Source of the DNA: Prorocentrum cordatum
Lineage: Eukaryota > Sar > Dinophyceae > Prorocentrales > Prorocentraceae
Reading direction: 5' to 3'
Length of the DNA stretch: 64,000 nucleotides
NCBI GenBank assembly: GCA_963575745.1
Contig: CAUYUJ010014544.1
Span: forward strand, 252,501-316,500
Both the position numbers and the translations under genes were made by a program. The notes beneath the pieces were generated by a model. That model was not told the origin of the DNA and ran no database searches. It was given only the letters and a program-made list of their open reading frames with translations. Below, piece by piece: positions 1 through 64,000 of this stretch. Position 1 is the stretch's first letter, and each line of letters opens with the position of its first letter.

Positions 1-90
1 CATGGGCGTTTCGCTTACGAGGTCCTGGAAACATATGTATGATGCTGAACGAGCTGTCTTAAGCCACCGCAGGCCAGGACTGCATCACAG

Positions 91-400
91 CCCCTGGGAC
101 ACGTGAACATACGAATGAAAATCGCCTCCAAGGTTAGGTCCATGTGCGTAACAGCTCCTGCGGCAAGTAAAAATACGAGTGATCTGCGCCCCCAAAGCTA
201 CGAAAATCTCGATTCGGCACGCCCCTCACGTATGCCCTGCCCCATAATTTTCTTGGGGCACGTAGAAATGCATGTGATGTGCGCCCCCCAGGGCAACGAA
301 GGCGTCGACTCGGCACACCCTCACGAATGTCCTCCCCCACAATCTCCTGGGACATGTGGAAAATACAAAGGATCTGTGCTCTGAAGACGTTCGACCCCCC
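91..400. repeat. Tandem repeat, diverged 60-97 bp units (left copy)
   Basis: Four diverged units each begin near a CCTGGGACACGT or CTTGGGGCACGT-like motif, followed by an ATACGAATGA-like segment, a GCGCCCCCA segment and a TTCGGCAC..CCCTCACG segment. The same unit type reappears at about 1548-1775. No coding signal is seen. Confidence 0.6.
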
Positions 401-479
401 ACGGCACGCCAACATGGCCCTGAGTTAGGTTCGGCAATAGCGACTACAGGCGGTCCACCGCCGTGTCGGGCGAAGAAAC

Positions 480-1290
480 TCAAACTCAACAACACATAAA
501 AAAAAATCTAAGCCAAAACCGGCGGAAATCTCGAACTCTAAAACAACTGCAGAACAACTCTAAATCAAACCCTGCCAAAATCTCAAAGTCTAACAATACT
601 TAAAACAATACCTAAGCCCAAACCTGCGAAAATCTCAGACTCTAAAACAACTTCAAACAATATCTAAACCAAAACCTGCGAAAATATCAAACTCCAAAAA
701 AACTTTAGAAATAACTCAAAAAAGAAACTCTGAGCCGAAACCTGGGGAAATCTCGAACCTGAAACAAACTTCAAAGCAGAACTCTAAACCAACTCACAAG
801 CAACTCTGAAACACTAGTATAAAAAAACTCTGGGAAAACTTTAAAAAACTCTAGACGCCTAAAAACTCGATAAACAACTCTAACCCAGCTTTTAAAACAA
901 CTCTAACACTCTGGGACAACTCTAAAAAACGATAAACAATTTCATGACCACCTGGCGAACTCGAAACAAAAACTTTGGAAAACCCCTAAGACAACTCTAG
1001 CTTGGATTTTGAGGTGTTCGCAGATTTTGATTCTGAGCTTTTGGGAAGTTGTTGTAGAATTTGAGATTTTCGCAGGTTTTGGCTTAGATATTTGTTGACA
1101 GTGTTTCAGGGTTTGAAATGTTCGCAGGTTTTGGTTTAGAGATTTGTTTGAAGTTGTTGTTAGACTTTGAGATGTTGGCAGGGTTTGGTTTAGACATTTG
1201 TTGAAGTATTTTTAGAGTTTGAGATTTCCGCAGATTTTGGCTTAGAGATTGTTTGAAGTTTTTGAGTTTCCTGCTGAAGATTTTCCCAAG
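480..1290. repeat. Minisatellite in two opposed arms (inverted repeat array)
   Basis: From about 480 to 990 the plus strand repeats an AAAATCTC..ACTCTAAAACAACT motif many times, with units of roughly 40-65 bp. From about 1010 to 1290 the same motif appears reverse-complemented (TTGAGATTTTCGCAGGTTTTGGC type). The two arms could fold into a long imperfect hairpin. The ORF across 1084-1362 is only repeat sequence and I do not treat it as a gene. Confidence 0.7.
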
Positions 1291-1358
1291 ATTTCGGCTG
1301 GTTTTCTCAATGGACCTCCTGTAGTATAACTGCGGAATCTTAAGCCCTGAGAAGCATT

Positions 1359-1452
1359 GCAACGATTGGTACCGACCAACGTCGAGGCAGTATCCCTAAC
1401 ATCCACTGGTTGCAAAATCTGCGTGCAAGCTTCACTCTGGGGGCCAGCCGTG
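1359..1452 (+). repeat. 94-bp direct repeat, copy 1
   Basis: Begins GCAACGATTGGTACCGACC. It matches 1817-1910 over its whole length with a scatter of substitutions and equal length. Repeat units of the left-edge family fill the space between the copies, so the pair reflects a local segmental duplication of about 460 bp. Confidence 0.75.
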
Positions 1453-1547
1453 TCTCGCGTTGCGCGTTCCGCCGGCTGATGATGTTCGAAGACGCCTTCC
1501 TCAACTAAAGGCTTACTTCGACACGCAAAAACGTATGATCCGCGATC

Positions 1548-1775
1548 TCAGGCTCCTGGGGCACGTAAAAGTTGGAGTGATTTGCTCCGCAAGACTCCTG
1601 GAAGACGTAAGCATACTAGCGAGTTGCCCTTGCATTTCGATGGGAATCTCAATTCGACACACCCTCACTTACTTCGTAAATGTTGGGCGCTCAGCTGGCC
1701 CCCAAGACGGCTTCTTGGAGCCTCAATTCGGCACACCCCTCACGCACGTCGTGCCCCATGAACCCCCAAAGGCCC
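1548..1775. repeat. Tandem repeat units (right copy of the left-edge family)
   Basis: Units with GGGGCACGTAAAAG, TTCGACACACCCTCACTTAC and TTCGGCACACCCCTCACGCA motifs correspond to the units at 91-400. They lie between the two 94-bp direct repeats. Confidence 0.55.
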
Positions 1776-1816
1776 TTAGCTGGTCTCCAAGACCGCCTAA
1801 TCCCCAATGAATCATC

Positions 1817-1910
1817 GCAATGATTGGTACCGACCCACGTCGAGGCAGTATACCTAACACCCACTGGTTGCTAACTCTGCGTGCGAGCTTCCCCCTGTGG
1901 GACCGCCGTG
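1817..1910 (+). repeat. 94-bp direct repeat, copy 2
   Basis: Begins GCAATGATTGGTACCGACC and is the partner of 1359-1452. The copies differ at scattered positions (for example CCAACG versus CCCACG), so the duplication is not recent. Confidence 0.75.
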
Positions 1911-2049
1911 ACTCCCGCTTTGCGGGCTCAGTAAGTGGAGAAGATCCCCCCTCCTCGTATCATCGCTTCGCGTCGAAGAAATGCATACTCGAGCAAGATA
2001 TGAGACGTGAATGCCGGAGACACCTTAGCAACGGTGACCTCGAGAAGCT

Positions 2050-2674
2050 CGAAATCTAACCAAACCCAACCAACCACCCTCCCCCCGCCGCCACCCCCCA
2101 CCTCTCCCCACCGGACATAATCATATACTCATTCACTCACTCATTCATTCATTCATTCATTCATTCAGCGATGAGTCTCTGGTCCACAGAAAACAATGAA
2201 GGCTAACAGCCTGCAGACTCCGACATGAAGACCTTGAACCCCGCAGATGCAGAAGGCGTGGGCCCATCTGACGCAAGTCGCCAGAAAGAGGCCTGACACG
2301 CGCGAGGAAGGAAGGTCAGCTACCCAAACATGCGAGGTCTTGATTTTTTCAATGCGCGGTTCCCGAAGACTGGATCCTTTCCCCTGGGACGGTTTTTCGT
2401 CCCGAGCCGATTTCTGATGGCCCCGAAGCCAGCGAGGGCCCCCTGAGGCCGAACATGGTCAAAACGTCCCGTCGTGCGTAAAAACATGTTCCTACGACGC
2501 GAGCATGTCTGGCACGGCGCTGGACATCGCGCTCCGGGGGTGAACAAGTTTGATCACCGCGTGGAGGCCAGCGGGGCCTGAAGACGGGCACTTTATACAG
2601 CTCCGAGCTGCGTGAAAACCCGGAAACTGGCGAGCGCGAAGACGCTGCCGCGGACGGGGGGGCCACCTCCCAAC
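2050..2674. other. Stretch without a recognised gene, with an ATTC microsatellite
   Basis: A short (ATTC)n tract sits at about 2129-2167. The rest, 2168-2674, is mixed-composition sequence. ORFs crossing it on the minus strand run into the adjacent CCT array and have no recognisable domain. I see no gene here. Confidence 0.5.
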
Positions 2675-4071
2675 CCACCCTCCTGCTCCTCCTCCACCTT
2701 CTCCTCCTCTCTCTCCTCCTCCTCCTCCCCTCCTCCTCCTCCTCCTCCTCCTCCTCCACATCCTGCTCTTCTTATGTCTATTATTAATATTATTCCTCCT
2801 CCTCCTCCTCCTCCTCCTCCTCCTCCTCCTCCTCCTCCTCCTCCTCCTCCTCCTCCTCCTCCTCCTCCTCCTCCTCCTCCTCCTCCTCCTCCTCCTCCTC
2901 CTCCTCCACCTCCTCCTCCTTCTCCTCCTCTCCTCCTCATCCCCTCTCCTCCTCCTCCTCCTCGTCCCTCCTCCTCCTCCTCTCCTCCTCTCTCCTCCTC
3001 CTCCTCCTCCCTCCTCCTCTTCCCCTCCTCCTCCTCCTCCCTCCTGCTCCTGCTCCTCTTCCTCCTTCTCCTCCTCCTCCTCCTCCTCTCCTCCTCCTCC
3101 TCCTCCTCCTCCTCCTCCTCCTCCTCCTCCGCTTCCTCATCCTCCTCCCTCTCCTCTTCGTCCTCGTCGTCGTCCTCCTCCTCCTCGTCCTCCTCCTCCG
3201 CCGTTTCCTCCTCCTCCCTCTCCTCTCCTCCTCGCCCTCGTCGTCCTCCTTCTCCTCCTCCTCCTCCTCCTCTTCCTCCGCCTCTCCGTACTATGATTCT
3301 TCTTGTGTTGATAAGTACTGTTATTAGTATTGTGATTATTATTATTCGTCCTTTGATTATTCTTATTATGATAATTCCCACGATTATTATTAACAGTAGT
3401 CCTATTATGTATAGAATTAGGAGTAGTATTACTGCTGCTAGTATGATTATCATTAGTATTACTCGTATTGTTATGTATGTGATTATTTCTATTATTCGTA
3501 TGATCATTATTATTAGCATCAGTATTACTAGTATTACTAGTAGTACTATTAGTATTAATGTCAGTAGTATTATTGTTGTTGTTAGTATTATTGTTAGTGA
3601 TGGTATTGTTACTATTATTACTAAATAATAGTAATGCTATTGTCAGTGTTGTTATGACTACTATCATTCGTCTTTGCGATTATTAGCAATATGATTCTTA
3701 GTTTTACTACTATGATTAGTACCATTATTATTGCTTTTATCCATATGATTCTTATTCTTAGTATTCCTCCTCCTCCTCCTCCTCCTCTTTCTCCTCCTCC
3801 TCTTCCTCCTCCCCCTCCTCCTCCTCCTCCTCCTCCTCCTCCTCCTCCTCCTCCTCCTCCTCCTCCTCCTCCTCCCAGTCCTCTTCCTCCTCCTCCTCCT
3901 CCTCCTCCTCCTCCTCCTCTTCCTCCTCCTCCTCCTCTTCGTCGTCCTCCTCCTCCTCCTCTTCCTCCTCCTTCCTCTCCTCTCCTCCTCTCTTCTTTTT
4001 CTTATTATTCCTCCTCCTCCTCCTCCTCCTCCTCCTCCTCCTCCTCCCCCTCCTCCCCTCCCCCTCCTCAT
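2675..4071. repeat. CCT trinucleotide arrays with a TTA/TAT/TAG-type core
   Basis: About 2675-3290 and 3766-4071 are long imperfect (CCT)n arrays. Between them, about 3291-3765 is AT-rich sequence built from ATT, TAG and TAT trinucleotides. Open frames through the arrays translate to poly-Pro/Ser/Leu on plus and poly-Arg/Glu/Gly on minus and are not genes. The right array abuts the 3' end of degenerate LINE 1. Confidence 0.9.
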
Positions 4072-4075
4072 CCTG

Positions 4076-5736
4076 GCCTGGCGCAGCACCAAAAGCGGAA
4101 GGAGCCCGTCCACGGTGGGCAGGCCGTTTTGGATGGCGGCGCTATCGCTTTAGAAGCGGGGCCCTTACCGCTTGCGCCACCTCCTCAGCCAGTCGCGCAC
4201 GGACAGCACGACGAAGCGAGAACGCAGCCGAGCTGCCATCGACAGTTAAGGCAGAGAGCACCTCGCCATCACACATGAGAGAAGGCTCATCTCAAGGCTG
4301 TGGCCGAGGTGTTGAGATTGAGCCAGCAAGGGTGGAGAACATTCGCAACCCAGTGATGAAATGCACCCGGCCTTGGAACTTGAATTCAACAGCATGGAGG
4401 CGGGCCAAGATTTGGCGCCTGTCTTTGCTGAGCCGAACGGGCTTGCACCCACAAGCAAGATTCATCGCGCGAGGGGAGGTGCTGGCAGCATAGTGAGCAC
4501 ACGCAAAAGACTGAACGTCACAGATCAAAAGCGTGGCTAACACATGCTGCTTAGACCCTGCGACACGAAACTGCTCCTGCGCGTCAAGGATCCTCTGGGC
4601 CAGCGTTGGCGGGGGAGGCTTCGCAATCGTGAGTATTGCCTGGCCGCGCAGCCCGCTGCCTGCGCATTGAATCGACAGCAGCAATGTCATCGCCAGCGCG
4701 AGCCAGCCATCGAGAAGTGAGAGAGACCATTTTACGATGCGTGTATAGCAGTTTCAAAAACTGCGGATGCAGACGCTGAGCCTCGGCGCGATTCTTCGCG
4801 GCTCGGTCGGCAGCACCATTCCGCAGCTTATATATCAGAGTGCACTTACCCTCCTCAACCCTGGCGCGCGCGACGCGCGCCTTTGCCTTCCTCAGCTCTG
4901 GCGGGTCACCTCCCCAATCGACAGCTTTGTGCCAAACCTGCGCCCACAGACAAGCTCACGCAGCAGAGGGAGCACTAGTGGCCTCAGGGCCTCTGAGCAC
5001 ATATCCTTTCCACGCGAAGCCCGAATCCAAATGGGGCGCAACTGGCGGCGCTGCATGCATCGAGCCACCTAGCAACTCGCACAACTCCACCCCATCAATG
5101 TCCTGGAGCGGCGACGGGAGCAGGCCCGTGACAGCAACGCGGACAATGGTCGGCGGCGAAAGCTATCGCGGCCCAAGCCGCCTGCCCGCATTCAGGATGA
5201 CCCCGGAAACGCGAACCATCCAAATGCACATCGCCCGTGAGATCTTAAGGATTCCCGTGGGGGACAAAACCAGGACCCTTAGCGCGGCGGCTTGGGCAGC
5301 GGCAGCAGCGCCCGCTCGAGCAATGCGCTCGCCGGGTCGTTCGTGCCCGCGCGCGTGGCGAAGGCCGCCATGGCAGCTGGGACAGGCTCCTCGACTGTCA
5401 AGCATGGCTTCACGCGCAGTGCGGCGGTGGAGGAGGGTCCCAGGGGCACGCTTGCACGCCAGCCACGTTGGAGAGTCGATCCAACCTGGTTGAAACTGAC
5501 GGTCTTGTGGCTATTGAGCTCCATTGCAGGCACTCCGAGGGTAACCCCGCTGCTGCCAGGTGAACCCTCCCTCGGTGCCCAAAGGGAGCTTGATGGGGGC
5601 CTTCCAGAAGCCGCCGCGAAGCTCCGGCAATTCCAGATGCTCCAAGACCTGCAAATTGACCCAATCGCTGACGGCGTGGCCGACGCAGGCCAACAAAACC
5701 CGGGGGCGCATATATTCCAGGTGGAGCACGCGGCCA
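4076..5736 (-). pseudogene. LINE 1 3' part, unrecognised
   Basis: Several minus-strand ORFs of 80-180 codons cover this stretch in alternating frames and none has a motif I recognise. By position it should hold the LINE region downstream of the reverse transcriptase (thumb, possible RNase H, 3' UTR). A tRNA-like block at about 4150-4195 lies near its 3' end. I infer membership of LINE 1 from continuity and from the CCT array that ends it. Confidence 0.4.
4150..4195 (-). other. tRNA-like block (box A-like)
   Basis: The minus strand reads GGTGGCGCAAGCGGTAAGG, resembling the D-arm/box A of a tRNA, followed by CGCTTCTAAAGCG, which could form a short anticodon-type stem-loop. I see no T-arm consensus downstream and the acceptor stem does not close. 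It may be a tRNA-derived SINE or LINE 3' segment rather than a working tRNA. Confidence 0.25.
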
Positions 5737-7293
5737 TCAGAAAGCCTCCAAACCAGAGCCTGCTCGACAACGACCCCCACCCGACGCAGAGCAGCGCGCA
5801 GAGTTTAGCGTGCAGAGCTCCCACATGCCATCTGCATCAGACAGAACATCACGCGCATGCTCGAGACCGCGCACCATGGCTCGGGCACAGCGCCGCGCCA
5901 CAGCACGCGGGAGAGCGCCTTGACTGGCTCGAGCGCGGCCCGCCAGATCGGGTCGAAGTGGCGCTGCGGCGCAAAAGCGAGCGCGAGGGCGCGGCTCTCG
6001 CCGCCGGCCCTCGCGTCGAGGGGGAGCTGCAGCCCGCGATCTTGAAAGATCAAGCTCCTCCCGGGTGGCGCCTTGAACGGAGGCCCCGCAAGCCGCAGAC
6101 GTTTCCAGGACAGCGCGAGACATCAACGCCGTGGCTTTCCGCCTGGCGCCCCCCCCTCGAAGACGCCGAAGCCGTTTCAACCTCGCCCTGAAAACCCTGA
6201 TGCGCTCGCGCCGAGTGGCCCTCTGGATGCGTCTTCCCCTAGTTTTCAGCGGCACCAGCCTGGTGGCGCGGTCACTGCGGAGGGCGGCGCCACTAGCCAA
6301 AAGACAGCTTTTGTCTTGAACAATGCCCAAGTCAACGCGCGCAAGTTCTCGCTGAAGCGCCGCCCCAGCGCCGGCTATCTCGTCGATCACTCGGCCTCGC
6401 CCCCCAGAACGCTGCAGCCCGAAATCGCGCGCGACAACCGGCCAAAGTACAGCGCGATACTACTTCTGACCGGCGTCTAGCGGCCCCAGCAAAATAGGCT
6501 GCAAAAGCACAGCGGCGAAACCGCGCCCTGGGAAATCGCGGTTTCGGTCGCGAGGCACTCGCCAACCGCCCCTTGAAGGTCCAGCGACTGAAGCGAGCGA
6601 TATACCTCCACCAAAAACATTAACTGCCAAAGCGGAAACTGTTTTTTTCAGCGCGGCCTCCAGCAGATGGCGACGTTCCACGAGCTCGAACGCCTCCTTG
6701 AGGTCAAGCAGCAGGGTTGCCGACGCTCGCCACTGGGACTGAAAATGCTCGGCCCGCGCCGCCTGGAAATGCGCGCGCGCGTCGGCGCGTTTGCCCTCGG
6801 TGCCCCCCCAAGGGGACCTGCAATTAGCTCTCTGCCAGTCGGAAGTCCGTGATCCCCGAAGACGGCCCTGGATGCGGCAGAGACAATGCAGCAGCCCAAG
6901 AAGCCGAACGCCACCGAGAAGTTCCATGATAAAACGGTCTTGTTAGCGAGGGATGGCCACGCGGCCTGCGCCTCGACGCGCCCGATCAGCGCGCAAAACA
7001 ACTCGATGGGCGGCATCGAGCAACGCGGGCAGAAGCCGGGGCGGAACCTGGTCGCATCCGGAACCCGCGCCTGCCCGAAAGGTCCGAATCACCTTCTTGA
7101 GCTCATCGCGGGTTGTGGGAGGGGGGGGGGGGGGCGGGTCTGGGCCCCAGATCACCGGGCCTGGCCGCTTCTCTCCCACCTGCCACCGCCCGTGCCGCTC
7201 CTTCTCAAGCGCCCTCATTTCCCCCATGCCGGCGTTGGAGCGGAGGGTCAAGGAGTCGAGGGTGGGGGGCTGCCAGGCATCAGGCAACTGCAC
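5737..7293 (-). pseudogene. LINE 1 reverse transcriptase remnants
   Basis: Three fragments in different frames line up in the right order. About 7180-7100 carries a segment with GAGSGCDQVPPRLLP, typical of the start of LINE RT domains. About 6720-6660 carries LLLDLKEAFELVERRHLL, the motif A block with its catalytic Asp. About 6390-6310 carries VIDEIAGAG followed by an LGIVQDKSCLLAS-type block, the motif C region with IDE in place of VDD. The frame changes between blocks and the altered catalytic pair mean it cannot be active. Confidence 0.65.
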
Positions 7294-7947
7294 ATGCTCG
7301 AAAAGCGCGGCCGCTCCTCCGACGGTGTGAGATTTGACCCATCGGCCCCAGCTGACGATCTTCGCCTGGGCGGGAGCTCGTGAGCCAGGGGCGCGAACAA
7401 GTCGAAGACGGCGTAATCTAATCTCTCGACGCGATCCAGAGCTCCCAAGAGCGCCGCCGCAAGTTCCGAGTTCGGAATGTCCGACGAGGTCTGGAGCTTC
7501 CGAGTCTCACTATAAGGCCGCAGGGCCCGGGCAACAGTCATGGGCTTCGCCGGGGACTTGAGCAACAGTGCCATGGGCCTCCACCAGACAGCCTGCGGGC
7601 AAAGCCAAGGGCAGGGGACAGGCGCGGGTTTGGCGGGCTTGTGCATCCCAGCCCTCGCACCCCCAGCGCGACCTTAATAGGGCGCGCAAGCTCCCCAGGA
7701 ATCTGATCGACCTCTAGCCACTCGAGCTCGGCCGCCGACGCGAAGACGTTCCAAGCATCTCCCAGATTGGCCGACGACATAGCTTTGGCAGCGACTTCCC
7801 AACGAGCAATATCGGGTTGACTACGGCAACCAATGGGCGACTCTCAAGGAAACCTCCTGGGCGCCGCGGCCATCCCTACAGCTGGCAGGCACTCGAGCGC
7901 GGGGAGCTCAAGAGAGACAGGCGTGCGCGGCGTCGTCGCCACATCTG

Positions 7948-8580
7948 TCAGCTGCTTCGCAGCGCCACCAGACGCCAAAGAGCTGCTGAGGGCGAACAGT
8001 AGATAATATTGTCGGCCGGCGTGCACGCGCCCGCCTCAGAGAGTAAAATGTGCCCATCTAGCGCGCCAGCCCGTCCTGAGTGCGTTAGCACGCCAGGCTC
8101 CATATTGACATCGCCCATCACGATGCAGGGTAAAATAGTTATTGGGAGCACAGCCCCAAGACGACAGAGCAGATCCCACTCGGCAAGGGCAAGACCAATC
8201 TAATTGTGCAGATACACGGCGCACGCCAGAGAACCTCCAGGAACCAGTCCGACATGTAACACAGCAGCTCTCCCGAACTGAATATCCTCAGGAACGGTCT
8301 CCAGGCCACCAAATCCAATATGCTTAGGAACTGCCATCGTGACCCCAGCCGAAGAAACACACGTCGTAAGAGCCTTCGAAAAACGAGCACGCCAACCCTG
8401 TCTACGAAGTTTGTGTTCCCAAGCGCCCGTATCAAAAACGTTGGTCTCCTGAGCTGCAACGAACTGCGAGCCTAGGACAGAAGGAGAGGCGAGGAGCAAA
8501 TCCAAACCATTTCGATCGGTGACGTTCCAGTAAACGAGCCTCCAAGAAACTCGATGCGAACGAGCAGCAGCGGCATGGAC
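7948..8580 (-). pseudogene. LINE 1 AP-endonuclease remnant
   Basis: Minus-strand blocks include a VYWNVTDRNG start, a VAAQETNVFD block (catalytic Glu region) and, in another frame near 8120, VMGDVNMEPG, matching the GDxN motif of AP endonuclease-like LINE endonucleases. It sits between the ORF1 region and the RT remnants as expected. The frame breaks at about 8200-8150, so this is a relic. Confidence 0.6.
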
Positions 8581-8590
8581 ATCGCGTTGG

Positions 8591-9603
8591 CTACCCATGC
8601 AATTTTCGGGCGGCCTCCTCAAGGGCTGTCTCCATCTGCGAGCGCGCGATGCCGCCATCACCGTCGCCAGCAAACTGGTCGAGCCAGTCGCCCTGCTTGA
8701 GGATATGGACCGCCTCGTCCATGTCGATGTCCTGTTTGCTGCCCACTGTGCCGCCCGAGCCGCCGACGACGCCTGGCTGAACAGCAGCACCAGCAGGAGC
8801 ATCAGCAACACCACCGTCATCAAGGTCAGCATCGGCGTCTTCATGTGGAAAGGCCGTCTGCTCGGCTTCGGCCTTCGCTTCTGCCTCTGCCTTGGAATTG
8901 TCCCGCGCCTCCACCACAGCCTTGATGGTTTCCAACACCCTCTGCTCGAGCCCGAACTCAGCAAGCTGATGAAGGGCAGGATCGATAAGCTGAGGACGTT
9001 GAGCTTGAGACAGCTCGCCGAACGCTGTGGCGGCAACCCGCGCCGCCTCGCGCTCCTGAGCCTCCAACTCAAGGTAATTCGTCTTGAGCTCGCCCACGCG
9101 CAGCGCCTGCTTCGCGAGCGCCTCCTGCGCCGTCTTGAACTGCTGCCTGACCCTGTGGACCTGATCCTTGAGCGTGTCGTGCCGCTACTTGGCCTGGCGA
9201 CTGAGCGCCAGCGGGTCTCCATCACGTGCCGCACGCTCAGCCATGATGGCCACCTGCCCAGGAGCGAGCCAGATGCTGCAAGCCTCGAAGCGCTCAGCAA
9301 ACACACAGGGCAACGCACTCTTGCGCTCAGGTGTGAGCTTGGAGCCACCAGCAGCAGCGGGCGCTCCCTCGCCTCGAAGCTGCAGGCGGGGAGCTGAATC
9401 CACGCACCACCAGGAGCACGAGGTTGCACAACAGCAGGCACAGGCCCTTTGTCACGCCCGCACGCCCAGCACGTGGTTCTCCAATGGAAGTTGTTGGTGA
9501 TACCGCAGTTCTTGTGATAGCGCGTCCATGTCTGCTGCACCCACGGTCGGTGAACATTGCGCCCCATTGGCACAAGCGAGGGAGACAAGAACCACACTAT
9601 CAC
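8591..9603 (-). pseudogene. LINE 1 ORF1 (zinc-motif protein) remnant
   Basis: One frame starting near 9603 has a W-rich zinc-ribbon-like segment (YHKNCGITNNFHWRTTCWACGR), comparable with the CxCGxWTW...CxxC segment in LINE 2 ORF1 and a CGGCPSDACWACG segment in LINE 3. A second frame, 9097-8591, encodes a Glu/Ala-rich, probably helical region with acidic stretches. ORF1 proteins of LINEs bind RNA, and a nucleic-acid-binding role is inferred from the zinc motif alone. The two parts lie in different frames. Confidence 0.55.
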
Positions 9604-9697
9604 GAGAGTACAGTGCGGGAGTTACAGTATCAGGAGAGCAATCTGACAGTTCGCTACGAGGGCCACAAAACCCTCTTGCCAAAAAGAAACTCTAGTC

Positions 9698-9716
9698 CTC
9701 GAGCCACCGCTACGGA
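9698..9716 (-). other. Decayed spliced-leader relic, inner copy
   Basis: The minus strand reads TCCGTAGCGGTGGCTCGAG. Compared with the dinoflagellate spliced leader it keeps the first eight bases and most of the last nine, with a 3-nt deletion and changes in the centre. It lies directly downstream of the outer relic, the tandem arrangement expected when a retroposed copy is transcribed, trans-spliced again and re-inserted. Confidence 0.6.
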
Positions 9717-9738
9717 CTTGAGCTAAAATGACTGCGGA
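9717..9738 (-). other. Decayed spliced-leader relic, outer copy
   Basis: This 22-nt minus-strand segment matches the dinoflagellate spliced leader at 19 of 22 positions, with differences at positions 5, 8 and 15, all transitions. It marks the 5' end of LINE 1 and is followed outward by a purine/pyrimidine tract. Confidence 0.8.
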
Positions 9739-10020
9739 TCTCCCCCTCCCCCCCCTCTCCTCCTCCTCTTCCTCCTCCTTCTCCTCCTCCCCCTCCTTCT
9801 CCTAGTTATCATTATCCTCCTCCTCCTCCTCCTCCTCCTCCTCCTCCTCATCCGCCTTCCCCTCCTCCTCCTCCTCCTCCTTCTCCTCTTCCGCCTCCTC
9901 CTCCTCTCCTCCTCCTCCTCATCCTCCTCCTCCTCGTCCTCCTCCTTCTTCTCCTCCTCTACTCTTCCTCCGCCTGCTCCTCCTCCCCCTTCTCCCCCTG
10001 CCTCCCCATCCCCCCCTCGA
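9739..10020. repeat. CCT array next to LINE 1 5' end
   Basis: Imperfect (CCT)n on the plus strand with CTTCCT interruptions. It starts immediately outside the spliced-leader relic of LINE 1 and ends about 40 bp from the stop codon of the kinase last exon. Confidence 0.85.
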
Positions 10021-10058
10021 CACCATACCCGGCGTATCTGCTCAGGTTGGGCCGTCGA

Positions 10059-10181
10059 TTACTTAGTCAGCGCATTCTGCGACGGGTCAACAGACACTGA
10101 GAGGCCCATCGGAATCATTGAGACTAACTCTTTGGTGATGTCGATGAACTGCGCGCGCTTCTTGTAGTCAAACTCCAAAGC
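10059..10181 (-). CDS. Sensor kinase, last exon (kinase subdomain XI and C-terminus)
   Basis: This is the final exon of the GAF-PAS kinase gene, residues about 678-717. The minus strand reads ALEFDYKKRAQFIDITKEL, the subdomain XI pattern ALExDyxxRpxF, followed by about 20 residues and a TAA stop at 10061-10059. The exon may begin at 10181 after an AAG acceptor, giving a clean join to exon 2 after MKK. Alternatively it begins at 10221 after an ACAG acceptor, which adds GLLKPQEFASWMK and uses a GT donor in exon 2. The 45 bp upstream of 10181 is a diverged copy of the end of exon 2, so both joins stay in frame. It is too short to stand out as an ORF and was recognised from codon sense. Confidence 0.7.
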   Translation of the reverse strand, partial: ALEFDYKKRAQFIDITKELVSMIPMGLSVSVDPSQNALTK

Positions 10182-10249
10182 CTTCATCCAGGAAGCAAAT
10201 TCTTGGGGCTTCAGCAAACCCCTGTCCCCAGCCCCCAGCCCCCCCCCAG

Positions 10250-10460
10250 TATACGAAAGGGGGAATAATACAAGGTCAGCATAGGTATACAGGGTCTATA
10301 TACGAAGAATACAAGGTCAGCACAAAGTATACCAAGTCAAGATGCGAAGACGACGCGGTGACTATACGAAGACAAGAAGGCCAATCTACGAAGAATACAC
10401 GGTCTGTTCAATGTAGGAAGAACAATACAATACTACACATCGGAACGCGAAGAATACACT
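10250..10460. repeat. Short tandem repeat, TACGAAGAATACAAGGTCAG type
   Basis: About eight diverged units built on TATACGAAGAATACAAGGTC recur here. The same motif recurs at about 14140-14205, just downstream of exon 2, so both ends of kinase intron 2 carry it. Confidence 0.7.
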
Positions 10461-10794
10461 GACCCCCCAGTAGGACAGAAAGACTGTGGGAACAAGGAGC
10501 CTCCTCCTGCCACCCCCAAAGAGCCCATTTTGCACCTGCGCTCGTTGGCTTCTGCTAGTATCCGTTCGCATTCGTTCGCTTGCGTTGACACTGGAACATA
10601 CTCACCCGCTTATGGGGCCGCCGCGTTGGGCATGTTTGGAGCACCGCTTACGCATATGGGGCCGCCCGTGAGGATTACGCTGCTGCTGCTCTGCTGTCTC
10701 GGCCGCTGGCGCTGCTGTTGCTGCTTCGGCATGGTGATCCCATCCCTTTGGACATTATCCAGGCGCCGCTTGCACACCTGGGGGTCGCATGTTT
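10461..10794. other. Stretch without a recognised gene
   Basis: Within kinase intron 2. It holds mixed sequence with GGGGCCGCC and CTGCTGCTG blocks. No domain or gene is recognised. Confidence 0.4.
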
Positions 10795-13135
10795 GGGCAA
10801 CTTGCGCCTCTGGCCAGGGAAAACGAGACCACGAACCAAGGGCCGAGAAAACGAGAAAACGATAAACTGGACCAGTGTCCGGGAAAACGAAACCACGACT
10901 CAGGGGCAGAGAAAACAAGAAAACGAAGCTGGGTCAAGCAAAACGAAACCTTGACCCAGGGGCCGAGAACACGAGAAAACGGAAACACGAATCAGGGTCA
11001 AGGAAAACGAAACCACGACTGAGGGGCCGAGAAACGAGAAGACGAGAAAACAAACCAGGGTCCCAGAGAACGAAACCACGACTCAGGGGTCGAGAAAACG
11101 AGAAAGCGAGAAAACGACACCAGGGTCCGAGGAAACAACACCACGACACCAGGGGCTGAGGAAACGACACCAGGGGCCGAGAAAGCGAGAACACTAGAAA
11201 AATAACCAGGGTACTAGAGAACGAAACCACGACTCAAGGGCAGAGAACACGAGAAAAACGCGAAACCGAAACAGGGTCCGAGAAAACGAGACCACGACTC
11301 AGGGGTCGAGACAACGAGAAAACGAACCAGGGTCAGAGAAAACGACATCACGACCGAAGGACTGAGAAAACGAGAACACTGGAACACGAACCAGGGTCCG
11401 AGAACACAAAACCACGACCCAGGGGGCGAGAAAACGAGACACCGAGAAAACGAACCAGGGCCTGAGAAAACGAAACCTTGACCCAGGGGCCGAGAAACGA
11501 GAAAACGAGACACCGAAAAACAGGGTCCGAGAAAGAACGATACCACGATCCAGGGGCCGAGAACACGCGAAAACGAGACAACTAAACAAGGTCCGAGAAA
11601 ACGAACACACGACCCAAGGGCAGAGAACACGAGAAAACGAGAGAGAACGAACCAGGGTCAGAGAAAACGAAACCACGACTCAAGGTCCGAGAAAACGAGA
11701 AAGCGAAACAACAAACCAGAGTCCGAGAAAACTTGTCACAACCCAGAGGCCGAGAACACTAGAAAACGTGAAGACGAACAAGGGTTCGAGAAAATGCGAC
11801 CACGACCCAGGGGCCCAGAAAACGAGAAAACGAGAACACGAACCAGGGCCAGGGAAAACGAGACCACGACTCAGGGGTCGAGGAAACGAGAAAGCGAGAA
11901 ACGAACCAGGGCCCGAAAAAACGACGCCACGACCCAAGGACCGAGAACACGAGAACACTAGAACACGAACCCCAGTCCGAGAAAATGAGACTATGACCCA
12001 GGGGCCGAGAGAACGAGAAAACGAACCAGGGTCTGAGAAAACGAGACCACTACCCAAGGTCCGAGAAAATGAAGAAAACGACAACAAGCGAACCAGGGCC
12101 CGAGAAAACGGCACCACGACCCAGGGGCCGAGAACACGAGAAAACAAGACACCGAAACAGGGTCCGAGAAAAAAACGAGACCACGACCCAAGGTCAGAGA
12201 AAACGAAACCATGACTCAGGGGCCAAGAGCACGCGAAATCGAGAAAACGAACCAGGGTCCGAAACAATGAAACCACGACTCAAGGGTCGAGAAAACGAGA
12301 AAACGCACAAGGGTCCGAGAAAACGAGACCACGACCCAGGGGCTGAGAAAACGAGAAAATGAGAACACAAACCATCGGAAGAAAGCGAGACCACGACGGG
12401 GCCGAGCAAACGAGAAAACGCGAAACCGAAACAGGGTCCGAGAAAACGAGACCACGACCAAGGGCCGAGAAAGCAAATCAAAGCCAGAGAAAGCGAAACC
12501 ATGACCCAGGGGCAGATAAACGAGAAACCGAACCATGGTCCAAGAACACGAAGCCACTACCCAGGGGCAGAGATAACGAGAAAACGAGAAAACGAACCAG
12601 GGTCAAACAACGACCCAGGGGCCGAGAAAACGAGAAAACTCACCACGGCCCCAGAGAACGAAACCACGACCCAGGTGCCGAGAGAACAAGAAAAGTAGAA
12701 AACGAACCAGGGGCATAGAAGACGAGAGCACGATCCAGGGGCGAAAAAAAGAGAAAACGAGAACACGAAGCAGGGTCAGAGAAAACGAAGACACGACCCA
12801 GGGGCCGAGATAACGAGAAAGAGGGTCCGAAAAAACGAGACACCGAGAAAACGAACCAGGGCCTGAGAAAACGAAACCTTGACCCAGGGGCAGAGAAAAC
12901 GAGAAAACGAGAAACCGAACCAGGGTCAGAGAAAACGAGACCACGACCCAGGGGCCGAGAAAAACGAGAAAACGAACCACGGTCCCAGAAAACGATACCA
13001 CGACCCAGGGGTCGAGAAAACGAGAAAACGAGAGAGAACGAACCAGGGTCAGAGAAAACGAGACCACGATCCAGGGGCAGAGAAAACGAGAAAACGAGAC
13101 AACAAACCAGGGTCTGAGAAAACAAAACCACAACA
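10795..13135. repeat. Long minisatellite (about 2.3 kb, units about 50-70 bp)
   Basis: Dozens of tandem units are built from the words AACCAGGGTC, CGAGAAAACGAGA, CCACGACCCAGGGGC and CGAGAAAACG, in variable order and with substitutions. Frames stay open on both strands because the unit lacks stops in several frames, but the translations are only repeat. It lies inside kinase intron 2. Confidence 0.9.
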
Positions 13136-13189
13136 TTCCCCACCCTCCACCTCCTAATCATCTTCGCCTTCGGCGCCTCGTCGAGGGAG

Positions 13190-13385
13190 TCAAGGGAGGA
13201 GGGGGAGGAGGAGGAGTGGGAAAAGGAGAAGGACAAGGAGGAGTGGGAAAAAGAGAAGGATAAGGAGGAGGAGGAGGAGGAGGAGGAGGAGGAGGAGGAG
13301 GGGAACGAGGGGGATGGAGGAGGGGACGAGGGGGAAGGAGAAAGGGGAAGGAGAGGAGGGGGCAGAGGAGGAAGAGGAGGAGCAG
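13190..13385. repeat. GGA/GGAG purine tract
   Basis: The plus strand is nearly pure purine, with (GGA)n runs and AAGGAGAAGGA interruptions. It follows the end of the minisatellite. Confidence 0.85.
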
Positions 13386-14238
13386 CTCGAAAATTGTCTC
13401 CGGACAAGGGCGATCATCGAAGGCCAATGGCACTGCTGTGAGTCAGCCCAGGGGGAGGGGGGGAACACGCAAAATAACAACGAGACTAAAACGAATTCTT
13501 ACCTGGGCTTGCCGGTGACCAGATCTGCGAGGCTTACTGGCTACCAGGGCTTACCGGGCAAACCAGGACTAGGAATGCTTGCCCCAAGCGGCAAGCAGAA
13601 TCTATAAGATTCCTGGGGCGATCTGCCCGACATGGTGGCGTTCAGGCAGCTACTGCTACGCAGTTCCAAGAGGATAGGAGCTAGCATGCAAAGTCTATAC
13701 CGAGATTGCGACCATCATCACGAGCACACTCTGCTCTGGGCACCCTGGGCGCGGGGCAGGAGAGGGGGAACATGACAGAGGAAGCGGACATCACCGAAGA
13801 CGCCCAGCGGCCCCTGCCCTGCTCTGCTGCTCTGCCGCCCCTCTGCCCTGCCGTGCTGCTCGCGCACGTCTGGGCCGTGCTGCTGCTGCTGCTCCCCTGC
13901 TGCCGTGGTGGTCTTCTGCGCTGCTGCTCCTGCCCTGCTCCCGCCCAGGTGCGCTGCTGGGGCCCCGGGGCCGCTCCGCGCCGCGGCGCGAGCTGCTCCG
14001 GTGCCGTGCCGACTGCTCGCCTGCCTGCCTGCCTGCCTCTCAGCCTGCCTGCCTGCAGGCCTGCCTGCCCCAGCGGGAGGCGCGCGTCGCCGATCGTCCG
14101 TGGGGGTCGGGCAGGGTGGGGCCACTCGACACAAGGTGCGCATACCAATAATACAAGGCCAGCGTGCGAAGAACACGAAGTGGGTACACGAAGCATACAA
14201 GCCAACAGACGAAGAAGAAACTGTGTCAGGGTGTGTAC
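13386..14238. other. Remaining kinase intron 2 sequence with a GCCT microsatellite
   Basis: Contains a (GCCT)n tract at about 14015-14075, a CTG-rich segment at 13800-13960 and TACGAAGAATAC-type repeats at about 14140-14205. The minus-strand ORF at 13681-14469 is exon 2 running on into this intron, and its C-terminal part is not protein. No other gene is seen. Confidence 0.5.
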
Positions 14239-14265
14239 GGAGAGCGAGCGTTCCGACTCTAAGGC

Positions 14266-14507
14266 CTTCTTCATCAAGGACACAAACTCTTGGGGGGCTT
14301 CGGCTGGCCACTCAAGGGGGATGTTCTTCTTGACGGTCATGACGATTTGGGGGGGCGATTTGCCGCAGTAAATCTTTTTACCGTAGTACGTCTCCCACCC
14401 GATGATGCCGAAGGCCCACACATCGGCGACGGGGGCCAGCAGGTTGTCCATCAGCAACTCTGGCGGCATGTGGGTGATGGTACCAAGGACGTTGGTGTTG
14501 ATGGGAC
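14266..14507 (-). CDS. Sensor kinase, exon 2 (activation segment and C-lobe)
   Basis: The exon encodes residues about 597-677. After an AAG acceptor (14510-14508) it opens with PINTNVLGTITHMPPELL, the end of the activation segment with the PPE (APE-type) motif of subdomain VIII, then ADVWAFGIIGWE (subdomain IX with its conserved Asp) and the subdomain X region up to EFVSLMKK. A TAA lies in frame just upstream of the acceptor, so the exon cannot extend further. Joining phase 1 of exon 1 (G) to GT of this exon rebuilds a Gly codon and a gap-free activation loop. Downstream the frame stays open to 13681 but loses kinase character after ALE. The donor is uncertain (GC at 14265, GT at 14257, or GT at 14238). 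Confidence 0.85.
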
Positions 14508-14908
14508 CTTACAGGCCGTCCACAACGCAACGCCAAGCGTTCCACTCAGAATCCGAGCCCATCGCGAAAACCTGAAACGCAGCCAGGCCGTGAGCGGCGC
14601 CTCAAAACGCAAACTCAAATCCTGATGATCGAAATCCGATCCGAACAGAAAGAACGAACGGCTCCAACAAAAGCCCACTACGGCCCAACATCACGTCTTC
14701 CTCGTCTACTGATACTCCTCCTACTAGTAGTCTCCCAAAGTAGGCCTCACGAGAGCTCCGTCGGGGCCTAAGGAGTTCGCCGGCCCCCGCATGCCAGGGG
14801 TGAGATGGCGTGTGAGATGAATGGTTGTCCCCCTCCCCCCCCCCGAGGTTCCAAAACATCGTTTTCGAGAGGGGGGGTGCGCGAGCTCCTCGGCGTCTCC
14901 CTGGAGAC

Positions 14909-14913
14909 CCTGG
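14909..14913. other. Target site duplication of the copia element (left)
   Basis: CCTGG directly abuts the outer end of the left LTR and is repeated as CCTGG at 26255-26259, directly outside the right LTR. Five base pairs is the usual size for copia elements. Confidence 0.8.
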
Positions 14914-15176
14914 AGTTTGAAAGGGGTTGGGAGGCCCAACCAGCAGCTTCGCCTCAGGCGAAGCCCAGCACCAGGTCTGTTGTACCGTAGCAACGATAGT
15001 CCCAGTAGTAGAGGGCGTAACATCTTAAGCAGTAGGAAGGTCCTTTTGGTCTCGATGGCGAATCGCATGCCTCACACTGAGGCACAATCATATATGGGCG
15101 GCCGGCCGCTTGAGCCGACGTGGCCGCGGGCAAGCGCTCGTTTCTGCTCCTTATGTCCCCCAGCTCGCTTTAGAGT
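14914..15176 (-). repeat. Copia 3' LTR (263 bp)
   Basis: It aligns without gaps to 25992-26254. On the element strand it starts ACTCTAAAGC and ends AAACT, so the ends are ACT/AGT-type rather than TG/CA. The flank just inside it (15177-15190) is purine-rich on the plus strand, hence pyrimidine-rich on the coding strand. Confidence 0.9.
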
Positions 15177-15331
15177 CGGGGGGAGGGAGACGAAGCGTGA
15201 GACCGCCGCCCCTATACAGCAGGCACAGCAGCTAATATGTACAAAGGGCAGCAAAAGGGCGGGGCCGCAAGGAAGGTGGACCCGCGCGCAAGTTGCCTCG
15301 CCTGCACCGCTCTGTACTTAAAAGATACTCC

Positions 15332-15814
15332 TCAGGCGGCTATAGAACAAGATGTCTGGCCGGCGCGATATGGAGTATGACTTTTTAGGTCATGTTTGAA
15401 GGTCTGTACACCCCCCATGACCTGTAGGAGCATCTCTCTGTCGATACTCACGTTGGTGTGACCGTCCGCAGTCATATCACGGGTGTCGCACCACTGAATA
15501 CAGTGCACGATTCCACGCTCCATCATCTGTCGTATCCAACTGATATGTCCTAAAAGGGTACACGCAGTCGGCTTCTTCAAGTCTTTGCTTGACAAGGACT
15601 TAAAAGCAGACTCAGCATCTATGGTCAAAGTGACCTTGATGCTCCGGCCACCCAACTCAAGTATGTCTTTCAACTGAGTGGGCGTGAGCGGCCCTGCGTG
15701 GAGCTCGTCCAGAGTCACGATCGTGGGATAACAGTCCTCCAAATTATGGGCTACTGCTAGTCTCTGCTGAATAACTCGAGCTGGCCTGCAAGCGGTGAGA
15801 CTTGCAGTGCGCAT
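15332..15814 (-). pseudogene. Copia RNase H, C-terminal part
   Basis: The 160-codon frame contains the late copia RNase H signature, here CDTRDMTADGHTNVSIDREML, comparable with the W.DT.DMxADghTKgsidR block seen in this family. It follows the RT-RNase H frame at 16941-15835 after a short break around 15815-15834. In an intact element RNase H removes the RNA strand after reverse transcription. Confidence 0.75.
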
Positions 15815-15834
15815 CGATCAAGTGGACGACGGGC

Positions 15835-16941
15835 TTACCCGCATTTTCCACGCCGTAGCAGGTTCGACCCGCGAATACCATAGCCTTTGACGTCGCCGTC
15901 GGCGTCTCCACTCAGGCGTCGAGAACCTGAGTCGCTGTACAGGTCAACCTCGCCCGTAAGGGTCATTGCCTGATAGACGATCTTCTTGGGGCAGGCCTGC
16001 AGCTTCCTGGTGATCGCGTTCAGTCGTCGCACTTGAATATTGGTCGGTACTTGGACACGTTGTAGAAATACAACATACACCATCAACCACACCTGGGTGA
16101 TTAATGCATGCGCCAGCGCACCCCTGAGGCTGACGAACATGTCTGCAACCATCTTGGATGTCTGAGCGCCAGCGTCGGCGCCGGTGAGTTCAGGATGTTG
16201 CATCGGACGGAGCTGCTTGATGTATTCGTCTTGGTCCAAAATAACATTGCCGTCCTCATCCTTGGTATGTCTCACGGCACAACTGGTGCACGTGTGCTCG
16301 TTGAGCTTACACTTACCAAATGTGTCTTCTACACACTTGACATACTTGCCAATGGTGTCCTCAGTACTGGCCATATTGATAGCATCAACATATTTGACCG
16401 CAAACAAGTTGCTCGTCGTTTCGAGCTCCTCGTCGCAAGACGCGGGTCGGATGCCAAGACCTCGCGTGGCCCTTCTGAGCTTTAGTGAGAAAGTGCGCGG
16501 TGTGTCTTTGGTGCCAGTGCCTGGTTTAGGGCACTGCAAGCAATGCATTGACTCGTCGTAGCGTTCGAATCCTGGGGGGGCCCGAAGCACAGCGGTCGAT
16601 CCAGGCGGCAAAGTAAAGCACGCAGCGCGTTCATGTTCACCAGTTGCTTCAGCAAGTTCCTGGTAGGTCAACCCCTTCAGGAAGGACATGTTGATGTCGA
16701 GGGAAGCAATGATCCATTGCTTCTTGCGCGCCGCCGTGCTCGCGAGCGATCTTCGACTTGACCGCCGCGCTGTTCCCGAAAAGGTTTCCACGTCGAAGGC
16801 TTCCAGGTCCATGAAGCCCCGAAGCACCAGGCGTAATCTGATGGTGCGTTCCATCTCGCCCTTTTCGTTTTCACAAACATCCATGTGCACGCATGCCTCG
16901 AAGTCATGATGTTTGACGCTTATGTCTTGCATTTGAAACAT
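15835..16941 (-). pseudogene. Copia reverse transcriptase and N-terminal RNase H
   Basis: A 368-codon frame. SLDINMSFLKGLTYQELAE is the RT motif A block with its Asp. AVKYVDAINMAS stands where copia RT has YVDD, so the second catalytic Asp is Ala here. A GKCKLNEHTC-type thumb region follows, then VDLYSDSGSRRLSGDADGD, the start of RNase H with its Asp. The long open frame suggests slow decay, but the YVDA motif argues against activity. Confidence 0.85.
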
Positions 16942-17686
16942 TTGTTGTCAAACCATGTCTTGAGTTCGGTGTAGAGGGCTTTCGATACTTTCTCGGGATT
17001 CGCCTGGATGTCAGCCTTCGCGAGGACGTCGTCTCCCTTGACGGCCGCAGCTCACTTTGCAGCGGCGGTAACATACACTCGCAGAGTGGTCACACGGTCG
17101 GCATCTAATATCATGCGCTGTTGCTCGGAAAGGACCACCTTTGACATTCCTGCCGCGAAGCAGAGTTCTACGTGCTGCCCATTTTCGTGTGAGCCCAGTC
17201 CGTAGCTGCAGTCTTCGACCATGGGATACAATGGGACGTGATATGTCTTCTCGGTGCCAGAGTCGCGTGCGCGTCCCCACTTAGGCAGGTGTCCCCGCTG
17301 TTCATCAGCTACAGTGATCAGCGCACTTTGGTCTGGAACCATCTGCGCGGGCATTGCGAAAGGTCTTCTAGTGGAGTTGCCTCCAGCAGTTCCTTTTCAT
17401 CTTCTAGTTCTGCATACCGCACTTCCATGACGTGTGACTCGAGATCAGCCTCCGATTTCTCGTAGATCGTGGGAAGCCGCCCGTCATCATGTGGTGGTTC
17501 GGCTTCTGAGGCTTCTCTTGCGGTTCCATCCGGTGTCGGTGCACCCGCCAATTCCTCAAATAGTGTCATGTCCTGGTCAGAACCTGCTTGAGGTTTGGTG
17601 GGCTTGAGGCACTGGATTTTCGAGTGTGCTGATCCAGTTATATCGTGTATAGCCAACGCGGTGCCTTCTGCTTCATAGTAGTAAAG

Positions 17687-18460
17687 TCATGGATTCACAT
17701 CGCTGTCGTAGTGGACCAATGTGCAACTGTCAGCATAGATAACCTGGGGTATATTATGACTGCTCCTAGCTAGACTGACTGAAACTACATTCTCAATGCG
17801 GAAGAAGTTGCTGATAAGGTGCTGTAAGGCTGGATGCACCTTGGGAGATAGACGGCTTGCACTCATCATATGAAGCGTCCCCTTCTTGGTCGGTGCATAC
17901 CCAAATGTCATAGCAGGTCTCCCCGGTGGTAAACTGGCCACGAACGTCAACACTGTCCGTAGTGCAATGTTGTCGGAGCCAATTTCTCTGGCCATTGGCG
18001 CTTCGATATGCAGTGGATGACGTACATCGCCGTATAGTACCTGAACATCGCGATTTCCCACTCGAATGATGACTTGACCCCTTTCGGGATCGTTCCTTAC
18101 AACTGGGAACGGGCCATTCCAGCCTCCCCAGTCGTCCTTCGTGATTGTGGGGCGATGGTAACCAACGAAATCTCCTTCATCGTAGTAATGCTGACCAGTA
18201 ACAGTTGTCCTAGTGCGTAATGCACGAATGGTCTTGGCTACTGCTGTAGCCTGTGTGATAGCTTCAATGCATGCCCTGCGCATCGTGTGTTCACGAGAAT
18301 GATCCGCCGTTTCCGTCGGCTGTTCGTGGTCCAGAACAGGTAAGTCAGGGAGCATCGCTGGTTGCCGTCCAAAACACGGCGTTGCATGGGGACACCTCGC
18401 TGCAGAAGGTGAACGCACTGGCGGCAAACAAGGAATCTCGCAGTAGCCGTGTGAACACAA
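17687..18460 (-). pseudogene. Copia integrase C-terminal region
   Basis: The frame includes YYDEGDFVGYHRP, GWNGPFPVV and VLYGDVRHPL, an SH3-like C-terminal integrase pattern (Y..GDxVxyyRp..GWxGPxxVv..V...dvR) that helps bind target DNA. Its N-terminal 40 codons overlap the preceding integrase frame. Downstream it continues into a linker of unknown role. Confidence 0.6.
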
Positions 18461-19019
18461 GAGGCATGTCTAACCTGTTGAATTCAGCTTCCATGAAATG
18501 AAGTAGATGGCGCAGTCTGTCATTTCTGGCTTCGGTCGTCGTAGCATGTTGTCCACGCGCGCGTATCCTGAGCTCAGTGCCTTTGGCCTTAAGGACTGCT
18601 TTCGCAGTTTCGTTGTTGAGGGCCCCCTCTCCGTCGGAGTAGAGCACCTGTGCAGGTCCAAATTGCATCCAGCACTGACGGTATGCGTCTAGGATACTGG
18701 TCACCGTTTTGCCTGGTATCTCGATTCCAGTGGCATATCGACTGCAACGATCGATGATATGATCTAGCTTGTGTTCTTGTTTGTAGAACATCAGGTCACA
18801 TTCCACTTCGTCGTTGAAATTGCCAAGCAGTGCAGTAGATGGCATAACCGCATGCCCTGGCTTGTCGCAAGCCCTGCGCCCCCGACATGCGTCGCAGACA
18901 CCCTTGATCAGGTTGAGTCTGACATTGTGCAGACCTATCTTGGTTAAGACGAGTCTCATCTTAGGTTCTTTCGCATGAAACCCACGCCAGTGTAGCTTCC
19001 GCAGCTCGCGTGTTACCAC
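18345..19019 (-). pseudogene. Copia integrase (zinc and catalytic core)
   Basis: An LHWRGFHA segment followed by CDACRGRRAC matches the HHCC zinc-binding N-terminal domain. The catalytic core follows: NDEVECDLMFYK (first Asp), AQVLYSDGEGAL (second Asp) and a Glu in the TTEARNDRLRHLL region, giving a plausible DDE triad. Integrases insert the double-stranded cDNA. The frame runs on into sequence with no core features after about codon 190. Confidence 0.75.
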
Positions 19020-19539
19020 GCTTGGGTCAAGGATTCATAGATTTTGAAGACTGATTTGTGCATCGAACCGTGGCAGTCTGGTAGTCGCAGTCGTGCAGCA
19101 GGGGTCCCCGCTGCTGGCGGTGGAGGTGCCTCTCCACCTTGCTGTCGGCCACTTCTGACTCTAACCTGTGGCAGTCGGAGGTGGCCATCCGAACTCCCAG
19201 CTCCGCTCGAGGCAGGTTGCCCTGCAGCAGTTTCAGCAGCATGTCTGCCTACTGTAATATCGTGGCTGCTGGCGCCCGCTGTGGGACCGGCTCTAATTAG
19301 AGCCGGGTCTTGGTGCTCTTCACCGCGTGAATGGGGGCGCGGCTGGCGCCTCGGGTGGTGGTGCTGCTGGTTCAGCAGGAGCCGGTGGTACTGGTCCTGC
19401 TGCCGGTTCGGCAGGGGCCAGTGGTGCTGGTCCTGCTGCTGGTTCGGCAGGAGCTGGTGGCACCTGTCCATGAGCGTCCGGCAGCTTCCAGGGTCTGGCA
19501 GACTTGCATTTGCCAGGTGTCAGTACATGCCCAGGCTTG

Positions 19540-20496
19540 TTATGGCCGTAGTTCGTTCTTCTTGCAGCTCGGGCATTCCCAATGGTAGTCTCCCTTATCG
19601 TACCACCTGCAACGCCTAGGATGTATGTCATGTGATGGAGAGCGCATGTTAACATTATCCGCACGTGCAAGACATCCGAGGCCTCCGGAAGGCGGTCTCG
19701 TGATCGAACCGTCGGGCTGCCGAGGGATAGTCGGATCGCCCAAATCATATCCCCTCACGCTGGTGACTAACACGGTGGAAGAATAAGGATGACCATGGAA
19801 GGGATCACGGTGTACCAAGAAAAGATCGTTTGCGATCTGAACTGCATCGACAAAGAGAAACTGCATCTTTGGAGTGCAGTGTGCAGCCATGGACAGTTCT
19901 CTGTTACATACCGACGCATGTTGATGATGACCAGCACATCGTCTTCGTTCAAAAAGTGTAAGGGGAAGGCGGTGGTTGGCCATGATCTCGGTCGGTTTTC
20001 GTATCAGTCCCCATGGGAATCGCGTAAGCCAGTAGTACATTGGTCCATATTCATATTGCAAGTGCCCTCGCATTTGGTGGTCAACCCAAGTACCCACTGG
20101 TTGTTCTCGTAAGTCAAACCGTTGAAGATCGTTCTGACGTATGGCAACCTTACCACACAACTTAATATGCGGCAGACCTTCTTTGTGGTGTTCATTCCAG
20201 GTATCGTAGTTGACCTGGGCGCTGAAAAATGAAGGTAGTCCAGTCGTTCTGCAATTGGGTTGTAGCATGACAACATTGACGAAACAAACGTCTAGGTAGC
20301 GCACCACTGCATCCTGGACATCCTTGTTTCCAAGGTCAACCATGGAGCGTTTGTCGAGGTTTTGCCCCTGAAGACACACCTCGGCTGAATGCTGGCAGCG
20401 ATATACCTCTGTTTCCCCCGCATAATTCCAACATGCCAACCTTGTTATGTCGTCCGTAACATAAAGGTTGGGAGTGTGGAAAACACATCTGCGCAT
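19540..20496 (-). pseudogene. Copia internal ORF of unknown function, zinc-ribbon-like end
   Basis: A 318-codon frame between the gag/zinc-knuckle region and the integrase, where copia protease would be expected. I see no clear DTG. The C-terminal end has RCRWYDKGDYHWECPSCKKNE, a CxxC-type pattern. It could be a spacer or an extra domain of this lineage. It reads like real protein, with balanced composition and few low-complexity runs, but I do not recognise it. Confidence 0.45.
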
Positions 20497-20499
20497 GAT

Positions 20500-23400
20500 T
20501 TCGCACGTAGCCCCGCAAGTAATGCGACGACGGTTCCCTCTTCATCGTCACTTTCCGTGTCGGAATCATGGGGTGCATCGGTGCAGTGCGCACTGCATCC
20601 AAGACCTCTAAGGTCATCTCCACAGTCATCGCTGCCTTCTTCGACTATCTTGGGTATCTTGCGTGGCTTGATACCCGCTTCTTTGTCTGCTTTCTGTTTT
20701 TTCTTTTTGTTTGCTTCGGGCATCGGTCGGTCGCGCCGTCGGTGGTTCAGCCGTTTGCCCAACATCAGATGAACTGAGCGCCGGAAAGTCAGGGATAGAT
20801 GGGGGGCGCGCGGCCGCGGTCGATCGAAAGGGGAGGGGGGCGATCGTCATCGACGATCGCAACTCGCCTTGGGCGTGGACGTGGGGCCCCGTGTCCGATG
20901 AGAGCCGGTTCGGGCTGCTCCCAGTAAAATCGAGTACGAGTGTTGGTTGCACCATTCGGTAACGGCGCATTGTAATTGCACCCGATAGGCTGGCCCTGGA
21001 TCTCGATGTCTTGCATGATCTTCTTGTCGCCCAGGTTCGTCGTTACCCGTCTGACAACATGGTCCCATTCAGGGCCATTCTTCGGAGACTGAACGTAAGT
21101 TCGAGCTCCTTTATTCACTCGTGCGTGGATGCTAAGGTGTACAGCACTTGTGTGATTTCTCTGTGTCTTGTGTAAATCCAGATGATCAGTCAATCTCGCG
21201 GTCATGATAGCCAAAGTTGTGTTGCGCCACTATGCCTTCTGAGCTCCTTGGCCATGCCAGTCTCATTCATGCTCAGTTAGTTGTACAAGCTTCCCTGCTG
21301 TTTAGCACGTGCACCTCCGCAAGTCGGTCGGGGTGCGCGCGCAGGTAATTGCCACTTGCAGATATGATCCACTACGCAACTTGCTAGAACGGTCGCATTT
21401 CAAACCGGAATGGCAAAATCGCATACGCAAGATCTGCAAGTCGAGATCTTTAGCGGCGTCTCGCATAGGACCCGGCTTCCAGAAATAACCTGGTAGTCCC
21501 ACAAGCACAATAGTCATGCGCAGAGCCCGAGCCTTGGTCATCAAGTTCTGGATGCGTTGATAGTGTGGCCCTGCCCGCTGTCCAGGCAGTCTCACGCACA
21601 AATAACTCTGTATGTGTAATACGGTCACATATATATATATATATACATAACCACGGCCTCGGAGTTCAGCGCAAGCTGTCCGTATATCCTCAATGTCGCC
21701 TTGCACCGCAATGTATCGATCAGACCCGTCATCAAATTGAGGATGGTATGCTGGGTTGATCTTCGTACGATTGGAAGTACGTAAACTGTCCCAATACGGG
21801 CATTTCCAAAGTAAGAGAAGGTTGCCCTGCAGAACTCTGAGCAGGCTGCCCCGCTGAACTCTGAGCTGTCGCCGACGCTGCGGGTGCGCGATCGCCTGCC
21901 GATGATGAGGCAGCGCCTGCCGTTCCCCTAGGCGTCCGAGGAGTCACTGGCGGGGTACTGATGTCAAAGTTATGGTGTTTCTACTTCTTGGCGTGGTAGC
22001 ACTCGACTGTCTTATCTTTGGGAGCTGCTCCTGGTGCCTTTGATGTGGTTTCCAATAATTTCTGATCGATACCACGCCGTGTTGAAGAAGCATATCTTGA
22101 TGATCCCTCCAGTGTCGGCATCCAGCCAGTCCTGTGCGTCCGACCCGGTGTAGGGCCGCGACGTGGTACAGGGTCCTTCGGAGTAGGGGTGCTGGTGCCT
22201 TGAAACACAGCGGCTGCGGCAGCCACTGCTTGTCCTCTGGATCGACGTCGATCAGCAGGTTGCCCCGCAAGTCGTTGCTGCTTGCTGTCCCCAGGGTTGG
22301 GATCATCTCGGCTCTGTCTCTTCTTCTGTTTGGGCGGTGGTTTAAGCTGATCAGGTCCAAGCGACTTAGATGGGCTCGACGAATCCGAGGATGGAGAAGC
22401 ATCAATAAGCGGATCTGGCTTCGGCTTGGGAGCTGCCTTAGCCGTTGCCCCCGCCGGCGCCCATGGTCCATATCGCACGGGATTCCTGCCGGGGTTCAAG
22501 CCCATGCCGCCAGGCTTTCTAAGTGCCATATTCCCGATGGTGGCCTTGCCCCTCTTGGACAGGTTATAATTTGTAGCGCTGAGCCTTTTCTCAACAGTAG
22601 CCTTTGTCCATCCCTCAGCTCCAGCGCGGCAAGCGACCTTTCTTCCTGGAGAAAGATCCATTTCTTCAGTGGCGACGCACCTAGGATCGATAGGGGCGCC
22701 CGCATCGTAAGCGACGTCCGTGGGAAGGGAGTGCGCGTCGGAATACCCGAGGCGCGCCCTGCAGGAGCTGCTTCCGCGGGGTCTATTTCTTCGGCCATCG
22801 CAACAACTTCATCTTCATCAGCTTCTTGTTGATCGTCTTCATCTGATTTGGGTGAAGCAGGTTTCCCCGCGTGCCAATCGCGATTAAACTGCTTCAAATA
22901 ATGGGGAGGTGAAAGGTGATTCCATATCTGAATAGATTGGGATAGCTCAATGACTGTGGCTTGCTCGTAGTCGTTTTCCGCCAACTGCTCTTCATGTGGC
23001 GTTGCATTAGGATCGGCGCAGTGACCCCGACCATTGCGACCAAACCCACGGTGTCAGTTTAAAGTGCGGGCTTCTTGATGAGCGCCTCATGGGGCGGCCA
23101 GGCCCGCGGTCGGCATATTCGGGGCACGTGCAGCAAACGCCTCGGTAACGCTTCCGTTCCTCGATGATTGCTCTCTCGAGGTCGCGCTCGGCAGTATTTT
23201 CTTGTGTTTCGACAGGTCCTGCCCCCTGATGGGCGCCTGATATTGCCGTCTTCACCTCGCTGAATAATATTGCGATGAGAATACCAGTGACGGATGCGGT
23301 GCTCAGTCCAACACTTGTTCAGCCAATATCGCATCGCATCTGGGGGCGCGTGCTGACGAGCCAATCCAGCTTCCGCGTGGCCAACAAGGCGCTGCATTCC

Positions 23401-24130
23401 GCCCCCATGGATGTTCTTCTCGCGGCTGGTCTTCTCGAGGCGGGCGCCCCCGCAGACGGTCCCTCCTCGGGGGGGCGTCAGGCCCATTGGTCTGCCATGG
23501 AGGGGCCTTTGGAGTACCCGCCGCATCAGGGGGATAGGGCGCTGAAGGCCGCTAGAGCGAGCGCCACTGGAGCGCGCGCGCACGATTGGGTGAGCGACTG
23601 GGAAACCGACCGCGGCGTACCAGACGAGCGTCGTCTCCCCATTCTTCGTAATCATCATCGGCGCCACACCTTTCCCTCCAGACCTGGCGGCTTGCCGATC
23701 GCTCCTGGCGGCTCATAGAACGGTCCGATGCGACGAATGTGTATTGAAATAATTCATTCTGGCCAAGTTCAGATTGAATACGCTCAGACAGATCACTAAC
23801 GTCTCGCGGGCTTCCCCGCAATGGGTCATCATCACCGAATTCCATGTTTGTCGGACTTCCAATGGCCCGAGGATAAATCATCAACTGCATGTCCTCTTCT
23901 GCCGCAGGAATAGTGGCTTCTGAATCCGCGGGTGCCCCCGCCATGTCGGCATCTTCTTCGGCGGGCGCGCGGAAGTTCTCGACGAATTCAATGTCTGCAG
24001 GTTGCCCCGCGATGGGTATGCCCAGCCAGTCTGCCAGATCGATATCGTCGTGGCCAGTGAACGCCTCCTCGAATAGCTCGTCGGCGCAATTCTCGATGGA
24101 AATTCTGGCACTCAGATATCTGGCAGCCAT
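20500..24130 (-). pseudogene. Copia spacer between gag and pol, several broken frames
   Basis: Frames at 24130-23552 (acidic), 23667-23059, 22984-22496, 22661-21981, 21706-21302 and 21214-20789 alternate across this 3.6 kb. The 22661-21981 frame is basic and Pro/Ser-rich. Recurrent GQPA-type segments (AGQPAD, AGQPAE, AGQPSN) appear in several of them and in the gag region. No enzymatic motif is recognised. The length makes this a large copia element. Confidence 0.4.
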
Positions 24131-24181
24131 GAAGTGAACAACTGAAGCCGAGCTATCGGCAGGGTCAGCTGAAAGAGACCC

Positions 24182-25726
24182 CTAGTGAACATACTGCATG
24201 TCAGAGTCGGTTTGGGCCAGATGTCTCGACGGACCCCTGCCTCTCCCATCGCCTTGAGGGCACTCGCGGCGAAAATGCTGCGTGTTGTGGCATATGTCGC
24301 ACTCCAGAGTCTTACCATTGGCATCCTTCTGGTTTCCCCGACGTCCCTTACCTTTTCCTGATGTGTGCCTGCCGTTCCTGCCTGCACCTAAAAGTATATC
24401 TTCATACTGTGGTCCGGTAAGGGATGCTAGGGATGCTAATGCCTCTGCCATGTAATCGCCGACGCTTACCTTTACCCTTGCCTCGACCCTTGTCTGTTCC
24501 CTTGAGCGCTCGTCGTGCGATACAACGTATTTTACGGACGGGCTTCTTCATGAATCGCCTCCATCTGCGCTTATGCTTTTGATATCCTAAAAATAACCAT
24601 TGCGCCCGTTGCTCTTCCGCGAGGTATGTAGGCATATCCGAGTAGTCAAGGGCTGTGGCCTCATCGTCCGAAGACGCATCGGTGTCAGTACCGGAATCGA
24701 AATCGGACTCGGCAGGCTGCCCCGCTGAGCCCATTAGGGTCATGGCTTGAGTAGGGGGTACCGCGTCGGGAAGCCCCCGGAACCTGGCCCAAGAGTCTTG
24801 CGACCCCGAGGCCGATCCACCGTTCTGAGCCAATAGTGTAGGTGGTCTCGCGTGGTTGTGGATCGTCATTCCAGACGTTATTAGAAGGTTGCCCTGCGGT
24901 TGCCTCGGCGTGGAAGGTCTCGGTTCGGTGACCGCGACTGAAAATACCACCAGTATTGCCAAGGGTTCTCTCAGCAATGTGTGCATATGACCTCATGCGT
25001 TCTAGTAGAGCGTCAAATTGTTGCTGGTCTCTCGGCATGTGGTGGTTTAGTGGCTGCAGGAGTTGCTGTGCGCGCAATGTCCCCACTCCAAGAGATCGGA
25101 ATAAAATGACTGCTAAGATTTGGAAGTTGGGAATGTTAAAGCCAGCCGCTTCAGCTTCATAGCGGGCTATCTCGAAGCGTGCTAGCGTCCGGTCGATCCG
25201 TTCTCCCGCATGGACTCGGAAGTCAATGAGAGCTATACCAGAATTGAGTTGGCGCTCCTCTTCTAAATTCTCGAACCTTCGTGCTTAAGAGGAACATAAT
25301 GTAGGTGGCGCCGTCGGTGTGGCGGCCAGCTATGTTAACGCCAAAATTGATAACTGTTGGGGGGGCTCTCATGGCTATGGTCCGTGCGAACCCTCCTAAA
25401 CCTCGCTGCGGGACTGCAGCGTGCGTGGAGGGCGTCATGTTGCCTGTGGTAACGTTGATCCAGGCATGTACCTCGCGGACGAATTCGCGGAAAGGTACCT
25501 GACCAGTTGGCCCCCAATGAGGGCCGGTCGTTCTTGTGTCTTCTCCACCACGCATGTGTCCTACCGCGCACCCGACAGCGACCCATGTGAGCCCAAAGAT
25601 AGTAACAACAATCCAATGACCTCGCAGGTCGTAGTCGGATGTTGTCGGTTGGGGCTTCCGATGTGTGGTCGTAAGTCTGCGTGAGAGTGGAAGCGGCACC
25701 GCGTCGTATCGCATGTGTCCATGCAT
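24182..25726 (-). pseudogene. Copia gag, broken, with CCHC zinc knuckle
   Basis: The first frame (25726-25223) has a PFREFVREVHAWINVTTG block followed by an RGLGGFARTIAMRAP block, a pattern of copia gag capsid regions. The second (25086-24685) continues with LLQPLNHHMPRDQQQFDALL. The third (24451-24182) holds CDICHNTQHFRREC at 24301-24260, a CX2CX4HX4C zinc knuckle that binds RNA in gag proteins. Frame changes separate the three. Confidence 0.75.
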
Positions 25727-25979
25727 TCTGTTTTCGAAGAAGTTTCCAAGTGGATCAGGTGGGTGGACTTCAGGAGTATACTAGCGCAGGGATGTAGGAC
25801 GAAAGTAAGAGGCCTCCGCGTAAGCAGAGGTGTCACTGCAGGTGTCCTTGCTATACTGCGTAGTTATATACATTCCTCCGCGCAAACCCAGTGCACCCTG
25901 ATGTTCCACCTTGTCTGTAGTCCACCACATAGTGCCGTGGATGGTGATGAGTAGAGCTAGAGCTGACCACCATCGGCCA

Positions 25980-25991
25980 GCTCCGCTACCA
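25980..25991 (-). other. Copia primer binding site (initiator tRNA-Met type)
   Basis: The minus strand reads TGGTAGCGGAGC, starting at the first base inside the 5' LTR. It matches the plant copia site TGGTATCAGAGC at 10 of 12 positions and would pair with a tRNA ending GCTCCGCTACCA. Its position fixes the orientation of the element and the inner LTR edge. Confidence 0.75.
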
Positions 25992-26254
25992 AGTTTCAAA
26001 GGGGCTGGGAGTCCTAACCAGCAGCTTCGCCTTAGGCGAAGCCCAGCCCCAGCTCTGTTGTACCGTAGTAACGATAGTTCCAGTAGTAGAAGGCGTACCA
26101 TCTTAAGCAGTAGGAAGGTGCTTTTGGTCTCGATGGCTAATCGTATGCCTCACAATGAGGCACAATCATATCTGGGCGGCCGGCCGCTTGAGCCGACGCG
26201 GCCGCGGGCACACGCTCGCTTCTGCTCCTTATGTCCCTCGGCTCGCTTTAGAGT
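25992..26254 (-). repeat. Copia 5' LTR (263 bp)
   Basis: Equal in length to 14914-15176 and aligned without gaps, with about 22 differences by hand count, spread evenly along the LTR. The right edge is fixed by the CCTGG duplication and the left edge by the primer binding site. Confidence 0.9.
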
Positions 26255-26259
26255 CCTGG
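26255..26259. other. Target site duplication of the copia element (right)
   Basis: CCTGG, identical to 14909-14913 on the other side of the element. Confidence 0.8.
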
Positions 26260-26380
26260 AGCTTCCGAATCTGCCTTCCGTGGCCTCAAAGACGTGCCAG
26301 GACGGTCCCGGATCGTCGAACGGTTGGCCCAGACGCCTTCGAGGCGCCCCAAGAGAGGCCCAAGAGCCGTCTCGAAAAAC

Positions 26381-26464
26381 AGAACACACACACACACACG
26401 CACACACACACACACACACACTCTTACACACACACACACACACTCTTACACACACACACACACA

Positions 26465-26497
<33 letters not shown>

Positions 26498-26620
26498 GCA
26501 CACACGCACGCACGCACGCACGCACGCACACGCACACGCACACGCACACGCACACGCACACGCACACGCACACGCACACGCACACGCACACGCACACGCA
26601 AACGCACACGCACACGAGGA
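26381..26620. repeat. CA and CACACG microsatellites
   Basis: (CA)n with TCTTA and CTCT interruptions to about 26500, then (CACG)n, then a regular (CACACG)n to about 26615. All frames stay open and translate to poly-Thr/His or poly-Cys/Val, not genes. Confidence 0.95.
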
Positions 26621-26629
26621 GGCTTACAC

Positions 26630-27122
26630 CGTTCCGCCGACCCCCAGAAGAGGCGGGGAGTCCACGGTTGAGGCGTCGTGGGCTTCTTGGGCCCTACTTG
26701 GGGACTCTTGTGGGCGCCTTGGGAATTGCTTGGGGGCCTAGCCTCTTGGAAGCAGTCTTGAAGCGTCCCGGGTGCCGTTTTGGGGTACCTGTTGGGCCTC
26801 TTGGGGGCCTCTTGGGGCTTTGGGGGGGCCTCTTCTGGGCCGCTTGGGGGCTTCTTGGAGCTTTTGAGGGGTCTCTTGGGACGGAGGGATCGGATTTTCG
26901 ATTCGTGTACTTCCTCTTGGCCTCTCTTGGGGCCCTCTTCGGGCGTCTTTGGCCGTCTTGGGCCTTTCTTTGGGCCGTCGTGGAACCCTTTTGGGTCGTC
27001 ATGGGGCCCTCGTAGGAGGCCTCCCTGGCAGTTTTGGGGGCGGTCGACGGGGCCTCGTGGGCCGTCTTGCAGCGCCTCCTCCTCCTCCTCCTCCTCCTCC
27101 TCCTCCTCCTCCTCCTCCTCTA
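26630..27122. repeat. Degenerate CTTGGGG-type repeat followed by a CTC array
   Basis: About 26680-27060 is made of irregular words such as CTTGGGGGCCTCTTGGGGC. The reverse complement type (CCCCAAGACGGCC) occurs at about 28100-28340. A pure (CTC)n tract follows at about 27069-27121. Confidence 0.7.
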
Positions 27123-27460
27123 CATGTTATGGCCTTCTTGACGAAGCTCGACGCGTCCCCACACCGAGGATGCGTCATGTGTGGCGCCTGGGCAGCGCTG
27201 TCAGCATCGCCGCCGAAAAGAGATGTCCGAGAGGGGCCCAGGGGACCCAAAGACCAAAGAGCTCCAAGATGGCCCATGCAAGCCTCATCGAGAGCCCCTC
27301 CAAGAATAGAGACGAAAGACGCGTCACATGCGCCCGCCTGCTACGGGATGCTCGAAGCGTTGCCGCCCTCAAGAGTTGTCCGAGCGGAGCCCAGGAAGGC
27401 TCAAGACGGCATCGATACAAGGCACGAGGAACTCCATGACGGCCTACGTCTCTGTCTCGT
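27123..27460. repeat. Dispersed repeat, two diverged copies
   Basis: Copies at about 27125-27240 and 27310-27400 share a GACGCGTC-ACATG-GC..GC-TGTCCGAG order of words. Related copies are seen at about 28480-28600 and 29330-29740. No gene is recognised. Confidence 0.5.
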
Positions 27461-27462
27461 CT

Positions 27463-27895
27463 CGTGTCCTGCTTCCTCCTCCTCCTCCTTTCTCCTCCTT
27501 TCTCCTTCTGCTCTTACTGCTCCACTTCTGTTCCTGAAATTCCTCCCTGTCGCACCCCGAGGCTGGTCGAAAAGACGGTCTGGGCGTTTCGCCTAAGACT
27601 TCCTCACCATTTATGACCTCTGATACTGAACAACTTATCACAGTTACACAAATGGAGGGCGGGTCGTTTTCAAAATGTGACTCTCGCCTTTATTCGCCGT
27701 TTTAAACAGCTGCAAGAGCTTTACGGATTCAGGGCGGATCGTTTCCAAAATGTGGCTCTCGCCTCAGCGCCGCGCACGTTCGTGATAACAAGTTCTTTCA
27801 CGGATTGAGGGCCAGTCGCTTTCAAAATGTGGCTCTCGCCTTAGCGCCGCGCACGTTCGTTTCAAACATGTGCAAGAGCTTCACGGATTCACAGC
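27463..27895 (+). repeat. CCT-headed repeat with about 77-bp units (plus orientation)
   Basis: A CCT tract leads into TGTCGCACCCCGAGG, GGGCGTTTCGCCTAAGAC and then three units with the words TTCAAAATGTGGCTCTCGCC, GCGCCGCGCACGTTCGT and GCAAGAGCTTCACGGATT. The whole block is the reverse complement of the block at 34940-35614. Confidence 0.8.
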
Positions 27896-28480
27896 GGGTG
27901 GTGTCCAACACCGTCACGAGGCTTCCCACGAGACCCCAACAAGCCTCACAAGAAGACATGTTGTCCACAACCCCGTCTGGCCGACAGCCACCGAACACTA
28001 CGTACAGCATGGGCCTGCGGAATGAGCGAGGCAATTCACAACATAAAACAAGCGTTACAGCCCAGGACTACTCCAGGAGAGATTCAGACCAAAAGGATTT
28101 GCTGGAGAGACCCAAGATGGCCTAAGAGGGGCCCTAAACGGACCAAGTCGGTCCCAAGACGGCCCCTCGACGGCCCCAAGAGATCCCCCAGACGGCCACA
28201 AGGGCCTCAAGACGACACAAGGAAGCCCCAAGATGGCACAAGACGGCCCCAAGACAGCACAAGACAAGGGAGCCCCAAGTGACCCCCAATACTGCCCCAC
28301 AGGAGCTCAAGACAGCCTCAAACTGGCCCATGTAAGCCCCGTGGGAGCCCCTCAAGGAGTGGAGACGAGGGATGTCACACGTGACGGCCTTCCTCCTCCA
28401 CCTCATCAGAGTCCTCATCTTCCTACTGCACCACAGGACGGCCTCAAGCAATCGAATATGGCCTCAAGATGGCCGATGAG
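27896..28480. other. Intron stretch without a gene
   Basis: Mixed sequence, then a CAAGACGGCCCC-type degenerate repeat at 28100-28340. I see no coding signal. Confidence 0.4.
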
Positions 28481-29098
28481 TCCAATGAAACGGCTTTCTG
28501 GGTGTTGATCCAACTGTCGCCGCACAGAATACATCTAGAGCCGCTCGAGAGTTAGCCGCTCACGGCTTTCAGCGGACCAGGATGCATGTCACATGCCACA
28601 GAAATTAGATTCCTCATCGGGATCATCGGGTACAGGGCTCATTCGTCACATGTGTATCCTTCCTCCTCCTCCGCCTCCTGCTCCTCCTCATCCTCCGCCT
28701 CATTCTCGTGAGTTTCCTCATCCTCCGCATTCGCCCTAAGACTAACTTACATAAACCCGAGATGGCCTCAAGACGGCCGAAATGACACATGCGACGGAAG
28801 TCTTGGCGTTGCTCCAAACATTGCTGGACAGAGAACATTCGGGGGCGCTCGAAAGGGAAACGTTTACGGGTTGCTGTAACCCACCCAACAAGATGCCCAC
28901 ATGATACGGACTTCCTCTTCCTCGTTCTACACCCCCTTCTCCTTCTCCTCCTCCTCTTCCTCCTCCTAGTCACCGTCACCAGCAGCATAAACATCAGCAT
29001 CAGCATCAGCATCAGCATCACCATCACCATCCTCATCCTCATCCTCATCCTCATCCTCATCCTCATCCTCATCCTCATCCTCATCCTCATCCTCATCC

Positions 29099-29143
<45 letters not shown>

Positions 29144-29740
29144 GCATCATCATCATCATCATTTTCATCGTCATCCTTCTCCTCGTCCGCACGAGTCCCC
29201 CTCCTCCCCCTCCTCCTGCTCCTCCTCCTCCTCCTCCTTCTCGTCGTCGTCGTCCTCCTCCTCCTCCTCCTCATCAATGTACTTGATCCTCCTGCTCCGT
29301 CCCAGGAAGGCTTGACACGCTCCAAACCAACCCCAGAACGGCCGAGGTGTCACATTTCACAGCTTTGTGGGCGCTGCTCTTCCCGTCGCCGCACAGAATG
29401 CATTTGGCGGAGCTCGAGAGCTAACCGTGTACGGCTTTTCGACGGCGTCCTGGCAAGATATGTCGATCTGTCTATAGCTGCTCGGAGATCTCGGGACAAG
29501 AGGTGTCACATCTTGCGCCCTTACCCTTCTCGTCGTCTTCATGATGTTACTCGCCCTGCTACTCTGGCCCAACTCGGCCCACGAACCCCAAATCTATCAT
29601 CAAAACTGCCGAGGCGTCACATGTCACAACCTTTGGTGCGTTGCTCCAAGCGTTACCAGGTGCAGCGCATGCATAGGCGTTCGAACAGAACACGTTTACA
29701 GCCTTCTGGACATATCCGTGCAAGAGGTGTCACATGTAAC
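28480..29740. repeat. Four diverged copies of a dispersed repeat around an ATC array
   Basis: Copies lie at about 28480-28600, 28745-28895, 29335-29500 and 29610-29745. They share the order GTCACATG, TTGCTCCAA, CACAGAA(T/C), GCTCGA(G/A)AG, ACGGCTTT. Between the second and third copies are (CAT)n/(ATC)n and CTC tracts at about 28920-29275. Confidence 0.6.
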
Positions 29741-29744
29741 GGCC

Positions 29745-29793
29745 GCGTCATCATCATCATCATCAGCATCATCAGCATCAGCATCATCATCAG

Positions 29794-29825
<32 letters not shown>

Positions 29826-30331
29826 GTATCATCACCACCATCATCATCATCAGCTTCATCATCACCCGCATCATCATCATCATCATCTTCATCATCATTC
29901 TCATGATCATGGCCATGATCGTCATCAACATCATCATGATCATGATCATGATCATGATCGACCTCGTCATCATCATCAGCATCATCGTCATCATAATCAT
30001 TACCATCAGCACCACAATCGTCATCATCATCATCAACACACAGCACCATCATCATCCCCATCACCACCATCATCATCACAATCACCATCATCGTCATCAT
30101 CATCAGTATCATTATCATCATCACCAGTACCATCATCAACAGTAACAACATCATCATCAGTATCAGCAACATCATTATCATGCTCATGATCATGCCCATG
30201 ATCGTCATCACCATCAGCATGATCATGATCATGATCATCATCATCGCCATCATCATCATCATCATCATTATCATCACCATCAGCATCACAATCGTCATCA
30301 CCATCATCAAACACAGCATCACCATCCTCAT

Positions 30332-30363
<32 letters not shown>

Positions 30364-31320
30364 TCATCATCACAATTACCACCATCATCATCATCAGCAT
30401 CACGATCATCATCATCATCAGCATCACCAACATCATCATCAGTATCCTCATCCTCGTCATCATCTTCATCACCATCAACATCAACATCAGCATCACCACC
30501 ATCATCACCACAATCAGCATCAGCATCATCGTCATCACAATCACAATTACCATCACCATCACCACCACCATCATCATCATCATCATCACCATGATCATGA
30601 TCATGATCATCATCATGATCATCATCAGCATCGCCATCATCATAACAATCATCATCATCGTCATCATCATAATCATCAGCATCATCATTATCATGATCAT
30701 CATTACCATCATCGTCATCATCGTCATCATCAGCATCATTACCATCATCTCTCTGTCACCATCACCATCACAAACATCATCATCGTCATCATCATCATCA
30801 GCATCACGATCATCATCATCAGCAGCATCACAGTATCCTCATCCTCATTATCATCTCCATCACCATCACCATCAACATCATCATCATCATCACCACCATC
30901 ATCACCACAATCAGCATCAGCATCATCGTCATCACAATCGCGATCACCATCACCATCACCACCACCAACATCATCATCATCATCATCGTCATGATCATGA
31001 TCATGACCATCACCATGATCATCATCATCATCATCAGTACCATCACCATCATCATAACAATCATCATCATCGTCATCATCATGATAATCATTACCATCAT
31101 CATGATCATCACCATCATCGTCATCAGCACCATTATCAGCATCTCTCTATCACCATCACCATCACAAACATCATCATCGTTATCACCATCCTCATTAATC
31201 ATCATCAACAGCATCATCATTGTGGTTGTCGTCATCACCACATAATTCTCGTCATCTTTATCATCGTCCGCCTCCTCATCCTCCTACTCCTACCCATCAT
31301 CACCACAATCATCACCCATC
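29745..31320. repeat. ATC/ATG trinucleotide array (about 1.6 kb)
   Basis: Almost entirely (ATC)n with CAC, GAT and CAG variants. It gives open frames rich in Ile, His, Ser or Met on both strands, none of which is a gene. It lies within kinase intron 1, about 200 bp from the exon 1 donor. Confidence 0.95.
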
Positions 31321-31531
31321 CATCCCGGGAGTCCGCACACAGCACCCAACAACATTTCAGCCACTCAGTATCCAGCCTCCTGCTACCCTGAACGGGCAAG
31401 GTGGCGGGATTTGCCGCAATTACCTGGGTACATTTCCCATGGGATTCTAACGCGTGATCTCAAAATGCACAATGTCAAAAGGCGCGGCCAAAACACCACA
31501 ATACGAAGCCAGAAGCCGCTAAGGATGAGAC

Positions 31532-33320
31532 CGTCCTTCGTCAACCGTGACATGCCGAAGTCACAGACTTTGGCCACGAAGCCACGTGGGTCGGAAGCTG
31601 AGCTGGTAAGCAACACGTTGCGGCCATTGAGGTCGGCATGGATGATGGACTTGTCATGCACGTAGGCCATAGCGTCCGCAATGTCGCGGAGGGTCGGAAG
31701 TACAGTAGCCATGTCAGGCGGCGCAGTGATCTTGCGCTTCACCCGCAGCCAACCGCGCTCTGCTGCATCATGAAGGGTGCCCATGTTGCAAAGCTCTTGT
31801 ACAATCCACACGACTTTAATCTCATGGCGACCAGACTTCGCAGTCGAGACCCCGTGCGCCAGAATCTTGACGACTCCTGGGTGGTCCAAATCACAGGTCA
31901 GCTGTACCTCGGCGAGCTGATCGTCAGTCGCGCCCTCTTCACGGCCCCGGCAATCGATCAGCTTGACGGCCACGGCAGTGCCGTCACTGGTGCCCCGGTA
32001 CACTTTTCCGAAGCTGCCACTCCCCAGCAGCGGCCCCAATTGGAGCTGGCTCAATTCCGTGGGTGGGTTGTACTCGCCAAAGCCAGACTGGTAGCCGTCG
32101 AATGCTCCTCCCTTGCCTGAGGACGCTTCAGTCGACCGCCTTCCACTGGAAGTTCTTGCCCCGGAAGATTTTCCCTCCGACCCATATGCTGTGGACGCGT
32201 CAGATTCGGCGGAGAGAACGATGGCGAACCAAAAGCATTTGGCGTCTGCCACATCCATGAGTTCGCTTTGTTGGCGCTTGGTGACCTCAACCTTCTTGTC
32301 ATCATCCACGTCAAAGCCCAGCTTGGTGTCCGGTGGGTCATACGCGCTCGGCACCCAGCTGGGGATACCAGTGGCCTTGCTAGGGGCCAGCCGGTCAGAG
32401 GTGGCTGGCATCAGCTTGAGGGTGAGCCAGCGTTTTGACTTCTCGCAGAAGAAACTCATCTCGAACGCATCACCGACGCCGAGGATCTTCGCAATATCCA
32501 GCTCATCCTTCCCCTCGCCTTCGAAGAGCTCCCAGAAGTCACTCCCAGCCAGGTCGTCTATGTCCAGCCCCGAGGAAGATTCGAACGCTGGGTTGGCATA
32601 GCTGATGGGCCAGCCGCTTTCGCGCACATCAAGCATGATGACGCCATCGCGCGAAGCGGTCAAGGACATGTCCAAGCTGCGGTTCCTTGATACGTCATTG
32701 TGAGATGCTTCGTCAACGATGTCCATGAGCGGCTTGTTGCGCTCAATTTCTTCCACTGCAAGCGCAGCGAAATTGTTGAGCAACGCGTACATCTCCGCGG
32801 TAAAAGCACGTTGTTTCAGGTCCACGATGCACAGTGTGCCATAGCGCTCACCGTGCGAGCCCACAAGCGGCGCACCAGCATAGAATTTAATGAAAGGCTC
32901 GCCAGCCACATAGGGATTATGTGCAAGACGCGCATCCTTGCTGGCATCCTCTGTTATGAGGATCTCTGGTGTCGAGGGAACCAGCACGTAGTTGCACCAC
33001 GAACCATCCCGATCCACACATGCCCCAAACGGTCCAACCTTACTCTTAAACCACACTCGCGATGGGTCCGCCACCAGTGTGATAAGGGAGACCGGCGTCT
33101 TGAAAGTCTTCGTCATCAACTCGGTAATTCTGTTGAAGGGCTTTTCATTTGTTGGGGTGTCAAGCATCTGCAAGGACTCGAGAGATGCATACCGGCCTTT
33201 CTCCCCAAAGATAGCCTTCCCATCGAACTCACAGGTGTCATACAAACTGTTTATGCTCGGGTGATTGGCACGCGCGGCCACGAACTCGGGGTTCTCTTGT
33301 GTGGAGCATGTATCGCCCAT
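31532..33320 (-). CDS. Sensor kinase, exon 1 (GAF, PAS-like, kinase N-lobe and catalytic loop)
   Basis: Encodes residues 1-596 plus one base. The ATG is taken at 33320. The frame is open 16 codons further upstream but has no other ATG. Residues about 55-195 form a GAF domain (FKTPVSLITLVADPSRVWFKS, FYAGAPLV, GTLCIVDLKQR). About 215-370 is PAS-like (SYANPAFESSSGLDIDDLAG). A Ser-rich linker precedes the kinase from about 425: the glycine loop GSGSFG at 433-438, AVAVK with Lys 453, catalytic loop HADLNGRN with Asp 563, DFG at 587-589. HAD replaces HRD and Asn replaces the usual Lys of DLKxxN, seen in TKL-type kinases. It is likely a cytosolic signal sensor that phosphorylates Ser/Thr. The frame after TKD is intron read-through. 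Confidence 0.9.
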
Positions 33321-33423
33321 TGCTAGATTGCTGTGCGAGTGTTCAGCGTCCACGAGCCCGCAGAACAAACAAACCTGTCTGAGCTAGGAACGGGCAGCAT
33401 TCCGGAGAGGCAGAGATGCATGG

Positions 33424-33490
33424 AGAAAGAGAGAGAGAGAGACATAAACAAATTCACACACACACACATACACACAAACAAGCAAACACA
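33424..33490. repeat. GA and CA microsatellites upstream of the kinase start
   Basis: A (GA)n tract at about 33424-33442 and an interrupted (CA)n tract at about 33455-33490 lie about 100 bp upstream of the chosen ATG. Confidence 0.8.
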
Positions 33491-33708
33491 CTGATGTCTG
33501 CGAGCACGGCCAACTTGCCAATCGGGGGGCATTCTCTAAGCTGATCGGAGTAGTGCGACCGAAGAACAGGCCACGTGTCCTCGCTGGGTTCCGGCTTCTG
33601 GCTCAACATGTTCTTCCGAGCGTAGAGGAGGCGAATCCACTCTTCGTCGCCCCCCCCCGCCCCCTCGACTCCACTATCATACGGGTGGGAAAACCGTCGA
33701 ACGAGCAC
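33491..33708 (-). CDS. Possible upstream exon or small gene (uncertain)
   Basis: The minus-strand frame from 33708 reads like protein (EEWIRLLYARKNMLSQKPEP, then DTWPVLRSHYSDQLRE), with balanced composition unlike the repeats around it. It runs into the CA microsatellite at about 33490, so if real it must splice out before that, for example at a GT near 33490. It could be a 5' exon of the kinase gene, which would make the ATG at 33320 internal, or an unrelated fragment. No domain is recognised. Confidence 0.3.
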
Positions 33709-34490
33709 GCGGACTTGGGATCAAATCGCACCGACGCGCGTTGGAGGATGACCCTCGCGATTTTTCCTTCCGCGGAGGAATCGCTTCTCTCTGTCCGATA
33801 ACAGGCCTCGTCTTGCCTCCTGATCTCAGCCAGGAGCAGATCGTCTCACCCATCGATGTCGGATTCATCCAAATCAGATTCCTTCAAGCAAGAAGCCACA
33901 CGCGATCGCAAAGTCTAAAGTAGAGGGTCTCCCGGGGTCTTTCAGCGTGATCGTGGGGGCGTTGACGTCAAGCGCCTACAGTGCGGGCGCGGCCACAAGA
34001 AACCCTCGCAAGAAACCCAACCCTGAAAACCCGCGCGCGAGGATCACCTGAGGGGAAACCCAGAGCACCCTGAACGCACCAGCTCCTTCAACGGCTGCGG
34101 GAAGTCACCGCGCAGCTCGCGGAGCGAAGAAACCCCAAATGCCCTGACGAAAGTCATATCGTTTCTTGATGCGCGCCGCCACTGTAATGATCCCGATACC
34201 ACTTCAACGCTTCATCCGTCTCCCACGTCGCAGCGGCCACGGGTCGGCATGCGGCCCCTGGGACGCTCGGCGAAAGCAGCGGCGTTGGGGATGTTTGGAA
34301 GGCGGATCTTCGCCCTCTCGCTTCTGCCCGAGGTTCTCAATCCTTCGCCGACCTGAGGGGCCAGCCCAACATCGCCATCCGCCAGGCGTCTAGCCTTCCA
34401 TGGCGTGTCGCGGGGGGCAGGAGGAGGGGGAAATAACAGGCGGTAACGCGCGCGCTCCGCCAAGATTTGCCGCCCGGGGGCCCCGGGAGG
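33709..34490. other. Stretch without a recognised gene
   Basis: Upstream of the kinase gene. Mixed sequence; short ORFs lack recognisable motifs. A segment near 34240-34300 resembles one near 10610-10680 (GGCCGC..GCGTTGGG.ATGTTTGGA). Promoter elements could lie here but none is identifiable by eye. Confidence 0.4.
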
Positions 34491-34496
34491 GGAGAG

Positions 34497-34640
34497 GAAG
34501 GCGAGGGGGGAGGCGGAGGAGGAGGAGGAGGAGGAGGGCGCAAGGGGGGAGGAGGAGGGGAAGGAGGAGGAGAAGGAGGAGGAGGAGAAACAGGAGGACG
34601 AGGAGGAGGAACAGAAGGAGGAGAAGGAGGAGGACCACTG
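34497..34640. repeat. GGA tract
   Basis: Imperfect (GGA)n on the plus strand with AAGGAGG and ACGAGG interruptions. Confidence 0.9.
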
Positions 34641-34939
34641 TAAATCCAAGAGTCATCAACGATGTTGGAAGTGATCCTCCCTCCAAGCTCCCTCTTCATA
34701 GGCCCCTACAACGGTTCATTTCCATTGAGGGAACTGCATCGTTGGAAGACAACCGTTTGAAAACCTTGAAACATGCCAGAAAATTGTTCTCGGGATTGCC
34801 ACGCCTCAGATCGACCTGACTTGCGCGTCGTGACGATCTGGAACCATTCCAAAACGCCGTTTTTGGAGTTCAACACTGCGAATCAACATCACTGTTGCAC
34901 ATGCATAATCATGAATCTTTTCAAAACGCAATGTCTTGT

Positions 34940-35450
34940 ACGCTGGTCATGGGAACCCGTCAAACTCTTGCAAATGTTGAACACGAGCGTGCGCGGCGCT
35001 ATGGCGACAACCGCATTTTGAAAAGGAACCGCCCTCAATCCGTAAAGCTCTTGCAACTTAAAAAACGAGTGCGCGCGGCGCTAAGGCGAAAACCACATGT
35101 TGAAAACGGCCCGCCCTCAATCCGTGAAGCTCGAAAACCACCCGCCCTCAATACGTGGAGCTCTTGTATTTTTTTCAAAAAAAAAAAAAAAAAAACGAAT
35201 GCGCGCTGCGCTAAGGCGACAACCACATGTTGAAAACGACCCACCCTCAATCCGTGAAGCTCTGGCAAAAATTTAACAACGAATGTGCGCGGCGCTAGGG
35301 CAAGAACCGCATGTTGAAAACGGCCCACCCTCAATCCGTGAAGTTCGTACAACTGTTTAGAACGAATGCGCGCGGCGCTAAGGCGAGAACCGCAGTTTGA
35401 AAACCACCCACCCTCCATATGTGAAGCTGTTGCCATGTTTTCAGCTTCGG
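34940..35450 (-). repeat. Tandem repeat, about 77-bp units (minus orientation)
   Basis: About six diverged units share ACGA(A/G)TGCGCGCGGCGCTAAGG, AACCACATGTTGAAAACG and CCGCCCTCAATCCGTGAAGC. One unit contains a poly-A run at about 35176-35195. It is the inverted counterpart of 27640-27895. Confidence 0.85.
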
Positions 35451-35614
35451 AGTCATAAACGGTGAGGACGTCTCAGGCGAAACGCCAGGCCCGCCCTAAA
35501 AACTGGCCTCGGGGTGCGACACGGAGAAATTACGTACAAGGGAAAAGAATGGAGGAGGAGGAGGAGGATGAAGAGGAGGAAGAAGAGAGAGAGGAGGAAG
35601 AGGAGGCTCGTTGC
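35451..35614 (-). repeat. CCT-headed end of the 77-bp repeat block
   Basis: The minus strand reads (TCC)n at about 35614-35545, then GTGTCGCACCCCGAGG and GGCGTTTCGCCTGAGACG, collinear with 27463-27620 on the plus strand. LINE 3 ends at the outer side of the TCC tract. Confidence 0.75.
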
Positions 35615-35619
35615 TCAGG

Positions 35620-36080
35620 GGGCCCGCCCAGGGGCCAGGGATGAAATCCCACCGCGTAGGTGGTCTGGGGAGGCTTCTCTTCCAACTCCCGAAGCCCAGC
35701 GCTTCCCAGCCCTGCTCCAGCGCTTGCGCGAACTCTGGGTCCGTGGCCAGCCAGCCCGCCTTGCCCCAGTTGATCTTGAGGCGCCCAGCCTGCAAGCCGA
35801 CGAACAGGTCGCGGGCGGCTTGCGAGAGCTGGTCGCCGACAAGGCGAGTCGTGCCCACCGCCTGGAGGCAGTCGTCCACCAGGCTCTGGGCCCGCACCAG
35901 CGGGTAGCGCAGGACTATGTTGCGCAGGAGGGTGTACCTCAGCAGATTGCCCACGCCCGCTGCGCAGTAACACCCAGCCGCCGTAGCGCCGCTGGCCTCC
36001 GCCAGGGGCCCTACCCCTGTGCCCAGGAGGGCCCTCCTGGGCTGGTGGGAGTTGGTGCGCGGCGCCCTCAGGAGGATCAT
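35620..36080 (-). pseudogene. LINE 3 reverse transcriptase fragment
   Basis: The frame from 36080 has GCYCAAGVGNLLRYTLL (motif B-like) and AQSLVDDCLQAV, motif C with both catalytic Asp, then LQAGRLKINWGKAGWLATD, which matches the motif D/E pattern after VDD in LINE RTs (LINE 2 has LRRRHCELSLDQSHLLAS there). It ends at the TCC tract. The N-terminal half of RT should lie at 36080-37300 but is unrecognisable. Confidence 0.6.
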
Positions 36081-38549
36081 CGGAAACTTCGTCTCCGCAG
36101 CCTGCTCGGGCAGCTCTTCGCGACTTCGCGACGGATGAGCTCGTAGTACACCGTGAGGCCATCCCCGTCTTCTTCGCGAAGCTGGTCATCATAGCGTGCA
36201 CGAAGCTCGCCTTCTCGCGCGCGCGTCCTGCAGCCCCCCAGTGGAACGACTCGTCGACCCTGCGCTCCTAGGCTGCTGCGATAGGTTGTCTCAACTTGGA
36301 CCACACTCTTATCCAGGTGCTGGCCAAGAGGTCGGGCCTGACTCCCCCTGGCGAGTGTTCGGGCAGGAACGCGACTAGGAGTAGCCTCAGCGGCCCGCGC
36401 CTTGGGTCGAGCTCCCAGCTGTGGACAGTGCCCAGGACAGCCTAGCGGCACAGCACAGGGCCCATCTGAGTTGGCGCGGGAGCATTCTGTCCCAGCCTAA
36501 GCCAGTGGCCTCGACGCAGGGCGCCCAGCTCGTCTAAGGTGATCGACGGAAAGCTGGCCCAGTCCCCTCGCCCGCGCCGCGCCCGCGCCAGGGGGCCCTC
36601 GTCCTTGGCGCGGTCCGTGGACCCACGGGGCCTCCCACTACCGCGTGAGGAAGGCCATGGCCGCGTCGCCAGCAAACGGCAGGCCCTCGCATGTATCCTC
36701 GCCGTCGTGCTCGATCAGCGCGGGTGGGATCGGGTTGCGTTCTTCGATGAAGCGGTGGGCCCGCTGCCCCCCACCTTGCGCGCCGCCTCCAATGCCCGCG
36801 CGCGCCGCTCCGCCGAGCGACGCCGGCGGCCCCCGGCACGCATCCCGCAGGCGTCGTCGGTGATGCCCACGAGCAGCGCGTGGTAAGCGTGCAGTTCCAT
36901 CGAAGCAATGGCACTGTGGTCCCAGGTCGCCTTCCTGTGGGCAAGCCACCTCGCTGAAATCGAAGGACCTCCTCGCCCGCGCCTGCCCGCCGAATCGGGA
37001 GTGCCAGTTCCATCCGCGCTCGTTCTCGTGGGCGCGCGCGAGGGCGGCCCCCTGCTGGCCGCCGCGAAGCTCGCCCACGGCCTGTGATCCTTGCTCGCGG
37101 TCGCCTTCAGGGTCAGGTCCCACGCGCGGGCCAAAGGCTCCTTGACCACCTGGAGGCCGCCCTCTGGGAACGCCAGTCCAGCCGGCGCAGCCTGCCCAGG
37201 TCGTCCTCCGCCATGAACCAGAACTCCGAGGCCCTAGCCAGGTCCCCTGGGCCAACCCCGATCAGCCAAGGCCAGCTGCTCCCGTTGGGGCGCCTCCCGG
37301 GTAGGCGGCGGCAGGCCCTTCGGGCACCTGCTGGGGTAGAGCGCCCTGGTGATGGTGGCCCGCATGTGCGCCCCCCTGAGCGCGATAGTGGTCGGCGAAT
37401 GCGGGCTGGTCGGGGCATCGCCGAGGGCCTTAACTGCCTCGACTCGGTGGGCAAGCACTGCGGCCACGCTGCCAAACTCATGCTCCTTCTTGCCACATGT
37501 GTAGAGCCACGGTCTCGCCGCCGCTGCCCCTACTGCCGAGAGCGCTGCCGGCCCGCCCGGGCGGTCGAGCGGCCCTGGCCCTGCCCCCACTGCCAGCGCG
37601 CCGAAGAGGTCGGGGCCCGACCGCCGCGCCCGCCTAGCTGCAGCGCTCAGGCGCTGACTCGACTTGGCGCGGGCCCCCTGAGCGCACGCCGCGCCATGCA
37701 CCTGCTGCTTGTCATTGCTCCGCTCCAGGGAGGCTTGGCCGCCGGCCAAGGCGCTGGCATTGACTGAGACCAGCGCGAGCTCCTCTGGCGCCCCCTGCTG
37801 GTCTCGGGCATCCTGACGTGCGTCTGGGCCTCAGCCCCCGCGGCGCTCCCACCTGGCGGTCCTGCGCGAGCTGGCTTGGTCGTAGGAATCACTCCGTCTG
37901 ATGCCTCAGCGCTCGCCCTGGCCGAGGGAGCCGCGTCCGCTGCCGCGCGTCCGCCTCCGCAATGGCCTCCCACATGAGGCGCTGGCGGCCCTCGCCCTCC
38001 AGCCGATCCGCCCTGGCGGTTGAGCTCCAGCCCGCTCTGCGCCGTCTCGGCGGGCGCCTTCGCCGCTCGGGCGCGAGCGTGGCTGCAGTTGCCCTGCCCC
38101 GGCAAATCAGCCTTCTCAAGGGGGCCTCGAGGTCGGCCCTGCAGCGCCGCCCGTTGGCAGCGACGCCAATGAGAACGGCCTGCCTGGCCCATTGGGCTGC
38201 GCGCCGAAGTTCCAAGGGCGCGCGCGCTGGCCCGAGTTCTGCCCCTGCCCTCTCCACTGCCCCCCCCCCCCCCCCTCGCGCCGCAGCCCCCCTCGGTGGC
38301 CGGGGCGGGGGCCGAGGTTCTGCCGAGGGTGGCCCTTCGCAGTCCAAGTTCGGAGCGATGCGCTGCGAGCTGGCTGCGGCCCCTCGCCGCTCGCGGGCTC
38401 TGCGCCGAGGAAGCTCTCGACGACGCCACTCCAGTCAGCTCCGTGGCCCCCAGGCAGCTGCTCCAGGTTCGCGGTGGTTACCCCGCCGCGGTGACCTGGG
38501 GCTGCCGCTGAGTTGCATGGGGCCCAGGCCATGCTTCTCCGTGAGGCTG
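36081..38549 (-). pseudogene. LINE 3 central part, unrecognised frames
   Basis: Overlapping minus-strand frames (36451-36077, 37255-36638, 37749-37234, 38347-37889) contain scattered protein-like blocks but no intact endonuclease or RT motif. By position it should encode endonuclease and the N-terminal half of RT. High GC keeps many frames open, so ORF length is not evidence here. Confidence 0.35.
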
Positions 38550-39600
38550 TCAGACTTGCTGATTCTTCGCCGACTTGACGAAGCCTGCCGCGAGCCGCTC
38601 GAGGCTGGCCAGGCCCTCGGTCTCGCCGAGGTCGAAGGCGGGCCTTGCCCCTGAGAGCTGCTCGACGGCTGCCGCCGCGGCGTCGACGAGCTCCTCGTCG
38701 ATCTCGATGTCACCTGCGTCGGCCGGGACATCGGCTCCGCGGCTGCCGCCGGGCTGGCCAGCCACGGGATGGTCAGGGCCACCGGGCGCGGGTGCCTGGG
38801 CAGCAGCCTTGGCAGCCGTCACGCGCCCCTCTTCGGCCTCCTGCTGCTTGGCGACCTCGGCTGCCTCCTTGGCGGCCGTGTCGGGGAGTTCCTGGACACC
38901 TTGGAGGCCGGGGCGCTTGGCGAGGCCGCCCAGCATCTGCGCGGCGAAGGCCAAATTGTCCGCCGTCCACTCGGCACCCTCTGTGGGCACCATCGCCTCC
39001 GTGTACTCTCCGCGTGCTTAGCCTCGTGCCCGCGGAGCTGGCGCGGCTCCTCGTCGTGCGCAGCTTGGGCTGCCGGCAGCCCCTTGGCCCTCTCGGCCAG
39101 CCTGCTTGGCCTTGTCCGCCTTCCCTTGCAAGATCTGGGGCAGCGGCCGCGTGGCGAGGTCGACCTTCTCAGGCGGCTGCGGCTCCAGGGCCCCCCGCTG
39201 CTGCGGCGCGAGGCCGTGCCCCCCTTGCTTCGCGCGCGTCTCGTTGAAAGCCTTGACCAGCTCAACAAGGGACGTCTTCGCGGACTGCGGCGGAGGCTGC
39301 TTGAAGTGAGCCCGCCAGTCCTTGCCTTCGCCCCAGAGCGACGGGCTGACAACACTCGACTTGCCACTCTCGCCGCCGCCTCCGCTCTTGGGGTCCTGGC
39401 CGCCCCCCTTGCCATGGCCGCGCCTCCGCGGGGGTTGGCCGCCGTCGTGCCGCTGGATGGCCGCGAGTATCTATGGCGGCGCCTTCGCTCCACAAGCTCA
39501 GCAGGCGTCGCTTGGGCATCCTCCACATCGACCAGGGCACCTCCACTGCCGACGGCGCTTCCCGGGCGCGCCATCGGCTGATGCCGCGGGCCAGGCGCAG
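38550..39600 (-). pseudogene. LINE 3 ORF1 remnant
   Basis: Near 39590-39500 one frame has WRCPGRCGGCPSDACWACG, a zinc-ribbon-like Cys pattern similar in type to LINE 1 and LINE 2 ORF1. The frame 38993-38550 has an acidic AEEGR..DIEIDEELVDAAAAAVEQL region comparable with the DIDMDEAVHIL region of LINE 1. The intervening frame has shifted. The role as RNA-binding ORF1 is inferred. Confidence 0.5.
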
Positions 39601-39730
39601 TCGCCGTGGTTGCCGTCTCTCTCAGTGGCTCGCGCTAACGGGCCGGTTCGAAGAATCGCCAGCGCAATCACGAACATCCAACGCGCTCGCGCTGAAACGG
39701 CTTGGGGGGAGGAGGGGGGGGGAGGGAGGC

Positions 39731-40270
39731 GAGCTAGGTGCGCTCGCGTCATATCTGACATCCCACCCTCCCTCCCATCCCTTACCATGGCGCAGATCCC
39801 CTCTCTACAGGCTCAGTCGGATGTCGAGCAGGGCAATGAACCCGAAAGGGTACGCGATGCATTGTCGAGCGCGGCACGGCATGGCGTAGAAGAACACCGC
39901 AAAGCGTAGTATCAACCTCGCATTGCATTGCATGCCGTGGCATGGCACGGGAAATGACGCCAACGCTGCAGCGGGAGCACGACTCGAAACGAGCGGAAGC
40001 GCGGGAATGAGGCCAACGCTGCAGCGGGGGCGCGATTCGGAACGAGCGGAAGCACGGAAATGAGGCCAGCGCTGCAGCGGGAGCACGATTCGGAACGAGC
40101 GGGGCCCGAAAACGAAGCCGGCGCCTCAGCGAGAACAGCATTTTGTAAACAAGTGCAAGCGAAAACCCAACTCCGGGGAAACCTGCGTGTAAAAAAACAA
40201 TTCGCGGGGGGGGGGGGGTCGGCCACTTTCAAACCGTCATCAGGGGAAGAGGGAGAGTAGTATTCATACC
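39731..40270. repeat. 540-bp tandem duplication, unit 1
   Basis: Begins GAGCTAGGTGCGCTCGCGTC and runs to the start of the second copy at 40271. Each unit contains about three internal sub-repeats of roughly 45 bp (GCTGCAGCGGGAGCACGA type) and a poly-G run near its end. It lies directly upstream of LINE 3 in the minus sense. Confidence 0.9.
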
Positions 40271-40813
40271 GAGCTAGGTGCGCTCGCGTCATATCTGACA
40301 TCCTACCTCTCCCTCCCATCCCTTACCATGGCGCAGATCCCCTCTCTACTCGCTCAGTCGGATGTCGAGCAGGGCAATGATCCCGAAAGGGTGCGCGATG
40401 CATTGTCGAGCACGGCATGGTTTGGTGTAGAAGAGCACCGCGTTGCGTAGTATCAACCTGGCATTGCATTGTATGCCGTGGCATGGCACGGGATATGACG
40501 CCAGCGCTGCAGCGGGAGCACGAGTCGAAACGAACGGAAGCGCGGGAATGAGGCCAACGCTGCAGCGGGAGCACGATCCGGAACGAGCGGAAGCACGAAA
40601 ATGAAGCCAGCGCTGCAGCGGGAGCACGATTCGGAACGAGCGGGGCCCGAAAATGAGGCCGGCGCCCCAGCGAGAGCAGCATTTTGGAAACAAATGCGCG
40701 CGAAAACCCAACTCCGGGGAAACCTGTGTGTAAAAAAACAATACGCGGGGGGGGGGGTCGGCCACTTTCAAACCGTCATCAGGGGAAGAGGGAGAGTAGT
40801 ATTCATTTTGAGC
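40271..40813. repeat. 540-bp tandem duplication, unit 2
   Basis: Second copy, starting with the same GAGCTAGGTGCGCTCGCGTC. It differs from unit 1 by scattered substitutions and a few 1-2 bp indels (for example in the poly-G run). It ends about 70 bp from retrotransposon A, with a GGA tract between. Confidence 0.9.
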
Positions 40814-40882
40814 AATTGTGGAGGAGCAGGAGGAAGGGGGGAGGAGGAGGAGGAGGAGGAAGAGGAGGAGGAGGAAGACAAG
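40814..40882. repeat. GGA tract at the end of retrotransposon A
   Basis: Imperfect (GGA)n on the plus strand, directly abutting repeat B2. A matching GGA tract abuts the other end of the element at 47553-47600. Confidence 0.9.
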
Positions 40883-40970
40883 TGCCGGTCCTTTTTCTTA
40901 GGCCAGAGTGAAGGTTGTACGATTGAGCGGCTTCCAGCTTGCAAGCGACCAGAGGAGCCACGCTCCGCCC
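40883..40970 (-). repeat. Retrotransposon A split direct repeat B2 (88 bp)
   Basis: Same length as 41157-41244 and different from it at about 2 of 88 positions (hand count). It is the outermost 3' repeat of the element. Confidence 0.9.
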
Positions 40971-41034
40971 TTTCATTGAGAATTAGATGCAAGAAAGGCT
41001 ATAGAAAAGAGAGAGGCAGGAAGGGAAAGGGAGG

Positions 41035-41152
41035 TAAAAGGCTTGGGCCAGCACGGCGGCGGACAGAAGCACAGCACACAAGTGGGCTCCTCTCTGTGTC
41101 CTGCCGTGCAGCGGTCGAGACTGTTGGACAGGCAATCGCGTTCGCAGAGCTA
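41035..41152 (-). repeat. Retrotransposon A split direct repeat A2 (118 bp)
   Basis: Same length as 47432-47549, with about 8 of 118 differences (hand count). It sits between B1 and B2, four bases from B1 and 64 bases from B2. Confidence 0.9.
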
Positions 41153-41156
41153 GACA

Positions 41157-41244
41157 TGCCGGTCCTGTTTCTTAAGCCAGAGTGAAGGTTGTACGATTGA
41201 GCGGCTTCCAGCTTGCAAGCGACCAGAGGAGCCACGCTCCGCCC
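41157..41244 (-). repeat. Retrotransposon A split direct repeat B1 (88 bp)
   Basis: Nearly identical to 40883-40970. It ends about 30 bp downstream of the methyltransferase-like frame. Confidence 0.9.
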
Positions 41245-41276
41245 GATCCCATACTGTGCCCTGGAGGCCGCATGCT

Positions 41277-42006
41277 TCAACAATCAGCCAGGCGACGCAG
41301 GCGCAGTTCTCGAAGCTTTTCGACGCTCAGCACGAGCCAGCGGGCAATCTGAGTACACAGCCTGCTGGGGCATTCTTCGGCGATGCGGCTTCGCCGCGCG
41401 CCTTTTGGGCCAGGCCCTTGCAAAATGAGGCGCGGCCGGCCTGTCGCGGAGCACGCGCCGCGGGCACTCTGACAGCGGGCGCGCAGCTGCGTGGGGGGCA
41501 CTGCGCAGTTCCAGGACCGTAGTCTAGTTGGCTTTCTCCAGGCTGTCCCGAATTGACACATATCAAAGATGGCATCTCGGCAGCGAGGGTGTGCTGAAAG
41601 CTGCCGCATGACAGGTTCTTGCCAGGCGTAGCTACTGAGCGGGTTCTCACACACGATCGGCACACCGTGATGCACGCACGCGCGGATGACCATCTGAGTG
41701 ACAGTGAGGGTTGCGTTTCCTACTAACAAACGCTGCAGAGGCTCGCCCTCGAGATGAGGATGGCCATATGTTACTGGGATTGCGATAATAATTGTGCGAG
41801 GTTTGCGATCAGGTCGAGCACGGAAAAGCGGCGGCGGCAGCGGGCACATGGCGACTGGCGATCCATCCCACTATGGTATGTCCGACCACCTTCGAGGACA
41901 GATCGAAAAACTCTGAGTGCTTGAGATCCATCTCGAGGCAAACGCCGTGCAGGCGCCTGATGGCGCGGGCGACGCCGCCCGCGCCCGAGAAAAGACCTAG
42001 ATAGCA
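41277..42006 (-). pseudogene. Retrotransposon A C5-cytosine-methyltransferase-like domain, frameshifted
   Basis: The first part is in the RT frame and carries YLGLFSGAGG (motif I, S-adenosylmethionine binding) and, near 41820, FPC (motif IV, the catalytic PC). The frame then shifts by one indel to the 41849-41277 frame, which resumes with RARPDRKPRT, GNATLTV, IVCENPLSSYAW (ENx motif VI) and FGTAWRKPTRL. The same blocks in the same order occur intact in retrotransposon B. C5 methyltransferases transfer a methyl group to cytosine in DNA. Activity of this copy is unlikely. Methyltransferase capture by dinoflagellate retrotransposons has been reported before. Confidence 0.7.
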
Positions 42007-42125
42007 CGAGGCCTGATCGCCCGGCTCCTGGCGCAACGACTCGCTCAAACCTGATCGGATCGCAGGTGCTGTCAGCGGCCTGCCCCGCGCGAGCGTGCCG
42101 CCCAGCCGCTGCGCGCGGCCGGCCT

Positions 42126-43604
42126 TCAGCGCCCCGTTGCGGCCAGGTCGCATGGCGGCAGCAGCGCCACCCGCCCGTTCAGGAGCGCCGCGGCTTGCGC
42201 CTCCGCTGCCTCCCCGTACGCTCTCGCGCGCGGGGGCGCCTTCCCGAGCTCCGCGAGGTACCGAGTGTGCTTCTTGTACCTCAGCGTGCTCTCGGGGCGC
42301 GCGTGCCGCAAGCGCTCCTGGATCTCGGCGAGGGGCCGCCTCTGGCACAGCGCGTCGTCGCTCTCTGCCCCGTGCCTCACCTGGTAGGGGTGCAAGGGCG
42401 GCCGACCGATCATGGCGGCCGCCCGCTTGAAGCCCGCCCTGAACTCTGCGGCTGTGAACGCCCACAAGCCACCGCTGTCTCCAGCTGCCCTTTTGAGCCG
42501 CCAGAGCTGGGACTCGATGCCCCTCGTGAAGACCCCGTCGAGCAGCAGCCCCTCGTCCTTGTGCCCCTCCTTGCTCCGGCCGTCGGCCTCGGCGGGGCAC
42601 AACAGCAGGCCCCACTGTTGAACTCATGAGCCTGGCGGGGGCGGGATGAGCGACCGCCCCTGCAGGCTCGCGATGTCGCTCGGCAGCCGCAGCCCTCCGT
42701 CCCACGCGATCGCCAGGCTGATCCCGAAGTCCAAGCCCATCGCGACGACCCCGGCCCCCAGCAGCGCAGCAAACTCCGGCCGCGGCAGCGGCGTCCTGGC
42801 CTGCCCAGGCGCCAGGCGGCGGAAGCCCTGGAGGGCAGCGCGGGCCCGCGCAAGGTCCTGCTCGCCGCCGCGCCTGAACTTCGGCTCCACGAACGCCAGG
42901 CCCGACAGCAGCTTGTCGCCCCTCTCGTGGTTGTAGCCGTCGAAGTACAGGCAGTCCAGGTACTCCACGAGCGTCTCGTCGAGCGCCGCCCTCGAGCTCA
43001 CGTCCTTCCGCTGCTCCAGGCACCGCGCCCTGAACGCCCCCACCTCGCGGCCCAGCGTGTCGCGGCTCTTGTCCGTCACACGCCTGCTCTCCAGGAAGCT
43101 CAGCGCGAGGTTGCTGCCAGGCAGCCTGGCCGGCGCTGCGAGCGCCGCGGCAGCGCGGCGGCGGGTCGCCCGGCGGCTGATCCGCTCGGCCACCCTCGCC
43201 TGCGGCGCCGTCAGCTGCCCGCCCAGCGCCGGCAAGGGCTCCCGCATCAGGCGCCGGCCCGCCGCTCTCGGGGTCGTGGGGGTAGTCGGCCTCGCGACCG
43301 TCGGAGCCCGCGTCCGAACTCGAACTGCTTTCGTCCTCTGAAGACGGCCAGCCTCCCCAGGCTGCGAACTCACGGGTGCTAGGCTGCCCGCCCAGCGCGT
43401 CGCCGCCGGCTGCCGCTTCAGCATGCAGGCGCGCCGCGCCACCGGGCAGCGGGTCGTCCAGGAGGGCGTCTCCCAGGCCCGCCAAGCCCACGCGCGGTCG
43501 CCCCGGCCCGCCGAGCTCGCCGCACAGGAGCGCCTCGTCCACCGCCGCGGCCAGCGCAGCAGGCGCATCGGCCCGCGGCGCCGCCGCGGGGTCGAAGCAG
43601 GCAC
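42126..43604 (-). pseudogene. Retrotransposon A tyrosine recombinase, one in-frame TGA
   Basis: Runs in the +1 frame relative to RT. The N-terminal part has SFLESRRVTDKSRDTLGREV and a GLAFVEPKFRRGG block aligning with ALAFVRPDLGPRQG of element B. The C-terminal part has HPYQVRHGAESD (the HxxR motif), RRPLAEIQERLRH and STLRYKKHTRY with the nucleophilic Tyr. A TGA at 42626-42624 interrupts the frame between the halves, and the frame resumes immediately after it. The first catalytic Arg region is altered (LRLPSDIA versus YLRPREAL in B). The upstream end of this ORF has no ATG. Confidence 0.75.
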
Positions 43605-43639
43605 TGCGCGGGTCCGCCCGCGGGTCTCGAGCCACGGCG

Positions 43640-45846
43640 CCCGCCATACGAGAGGGTCGATCCGCCGGGTCGAGCTCCGAGGGGATCCACCGAACGGTAA
43701 CCGACATGTCCCCGAAGATGCTTAGCGCGGCGGCCTCGCGGCATGTCTTGTTCACGCGGGGGGCGGCCGCCCGGCCCTTCCCCAGGGCCAGCACGAGGCC
43801 CAAGTTGTCGCACAGCACGAGCAGCTTGCGCCCACGACGAGAGGCAGCCCGAAGATGGTGACGAATGCCGATCACGACCCCGTGCCCTTCAAGACGAATG
43901 ATGTTCTCGGCTCTGCTGAACCTGCCCTTGACCCGAAGCTGCCGCGACTCGAGGGGGCCGACATGTTCCGAGGTGATCTGCTCGAACGAGACGGTCCCAG
44001 AGTACATGTCCCCGAACGTCCGCTCGAAGTCCGAGACTGGGTGTTGGGGCCTCGCAAGAGGTGTAGACTTGGCCAAACTGCAAGACTCCTGGCTGCATGG
44101 GCTCGGACTTTTGTCGGCTCCCGAGGGCGGCGGCAGGCTATCGGGAACGTGCGAGCGCTCCGAAAGCCCGAGGGCATGCGCCCGAGCTGCCACCGCCTCT
44201 GACACGCAGTAGCGCCACCGCTCTGCCTGCGAGCACGCCCGGCCGACGTCCCGCGGGCCCCAGGCGCGGCTCACCACGCCGAACCCTCCCGCGTCGGCGT
44301 CCGTCGCCCCGCAGGCGTCGGTCGCCAGCACCACGGGGTCGGCCTGCCGGCGGCAGTCCACGTAGCTGAACACCACGAGCGCAGTGGCGATGCGGAGCTC
44401 GGCCTCCGCGGCGCCCCACAAGCGCCGCCGCCGCCCGCCAGCCCAGGACGCGAAGCGGTAGGTCGCCGAGAAGATCGACAGCAGCTCGCGTCGCACCAGC
44501 GCGCCCCACGTGAAGTGGCCGAGGAGCACCCGCATCTCGTCGCCAGTGGCCGACCCGCGGTCGGCAACGTGCAGCAAGCTCAAGCGAATGCGCCACATGC
44601 GCCGACGGCTGAGTCCGACGCGGCCCCTCGCCTCGACGAACACCAGGCCCGTGAAGGTCGCCTCCGCGCACGGGCCCTCGAGCCCCTTGCACCTTAGGCC
44701 GACGGCCTCCAGTGACTCACGCGCCCGCTGCGCCGTCTCCATGGTCTCCGTGTAGTCGAAGCCGACGACGGCGGCCCCGTCGACGTAGACTGCCGCGGCG
44801 GGCCCCTCCTCGAACGAAGGGGCGGGGTGCCGGTCACGCGCCAGCCTCTCCCACGCCAGCCCGCTGCGGAGGACCTGCGTCTCCACCATCTAATGGCAGA
44901 AGAAGAGACTCCAGTTCCAGCCCATGGCTAGGACGGCCAGTCGGGGCGACGCCTTCCGCCCAGGCAGAAGCTGGGCGGACAAGTCGGGCCGCTCGGCTCG
45001 CAGCGCGTCGAGGTCGACCGCGGGGAGCACGAAGTGGTCGCGGAGCCCAGGCGGTGTGGCGATCCTGTAGAACGCGTTGTCCACGTCCATCTGGGCCAGG
45101 TGGAGGGGCTTCCCCTCAGGCACGGCCAGGCTGCTCCAAGCCCCCGCAGTCGGGAGCTCTGAGTGCGCGGGAGGGCGGCACCGCACGTTCGCCACCCGCG
45201 TGTCCGCAATCATGCGGAGGGACCGCTTGTCGCTCTTGAAAACAAAGAAATTGCCCACCGTAGCCTCGGTCCGCTCGCCAAGGTCGATCAGGCCCCTGAC
45301 GAGCAGCTCCCCAATGAAGCGGGCGTACGTCTTCTTGCAATGCACCAATTTCGGATCGGAGAAAGGTCGAAGTCGAGGTCCGTCAGACGGCCCTTCTTCG
45401 CGCAGAAGATGCTTCTGCCATCCTACCCACAGCTCAAGAGCACGACCAGTCAGGCAGTCGGCGCCAACGCACTGGCCGCCCATGGTCGGCAGGGAGACCA
45501 GCCCCTCGGAGTAGGAGGTTCGGCGCACGGTGTCTTCTGCATACCGAGGCAAGTGAGAGCACAGCTCGGCGTGAGCTGCCGCCCCTGAAAAAGGTGGAGG
45601 TCCCGCCTCTCGGATGATCCCGCGGACGTGGTCAATGCCGGCGAGCTGGGCGCACGAAACTTGAAGATCCTGGCGTGGAGCCCCACGTCCGTACAATGAA
45701 TTGGTAGCGTGCAAAGCCTCAGAGAGCCACCGCGCAGCGTGCTGACGCTGCCGAGCTCGAGAGTGCACCGCCCGGCATCCCCCGCTGTTCCAGTCGCGGC
45801 CGGGCGCGGGCACTGGGCAGGGCAGCAGCTCCCGAGCGACCACCAT
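43640..45846 (-). pseudogene. Retrotransposon A ORF2: reverse transcriptase and RNase H, one in-frame TAG
   Basis: The ATG at 45846 lies three bases after the ORF1 stop, in the same frame (TAG CTC ATG). RT blocks are VGNFFVFKSDKRSLRMIADTR, LHLAQMDVDNAFYRIATPPGLR (motif A, Asp) and AMGWNWSLFFCH. Then a TAG at 44892-44890 stands where CAG would fit, and the frame resumes at 44889. YVDG near 44780 takes the place of YVDD. RNase H has VLATDACG, VLCDNLGLVLALGKGR and VRWIPSELDPADRPSR. The reading frame then stays open for another 600 codons through the recombinase region, where it is not protein-like, and into the methyltransferase. Confidence 0.85.
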
Positions 45847-45849
45847 GAG

Positions 45850-47190
45850 CTATCGGCCCCCGCCCCCGCCGGCATCTGGTTTGCCGGCGTGGGGGCCCTT
45901 CAGCTTCGCCTGGAGCTTGCTGATCTCCGCCGCCTGCGCCGCCACCTTGTCGTGCAGCGCCTCGTTGCCGCCGCCGCCCGAGCTCTGGCCGCGCGATAGC
46001 ATCCCCCCCTCGCGAAGCTTCCGCTTCTCCTTCATGGGCGTCGCCTCCTTGTGGAGCTCTGCCTGGATGTGCCCCACGAGCGTCGGGCACACCATCAGCA
46101 AGCCCCTCGTCTCCGAGGTCCCCATGCACAGGTACTCGTCTTCCAGGTACTCGTCGCCGCTGCTCTTCAGCAGCCGCTCCCGGCGCCGCCACTCCGCGAG
46201 CTGGGCGCGGCGCACCAAGAGCTCCACCAGCGACAGCTCGGTCAGGTTGAGCTGGTCGAAGCCCGCGCCGAGCTCCAGCGCCCGCATCGCCAGCTCGTGG
46301 TCCGACACGCCGACGTCGCCCGGCCCAGGGCCGCACTCCGCGCGCCACTTGGAGTGGCGGGCGCGCGGGTGCGAATCCTGCTCCGCGAGGAAGCGGACGC
46401 ACCAGAGCGCGGTGCGCGGGCCCTTGACTGGCCACCTCGACCGCGCCGTCTCCGTCGCGCCGCGCACCGCGTCCTTGAACACCCGCCTTCTCTCGCCGTC
46501 GAGCCCGTGCAAGATCGGCATCACGCGGGCGCCCATCGAGCTCTCGGCCTCCTTCTCCGTCACCGCCTTGACCAGGTAGCACTTCCCGCCCGCCTTCGCG
46601 ATGGCCAGTCCACCGCTCATCGCGTACCACTCGCAGCCCTCGAAGTCGGCGAGCACGTTCACTTCGCTGTCATCCTCGCTAGCCGTGATGAGCCAGCGCT
46701 GGTTGCCGACTGCGGGCAACCTGCCCGAGCCACGCTCGAGCCCCTCAGGAGGAGTCGCTGTCCCACCCGGGGCCGTCAGGTCCTCTGCCCTCGCCGCCAA
46801 CGCTGACACCTCCGCCGCCTCCGGCGCTGCTGCGCCGCAAGACTCGAGAAGATCCATGAACGCGAGGGGCGGAGGAAACCACTGGTCGCCGCACGTCGGG
46901 CGGGCCACCAAGCGGCCCGATCCTCCGACTCGGTCGCGCCACCGCGGCTGGCCCATCCGATCGCGCGGGGCCAGCGCGTGCAGGGGCGGCACCTCGAGCT
47001 CGTGCGGATAGATGTCATCGTCGGGAGTAGCTGCCTTCCACACTGGACTCGTCGGACTCATCGGAGGGATCCCGAGCTCGCGCTCGTACTCGCCGGCGTC
47101 GGAGGGCCGCAGGAGAAGTCGTACCTGATAGTCCTCCTGGGCGCGCCACTGCACCAGCACGCGAGCTCCGGCCCGCAGCGCCAGCGCCAT
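45850..47190 (-). CDS. Retrotransposon A ORF1, gag-like
   Basis: 446 codons from an ATG, with a TAG stop at 45852-45850. The C-terminal half shares order and spacing with ORF1 of element B: WPVKGPRTALWCVRFL versus a GPRTMLWCAQF block, GAGFDQLNLTELSLVELLVRRAQL versus CWDQVNLPDLVGAELAIRQAQL, and a TRGLLMVCPTLVGHIQAELHKE end. This indicates a conserved structural protein. No zinc knuckle is visible. The N-terminus is Pro-rich. A gag role is inferred from its position before RT. Confidence 0.7.
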   Translation of the reverse strand: MALALRAGARVLVQWRAQEDYQVRLLLRPSDAGEYERELGIPPMSPTSPVWKAATPDDDIYPHELEVPPLHALAPRDRMGQPRWRDRVGGSGRLVARPTCGDQWFPPPLAFMDLLESCGAAAPEAAEVSALAARAEDLTAPGGTATPPEGLERGSGRLPAVGNQRWLITASEDDSEVNVLADFEGCEWYAMSGGLAIAKAGGKCYLVKAVTEKEAESSMGARVMPILHGLDGERRRVFKDAVRGATETARSRWPVKGPRTALWCVRFLAEQDSHPRARHSKWRAECGPGPGDVGVSDHELAMRALELGAGFDQLNLTELSLVELLVRRAQLAEWRRRERLLKSSGDEYLEDEYLCMGTSETRGLLMVCPTLVGHIQAELHKEATPMKEKRKLREGGMLSRGQSSGGGGNEALHDKVAAQAAEISKLQAKLKGPHAGKPDAGGGGGR

Positions 47191-47431
47191 GCCAGACGAA
47201 GCTGCCCGCCAAGGCGCACACTGAGCAGCAGCAGCAGCCCGCCAGCGTGCCTATGCAGAAGACCAGCAGCAGAAGAGTACGCGTGCCACCGAACTGGTCC
47301 GCCGCCACCGCCAGCTGTCGGGCCTCCGCCACGACACTGCCAAGGTGGCGAGCCCAGTCAACCGCGATTTGCCCAGCCGCAAGGAATCCTGAATGAGCGA
47401 CAAAATTCGGAAGCCTGCGGTCGCCGCTCTC

Positions 47432-47549
47432 TAAAAGGCTTAGGCCAGCACGGCGGCGGACAGACGCACAGCACACAAGTGGGCCCCCCTCTGTGTCCTG
47501 CCGTGCAGCGGCCGAGACTGTTGGACAGGCAGTCACGTTCACAGAGCTA
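47432..47549 (-). repeat. Retrotransposon A split direct repeat A1 (118 bp)
   Basis: The 5' terminal repeat of the element. It pairs with A2 at 41035-41152 (about 93 percent identical by hand count) and abuts a GGA tract on its outer side. Confidence 0.9.
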
Positions 47550-47552
47550 AAC

Positions 47553-47600
47553 AGAGGAGGAGGAGGAGGAGGAGGAGGAGGAGGAGGAGGAGGAGGGGGA
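47553..47600. repeat. GGA tract between retrotransposon A and LINE 2
   Basis: (GGA)n on the plus strand. It is the outer flank of A1 on one side and the 3' flank of LINE 2 on the other. Confidence 0.95.
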
Positions 47601-47675
47601 TTTTTTCCAGCGCGCCGCTGCCAACCAAACTCCAGAGTGCAAGAGATGCAGGGGTTGCCTGGCAGGGAAAAGGAA

Positions 47676-49373
47676 TTACGCCACCCAGCTCTTGGAGGTC
47701 TTAGACGGCGGAAGGCCTTTACAAACCCGCTGTAAAACCTCGAGCTGGTGCTTAGTTATGGCATGCGGTCCAAGCGCGGCCACAGGACACGGCCCCCGCA
47801 GGGAGTCAGGGCGAGCTACTGCCCAAGAGCCGCACTCGCCGCAAAAGGTGAACGCACCTTTCTGCCACAAAACGTGTGAAGGGTGGACCGCCTTGCCAGC
47901 GACCCAAGGCGCAGCTCGCACAGGGGGCGGGTCAAGCCTCAGGCGACGCCAGAGGGAGTCATCCCTGGCGGCCAGGGCCCGACCTGGCCTCGCCCACTTT
48001 TTGACAGTGACCTCCTCCGCCTCCACCGAAACCGAACTCCCAACTCCACCTCCTCCATAAGCAGGGCAAGCAGAGCGGAGCCTCGCTCGGAGCGAGGGGG
48101 CAACATCGGAGACCGAAGCCTTGCACATCCCACAAGTCCAAACGCAAGAACCGAACTCCCAAACGTGCGACGAACCCCTCACATCGGCTTCGATCCACCG
48201 TCGCCTGCGGAGCACAAGATCAATGGGCTGCTTGCGCAGCCTGCGATCAGGCTCGGCCTCGATGGCAGCACGCTCGAGAATGATAGAGGCATTGCGCTTG
48301 AGGATAGCACAAGCATTGGCAACGAGCTCATTATAAGCCTGAACAACTCCACTCGGGACCTGGCATTCAAGAGCACGCAGGTCAGCGAGCTCATCAGCGA
48401 CAGAGTTGAGCACAACATGGCCCCAGTCTACAGAGTCGCCAAAACGGGCGAGCTTTTGGGCATCCTCCAGCAGGTGGCTGGGAACATGAAAAACCTGAAG
48501 TCCCCAGATCGCTCCGAGAGGAGCTGCCAGAATTCCCACCAGAGATCAAACTTACCAAGCCTCGCAGAGGCCGCTCGGCCAGCCAGGAAACCATTGACAA
48601 TATTGGCATGGACGGTGACCACGCGCAGATCTTGGGCAGGGTCAACGCATCGAAGGCACTCAACTATGGCCGCAAGCTCTGCGCGGGGGACCGTCTGTCG
48701 AACCGAATCGAGCACACCTGTGCCTCCACAGTCCCAATCAAAGTCATCGCTAGGACGGAGCCGCACAAAGGCAAAGGCAACTCGTCGGAGGACAGGAAAC
48801 TTGGCAAACTGGCCACCCGTGCCGTCAGTGGCATAGAGGCCTCCTGGCAGACAGCCTGGAGACAAGGCCCCAGGACAACGCCGCCCCTGGAGGTCCCTGG
48901 AACCAGCCAGGAACAGGAGGGAGGTTGAACCAAGAAAGGTGAATAAGTCCTCGCATCCAGAAGCACGGGTACTGGAAAGCTTCCTGCTGGGCGCCGTGCC
49001 TAAGGTGCTGAGAGTCAACAATCTCCTGGACCTGCGACGAAGCATTACACATGCACTCCCAAAACCTGTGGCAGGAGGTCTCGGGGTCACGCTGGCAACG
49101 CCGACAAATAGGATCAGGAGCCAACTGGGCCGTGTGCCTGCTCTCCTCAGTCCAGTAGCCTCCAGAGACCAAGAGCCGAATCATAGCCGCGAGGTCCCGA
49201 CGCCCGTCCTTCTCGAGGGAGGCAACAAGGTCCCAGACATGATGAAGAGAGACAGGCCCCTGGATTCCAGCACCATCCAAGTGCTCAGAAGCCCGGCGCC
49301 ACTGAAGCGTGTCAACTGATTCGTCAAAGGCCTCAAGAAGGGGGCCTAGAGGGCCGCGCCCGTCCTCCATCAT
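47676..49373 (-). pseudogene. LINE 2 zinc finger, RNase H and C-terminal zinc-ribbon region, frameshifted
   Basis: Three overlapping frames in order. 49373-48825 has CRRCQRDPETSCHRFWEC, a CxxC..HxxxxC finger common between RT and RNase H in LINEs. 49090-48428 has GGLYATDGTGG and PRAELAAIVECL, the first Asp and the Glu of RNase H. 48539-47676 has VPSHLL and NSVADELADL (late RNase H Asp), then WTCGMCK and FTFCGECGSW, possible zinc ribbons. RNase H removes the RNA template strand. The frame changes make the product unmakeable as one chain unless the assembly has errors. Confidence 0.7.
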
Positions 49374-49383
49374 CTGCCACTCG

Positions 49384-52300
49384 TCACCGCAAGGCGCGAT
49401 GAGAGTGAGGTGAGGGGCACTGCCATCCTACCGCCAAAATCGTGGCTTGAAAAGCCGCCATCGGCCCACGGACCCAGGCCCACCCTTTTCGGACCTTGGC
49501 CAAAGAGGCCGCCCAGTGTCGGGCCAGGCGACGGAGGAGACCTGGGCGCCCCGCCAGACGAGCAAACCACGACTTGACGACGCGACGGACGTACACCTGG
49601 AGGGGGTCCTGGCCATAGCCGTAAGTGAGACGGATAGCGGTAGTGGCACACACTCCTCGCTGAGGGGTCTTGCTGGCAGCACGAGCCATGCTGCGAAGGC
49701 CTTTGAGCATGGAGGGCGAGACACCGTGAATCTCTGGCGCCCACATGGCCTTCGCATAAGCATTAGGATAGAACAATTTACTGGCTTGCTTGCACGTGCG
49801 CCCAAACACAAAAATCTTATTAGTGGCATCCCGCCCCTTGGAAAAGCGGGTCTTCCTGACGGCCACAGTCCTCCTGGCGCCCAGAGCGGCGTCGTGCCCC
49901 AAGCCCCTGGCAGCCAGAGCCACCGAGAACTCGCAGCCCTCACGGACGGCAATCCTGGAAAGCTCAGCCCGAAGGCCTGGCGAGGACGCAAGCAGATGGG
50001 ACTGATCCAGGGACAACTCACAATGACGCCTCCTGAGGCCAGTGAGGAGGGCTCGGAGCAGGATGGGAAAGGTAGCAGCGATGGAAGAATGCGCGCCGAG
50101 GAGACGAGCTGAGATATCATCAACCCACTCCCGCAGCCGAAGGCCACCGACCCATCCATTGGCTCCTGCGAGGGGTTGGTGCAAATGAGCACGCGCAAAG
50201 GAGGTAGCCTGGCCACATCCAGCCAACATCCCCCCATGAGACAGGATCCCAGGATGGACAGCCCCCTCCAACGACAAATGCCGAACCCCCATATAAATAT
50301 CGATGGCCAGGGCCAACAGACGGAGTGGGTAATCTAATTCGCGAGCCGCTTCCACCAAGTCCTGAAGACAGACTTGGTCATAATAGTTCTTCATATCAAG
50401 CAAAAGGCCCCCGACCTGGAACCCGCCGTGGAGGGCAAGTTCCGTTTCAAGCTCGTCAAGCCAACCAGCAACATCAGCCGAGCCCCCAACGGTCTGGTCC
50501 CAGGGCCCATGCGCCTCACGGTCCCAAGCCGCGATGAAAGGCTTCCTGATGCGCAAGAGAAGCGCGTGCACAAACCCGAGCAGCGCTATGGGCCTTTTTC
50601 CCCCGTCAGGCTTCGGAATGAGGGCAATCAAGGCAAAGAGCTGCTGGAAAGGCAAAGTCCACTGCTCCTCAATGGACTCGAGAAGCTGTATGAGGTGGAC
50701 CTTGGCATCATCACTAGCCTCCTGAATTAAGCGCGGCTCGATAAAATCCAGGCCCTGACCCCTGGAGTCAGGCATCGACTTGAGCGCACGATTAAGGGTG
50801 TCCAGGTCGATGGGTGGCAAACGCGGGGACAACCGAGCACTCTTACGCAGGGCAGCTAACGCAGCTCGCGCTTCGCCCTTATCGTGCTGTTGCCAGATGG
50901 CCGTCCACGCGGCCGCTTCAAAATCTAAGAGCTGATCCAAGGCTGAGCAGGGTCCTTCCTCACCGATCTTTTCGGCCGCCAGAGGGTCCAGGGGTGGCTT
51001 TAACAACCGATGAGCCGGCCCCGCAGACCTGAAAAGCGCACCCTGGAGCCAGGCCTTCCACGAGGCCTTCTGAGCCTGAAGAGCGTCACGGTGGGATTTT
51101 TCAGACACCTGCTGGAGCTCAGCTAGCAAGTCATGCAGCCCGTCGGAAGGAATATCAGAAATATGTTGAAAACGATTCTTCCACAAGTTAAAGGTGCCAC
51201 ACTGACCAGCATCGGAGGGGCCAGACGGGGAAGGGGGCACCTGCTGAGAAAGCCAAGCCACAGTGGCACGAAACTGAGCCGCATGCTTACGGTCAGGCTG
51301 CGGCGGGATATCCTCTATGGAACCCTGTGGGACAAGCTTGAGCAGCAGCGTAAGCTTGACAAAGGCAGCTTGCCAGAATCGGGCGCCACGATCAGCCTGG
51401 CAAGGCCCCTCAACCTGGGCGGCCGCGAGGGGCACCAAACGCAGCCTGGGCTCCTGGCAACGACCAATAAACTGGAACACCTGGTCCTGGGCCAAGCCAA
51501 GCCTCGAGAAAGCCTCAAGCTCCAGAGCAACAATCCAGGTAGACAACTGGGCCCCTAAGTCGGGAGAGACCTGGATGTTGTCATGCTCGAGCTTGAGGAG
51601 ACTGGCAGCAACATAGTTGGCCTTGAAGAAGCCTGGCCGCTTGCGTTGCAGCGGCCGAGCCTGCACCAAGAAGTGCGGCCAGGCTTCAACAGGGGCAGCA
51701 ACGCCTTTGACAGGAAGGGGCTTGGGTCGCATGGCCTTCCAAACCATGATGGCCCTGGGAGAAGCCGAGACCTGAAATTCCAAAGCGGCGTGGGTGCCCC
51801 AAGGCACTGGAACAAGCGACCTAAACTGGACGGCGCTAGAGAAACTAGCAGAGACCAACGCGTAATCGATCCGACTGTTGGAGACTCCTGAACACGTAAC
51901 CGAAACACCAGGCATAGGAACAGGGACAAGGCCGAGAGGCTCCAGCCAACCTGACTCCTCGAGACCACTCTGGTCAACCTGCCAGTCACCCACCACAAAG
52001 GCGGGAACACCTGCCGCGCTCAGATGGGCGCCGAGGTCCGCCAGCAGCTCGAGGTTCTGAACGCTGAGCTCGCCCCCCGTGACCAGGTAGACTGGGGCGA
52101 TGGCCAGGGAAACCTTCCGCAGCCTCAGAGCGCACAACAACCACCGAGCCGTACCAGCCGTAGTCCATTCACCCGCCTCGCATGTCAATTGCGAGAGCCC
52201 AAGATGAGAGCGAGCAGCAACAATAACTCCTGACGATGCACCATCAGCGAGCGTGGGCTCAGCGGCCTGCGCCACAACCTTCCAGCCCAGCTTGCGTAGC

Positions 52301-52725
52301 TTCTTGGCCATCGCCTGGTACTTGGAGCCGCGCATCCTGTGCTCGACAAAAATGATGATATCAGCCGAGCATCCTGCAACCCACCTGCAAGCAGTGGGGC
52401 CCCACACACCGATGTTGGAGTAGACAATGGACAAAGAGCGCTGAGAGGCGGTGTCGCTGTCAGGGTCAGGCCCAGGCCCCTGACTCTCATCGTCCTGCGA
52501 ATCTAGCAAAACGGGCTCGCCTCCTGGTCCACAGGGGTCACCACAGGGCGATTGCTCCAACCCCGTGGGCCGCAGGGAGGGGGTCGACGGCCCTGCGACG
52601 AACGAACCTGCCGAACCAGGATTTCCAGCAGCACAGACAGGAGATCCACCAGTAGCGACGATAGCCTCGGGGTCTGAAGCGCGACGGTTGGGAGAAGTGT
52701 CAAACTCACGTTCAGCAAAGACCAT
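49384..52725 (-). CDS. LINE 2 ORF2: AP-endonuclease and reverse transcriptase
   Basis: 1,113 codons from an ATG at 52725. The N-terminal region is an AP-endonuclease-like domain: SIVYSNIGVWG, IIIFVEHRM (catalytic Glu), FVVGDWQVD (GDx motif) and SRIDYALVS, ending GTHAALEF in the SDH position. RT follows in the second half: FALIALIPKPDGGKRPIALL, GGLLLDMKNYYDQV (motif A Asp), GGMLAGCGQATSFARA (motif B) and LREWVDDISARL (motif C with both Asp). The endonuclease nicks the target and RT copies the mRNA from the nick. Catalytic motifs are present, so this ORF could have been active recently. It stops 11 bases before the frame that continues the element. Confidence 0.85.
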   Translation of the reverse strand: MVFAEREFDTSPNRRASDPEAIVATGGSPVCAAGNPGSAGSFVAGPSTPSLRPTGLEQSPCGDPCGPGGEPVLLDSQDDESQGPGPDPDSDTASQRSLSIVYSNIGVWGPTACRWVAGCSADIIIFVEHRMRGSKYQAMAKKLRKLGWKVVAQAAEPTLADGASSGVIVAARSHLGLSQLTCEAGEWTTAGTARWLLCALRLRKVSLAIAPVYLVTGGELSVQNLELLADLGAHLSAAGVPAFVVGDWQVDQSGLEESGWLEPLGLVPVPMPGVSVTCSGVSNSRIDYALVSASFSSAVQFRSLVPVPWGTHAALEFQVSASPRAIMVWKAMRPKPLPVKGVAAPVEAWPHFLVQARPLQRKRPGFFKANYVAASLLKLEHDNIQVSPDLGAQLSTWIVALELEAFSRLGLAQDQVFQFIGRCQEPRLRLVPLAAAQVEGPCQADRGARFWQAAFVKLTLLLKLVPQGSIEDIPPQPDRKHAAQFRATVAWLSQQVPPSPSGPSDAGQCGTFNLWKNRFQHISDIPSDGLHDLLAELQQVSEKSHRDALQAQKASWKAWLQGALFRSAGPAHRLLKPPLDPLAAEKIGEEGPCSALDQLLDFEAAAWTAIWQQHDKGEARAALAALRKSARLSPRLPPIDLDTLNRALKSMPDSRGQGLDFIEPRLIQEASDDAKVHLIQLLESIEEQWTLPFQQLFALIALIPKPDGGKRPIALLGFVHALLLRIRKPFIAAWDREAHGPWDQTVGGSADVAGWLDELETELALHGGFQVGGLLLDMKNYYDQVCLQDLVEAARELDYPLRLLALAIDIYMGVRHLSLEGAVHPGILSHGGMLAGCGQATSFARAHLHQPLAGANGWVGGLRLREWVDDISARLLGAHSSIAATFPILLRALLTGLRRRHCELSLDQSHLLASSPGLRAELSRIAVREGCEFSVALAARGLGHDAALGARRTVAVRKTRFSKGRDATNKIFVFGRTCKQASKLFYPNAYAKAMWAPEIHGVSPSMLKGLRSMARAASKTPQRGVCATTAIRLTYGYGQDPLQVYVRRVVKSWFARLAGRPGLLRRLARHWAASLAKVRKGWAWVRGPMAAFQATILAVGWQCPSPHSHRALR

Positions 52726-53212
52726 GGAGCGGGCGTGACGCACAAGTTACTCTTCCCATTCGTCAGGGTCTGCTTGCGAAAGCAGAAGCATGTTGGTATG
52801 GTAGCGAGCCCTCACACTCCTCCTGGACTTCCAGGCCGAGAGACATATGTCCTGAGCCACGTCACGCCTCACGATAGCCAAGTTCTCAATGCCAGTCCGA
52901 GCCGACTGCTCCATAACAAGGACAAGGTAGACGCCCTGGGCTAGCATGTCAGAAACGTAGGTGACACATAAGCGCATCTAGTGAGCTTGGTTGCCAGGCT
53001 CATCCAACAGACACGAATCCTGGAGCCAGAAATTTGTGCAAGACCGAAGCCGACGCTCAAGACTAAGTCGCTGAAGAATGGCAGCACGCCGTTCAGGATC
53101 CTGATCCTTGCAAGTGAGGACAGAGTTCGCGGTGTGCCCTGCAGCGGGCTCCCGCAGGACCGCGCGCCCTTGGGAGTGAGGGGCCGTCCCCTCTCCAGCG
53201 GCGCCTCCCACG

Positions 53213-53587
53213 TCACGCGCCTTCTGGGGCCAGCGAGACAGCCTGCCTGCCCTTGAAGCCGAAGAGCACGAGGCCGAGGTCGACGCCGAACCCGATGCAG
53301 TAGATGCCGCAACCGAAGAAGAAGTGGCCGTACAGCAAGCACATGTGGCGTCGTCTGCCGAGCCTCCAGCAAGACGCGCGCCGCGGGATCCCGTGCTGAG
53401 GTCTTGGCAGTGCCAACCTGCAGCAGGTGGCGTCCGCGGGGTCATTGCCTTCGCAGACACGGTGAGTGAGCGCCCATCGCACGAAGTCAAAGGAGACGAA
53501 AAAGCACCAGAAGAGGACGCCACAAGCGGGAAAGAAGAAGAGGAGCAGCCTGCCGTCGAAGTGGACGGTGCCGAGGAGAGCGAACAT
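53213..53587 (-). CDS. LINE 2 inter-ORF frame, hydrophobic (doubtful)
   Basis: 124 codons between ORF1 and ORF2 on the coding strand, with two hydrophobic stretches (LLLFFFPACGVLFWCFFVSF and FFFGCGIYCIGFGVDLGLVL) that could span a membrane. The opposite strand is also open here and encodes an acidic peptide. I do not recognise it. It may be a spacer whose composition happens to look hydrophobic. Confidence 0.25.
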   Translation of the reverse strand: MFALLGTVHFDGRLLLFFFPACGVLFWCFFVSFDFVRWALTHRVCEGNDPADATCCRLALPRPQHGIPRRASCWRLGRRRHMCLLYGHFFFGCGIYCIGFGVDLGLVLFGFKGRQAVSLAPEGA

Positions 53588-53665
53588 GAAGAGGCCGATC
53601 TTGAGAGCGCACCGACAGAGCTGCAGGTAGAACAGCTCTCACACCCTTGACCACCGTCAGCAGAG

Positions 53666-54856
53666 CTAGGAGCCAGGCTCGCGAGCCTCAACCTTGGCCC
53701 GAGCTGCAGCCGCCTTGGCCCGTGCGAGAGTGTCAGAGCGCGCCTTTTCGATCCGCTTCTCCATGTCGGTCGGCTCGGCAGGGGCCCCAGCAGCCATGGG
53801 CTCAGCCTTCGGCGGATCAGCCGCAGGCGCCTGAGAGGAAGCAGCACCCTGGCTGCCCGCACCTTGAGAAGCCGCCACCCCTGTCGCAACCGCGCCATCA
53901 ACAGTCTTGCGCTTCTTACGCAACTCGCCCATCCGCTTCTGGTATTCCTCCTGGTGCGTCTTGTACTGGGATTTAATGCTCGTGAGCGCTCCGTGCAAGA
54001 GGGTCTTGACCTGCTGCGACTGCTCGAGCTTGAACTTTTCAAATCCCTCGCGGCCCTCGGCCGAGAATGCAGGCCCCGAGACGTCGAGCTCTTCACCAAA
54101 GTCGAGCTTGATCTCATCAGCGGAGTCCTTGAAGAGGGCATCGAGGGAAATGACGTTCTTGCTGGGAGTGGGCTCAGCAGGCTTAAGAACTCCGACGGCC
54201 AGCGTACGAGTGGCTTGCTCAAGTATTTCAGCGTTCTCAAGGTCCTTTGCCATGAGCTCGTCAAGGTGCTTGTCAAGGTCGCTGGCCTCCTTGTCCAGCG
54301 CCGCGCGGCGCGCCAGGGCCTTGTCAAGCTTCTCCTGGGAAGCCTTCTTGGCCTGCGAGGCACGCTGCCACTCGGCCTGAGGCGTCGCCTGGGGCTGGGG
54401 CGGCGGCTTGGGCACGAACTGAACGAGCAGTTTCTGGGCCAGGTCGGGCGCAAGGTGCGACGCAGCCTCCTTGACAGCCGCGAGAGCTTGAGGAGGAATG
54501 GCCTCAGATGGGCCCTGCTGCAGCTGCTGCGCCTGGGTACCCTTGCGCCCGCGTGCCTTGGACTTGCCGCCTCCGTCACCCCATCCTGACTCCTCGGCAC
54601 CGGTGTACAGAAGCATCTGGCCGCCGCCGCCGACAGAGGAGCTGGGAGAGTGGCACTGGGACTGACACCCGACACAGAAATTGGACCGCTTGGCCAGGAG
54701 ATCATTCCAAGTCCAATGGCCACAAGAGCACACAGTGTACAGCCGAGCACCACGATTCTGCCCAGCCTTGGCGCCCCCAGGCGGAACTCGGATCCAGGGC
54801 TGCCTCGTCCAAGTTTCTTCCGCATCATCAGGGATGCGCCACGGGGCAGGGGCCAT
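53666..54856 (-). CDS. LINE 2 ORF1, zinc-ribbon and coiled-coil protein
   Basis: 396 codons from an ATG 162 bases downstream of the spliced leader. Residues about 40-70 have YTVCSCGHWTWNDLL followed by NFCVGCQSQC, a CxC..CxxC zinc-ribbon-like motif. Residues about 160-220 (KKASQEKLDKALARRAAL, then ASDLDKHLDELMAKD) are charged and heptad-like and probably form a coiled coil. A second helical stretch is near 270-310 and the end is Ala/Lys-rich. Zinc-binding plus coiled coil is the usual layout of a LINE ORF1 RNA-binding protein. The frame is intact. Confidence 0.75.
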   Translation of the reverse strand: MAPAPWRIPDDAEETWTRQPWIRVPPGGAKAGQNRGARLYTVCSCGHWTWNDLLAKRSNFCVGCQSQCHSPSSSVGGGGQMLLYTGAEESGWGDGGGKSKARGRKGTQAQQLQQGPSEAIPPQALAAVKEAASHLAPDLAQKLLVQFVPKPPPQPQATPQAEWQRASQAKKASQEKLDKALARRAALDKEASDLDKHLDELMAKDLENAEILEQATRTLAVGVLKPAEPTPSKNVISLDALFKDSADEIKLDFGEELDVSGPAFSAEGREGFEKFKLEQSQQVKTLLHGALTSIKSQYKTHQEEYQKRMGELRKKRKTVDGAVATGVAASQGAGSQGAASSQAPAADPPKAEPMAAGAPAEPTDMEKRIEKARSDTLARAKAAAARAKVEAREPGS

Positions 54857-55018
54857 CGCGGCGTCGTAGCAACTAGCTCCGTCAGGAGCTCACGAAAGAT
54901 GGGCTGCCAGAGGCCCGTGCAGTACTGGCGAAAGCTGTCAGGCACAAGGCCTTGGCACTGCTGCGGACTAGCAGCTTCCAGTTCGGCACGAGGGCGCAGA
55001 GCCCTCAGGTGCAGCATT

Positions 55019-55040
55019 CTTGAGCCAAAATGGCTACGGA
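55019..55040 (-). other. Dinoflagellate spliced leader in genomic DNA (complete 22 nt)
   Basis: The minus strand matches the dinoflagellate spliced leader at all 22 positions, from TCCGTAGCC to GGCTCAAG. It is the first sequence of LINE 2 and is preceded by (TCC)n. Spliced leaders are added to mRNAs in trans, so its presence in DNA here shows that a mature mRNA was reverse transcribed and inserted. Confidence 0.95.
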
Positions 55041-55088
55041 GGAGGAGGAGGAGGAGGAGGAGAAGGAGGAGGAGGAGGAGGAGGCGGG
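55041..55088. repeat. GGA tract at the LINE 2 5' end
   Basis: (GGA)n on the plus strand ((TCC)n in the element sense). It merges with the first TCC of the spliced leader. Confidence 0.95.
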
Positions 55089-55526
55089 GGAGGAGCATGA
55101 TGGTCTTCCGACAAAAAAGGCACGCGCGCTATCTGGCGGCTTCGCGCGCAGGGAGATCGCCAGACATCTTCTCCGGCGCAAGTCCCAGGGCCGCATCGGG
55201 CGGATCGGCCAACGGCGGCTCAACGCGAGATTTTGAAATCAGAACCCAAAGGGGCCCGCAGTGGGCGCAACGCGCCTGGCAGTCTACCCGGCAAGGGCAC
55301 CCGAAAGGGGGCCGCTCAGAAATCGGAAGACGGCGCGACGTCGCCCAAGCTCCCAGGAGCCTGAACGACGGCACTCTGGAAGCCTCGGGGGACCCCGGTA
55401 ACCTGGTTTCCAAAACGCCCCAAGAGGAATTGCCGCAAATACCACTCACTTCTGCCGACGGGATGCACCTCGCAAGCCTCTGGAGAATAGCGCGGGCAGC
55501 CCGGCGATCTGGGAACAGACTGGATC
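55089..55526. other. Stretch without a recognised gene
   Basis: Unique-looking sequence between the GGA tract and the GA tract. Open frames on both strands have no recognisable domain. It is the remaining pre-insertion DNA between LINE 2 and retrotransposon B. Confidence 0.4.
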
Positions 55527-55620
55527 CAAGAGAGAGAACGAGAGAGAGAGAGACAGAGAGAGAGAGAGATAAGAAAGAGAGAGAGAGAGAGAGAGATAAT
55601 AAAGAGAGAGAGAGAGAGAG

Positions 55621-55678
<58 letters not shown>

Positions 55679-55690
55679 GTAGAGGGAGAG
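55527..55690. repeat. GA dinucleotide tract
   Basis: (GA)n with AAGA and TAA interruptions on the plus strand. It abuts repeat B2 of retrotransposon B at 55697. Confidence 0.95.
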
Positions 55691-55696
55691 ACATAC

Positions 55697-55846
55697 ATCT
55701 GTGCAAGCCGGGGAGACTCTCGGGGGCCAGAACTGTTTTGCATCCGCAACTCTGTGTGATGACTCGACCCGGAGCTCCGTGCGACATTGACTGGCTGGGC
55801 GAGGCACCTCGACCAAGGAAAACGAGTCCCGAGACAATCACGATCC
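55697..55846 (-). repeat. Retrotransposon B split direct repeat B2 (150 bp)
   Basis: Begins ATCTGTGCAAGCC and ends CACGATCC on the plus strand. Identical by eye to 55970-56119. Confidence 0.9.
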
Positions 55847-55969
55847 AACGGACACTTCTCGAGCTGAAAATGGGTGGGAGCGCAGCGTGGGTGGGAGGCT
55901 TGAGCACGGGTGGCCGCGGCCCCCTCCCGCTCGCCACAGGCAGCAAAGAATCTATGGCACGCCATTGCA
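55847..55969 (-). repeat. Retrotransposon B presumed split repeat A2 (123 bp)
   Basis: Lies between the two B repeats, where Ngaro/PAT-type elements carry A2. Its size is close to the 118-bp A2 of element A. The partner A1 would lie upstream of ORF1 and is not in the available sequence, so this call rests on position. Confidence 0.6.
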
Positions 55970-56119
55970 ATCTGTGCAAGCCGGGGAGACTCTCGGGGGC
56001 CAGAACTGTTTTGCATCCGCAACTCTGTGTGATGACTCGACCCGGAGCTCCGTGCGACATTGACTGGCTGGGCGAGGCACCTCGACCAAGGAAAACGAGT
56101 CCCGAGACAATCACGATCC
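55970..56119 (-). repeat. Retrotransposon B split direct repeat B1 (150 bp)
   Basis: Identical by eye to 55697-55846. It lies 45 bp downstream of the ORF2 stop. Confidence 0.9.
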
Positions 56120-56163
56120 GAAATCTAAAAACTCGAGCAACACCGAATTTTGAAACCCTGGCC

Positions 56164-56910
56164 TTAGGCCAACACAAACCTGTCCAGGCTACGAAACGAG
56201 TGGTTTCGCAAAGCCTGTTGGAAACACTTAGCTACCAGCCTACACAAGTCTTTGGGATACGGTTCTGCAATGTGCGTCCAGAAGGTGCCTGAGGCGTCTT
56301 TGCCTTCGAGGATCTGATGGGGGCGGCGGCTGAAACTGCAGACACCACGACCCGAACATTTACACGGTAAGAGAGGGTCGAGGTTGAGATGGCAATATAA
56401 GAGCCGAGTGCGCTTCCGCCACGCGGTCGAGAACGCACAAAAATCAAAGTCTACAATGCGAGTGTTACGAATGCGACTGAGATGGATTGCACCTGGGAGC
56501 TGCCACAACCAAGAGGTGCTAGGGTTCTCAATTACAACTGGTATGTTCAAACTGCGCGCTAGCAAAAAGAGAGAGAAGCTAAAAGTGGCAAGCGTGTTTC
56601 CTCTCTCAACCTTGAGCTGGTCTCCCGGCGACAGGCCTGGCAACCCCAGCGGGAACTGTTTCGTCCGAAGGGGCGGTGGCCCGTTGGGCCGGTTGCGGGC
56701 ACGGCTCATCGACTGGCAGGGCGTCGCAATCCAGATTGCGGCAATGAGCCGACTCCGCACCCAGCCCCTCACCAGCTGCCTGATGCGCTTACGGAGGAGG
56801 TCGCTGTCGGTGTCGTGGCGAATGTCTAGCTCAAAAGCGGCATGCTGCGATCGGAAGCGCAAGCGCCATGCCGCGGACATCCGCCCAGAGCCGCTGAAGA
56901 CTTCCAGGAA
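56164..56910 (-). CDS. Retrotransposon B C5-cytosine-methyltransferase-like domain (C-terminus of ORF2 frame)
   Basis: About 248 residues at the end of the RT reading frame. FLEVFSGSGRMSAAW is motif I (cofactor binding). IWIATPCQSMSRAR is motif IV, with the PC dipeptide whose Cys attacks cytosine. VVIENPSTSWLW is the ENx motif VI. FSTAWRKRTRLLY and a CxCSGRGVCSFS...H segment follow. It may self-methylate element DNA or modulate host silencing, which is inference. No ATG lies near its start, so it needs read-through of the RT frame, frameshifting from the recombinase, or splicing. Retrotransposon A carries the same domain. Confidence 0.8.
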   Translation of the reverse strand, partial: FLEVFSGSGRMSAAWRLRFRSQHAAFELDIRHDTDSDLLRKRIRQLVRGWVRSRLIAAIWIATPCQSMSRARNRPNGPPPLRTKQFPLGLPGLSPGDQLKVERGNTLATFSFSLFLLARSLNIPVVIENPSTSWLWQLPGAIHLSRIRNTRIVDFDFCAFSTAWRKRTRLLYCHLNLDPLLPCKCSGRGVCSFSRRPHQILEGKDASGTFWTHIAEPYPKDLCRLVAKCFQQALRNHSFRSLDRFVLA

Positions 56911-59900
56911 GACGCCGGCCCTGGCGTGCCTCACCCACGAAGCCAGCTCGCCGACAGGGTGGCGCCAATCCCGCGGAACGCCTGCTCGGCTTGGAGCTGC
57001 AGGGCGCGCGGGAGGCGGTGCAGCTGCTCCTGCACGCGGCCGCCCTTGGCGTAGCGCCGGAGCGCGGCATCGGTGGCCCACCTGCCGCGCTTCTGGATGT
57101 CGCGGAGGGGCCGCGCCGCCGCGTACAGCTCGTGGCTCGCGCCGCCGTGCCGCAGCTGGTGCAGCGTCAAGTTGCCCAGGACCTGCAGGCCGAGGTCGGA
57201 GACGGCGGCCTTGAAGTGGTAGTTCCACTGCGCGTAGGTGACTGGGAACAGGCGGTGGCCTGCGGGCGTGCGGCGGTGCAGCTCCTGGACAAGGTTCGGC
57301 ATCCACGGAAAACAGGTTGAGTCCACCAGCAAGCTCTCGTCGAACACACCTGTCTTGGACGGGGTCTGCCTTTCGAACAGATGGAGGACCACGCACCAAT
57401 GGTGCATCGTTGTGGCTGAGGTGAACCCTGGTGGGATGAGCTGGGCCTGCGCGAGCTCCAGCGCCTCTCGCGGCCTCAAGTACAGGCCGAACGTGAGCGC
57501 GGTCAGCCATGCATACATGGCCAGGCCCCTGCGGCACAGGACCTCCACGATGAGGCACACCACGGGCCAAGGGAGCGGCAGGCGCGACCGCGGCGGTGCC
57601 AGGCGCGACCAGCCCTTGGCAGCCCGTGCCGCCCGCGGCAGGCGGCCCTGGCGCGGTCCGAGGTCCGGGCGCACGAAAGCGAGGGCCGCCATCAGCTTCC
57701 AGGCGTCGCTGCTCTCGCCCCCGTCCAAGAACTCCTCGTGAAAAAACAGCACCAGTGTCTTGTCCACCTCCGTCGGCGTCCCCAAGGAGTGGCCCCGCTG
57801 GCAGGCCCACAGGCTGAAGGCAGCGTGCCGGCGCTCGTAGTCCGCCCTGGTCGCATCCCCCACTGACTGCTCCTCCAGGAAGGTCAAGCCCCGGCGGGGG
57901 GCCGAGGGCGGGAGTGCAGGGAAGCGGTTCGCCCTCTCCTGCCGGCGAACAGCCCGGCGGTCGCTCTCTGCTGGGCGCGCCACTGTCTCTGACGCCACGC
58001 GCGGCCTGCGCCGCGACTGGCTGGCAGCGGCAGCCGCCACAGCAGCCGCTGGCCGCTTGCGAGACCGCAGAGCCGGCGCAGACGGCATCGCCATGCAGCC
58101 GAGGGCCGACATCGACAGCGGCGCCGCCATCGCGTCGGAGAGCTGCCGCCTGGGCCGGCGCACCGGGCGCGGCAGGCCCTGATGCCTTGGCCCGCACGGC
58201 TTCGGGGATATCACCAGCCTGGGCACGAGAGGCAGGGTCGGCGCTGTTGTGCTCGGATGGGGCCCAACGCCAGACTGCCGAAGACCCCGAGGCTAACAGG
58301 AGGGCGCAGGCCTGGCGACAAATCCGCAAAAGCGGGGGCGACGATGATCTGCCTTTGAGCAACGCCAACATTGGAGCCATGGAGTCATTCAAGATGATGT
58401 GCGTGGTGTTGAAATTTCGAGCGGCTCGCAATCGGTGCTTCAAGCATAGGACTAGCGCTCTCCCCTCCAATACCACCTGTGCCTCCCTCCTGGTCCATGG
58501 TGTAGACAAAACCCGATGCCATCCTTCCGCCCAAACCACCTCCGGCACCTCCTCGAACATGACCTCCTCCTCACGATTAAGCTTCGGCTCGACTCGGAAG
58601 GGGACTCGCTGCTCCATGGCTGCTGCTATGACTGCTGGATCTCGATCGTGCTGCGACGAGGCGTGCCTGATGCATGATGTGGTGATATGCTCAGCTTGCT
58701 TGCTCTCCCGGGCCAAGGCCTTGTCCCGCGGGGCGACCTGCTGTTCTCCATCACGACTGAACCTCCACCGCTCGTTGAAGATAGACAGTCGACGGGCTTG
58801 ATCTGGGGTGATGGTCTTCTCAGTCACTCCTGCACCCCACCACGATGCGTCCACGCAAGATACGACTGGCGAAAGCGGCCGCCCGGCGTCTCGGAAGCAC
58901 AGGGGCAGCAGCGCGCGGCACCAAGTCAGCTCTCGCCTCACTGCCGGGGTCAGCCGCCGCCTCTCGCGGCCGCCGTCCCCCATGAAGCCGTATGCGGCCC
59001 CCAGGCAGCTCAGCAGCTCGCGGCGAATTAGCGCCCTCGACGTGAAGTGAGATATCACCTTCATCATGGCGTGGCCACTGCACCAGCCTCGCTCCAGCAG
59101 CTCGCCGATACCCAGACGAAGCCGCCAGCGGAGGCGGACGCTGAGACCGATCACGGGCTTGTCCTCGTCGAAATGCCAGCCCAGCGTGTCGCCGCCGACT
59201 GATGCCTCCACTGGGTGAGTGGGCAGGCTTGAAGCCGTCAGCTCCTTCTGCACTACCGCAGCCGCGTCGTGTACCTCGCTCAGCGCGTGGGAGAGGGCGA
59301 TGAAGTTGTCAACGTAGACCGTGTGCGCCATACCTTGCTGCAGGTCAGGCGCGGGCCGACGGTCCACGAGACGACGGCCAAAGTGGCCAGGAAGAGCCCG
59401 AGCAGTCACAGCCTCGTTCAAACTCTGGCAGATCCACAGGCTGATGCTCCAGCCCATCGGCGGGCACCTGAAGCACGGCACGACCCAGGACGACGGTCGC
59501 ACCGCCGACCCATCGGACAGGTGCGTGAGTCCGAGGTCGCCAGCCTTCAGCCTGGGCAAGCCAAAGTAGCGGCGAAGCCACGACGGAAGCTCGATCTGGT
59601 AGAAGGCGTCGCAGATGTCGACGCCCCCGATGCTGATGGGCTCGTCGCCGTCGACCGAAATCTGAGCGAATGCAGAGCCCGTCGCCAGCTCCACGGAGTC
59701 GGCAGGCGCGAACCTGAGGGATGCCCGGCGCCCATCGAGGATCATCCGCAGCGACCCGTTCTTCTTGCGCACGAAGAACATGCCAACGTAACACTCCGCC
59801 GAGCTGTAGAAGTCAACCAGCCCGGCGTCCAGAAGTCGCCGCACCACCATCGAGTAAAGGCGCGGGTTGCGGAGGGCTGGATCCGTGTAGAGTCGTCTCG

Positions 59901-60552
59901 GACCTGCCTCTCTGATGCGCTCCAACCCCAGCTGTCGGGGCAGGAGTAACTCTTTCAACCGATGAGCGATATTCTGGCCTGCCATCTCGTCGATCGTCTC
60001 CAGGGCGGCGGGTCGGCTACCAGCAGGAGGCAATGAGATGGAGTCGACGAGGTCGAAGCTCACCGGGGCAACCAACGTGGCGTCACCCTCGTATGATTGA
60101 GATATCCGGAGCTCCTCAAGGGCCCCTGGACCGTCCAAGCCTTCCGGGCACGGGCCAAACCTCAACGCGGCCTGGCGGAGCTCCGAGAGGACGAGGGCGT
60201 GGCCAGCTGCAGGCGCCGACGTGCCGGCGGGCGCTTGACGGCACGCCGCCGGCGGGCAGCCCCAAAGCTCGTTCAGCGCGTCGGTCATCTCGTCGACCAT
60301 GCCGCGAACGTGGGACCGCTTCTCAAGGCGCCTGCGCACTGACCTCGATGGCAGGGTAGGTGTAGAAGGAGATGGGGCCCCAGCGCCAAAGCGGGGCAAA
60401 GGAAAGAGATCACGCTGGCGAAGATCGGCGCTGGAGTTGGAAGCCTCATGTACAGGTAGATCTGCTGCACCCGCGAGGCCCACGGGCGCCCCCTCTCTCG
60501 ACCTGGCAGGCTCCTGGGCGAGGGGCTCCCAGAAGCCGCCCGCGTAGCTCAT
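56164..60552 (-). CDS. Retrotransposon B ORF2: RT, RNase H and (same frame) methyltransferase-like domain
   Basis: 1,462 codons from an ATG at 60552 that overlaps the ORF1 stop in an ATGA arrangement, suggesting reinitiation after ORF1. RT has YVGMFFVRKKNGSLRMILDGR, ISIGGVDICDAFYQIELPSW (motif A Asp), CPPMGWSISLWICQS and TVYVDNFIALSH (motif C as YVDN, not YVDD). RNase H has SCVDASWWGAGV, THIILNDSMAPMLALLKGR and WRWAPSEHNSADPASR. Codons covering about 58220-56990 are open but Pro/Arg/Gly-rich and not protein-like; there the real product is the recombinase in the +1 frame. The last 248 codons are the methyltransferase-like domain. Confidence 0.85.
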   Translation of the reverse strand: MSYAGGFWEPLAQEPARSREGAPVGLAGAADLPVHEASNSSADLRQRDLFPLPRFGAGAPSPSTPTLPSRSVRRRLEKRSHVRGMVDEMTDALNELWGCPPAACRQAPAGTSAPAAGHALVLSELRQAALRFGPCPEGLDGPGALEELRISQSYEGDATLVAPVSFDLVDSISLPPAGSRPAALETIDEMAGQNIAHRLKELLLPRQLGLERIREAGPRRLYTDPALRNPRLYSMVVRRLLDAGLVDFYSSAECYVGMFFVRKKNGSLRMILDGRRASLRFAPADSVELATGSAFAQISVDGDEPISIGGVDICDAFYQIELPSWLRRYFGLPRLKAGDLGLTHLSDGSAVRPSSWVVPCFRCPPMGWSISLWICQSLNEAVTARALPGHFGRRLVDRRPAPDLQQGMAHTVYVDNFIALSHALSEVHDAAAVVQKELTASSLPTHPVEASVGGDTLGWHFDEDKPVIGLSVRLRWRLRLGIGELLERGWCSGHAMMKVISHFTSRALIRRELLSCLGAAYGFMGDGGRERRRLTPAVRRELTWCRALLPLCFRDAGRPLSPVVSCVDASWWGAGVTEKTITPDQARRLSIFNERWRFSRDGEQQVAPRDKALARESKQAEHITTSCIRHASSQHDRDPAVIAAAMEQRVPFRVEPKLNREEEVMFEEVPEVVWAEGWHRVLSTPWTRREAQVVLEGRALVLCLKHRLRAARNFNTTHIILNDSMAPMLALLKGRSSSPPLLRICRQACALLLASGSSAVWRWAPSEHNSADPASRAQAGDIPEAVRAKASGPAAPGAPAQAAALRRDGGAAVDVGPRLHGDAVCAGSAVSQAASGCCGGCRCQPVAAQAARGVRDSGAPSRERPPGCSPAGEGEPLPCTPALGPPPGLDLPGGAVSGGCDQGGLRAPARCLQPVGLPAGPLLGDADGGGQDTGAVFSRGVLGRGREQRRLEADGGPRFRAPGPRTAPGPPAAGGTGCQGLVAPGTAAVAPAAPLARGVPHRGGPVPQGPGHVCMADRAHVRPVLEAARGAGARAGPAHPTRVHLSHNDAPLVRGPPSVRKADPVQDRCVRRELAGGLNLFSVDAEPCPGAAPPHARRPPPVPSHLRAVELPLQGRRLRPRPAGPGQLDAAPAAARRREPRAVRGGAAPPRHPEARQVGHRCRAPALRQGRPRAGAAAPPPARPAAPSRAGVPRDWRHPVGELASWVRHARAGVFLEVFSGSGRMSAAWRLRFRSQHAAFELDIRHDTDSDLLRKRIRQLVRGWVRSRLIAAIWIATPCQSMSRARNRPNGPPPLRTKQFPLGLPGLSPGDQLKVERGNTLATFSFSLFLLARSLNIPVVIENPSTSWLWQLPGAIHLSRIRNTRIVDFDFCAFSTAWRKRTRLLYCHLNLDPLLPCKCSGRGVCSFSRRPHQILEGKDASGTFWTHIAEPYPKDLCRLVAKCFQQALRNHSFRSLDRFVLA
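56931..58130 (-). CDS. Retrotransposon B tyrosine recombinase (+1 frame)
   Basis: The first ATG in frame is at 58130; the frame is open further upstream. An N-terminal SAM-like half has GLTFLEEQSVGDATRADYE and LALAFVRPDLG-type blocks. The catalytic half has GLYLRPREALEL (first Arg), PSKTGVFDES (Lys hairpin), LTLHQLRHGGAS (HxxR) and RGRWATDAALRRYAKG with the nucleophilic Tyr at about 57052. All catalytic residues are present. It catalyses strand exchange to insert circular cDNA, so no target duplication is made. It overlaps the ORF2 frame throughout and ends with TGA 20 bases before the methyltransferase core. How it is translated is unclear: +1 frameshift, reinitiation or a spliced mRNA. Confidence 0.85.
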   Translation of the reverse strand: MAAPLSMSALGCMAMPSAPALRSRKRPAAAVAAAAASQSRRRPRVASETVARPAESDRRAVRRQERANRFPALPPSAPRRGLTFLEEQSVGDATRADYERRHAAFSLWACQRGHSLGTPTEVDKTLVLFFHEEFLDGGESSDAWKLMAALAFVRPDLGPRQGRLPRAARAAKGWSRLAPPRSRLPLPWPVVCLIVEVLCRRGLAMYAWLTALTFGLYLRPREALELAQAQLIPPGFTSATTMHHWCVVLHLFERQTPSKTGVFDESLLVDSTCFPWMPNLVQELHRRTPAGHRLFPVTYAQWNYHFKAAVSDLGLQVLGNLTLHQLRHGGASHELYAAARPLRDIQKRGRWATDAALRRYAKGGRVQEQLHRLPRALQLQAEQAFRGIGATLSASWLRG

Positions 60553-61562
60553 GATGACAGAGCGCGACGCTCCTCTCGGGCCTTCCTGATCTGCTTCAGG
60601 ATCCCTGCGTCGCGCTCCACCTGCTTGGAGACATGCTCCAGTAGTAGCGGGCAAATCATCGAGCGGCCGTCCTCCTTGGCCGCCCCGGTGAACACCGCAG
60701 CTTCGTCCACGATGCCGAATCGGTGAAGCCCTCCTCCTCGCCCTCGGCCCCTCTTCTTGCCGTCGCCGTCGTTGCCGTCCTTGGAGCCCCTCGACTGCTG
60801 AGCCTCGAACTCCATGGAGTAGATGTACTCGTAGAGCTGCGCCTGTCGAATGGCCAGCTCCGCCCCGACCAGGTCGGGGAGGTTCACCTGATCCCAGCAC
60901 GCGAGGTGCTCTATCATCTTCATGATATTCTCGTAGTGGGCGACCCCGTAGTCCTCCTTCGTGAGGTGGTAGAAGGACACGAAGCTATTGTAGTGCTCCA
61001 CGGGGCCGCCCCTCTTCCTGTCGATGAACTGTGCGCACCACAGCATGGTGCGAGGACCGTCGAGCAGCCACCCAGGGATGATGTTCTCCACCATCATCGG
61101 CACCGCGTCGCGCCACGCCAGACGCTGCCTGGAGCCGTCAGGCCGAGGCGGCACGCCCAGCAGCCTGATGTCCGCCCCGCTCTCGGCGCACCGATACACC
61201 GAAGGGTCCATCGAGATCCGACGGATGGCGACCCACCCCGCGCTCAGCTGGATGAGTCCGATGTCCCCTTCAATCCGCTCGGTCCCGTTGAGCTGCACCA
61301 CGTCGCCCCGATTGCCTCCACCAGTGCCCTCGATGAGCACCCAGGCCGGGGTCGGCCCCCCAGGCGGCCCAGCCGCGCCTGCCTCAGCCGGCGGCGGACC
61401 GCCAGCGGCGCCCGCTGGGGCGCCGGCAACAGGCACGGCTGCGCCAGCCGCGAGGCCCGCTGCAGGGACAGCGGCGGCGCCGGCGGCGGCCACGATCGCC
61501 AGGGGCGCAGCAGACGCCGCGCCAGCGGCGCCTCCACCCGCGGGCACGAGGGCGGCAGGGCC
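60549..61562 (-). CDS. Retrotransposon B ORF1, gag-like, 5' end in gap
   Basis: The frame is open from the gap edge to a TGA at 60551-60549, at least 337 codons. The N-terminal visible part is Ala/Pro/Gly-rich. The C-terminal part aligns with ORF1 of element A (LDGPRTMLWCAQFIDRKRGG, CWDQVNLPDLVGAELAIRQAQL and a final SMICPLLLEHVSKQVERDAG block). No ATG is visible, so the start lies in the gap. The TGA overlaps the ORF2 ATG by one base (ATGA). Confidence 0.7.
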   Translation of the reverse strand, partial: GPAALVPAGGGAAGAASAAPLAIVAAAGAAAVPAAGLAAGAAVPVAGAPAGAAGGPPPAEAGAAGPPGGPTPAWVLIEGTGGGNRGDVVQLNGTERIEGDIGLIQLSAGWVAIRRISMDPSVYRCAESGADIRLLGVPPRPDGSRQRLAWRDAVPMMVENIIPGWLLDGPRTMLWCAQFIDRKRGGPVEHYNSFVSFYHLTKEDYGVAHYENIMKMIEHLACWDQVNLPDLVGAELAIRQAQLYEYIYSMEFEAQQSRGSKDGNDGDGKKRGRGRGGGLHRFGIVDEAAVFTGAAKEDGRSMICPLLLEHVSKQVERDAGILKQIRKAREERRALSS

Positions 61563-61662
61563 NNNNNNNNNNNNNNNNNNNNNNNNNNNNNNNNNNNNNN
61601 NNNNNNNNNNNNNNNNNNNNNNNNNNNNNNNNNNNNNNNNNNNNNNNNNNNNNNNNNNNNNN
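61563..61662. other. Assembly gap (100 N)
   Basis: Exactly 100 N, a conventional gap of unknown length. It cuts ORF1 of retrotransposon B and separates it from a CCT array. ORFs drawn across it are not meaningful. Confidence 1.
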
Positions 61663-62126
61663 CCTCCTCCTGCTCCCCCTTTTCCTCCCTCCTCCCTCCT
61701 CCTCTTTCCTCCTCCTTACTCCTCCCTCTTCCTCCATTTCCTCCACTTCCTCCTCGCCCTCATCATCCTCCTCTTATCCCTCCTCCTCCTCCTCCTCCTC
61801 CTCCTCCTCCTCCTCCTCCTCCTCTTTCTCCCCCTTTCATCATATCATCCTCTCATCCTCCTCCTCCCTCCTCCTCCTCCTCCTCCTCCTCCTCCGCCTC
61901 CTCCTCCTCTCCTCCTCCCCTCCTCCTCCTCCTCTCCTCCTCCTCCTCTCTCCTCCTCCTCTCCTCCTCTCTCCTCCTCCTCCTCCTCCTCCTCTCCTCC
62001 TCCTCCTCTCCTCTCCTCCCTCTCCTCCTCCTCCTCCTCTCCTCTCCTCCTCCTCCTCTCCTCATCCTCTCCTCCTCCTCCTCCTCCTCCTCCTCCTCCT
62101 CCTCCTCTTCCTCCTCCTCCTCCTCC
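61663..62126. repeat. CCT array
   Basis: Imperfect (CCT)n on the plus strand with CTCTCC and ATCCTC interruptions. It is probably the reason for the assembly gap. Confidence 0.95.
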
Positions 62127-62290
62127 CATGGGCACACGCGCCTACCAGAAATGGAATTACCTCTCGGCTCACCCACGGCCGCGGGTGCAGACTGAGCCGC
62201 ACAGGAGCTGCTGCATGCGAGTCTACGCACGCACGGGCGAGCAGATCCAGGCCTGTGGCCGACGCAGGCCGAGAGAGGGGGGTGACCTCG

Positions 62291-62592
62291 GTGGAGGAGG
62301 AGGAGGAGGAGGAGGAGGAGGAGGAGGAGGAGGACGAGAGGAGGGAAACAATGAGGAGGACAGGAGGAGGAGGGGAGGAGGAGGAGGAGGAGGAGGAGGA
62401 GGAGGAGGAGAGGAGGAGGAGGAGGAGGAGGAGAAGGGGGGGAGAGGAGGAGGAGGAGGAGGAGAGAGGAGGAGGGAGAGAGGAGGAGGAGGAGGAGGTG
62501 GAGGAGGAGGAGGAGGAGGGGGAGGAGAAGAGGGAGGAGGAGGAGGAGGAGGAGGAGGAGGAGGAGGAGGAGGAGGAGGAGGAGGAGGAGGA
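62291..62592. repeat. GGA array
   Basis: Imperfect (GGA)n on the plus strand. With the CCT array 165 bp to its left it forms an inverted pair that could make a long hairpin. Confidence 0.95.
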
Positions 62593-63870
62593 AGAGAAAC
62601 TCGCTGACCAGGATTCGCCCGCACGCCCTCCACCTCCCGAACACGTATACCCCTGTCAGCACGCAGCAGATGCAGGGGGACAGCCCGATGCCGCCGACGA
62701 CGTCATGCCTTTACAACGCTGACCAGCCTCGAACGTACCCCACACCCCTAAGACTCGCAACACCAGGGCGATGGCAATCTTGGGGATGCGCCCTCAGAAA
62801 CTCACGGAGACCATGCGGCCTGGGCAAGCACCGAAATACAACAATGGCAACCACAATGCTAGGGACGTGTTTCAACCCTCTAAATTTCGGGGGCGGCCAC
62901 GAGGGAAACGTCCAAGAGGGAGGGGCGTAAATCATGGCTGGCGGCATGTGCGTGGCTTAAGGGGGGGCCCAGGGACGCAATGAAATAAGAGGAGGCGCCG
63001 CGAAATCTGAGGAGATGTCGTGGCCCCCGCCATGATGTCCACCCCCCTGGTGATCACCCCCCTCTTTGCCGCCCACGAAAAAACGTGGACCCCCGAATGC
63101 CTGGACCGCTTCCCAGCGGCCGCTTTCTTCGGGGTCGTGCTTCGACGGCCTCGCGGCCTGGTGCGGGCCACTTGGGGTCGAAAACTGCGGAACCGCAACA
63201 GGAGGAACAAACAAAAAACTCCCGTCGTGGTCTTTCACGACCCGAGGGCGTCTGGGGAAGAATAGGAAAAAAGGGAGTGGACGGGGGACCGCGAGCACAG
63301 GTAGCGGACAGGCCAGAGCGAACCAGAGCGGGCCAGGGGTCGTCAACACGACGGTCGGCCGCTGACGGCTGCAGTGGGAAGGCGGGGCACTGCACCTGTA
63401 TGTCGAGGGGCCTCCAATAACAGCAGGCGGAAGACCCACTCGAGACGATAAACTCTTTTCTTCCTCTCCCGAGACGAGATTATCCAGAAAAACGGTATTC
63501 CGGACGAACTCGTCCGGATGGGGTCGTCCGACTGAACTCGTCTGGATGAGCTTGTCCGCGGGCCTCCACAACCATCTCGGGGAGCAGACAACGGCACAAG
63601 CATAAACTCTCGGCGGTCCGCGCGGACCTCCGAAAGTGCATGTGTACGCCACTGTTTGTTTCCAAAAGTATCGACGCCACACGTGCCGCAGCCCAGATTT
63701 GGCTCTTCCTACTGCTTGTCAAGGGCGGCGGCCCCAGATCGAAGGCCCAGCCGCTGCGTGTCACGCGTGGCAGCCCCAGATCGACACAACAGCAGGCCGC
63801 CAACGGAGAACCTGAGTAACGACGACCCGACCGTAACATACACAACAACGAACCCAAATCAAGTTTTTGA
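62593..63870. other. Stretch without a recognised gene
   Basis: Mixed sequence with short ORFs on both strands, none with a recognisable domain. A short repeat of CGTCCGGA/CGAACTCGTC lies near 63495-63560. Confidence 0.4.
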
Positions 63871-63871
63871 G

Positions 63872-64000
63872 TTGAGCTATAGGGCTATGGGGCTATTGGG
63901 CTATAGGGCTCTAAGGCTATGGGGCTATAGGGCCATCGGGCTACAGGGCTGTAGGGCTATGGGGCTATAGGGCTACAGGGCTAAGGGGCTATAGGGCTGT
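63872..64000. repeat. 8-bp satellite, GGGCTATN units
   Basis: About 15 units of GGGCTATA, GGGCTATG and variants in strict 8-bp register, running off the right edge. The total length is unknown. Confidence 0.9.

Follow-up and report, generated by a model that had tools for sequence, protein, structure and literature searches.

The analysis of a 64,000-nucleotide stretch of the Prorocentrum cordatum genome (hereafter the window) showed that one of its LINEs, designated LINE 2, begins with a complete dinoflagellate spliced leader (SL). The best explanation, to which we assign a probability of roughly 0.8 on the strength of the sequence comparisons, is that LINE 2 is a copy of a family of APE-type non-LTR retrotransposons which propagates from its mature trans-spliced mRNA, the SL being renewed by re-splicing. 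What can be read directly is the insertion of an RNA that ran from the SL to the tail, the CCT target, target-site duplications (TSDs), and tandem SLs.

The features of the element are listed in Table 1. All 22 positions of TCCGTAGCCATTTTGGCTCAAG were identical to the dinoflagellate SL DCCGTAGCCATTTTGGCTCAAG, and a control scan of 100 shuffles, in which up to three mismatches were allowed, gave a mean of 0.00 matches. The original prediction had placed a whole 22-nt SL against the 5' end of LINE 2 and the ORF1 start codon 162 nt downstream of it, and both statements were borne out; it named neither the strand, which is minus, nor the SL-like site that heads LINE 1. LTRs were absent, with no long repeat common to the two ends of the element beyond CCT. 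Coding goes on past position 49384 in other frames, and because it is thus split over frames, the window copy is probably inactive and probably a fossil of the process. Upstream of LINE 2, the window also carries an exact 150-bp direct repeat (55697-55846 and 55970-56119).

Table 1. Features of LINE 2 and of the head of LINE 1, in positions of the window
Feature	Position	Strand	Remarks
Complete 22-nt dinoflagellate SL, first base of the LINE insertion	55019..55040	-	22/22 identical; TSD of relatives ends at SL base 1
(CCT)n microsatellite adjoining the SL upstream; target	55041..55082	-	CCT on LINE sense strand
LINE 2, 7,440 bp; opens with SL base 1 and closes with the final A of the 3' A-run (CTGGAAAAAA)	47601..55040	-	Both ends common to relatives among L039-L046
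(TCC)n microsatellite right behind the A-run, 3' target flank	47553..47600	-	
5' UTR hairpin GCTGC-TAGTCC-GCAGC	54960..54975	-	Stem with paired changes in other CCT-type families, among sequences chosen for showing the hairpin
ORF1, 396 aa, putative zinc finger CSC...CVGC (by eye)	53666..54856	-	ATG at 54856; no Pfam match of note
ORF2 open part, 1,119 aa, EEP-type endonuclease and reverse transcriptase (RT)	49384..52743	-	Recognised via homologues
RNase H-like stretch TDGTGGQ...RAELAAIVECL	48600..48835	-	By eye
Decayed SL (3 mismatches) heading LINE 1 (about 4069-9738)	9717..9738	-	Flanked by (AGG)n on either side

The first 1,041 nt of the LINE were used as a query against the genome (4.13 Gb in 21,875 contigs), which gave 154 candidates; 40 of these, on 40 contigs, were scored and all 40 of their 5' ends were read (copies and sites are denoted by L numbers). 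The results showed that the SL stood at the start of 38 of the 40 scored copies with 0 to 2 mismatches, which is the share of leader-headed relatives that the original prediction had proposed to determine. Among the first 30 copies, 29 were SL-headed (27 with a single and 2 with a tandem SL), and the exception, L033, starts 66 nt further in against a CCT repeat and is thus a 5' truncation. The other 10 copies consisted of four with the same 5' UTR and the SL, one of them (L056) in tandem, and six that belong to a sister subfamily and differ in their 5' UTR; the SL was found in five of the six, and L050 has a decayed SL tail and no CCT tract. Copies of the main subfamily have a common junction, at which the SL is followed by AATGC, and in the 70 to 90 nt inspected upstream of the SL only the CCT repeat appeared conserved by eye among family copies.

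A test independent of the SL gave the same picture. The exact 17-mer that follows the SL was found at 24 places genome-wide in comparison to 4 for the reversed control; 23 of the 24 were SL-headed copies already read, and the remaining one was a chance match with no LINE sequence after it. None of the LINE 2-family copies read reached the 5' end without an SL or SL remains. The SL-headed start is thus confirmed by these comparisons as a property of the family and not a single case, and a one-off capture of the SL by LINE 2 was rejected since the SL is family-wide. Relatives that run on upstream with conserved non-leader sequence, the outcome named beforehand as speaking against the prediction, were seen neither among the 5' ends, nor in the 17-mer search, nor through the 3' ends described below. 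The other danger named beforehand, that the leader is an assembly chimera with cDNA, is excluded because the SL stands at the same or the sister-subfamily junction in 38 of the 40 copies, each from a different contig; as these copies also show private mutations, repeat flanks of their own and often TSDs, any assembly or library artefact joining cDNA to genomic DNA has a negligible probability.

A second search used the last 1,001 nt of the LINE and gave 190 candidates, 40 of which were scored. Thirty of these 3' ends lay on the contig and strand of a known 5' end, about 5 to 7.4 kb away. For the other 10, the 801 nt at the expected place of the 5' end held no element sequence in nine cases (L143 partly N) and N throughout in one. 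The nine unpaired 3' ends are read as truncated copies, an internal indel that shifts the 5' end beyond the 801 nt being the alternative, so that 5'-truncated copies, as expected of APE-type elements, are represented by L033 and by these nine of the 40 3' ends.

A short A-rich run closes the window copy and eight relatives (L039-L046), and in most of them the CCT/TCC repeat comes next. Of 20 further 3' ends that were sought, 15 were found and 5 were absent from the stretch taken, for a total of 24 found, and at least three A in a row were present at 22 of the 24 (L020 and L041 have only two). A TSD was defined as an exact direct repeat of at least 12 nt which ends at SL base 1 and recurs no more than 22 nt from the 3' tail. 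This was reached by 15 of the 24 copies in comparison to 82 of 552 mismatched pairs (Fisher p = 3e-7), and the length was 14 to 16 nt in 10 of the 15; L036, for instance, has TCCTCCTGTCCAGCGC on both sides of the insertion. The TSDs of L036, L040, L042, L044, L019, and L020 were non-uniform. The repeats blur the ends, with nine of the 24 copies (including L032, unreadable because of N) falling outside the definition and 15% of the mismatched pairs reaching it. Outside the 15, imperfect TSDs could be recognised by eye in L039 and L041, where they are visible because just a few repeat bases come after the A-run.

Since the TSDs end exactly at SL base 1, this base is the first inserted base, and since the TSD ends there on one side and adjoins the A-rich tail on the other, the inserted molecule ran from the SL to the tail, that is, it was a mature trans-spliced mRNA. 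The A-rich 3' end with TSDs is as in APE-type elements, and in being a retroposed transcript headed by a DNA-encoded SL the element resembles DinoSL retrogenes. The surveys of the two ends together support the earlier claim that the template copied was a trans-spliced LINE mRNA with its 5' end set by a splice acceptor.

The same data bear on two other ways in which an SL and a LINE could come to abut. If the LINE targeted SL RNA genes, as SLACS, CZAR, and NeSL do in other phyla, the SL would be a remnant of the target and would abut the LINE just as observed; the flanks, however, consist of CCT repeats instead of SL RNA gene sequence, the SL is not part of the TSD, and the region 47400-55400 gave no Rfam match at E up to 1. 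An SL RNA gene as the target was rejected by the flanks, the TSDs, and Rfam, and we consider it scarcely credible. Only slightly less improbable is that the SL was joined during integration by template switching of the RT from LINE RNA to SL RNA or to another mRNA, for which LINE-1 chimeras with other RNAs in mammals, described in the accessible part of PMC13174262, offer a precedent, but the junction in the copies read is at the same base within a subfamily and the joined part is the SL exon alone, with neither varying junctions nor SL RNA intron sequence seen in those copies.

The renewal of the SL by re-splicing was approached through the AGs inside the leader, which ends in CAAG and contains CCGTAG. 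Three of the 40 family copies (L024, L029, and L056) carry a tandem in which the SL is followed by CCATTTTGGCTCAAG, i.e., by an SL cut after its own CCGTAG. Genome-wide, 12,939 exact SLs and 1,202 tandem SLs with a 15-nt relict cut exactly after CCGTAG were counted (copies, not events), and the reversed control gave 0; tandem SLs at five of 48 sampled sites (L004, L067, L072, L074, and L098) are in line with the genome-wide level of about 9%. The tandem copies L024 and L029 are each nearest to single-SL copies, at 96.9% and 97.6%, respectively. The 1,202 tandems are best explained as the result of inserted SLs having been used as acceptors at an internal AG. The original prediction had further expected the inserted DNA to lose its acceptor, and this was not supported as stated, given the CAAG and CCGTAG of the SL and the 1,202 relicts cut after CCGTAG; a daughter copy probably need not lose the acceptor, with the SL itself carrying AGs.

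The SL was also compared with the sequence behind it in the 27 single-SL copies. The variable columns of the SL comprised 8 private and 0 shared variants, in comparison to 189 private and 152 shared in the next 1,019 columns (Fisher p = 0.0097), although the SL has only 22 columns and 5 of 91 downstream windows of equal size likewise lack shared variants. With private but no shared variants, the SL seems to decay after insertion and to pass on no inherited variant, as renewal by splicing predicts, and the absence of shared variants is thus suggestive in favour of such renewal. The explanation to be weighed here is a single capture of the SL, which would since have been inherited as an ordinary 5' end, with transcripts starting at SL base 1 from an internal promoter and without re-splicing from cycle to cycle. 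Main-subfamily copies do share one SL junction, and a single SL is indistinguishable from a re-spliced one, but we regard this explanation as unlikely in view of the tandem SLs cut at CCGTAG within the family and genome-wide, the lack of any shared SL variant among the 27 copies, and the presence of the same SL in families with different 5' UTRs.

When the LINE 2 ORFs of the window were scanned directly with Pfam, nothing of note emerged, and the coding content was recognised through homologues. Residues 80-1000 of ORF2 had at least four homologues at E of 1e-3 or below (the best 7,990 candidates by common words were scored), two of which bear names as P. cordatum proteins. The endonuclease domain PF03372 was found above the cut-off in homologues P0001 and P0004, and the RT domain PF00078 above the cut-off in P0003 and below it in P0001 and P0002; the alignment of P0003 with ORF2 spans both domains. 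The Pfam domains of the homologues thus give ORF2 the EEP endonuclease and RT of an APE-type element. A further RT-like fragment lies at about 35670-36570 of the window on the minus strand (match to P0001, E = 1e-17), and the SL scan of the window found no SL near it.

The insertions of the LINE 2 family are concentrated in one simple repeat. A CCT-like tract was found upstream in all 38 SL-headed copies, in 37 by script and in L027 by reading, as the script had picked another SL there and the family SL of L027 does have the tract; L050, with its decayed SL, is without it. The second SL of L027 (about 1313-1334, reverse strand) is exact, lies on the opposite strand about 170 nt upstream of the family SL, and has the purine side of the repeat before it, so that two SL-headed insertions may stand head to head within a single repeat at this locus. 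Genome-wide, 12 pyrimidines stood directly upstream of 3,624 of the 12,939 exact SLs in comparison to 9 of 1,812 DCCG sites in the window.

The share of (AGG)n flanks was estimated from 48 SL sites, the first in listing order among 100 listed of the 12,939. Judged on the 45 nt before the SL, 22 sites had a CCT-like and 11 an AGG-like flank; the remaining 15 had another sequence, in several cases a different microsatellite. The corresponding values were 3.2% and 1.6% for CCT-like and AGG-like sequence at control positions in the window, and 2.2% and 4.8% at the SL loci themselves at more than 300 nt from the SL. The SLs of L069, L082, L088, L092, L096, L097, and L105 stand behind other microsatellites, e.g., (AT)n, (CAT)n, (CA)n, and (CAGACA)n, and since L069, L088, and L097 have one common 5' UTR, LINE families may differ in their repeat target. 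LINE 1 and the B' family are seated in (AGG)n, which shows that an SL-headed family can do without a pyrimidine tract upstream.

Other LINE families also have an SL at the head. Three relatives of LINE 1 (L057-L059, 71% to 76% alike) each have an SL with 0 to 2 mismatches and (AGG)n upstream, and in a family about 68% to 70% alike, six of the seven places read have SL and (AGG)n, two of them in tandem, L065 being without. In both groups the bases behind the SL (TCCGTAGC...GCTC..G) resemble, by eye, an older whole SL. A 2.3-kb tandem array with copies about 73% to 84% alike (10812-13131) lies about 1 kb upstream of LINE 1 in the window.

Twelve of the 48 SL sites, hand-picked to span the flank types, were followed 1.5 to 3.7 kb downstream. 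Endonuclease or RT evidence at E of 1e-3 or below was present in nine of the 12, a figure which mixes tblastn and Pfam, and the other three had weak or by-eye motifs; no clear host gene was seen behind the SL at these 12 sites. The control comparison, made with tblastn only, gave seven of 12 sites in comparison to 4 of 58 strand-windows of the window (p = 1.6e-4), and three of those four positive strand-windows lie in the two SL-headed LINEs. These results indicate that SL-headed LINEs are many in the genome. A hairpin whose loop of 6 nt reads TRGTCC in 7 of 11 sequences occurs about 30 to 60 nt behind the SL in CCT-type LINE families. In the set compared (the window copy, L001, L005, L049, L067, L081, L085, L086, L089, L090, and L099), the four stem pairs hold in all 11 sequences and three of these pairs change on both sides, although the count overstates the signal because the 11 sequences were chosen for showing the hairpin. 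In a separate observation, an AT-rich contig of 7,157 bp filed as viral (IMGVR_UViG_3300045993_001077; L107:2746-2913, minus) carries two exact 21-nt SL cores 147 nt apart, one of them followed by an ATG frame; this is either a viral sequence tagged with an SL or a dinoflagellate contig filed in the wrong place.

Under propagation from a trans-spliced mRNA, the following cycle may be proposed. The endonuclease of the element would nick the purine strand of the repeat after GGA, and target-primed reverse transcription would run to the capped end of the SL-mRNA. The new copy would then be transcribed from outside, perhaps by riding on a neighbouring promoter as the original prediction supposed, and a new SL would be added at an AG within the old one, the terminal CAAG as the usual acceptor giving a single SL and CCGTAG giving a tandem SL. 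The host SL RNA gene would in this manner supply the 5' end of the element in each cycle, and in the LINE 2 family the CCT target would supply the pyrimidine tract adjoining the SL; in AGG-type families this role of the CCT tract fails, and an AG of the flank may serve. We put forward tentatively, at somewhat less than even odds, the stronger version in which the element has no 5' end of its own, the host SL RNA gives it one in each cycle, and each insertion rebuilds a trans-splice acceptor, with the SL as the AG and the chosen (CCT)n as the pyrimidine tract. If true, target choice and expression would be one mechanism. Setting the 5' end by trans-splicing is also one way in which a LINE could keep that end complete.

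SLs upstream of genes serve to recognise retrogenes, and since endonuclease or RT sequence was found behind nine of the 12 hand-picked SL sites, SL-based counts of retrogenes may need a LINE filter. DinoSL-tagged retrogenes, i.e., recycled mRNAs, are described in the accessible parts of PMC6050394, PMC7245778, and PMC12014239 as having a DNA-encoded SL, with tandem or relict SLs from repeated trans-splicing and retroposition; a 2008 report, cited in PMC6050394, described the recycling of SL-tagged mRNA into dinoflagellate genomes, and an Oxyrrhis EST study pointed to LTR elements as the agents (PMC3942190, in the part available). SL-tagged retrogenes and LINEs as possible agents are treated within the available portions of PMC6050394, PMC12014239, PMC7245778, PMC10666404, PMC10235124, PMC3229502, PMC11453091, PMC8045281, PMC3942190, PMC3315495, and PMC4558846, a literature that also covers an LTR transcript spliced to an SL in C. 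elegans and endogenous viral sequences with SLs in their vicinity. LINE 2 shares the DNA-encoded SL and the tandem or relict SLs with the DinoSL retrogenes, whereas their cargo is a host gene and the enzyme goes unnamed in the portions of that literature available, and in the LINE 2 family the SL heads an element that encodes endonuclease and RT, shows TSDs and an A-rich tail, and is targeted to a repeat. No report of LINEs with an SL 5' end was found in the literature searched, as far as its available text goes and with subscription journals thinly covered. SL-tagged retrogenes are known, and SL-headed LINEs may be new. The LINEs with a visible target, tail, and TSD appear to have copied SL-mRNAs, at least their own.

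SLACS, CZAR, and NeSL are LINEs that insert into SL RNA genes, and they resemble LINE 2 in being linked to spliced leaders but differ in their target, with CCT flanks and TSDs that exclude the SL in LINE 2. Microsatellite-targeting LINEs insert into simple repeats as LINE 2 does, which differs from them in the use of (CCT)n in one orientation and in the SL at the 5' junction. Microsatellite targets of LINEs are mentioned in the part of PMC4640811 available. L1Tc/ingi of trypanosomatids are likewise LINEs in a host with SL trans-splicing, but according to the available parts of PMC8190864, PMC4748587, and PMC4035085 they have a 5' Pr77 promoter, unspliced transcripts, and an HDV-like ribozyme; the Rfam search of the LINE 2 region at E up to 1 gave no match to a ribozyme family. 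There are, finally, the APE-type LINEs, with which LINE 2 shares the EEP endonuclease and RT, the A-rich 3' end, the TSDs, and the 5'-truncated copies, and from which it differs in an endonuclease/RT too divergent for Pfam on the window copy and in a 5' end that is the SL of the host.
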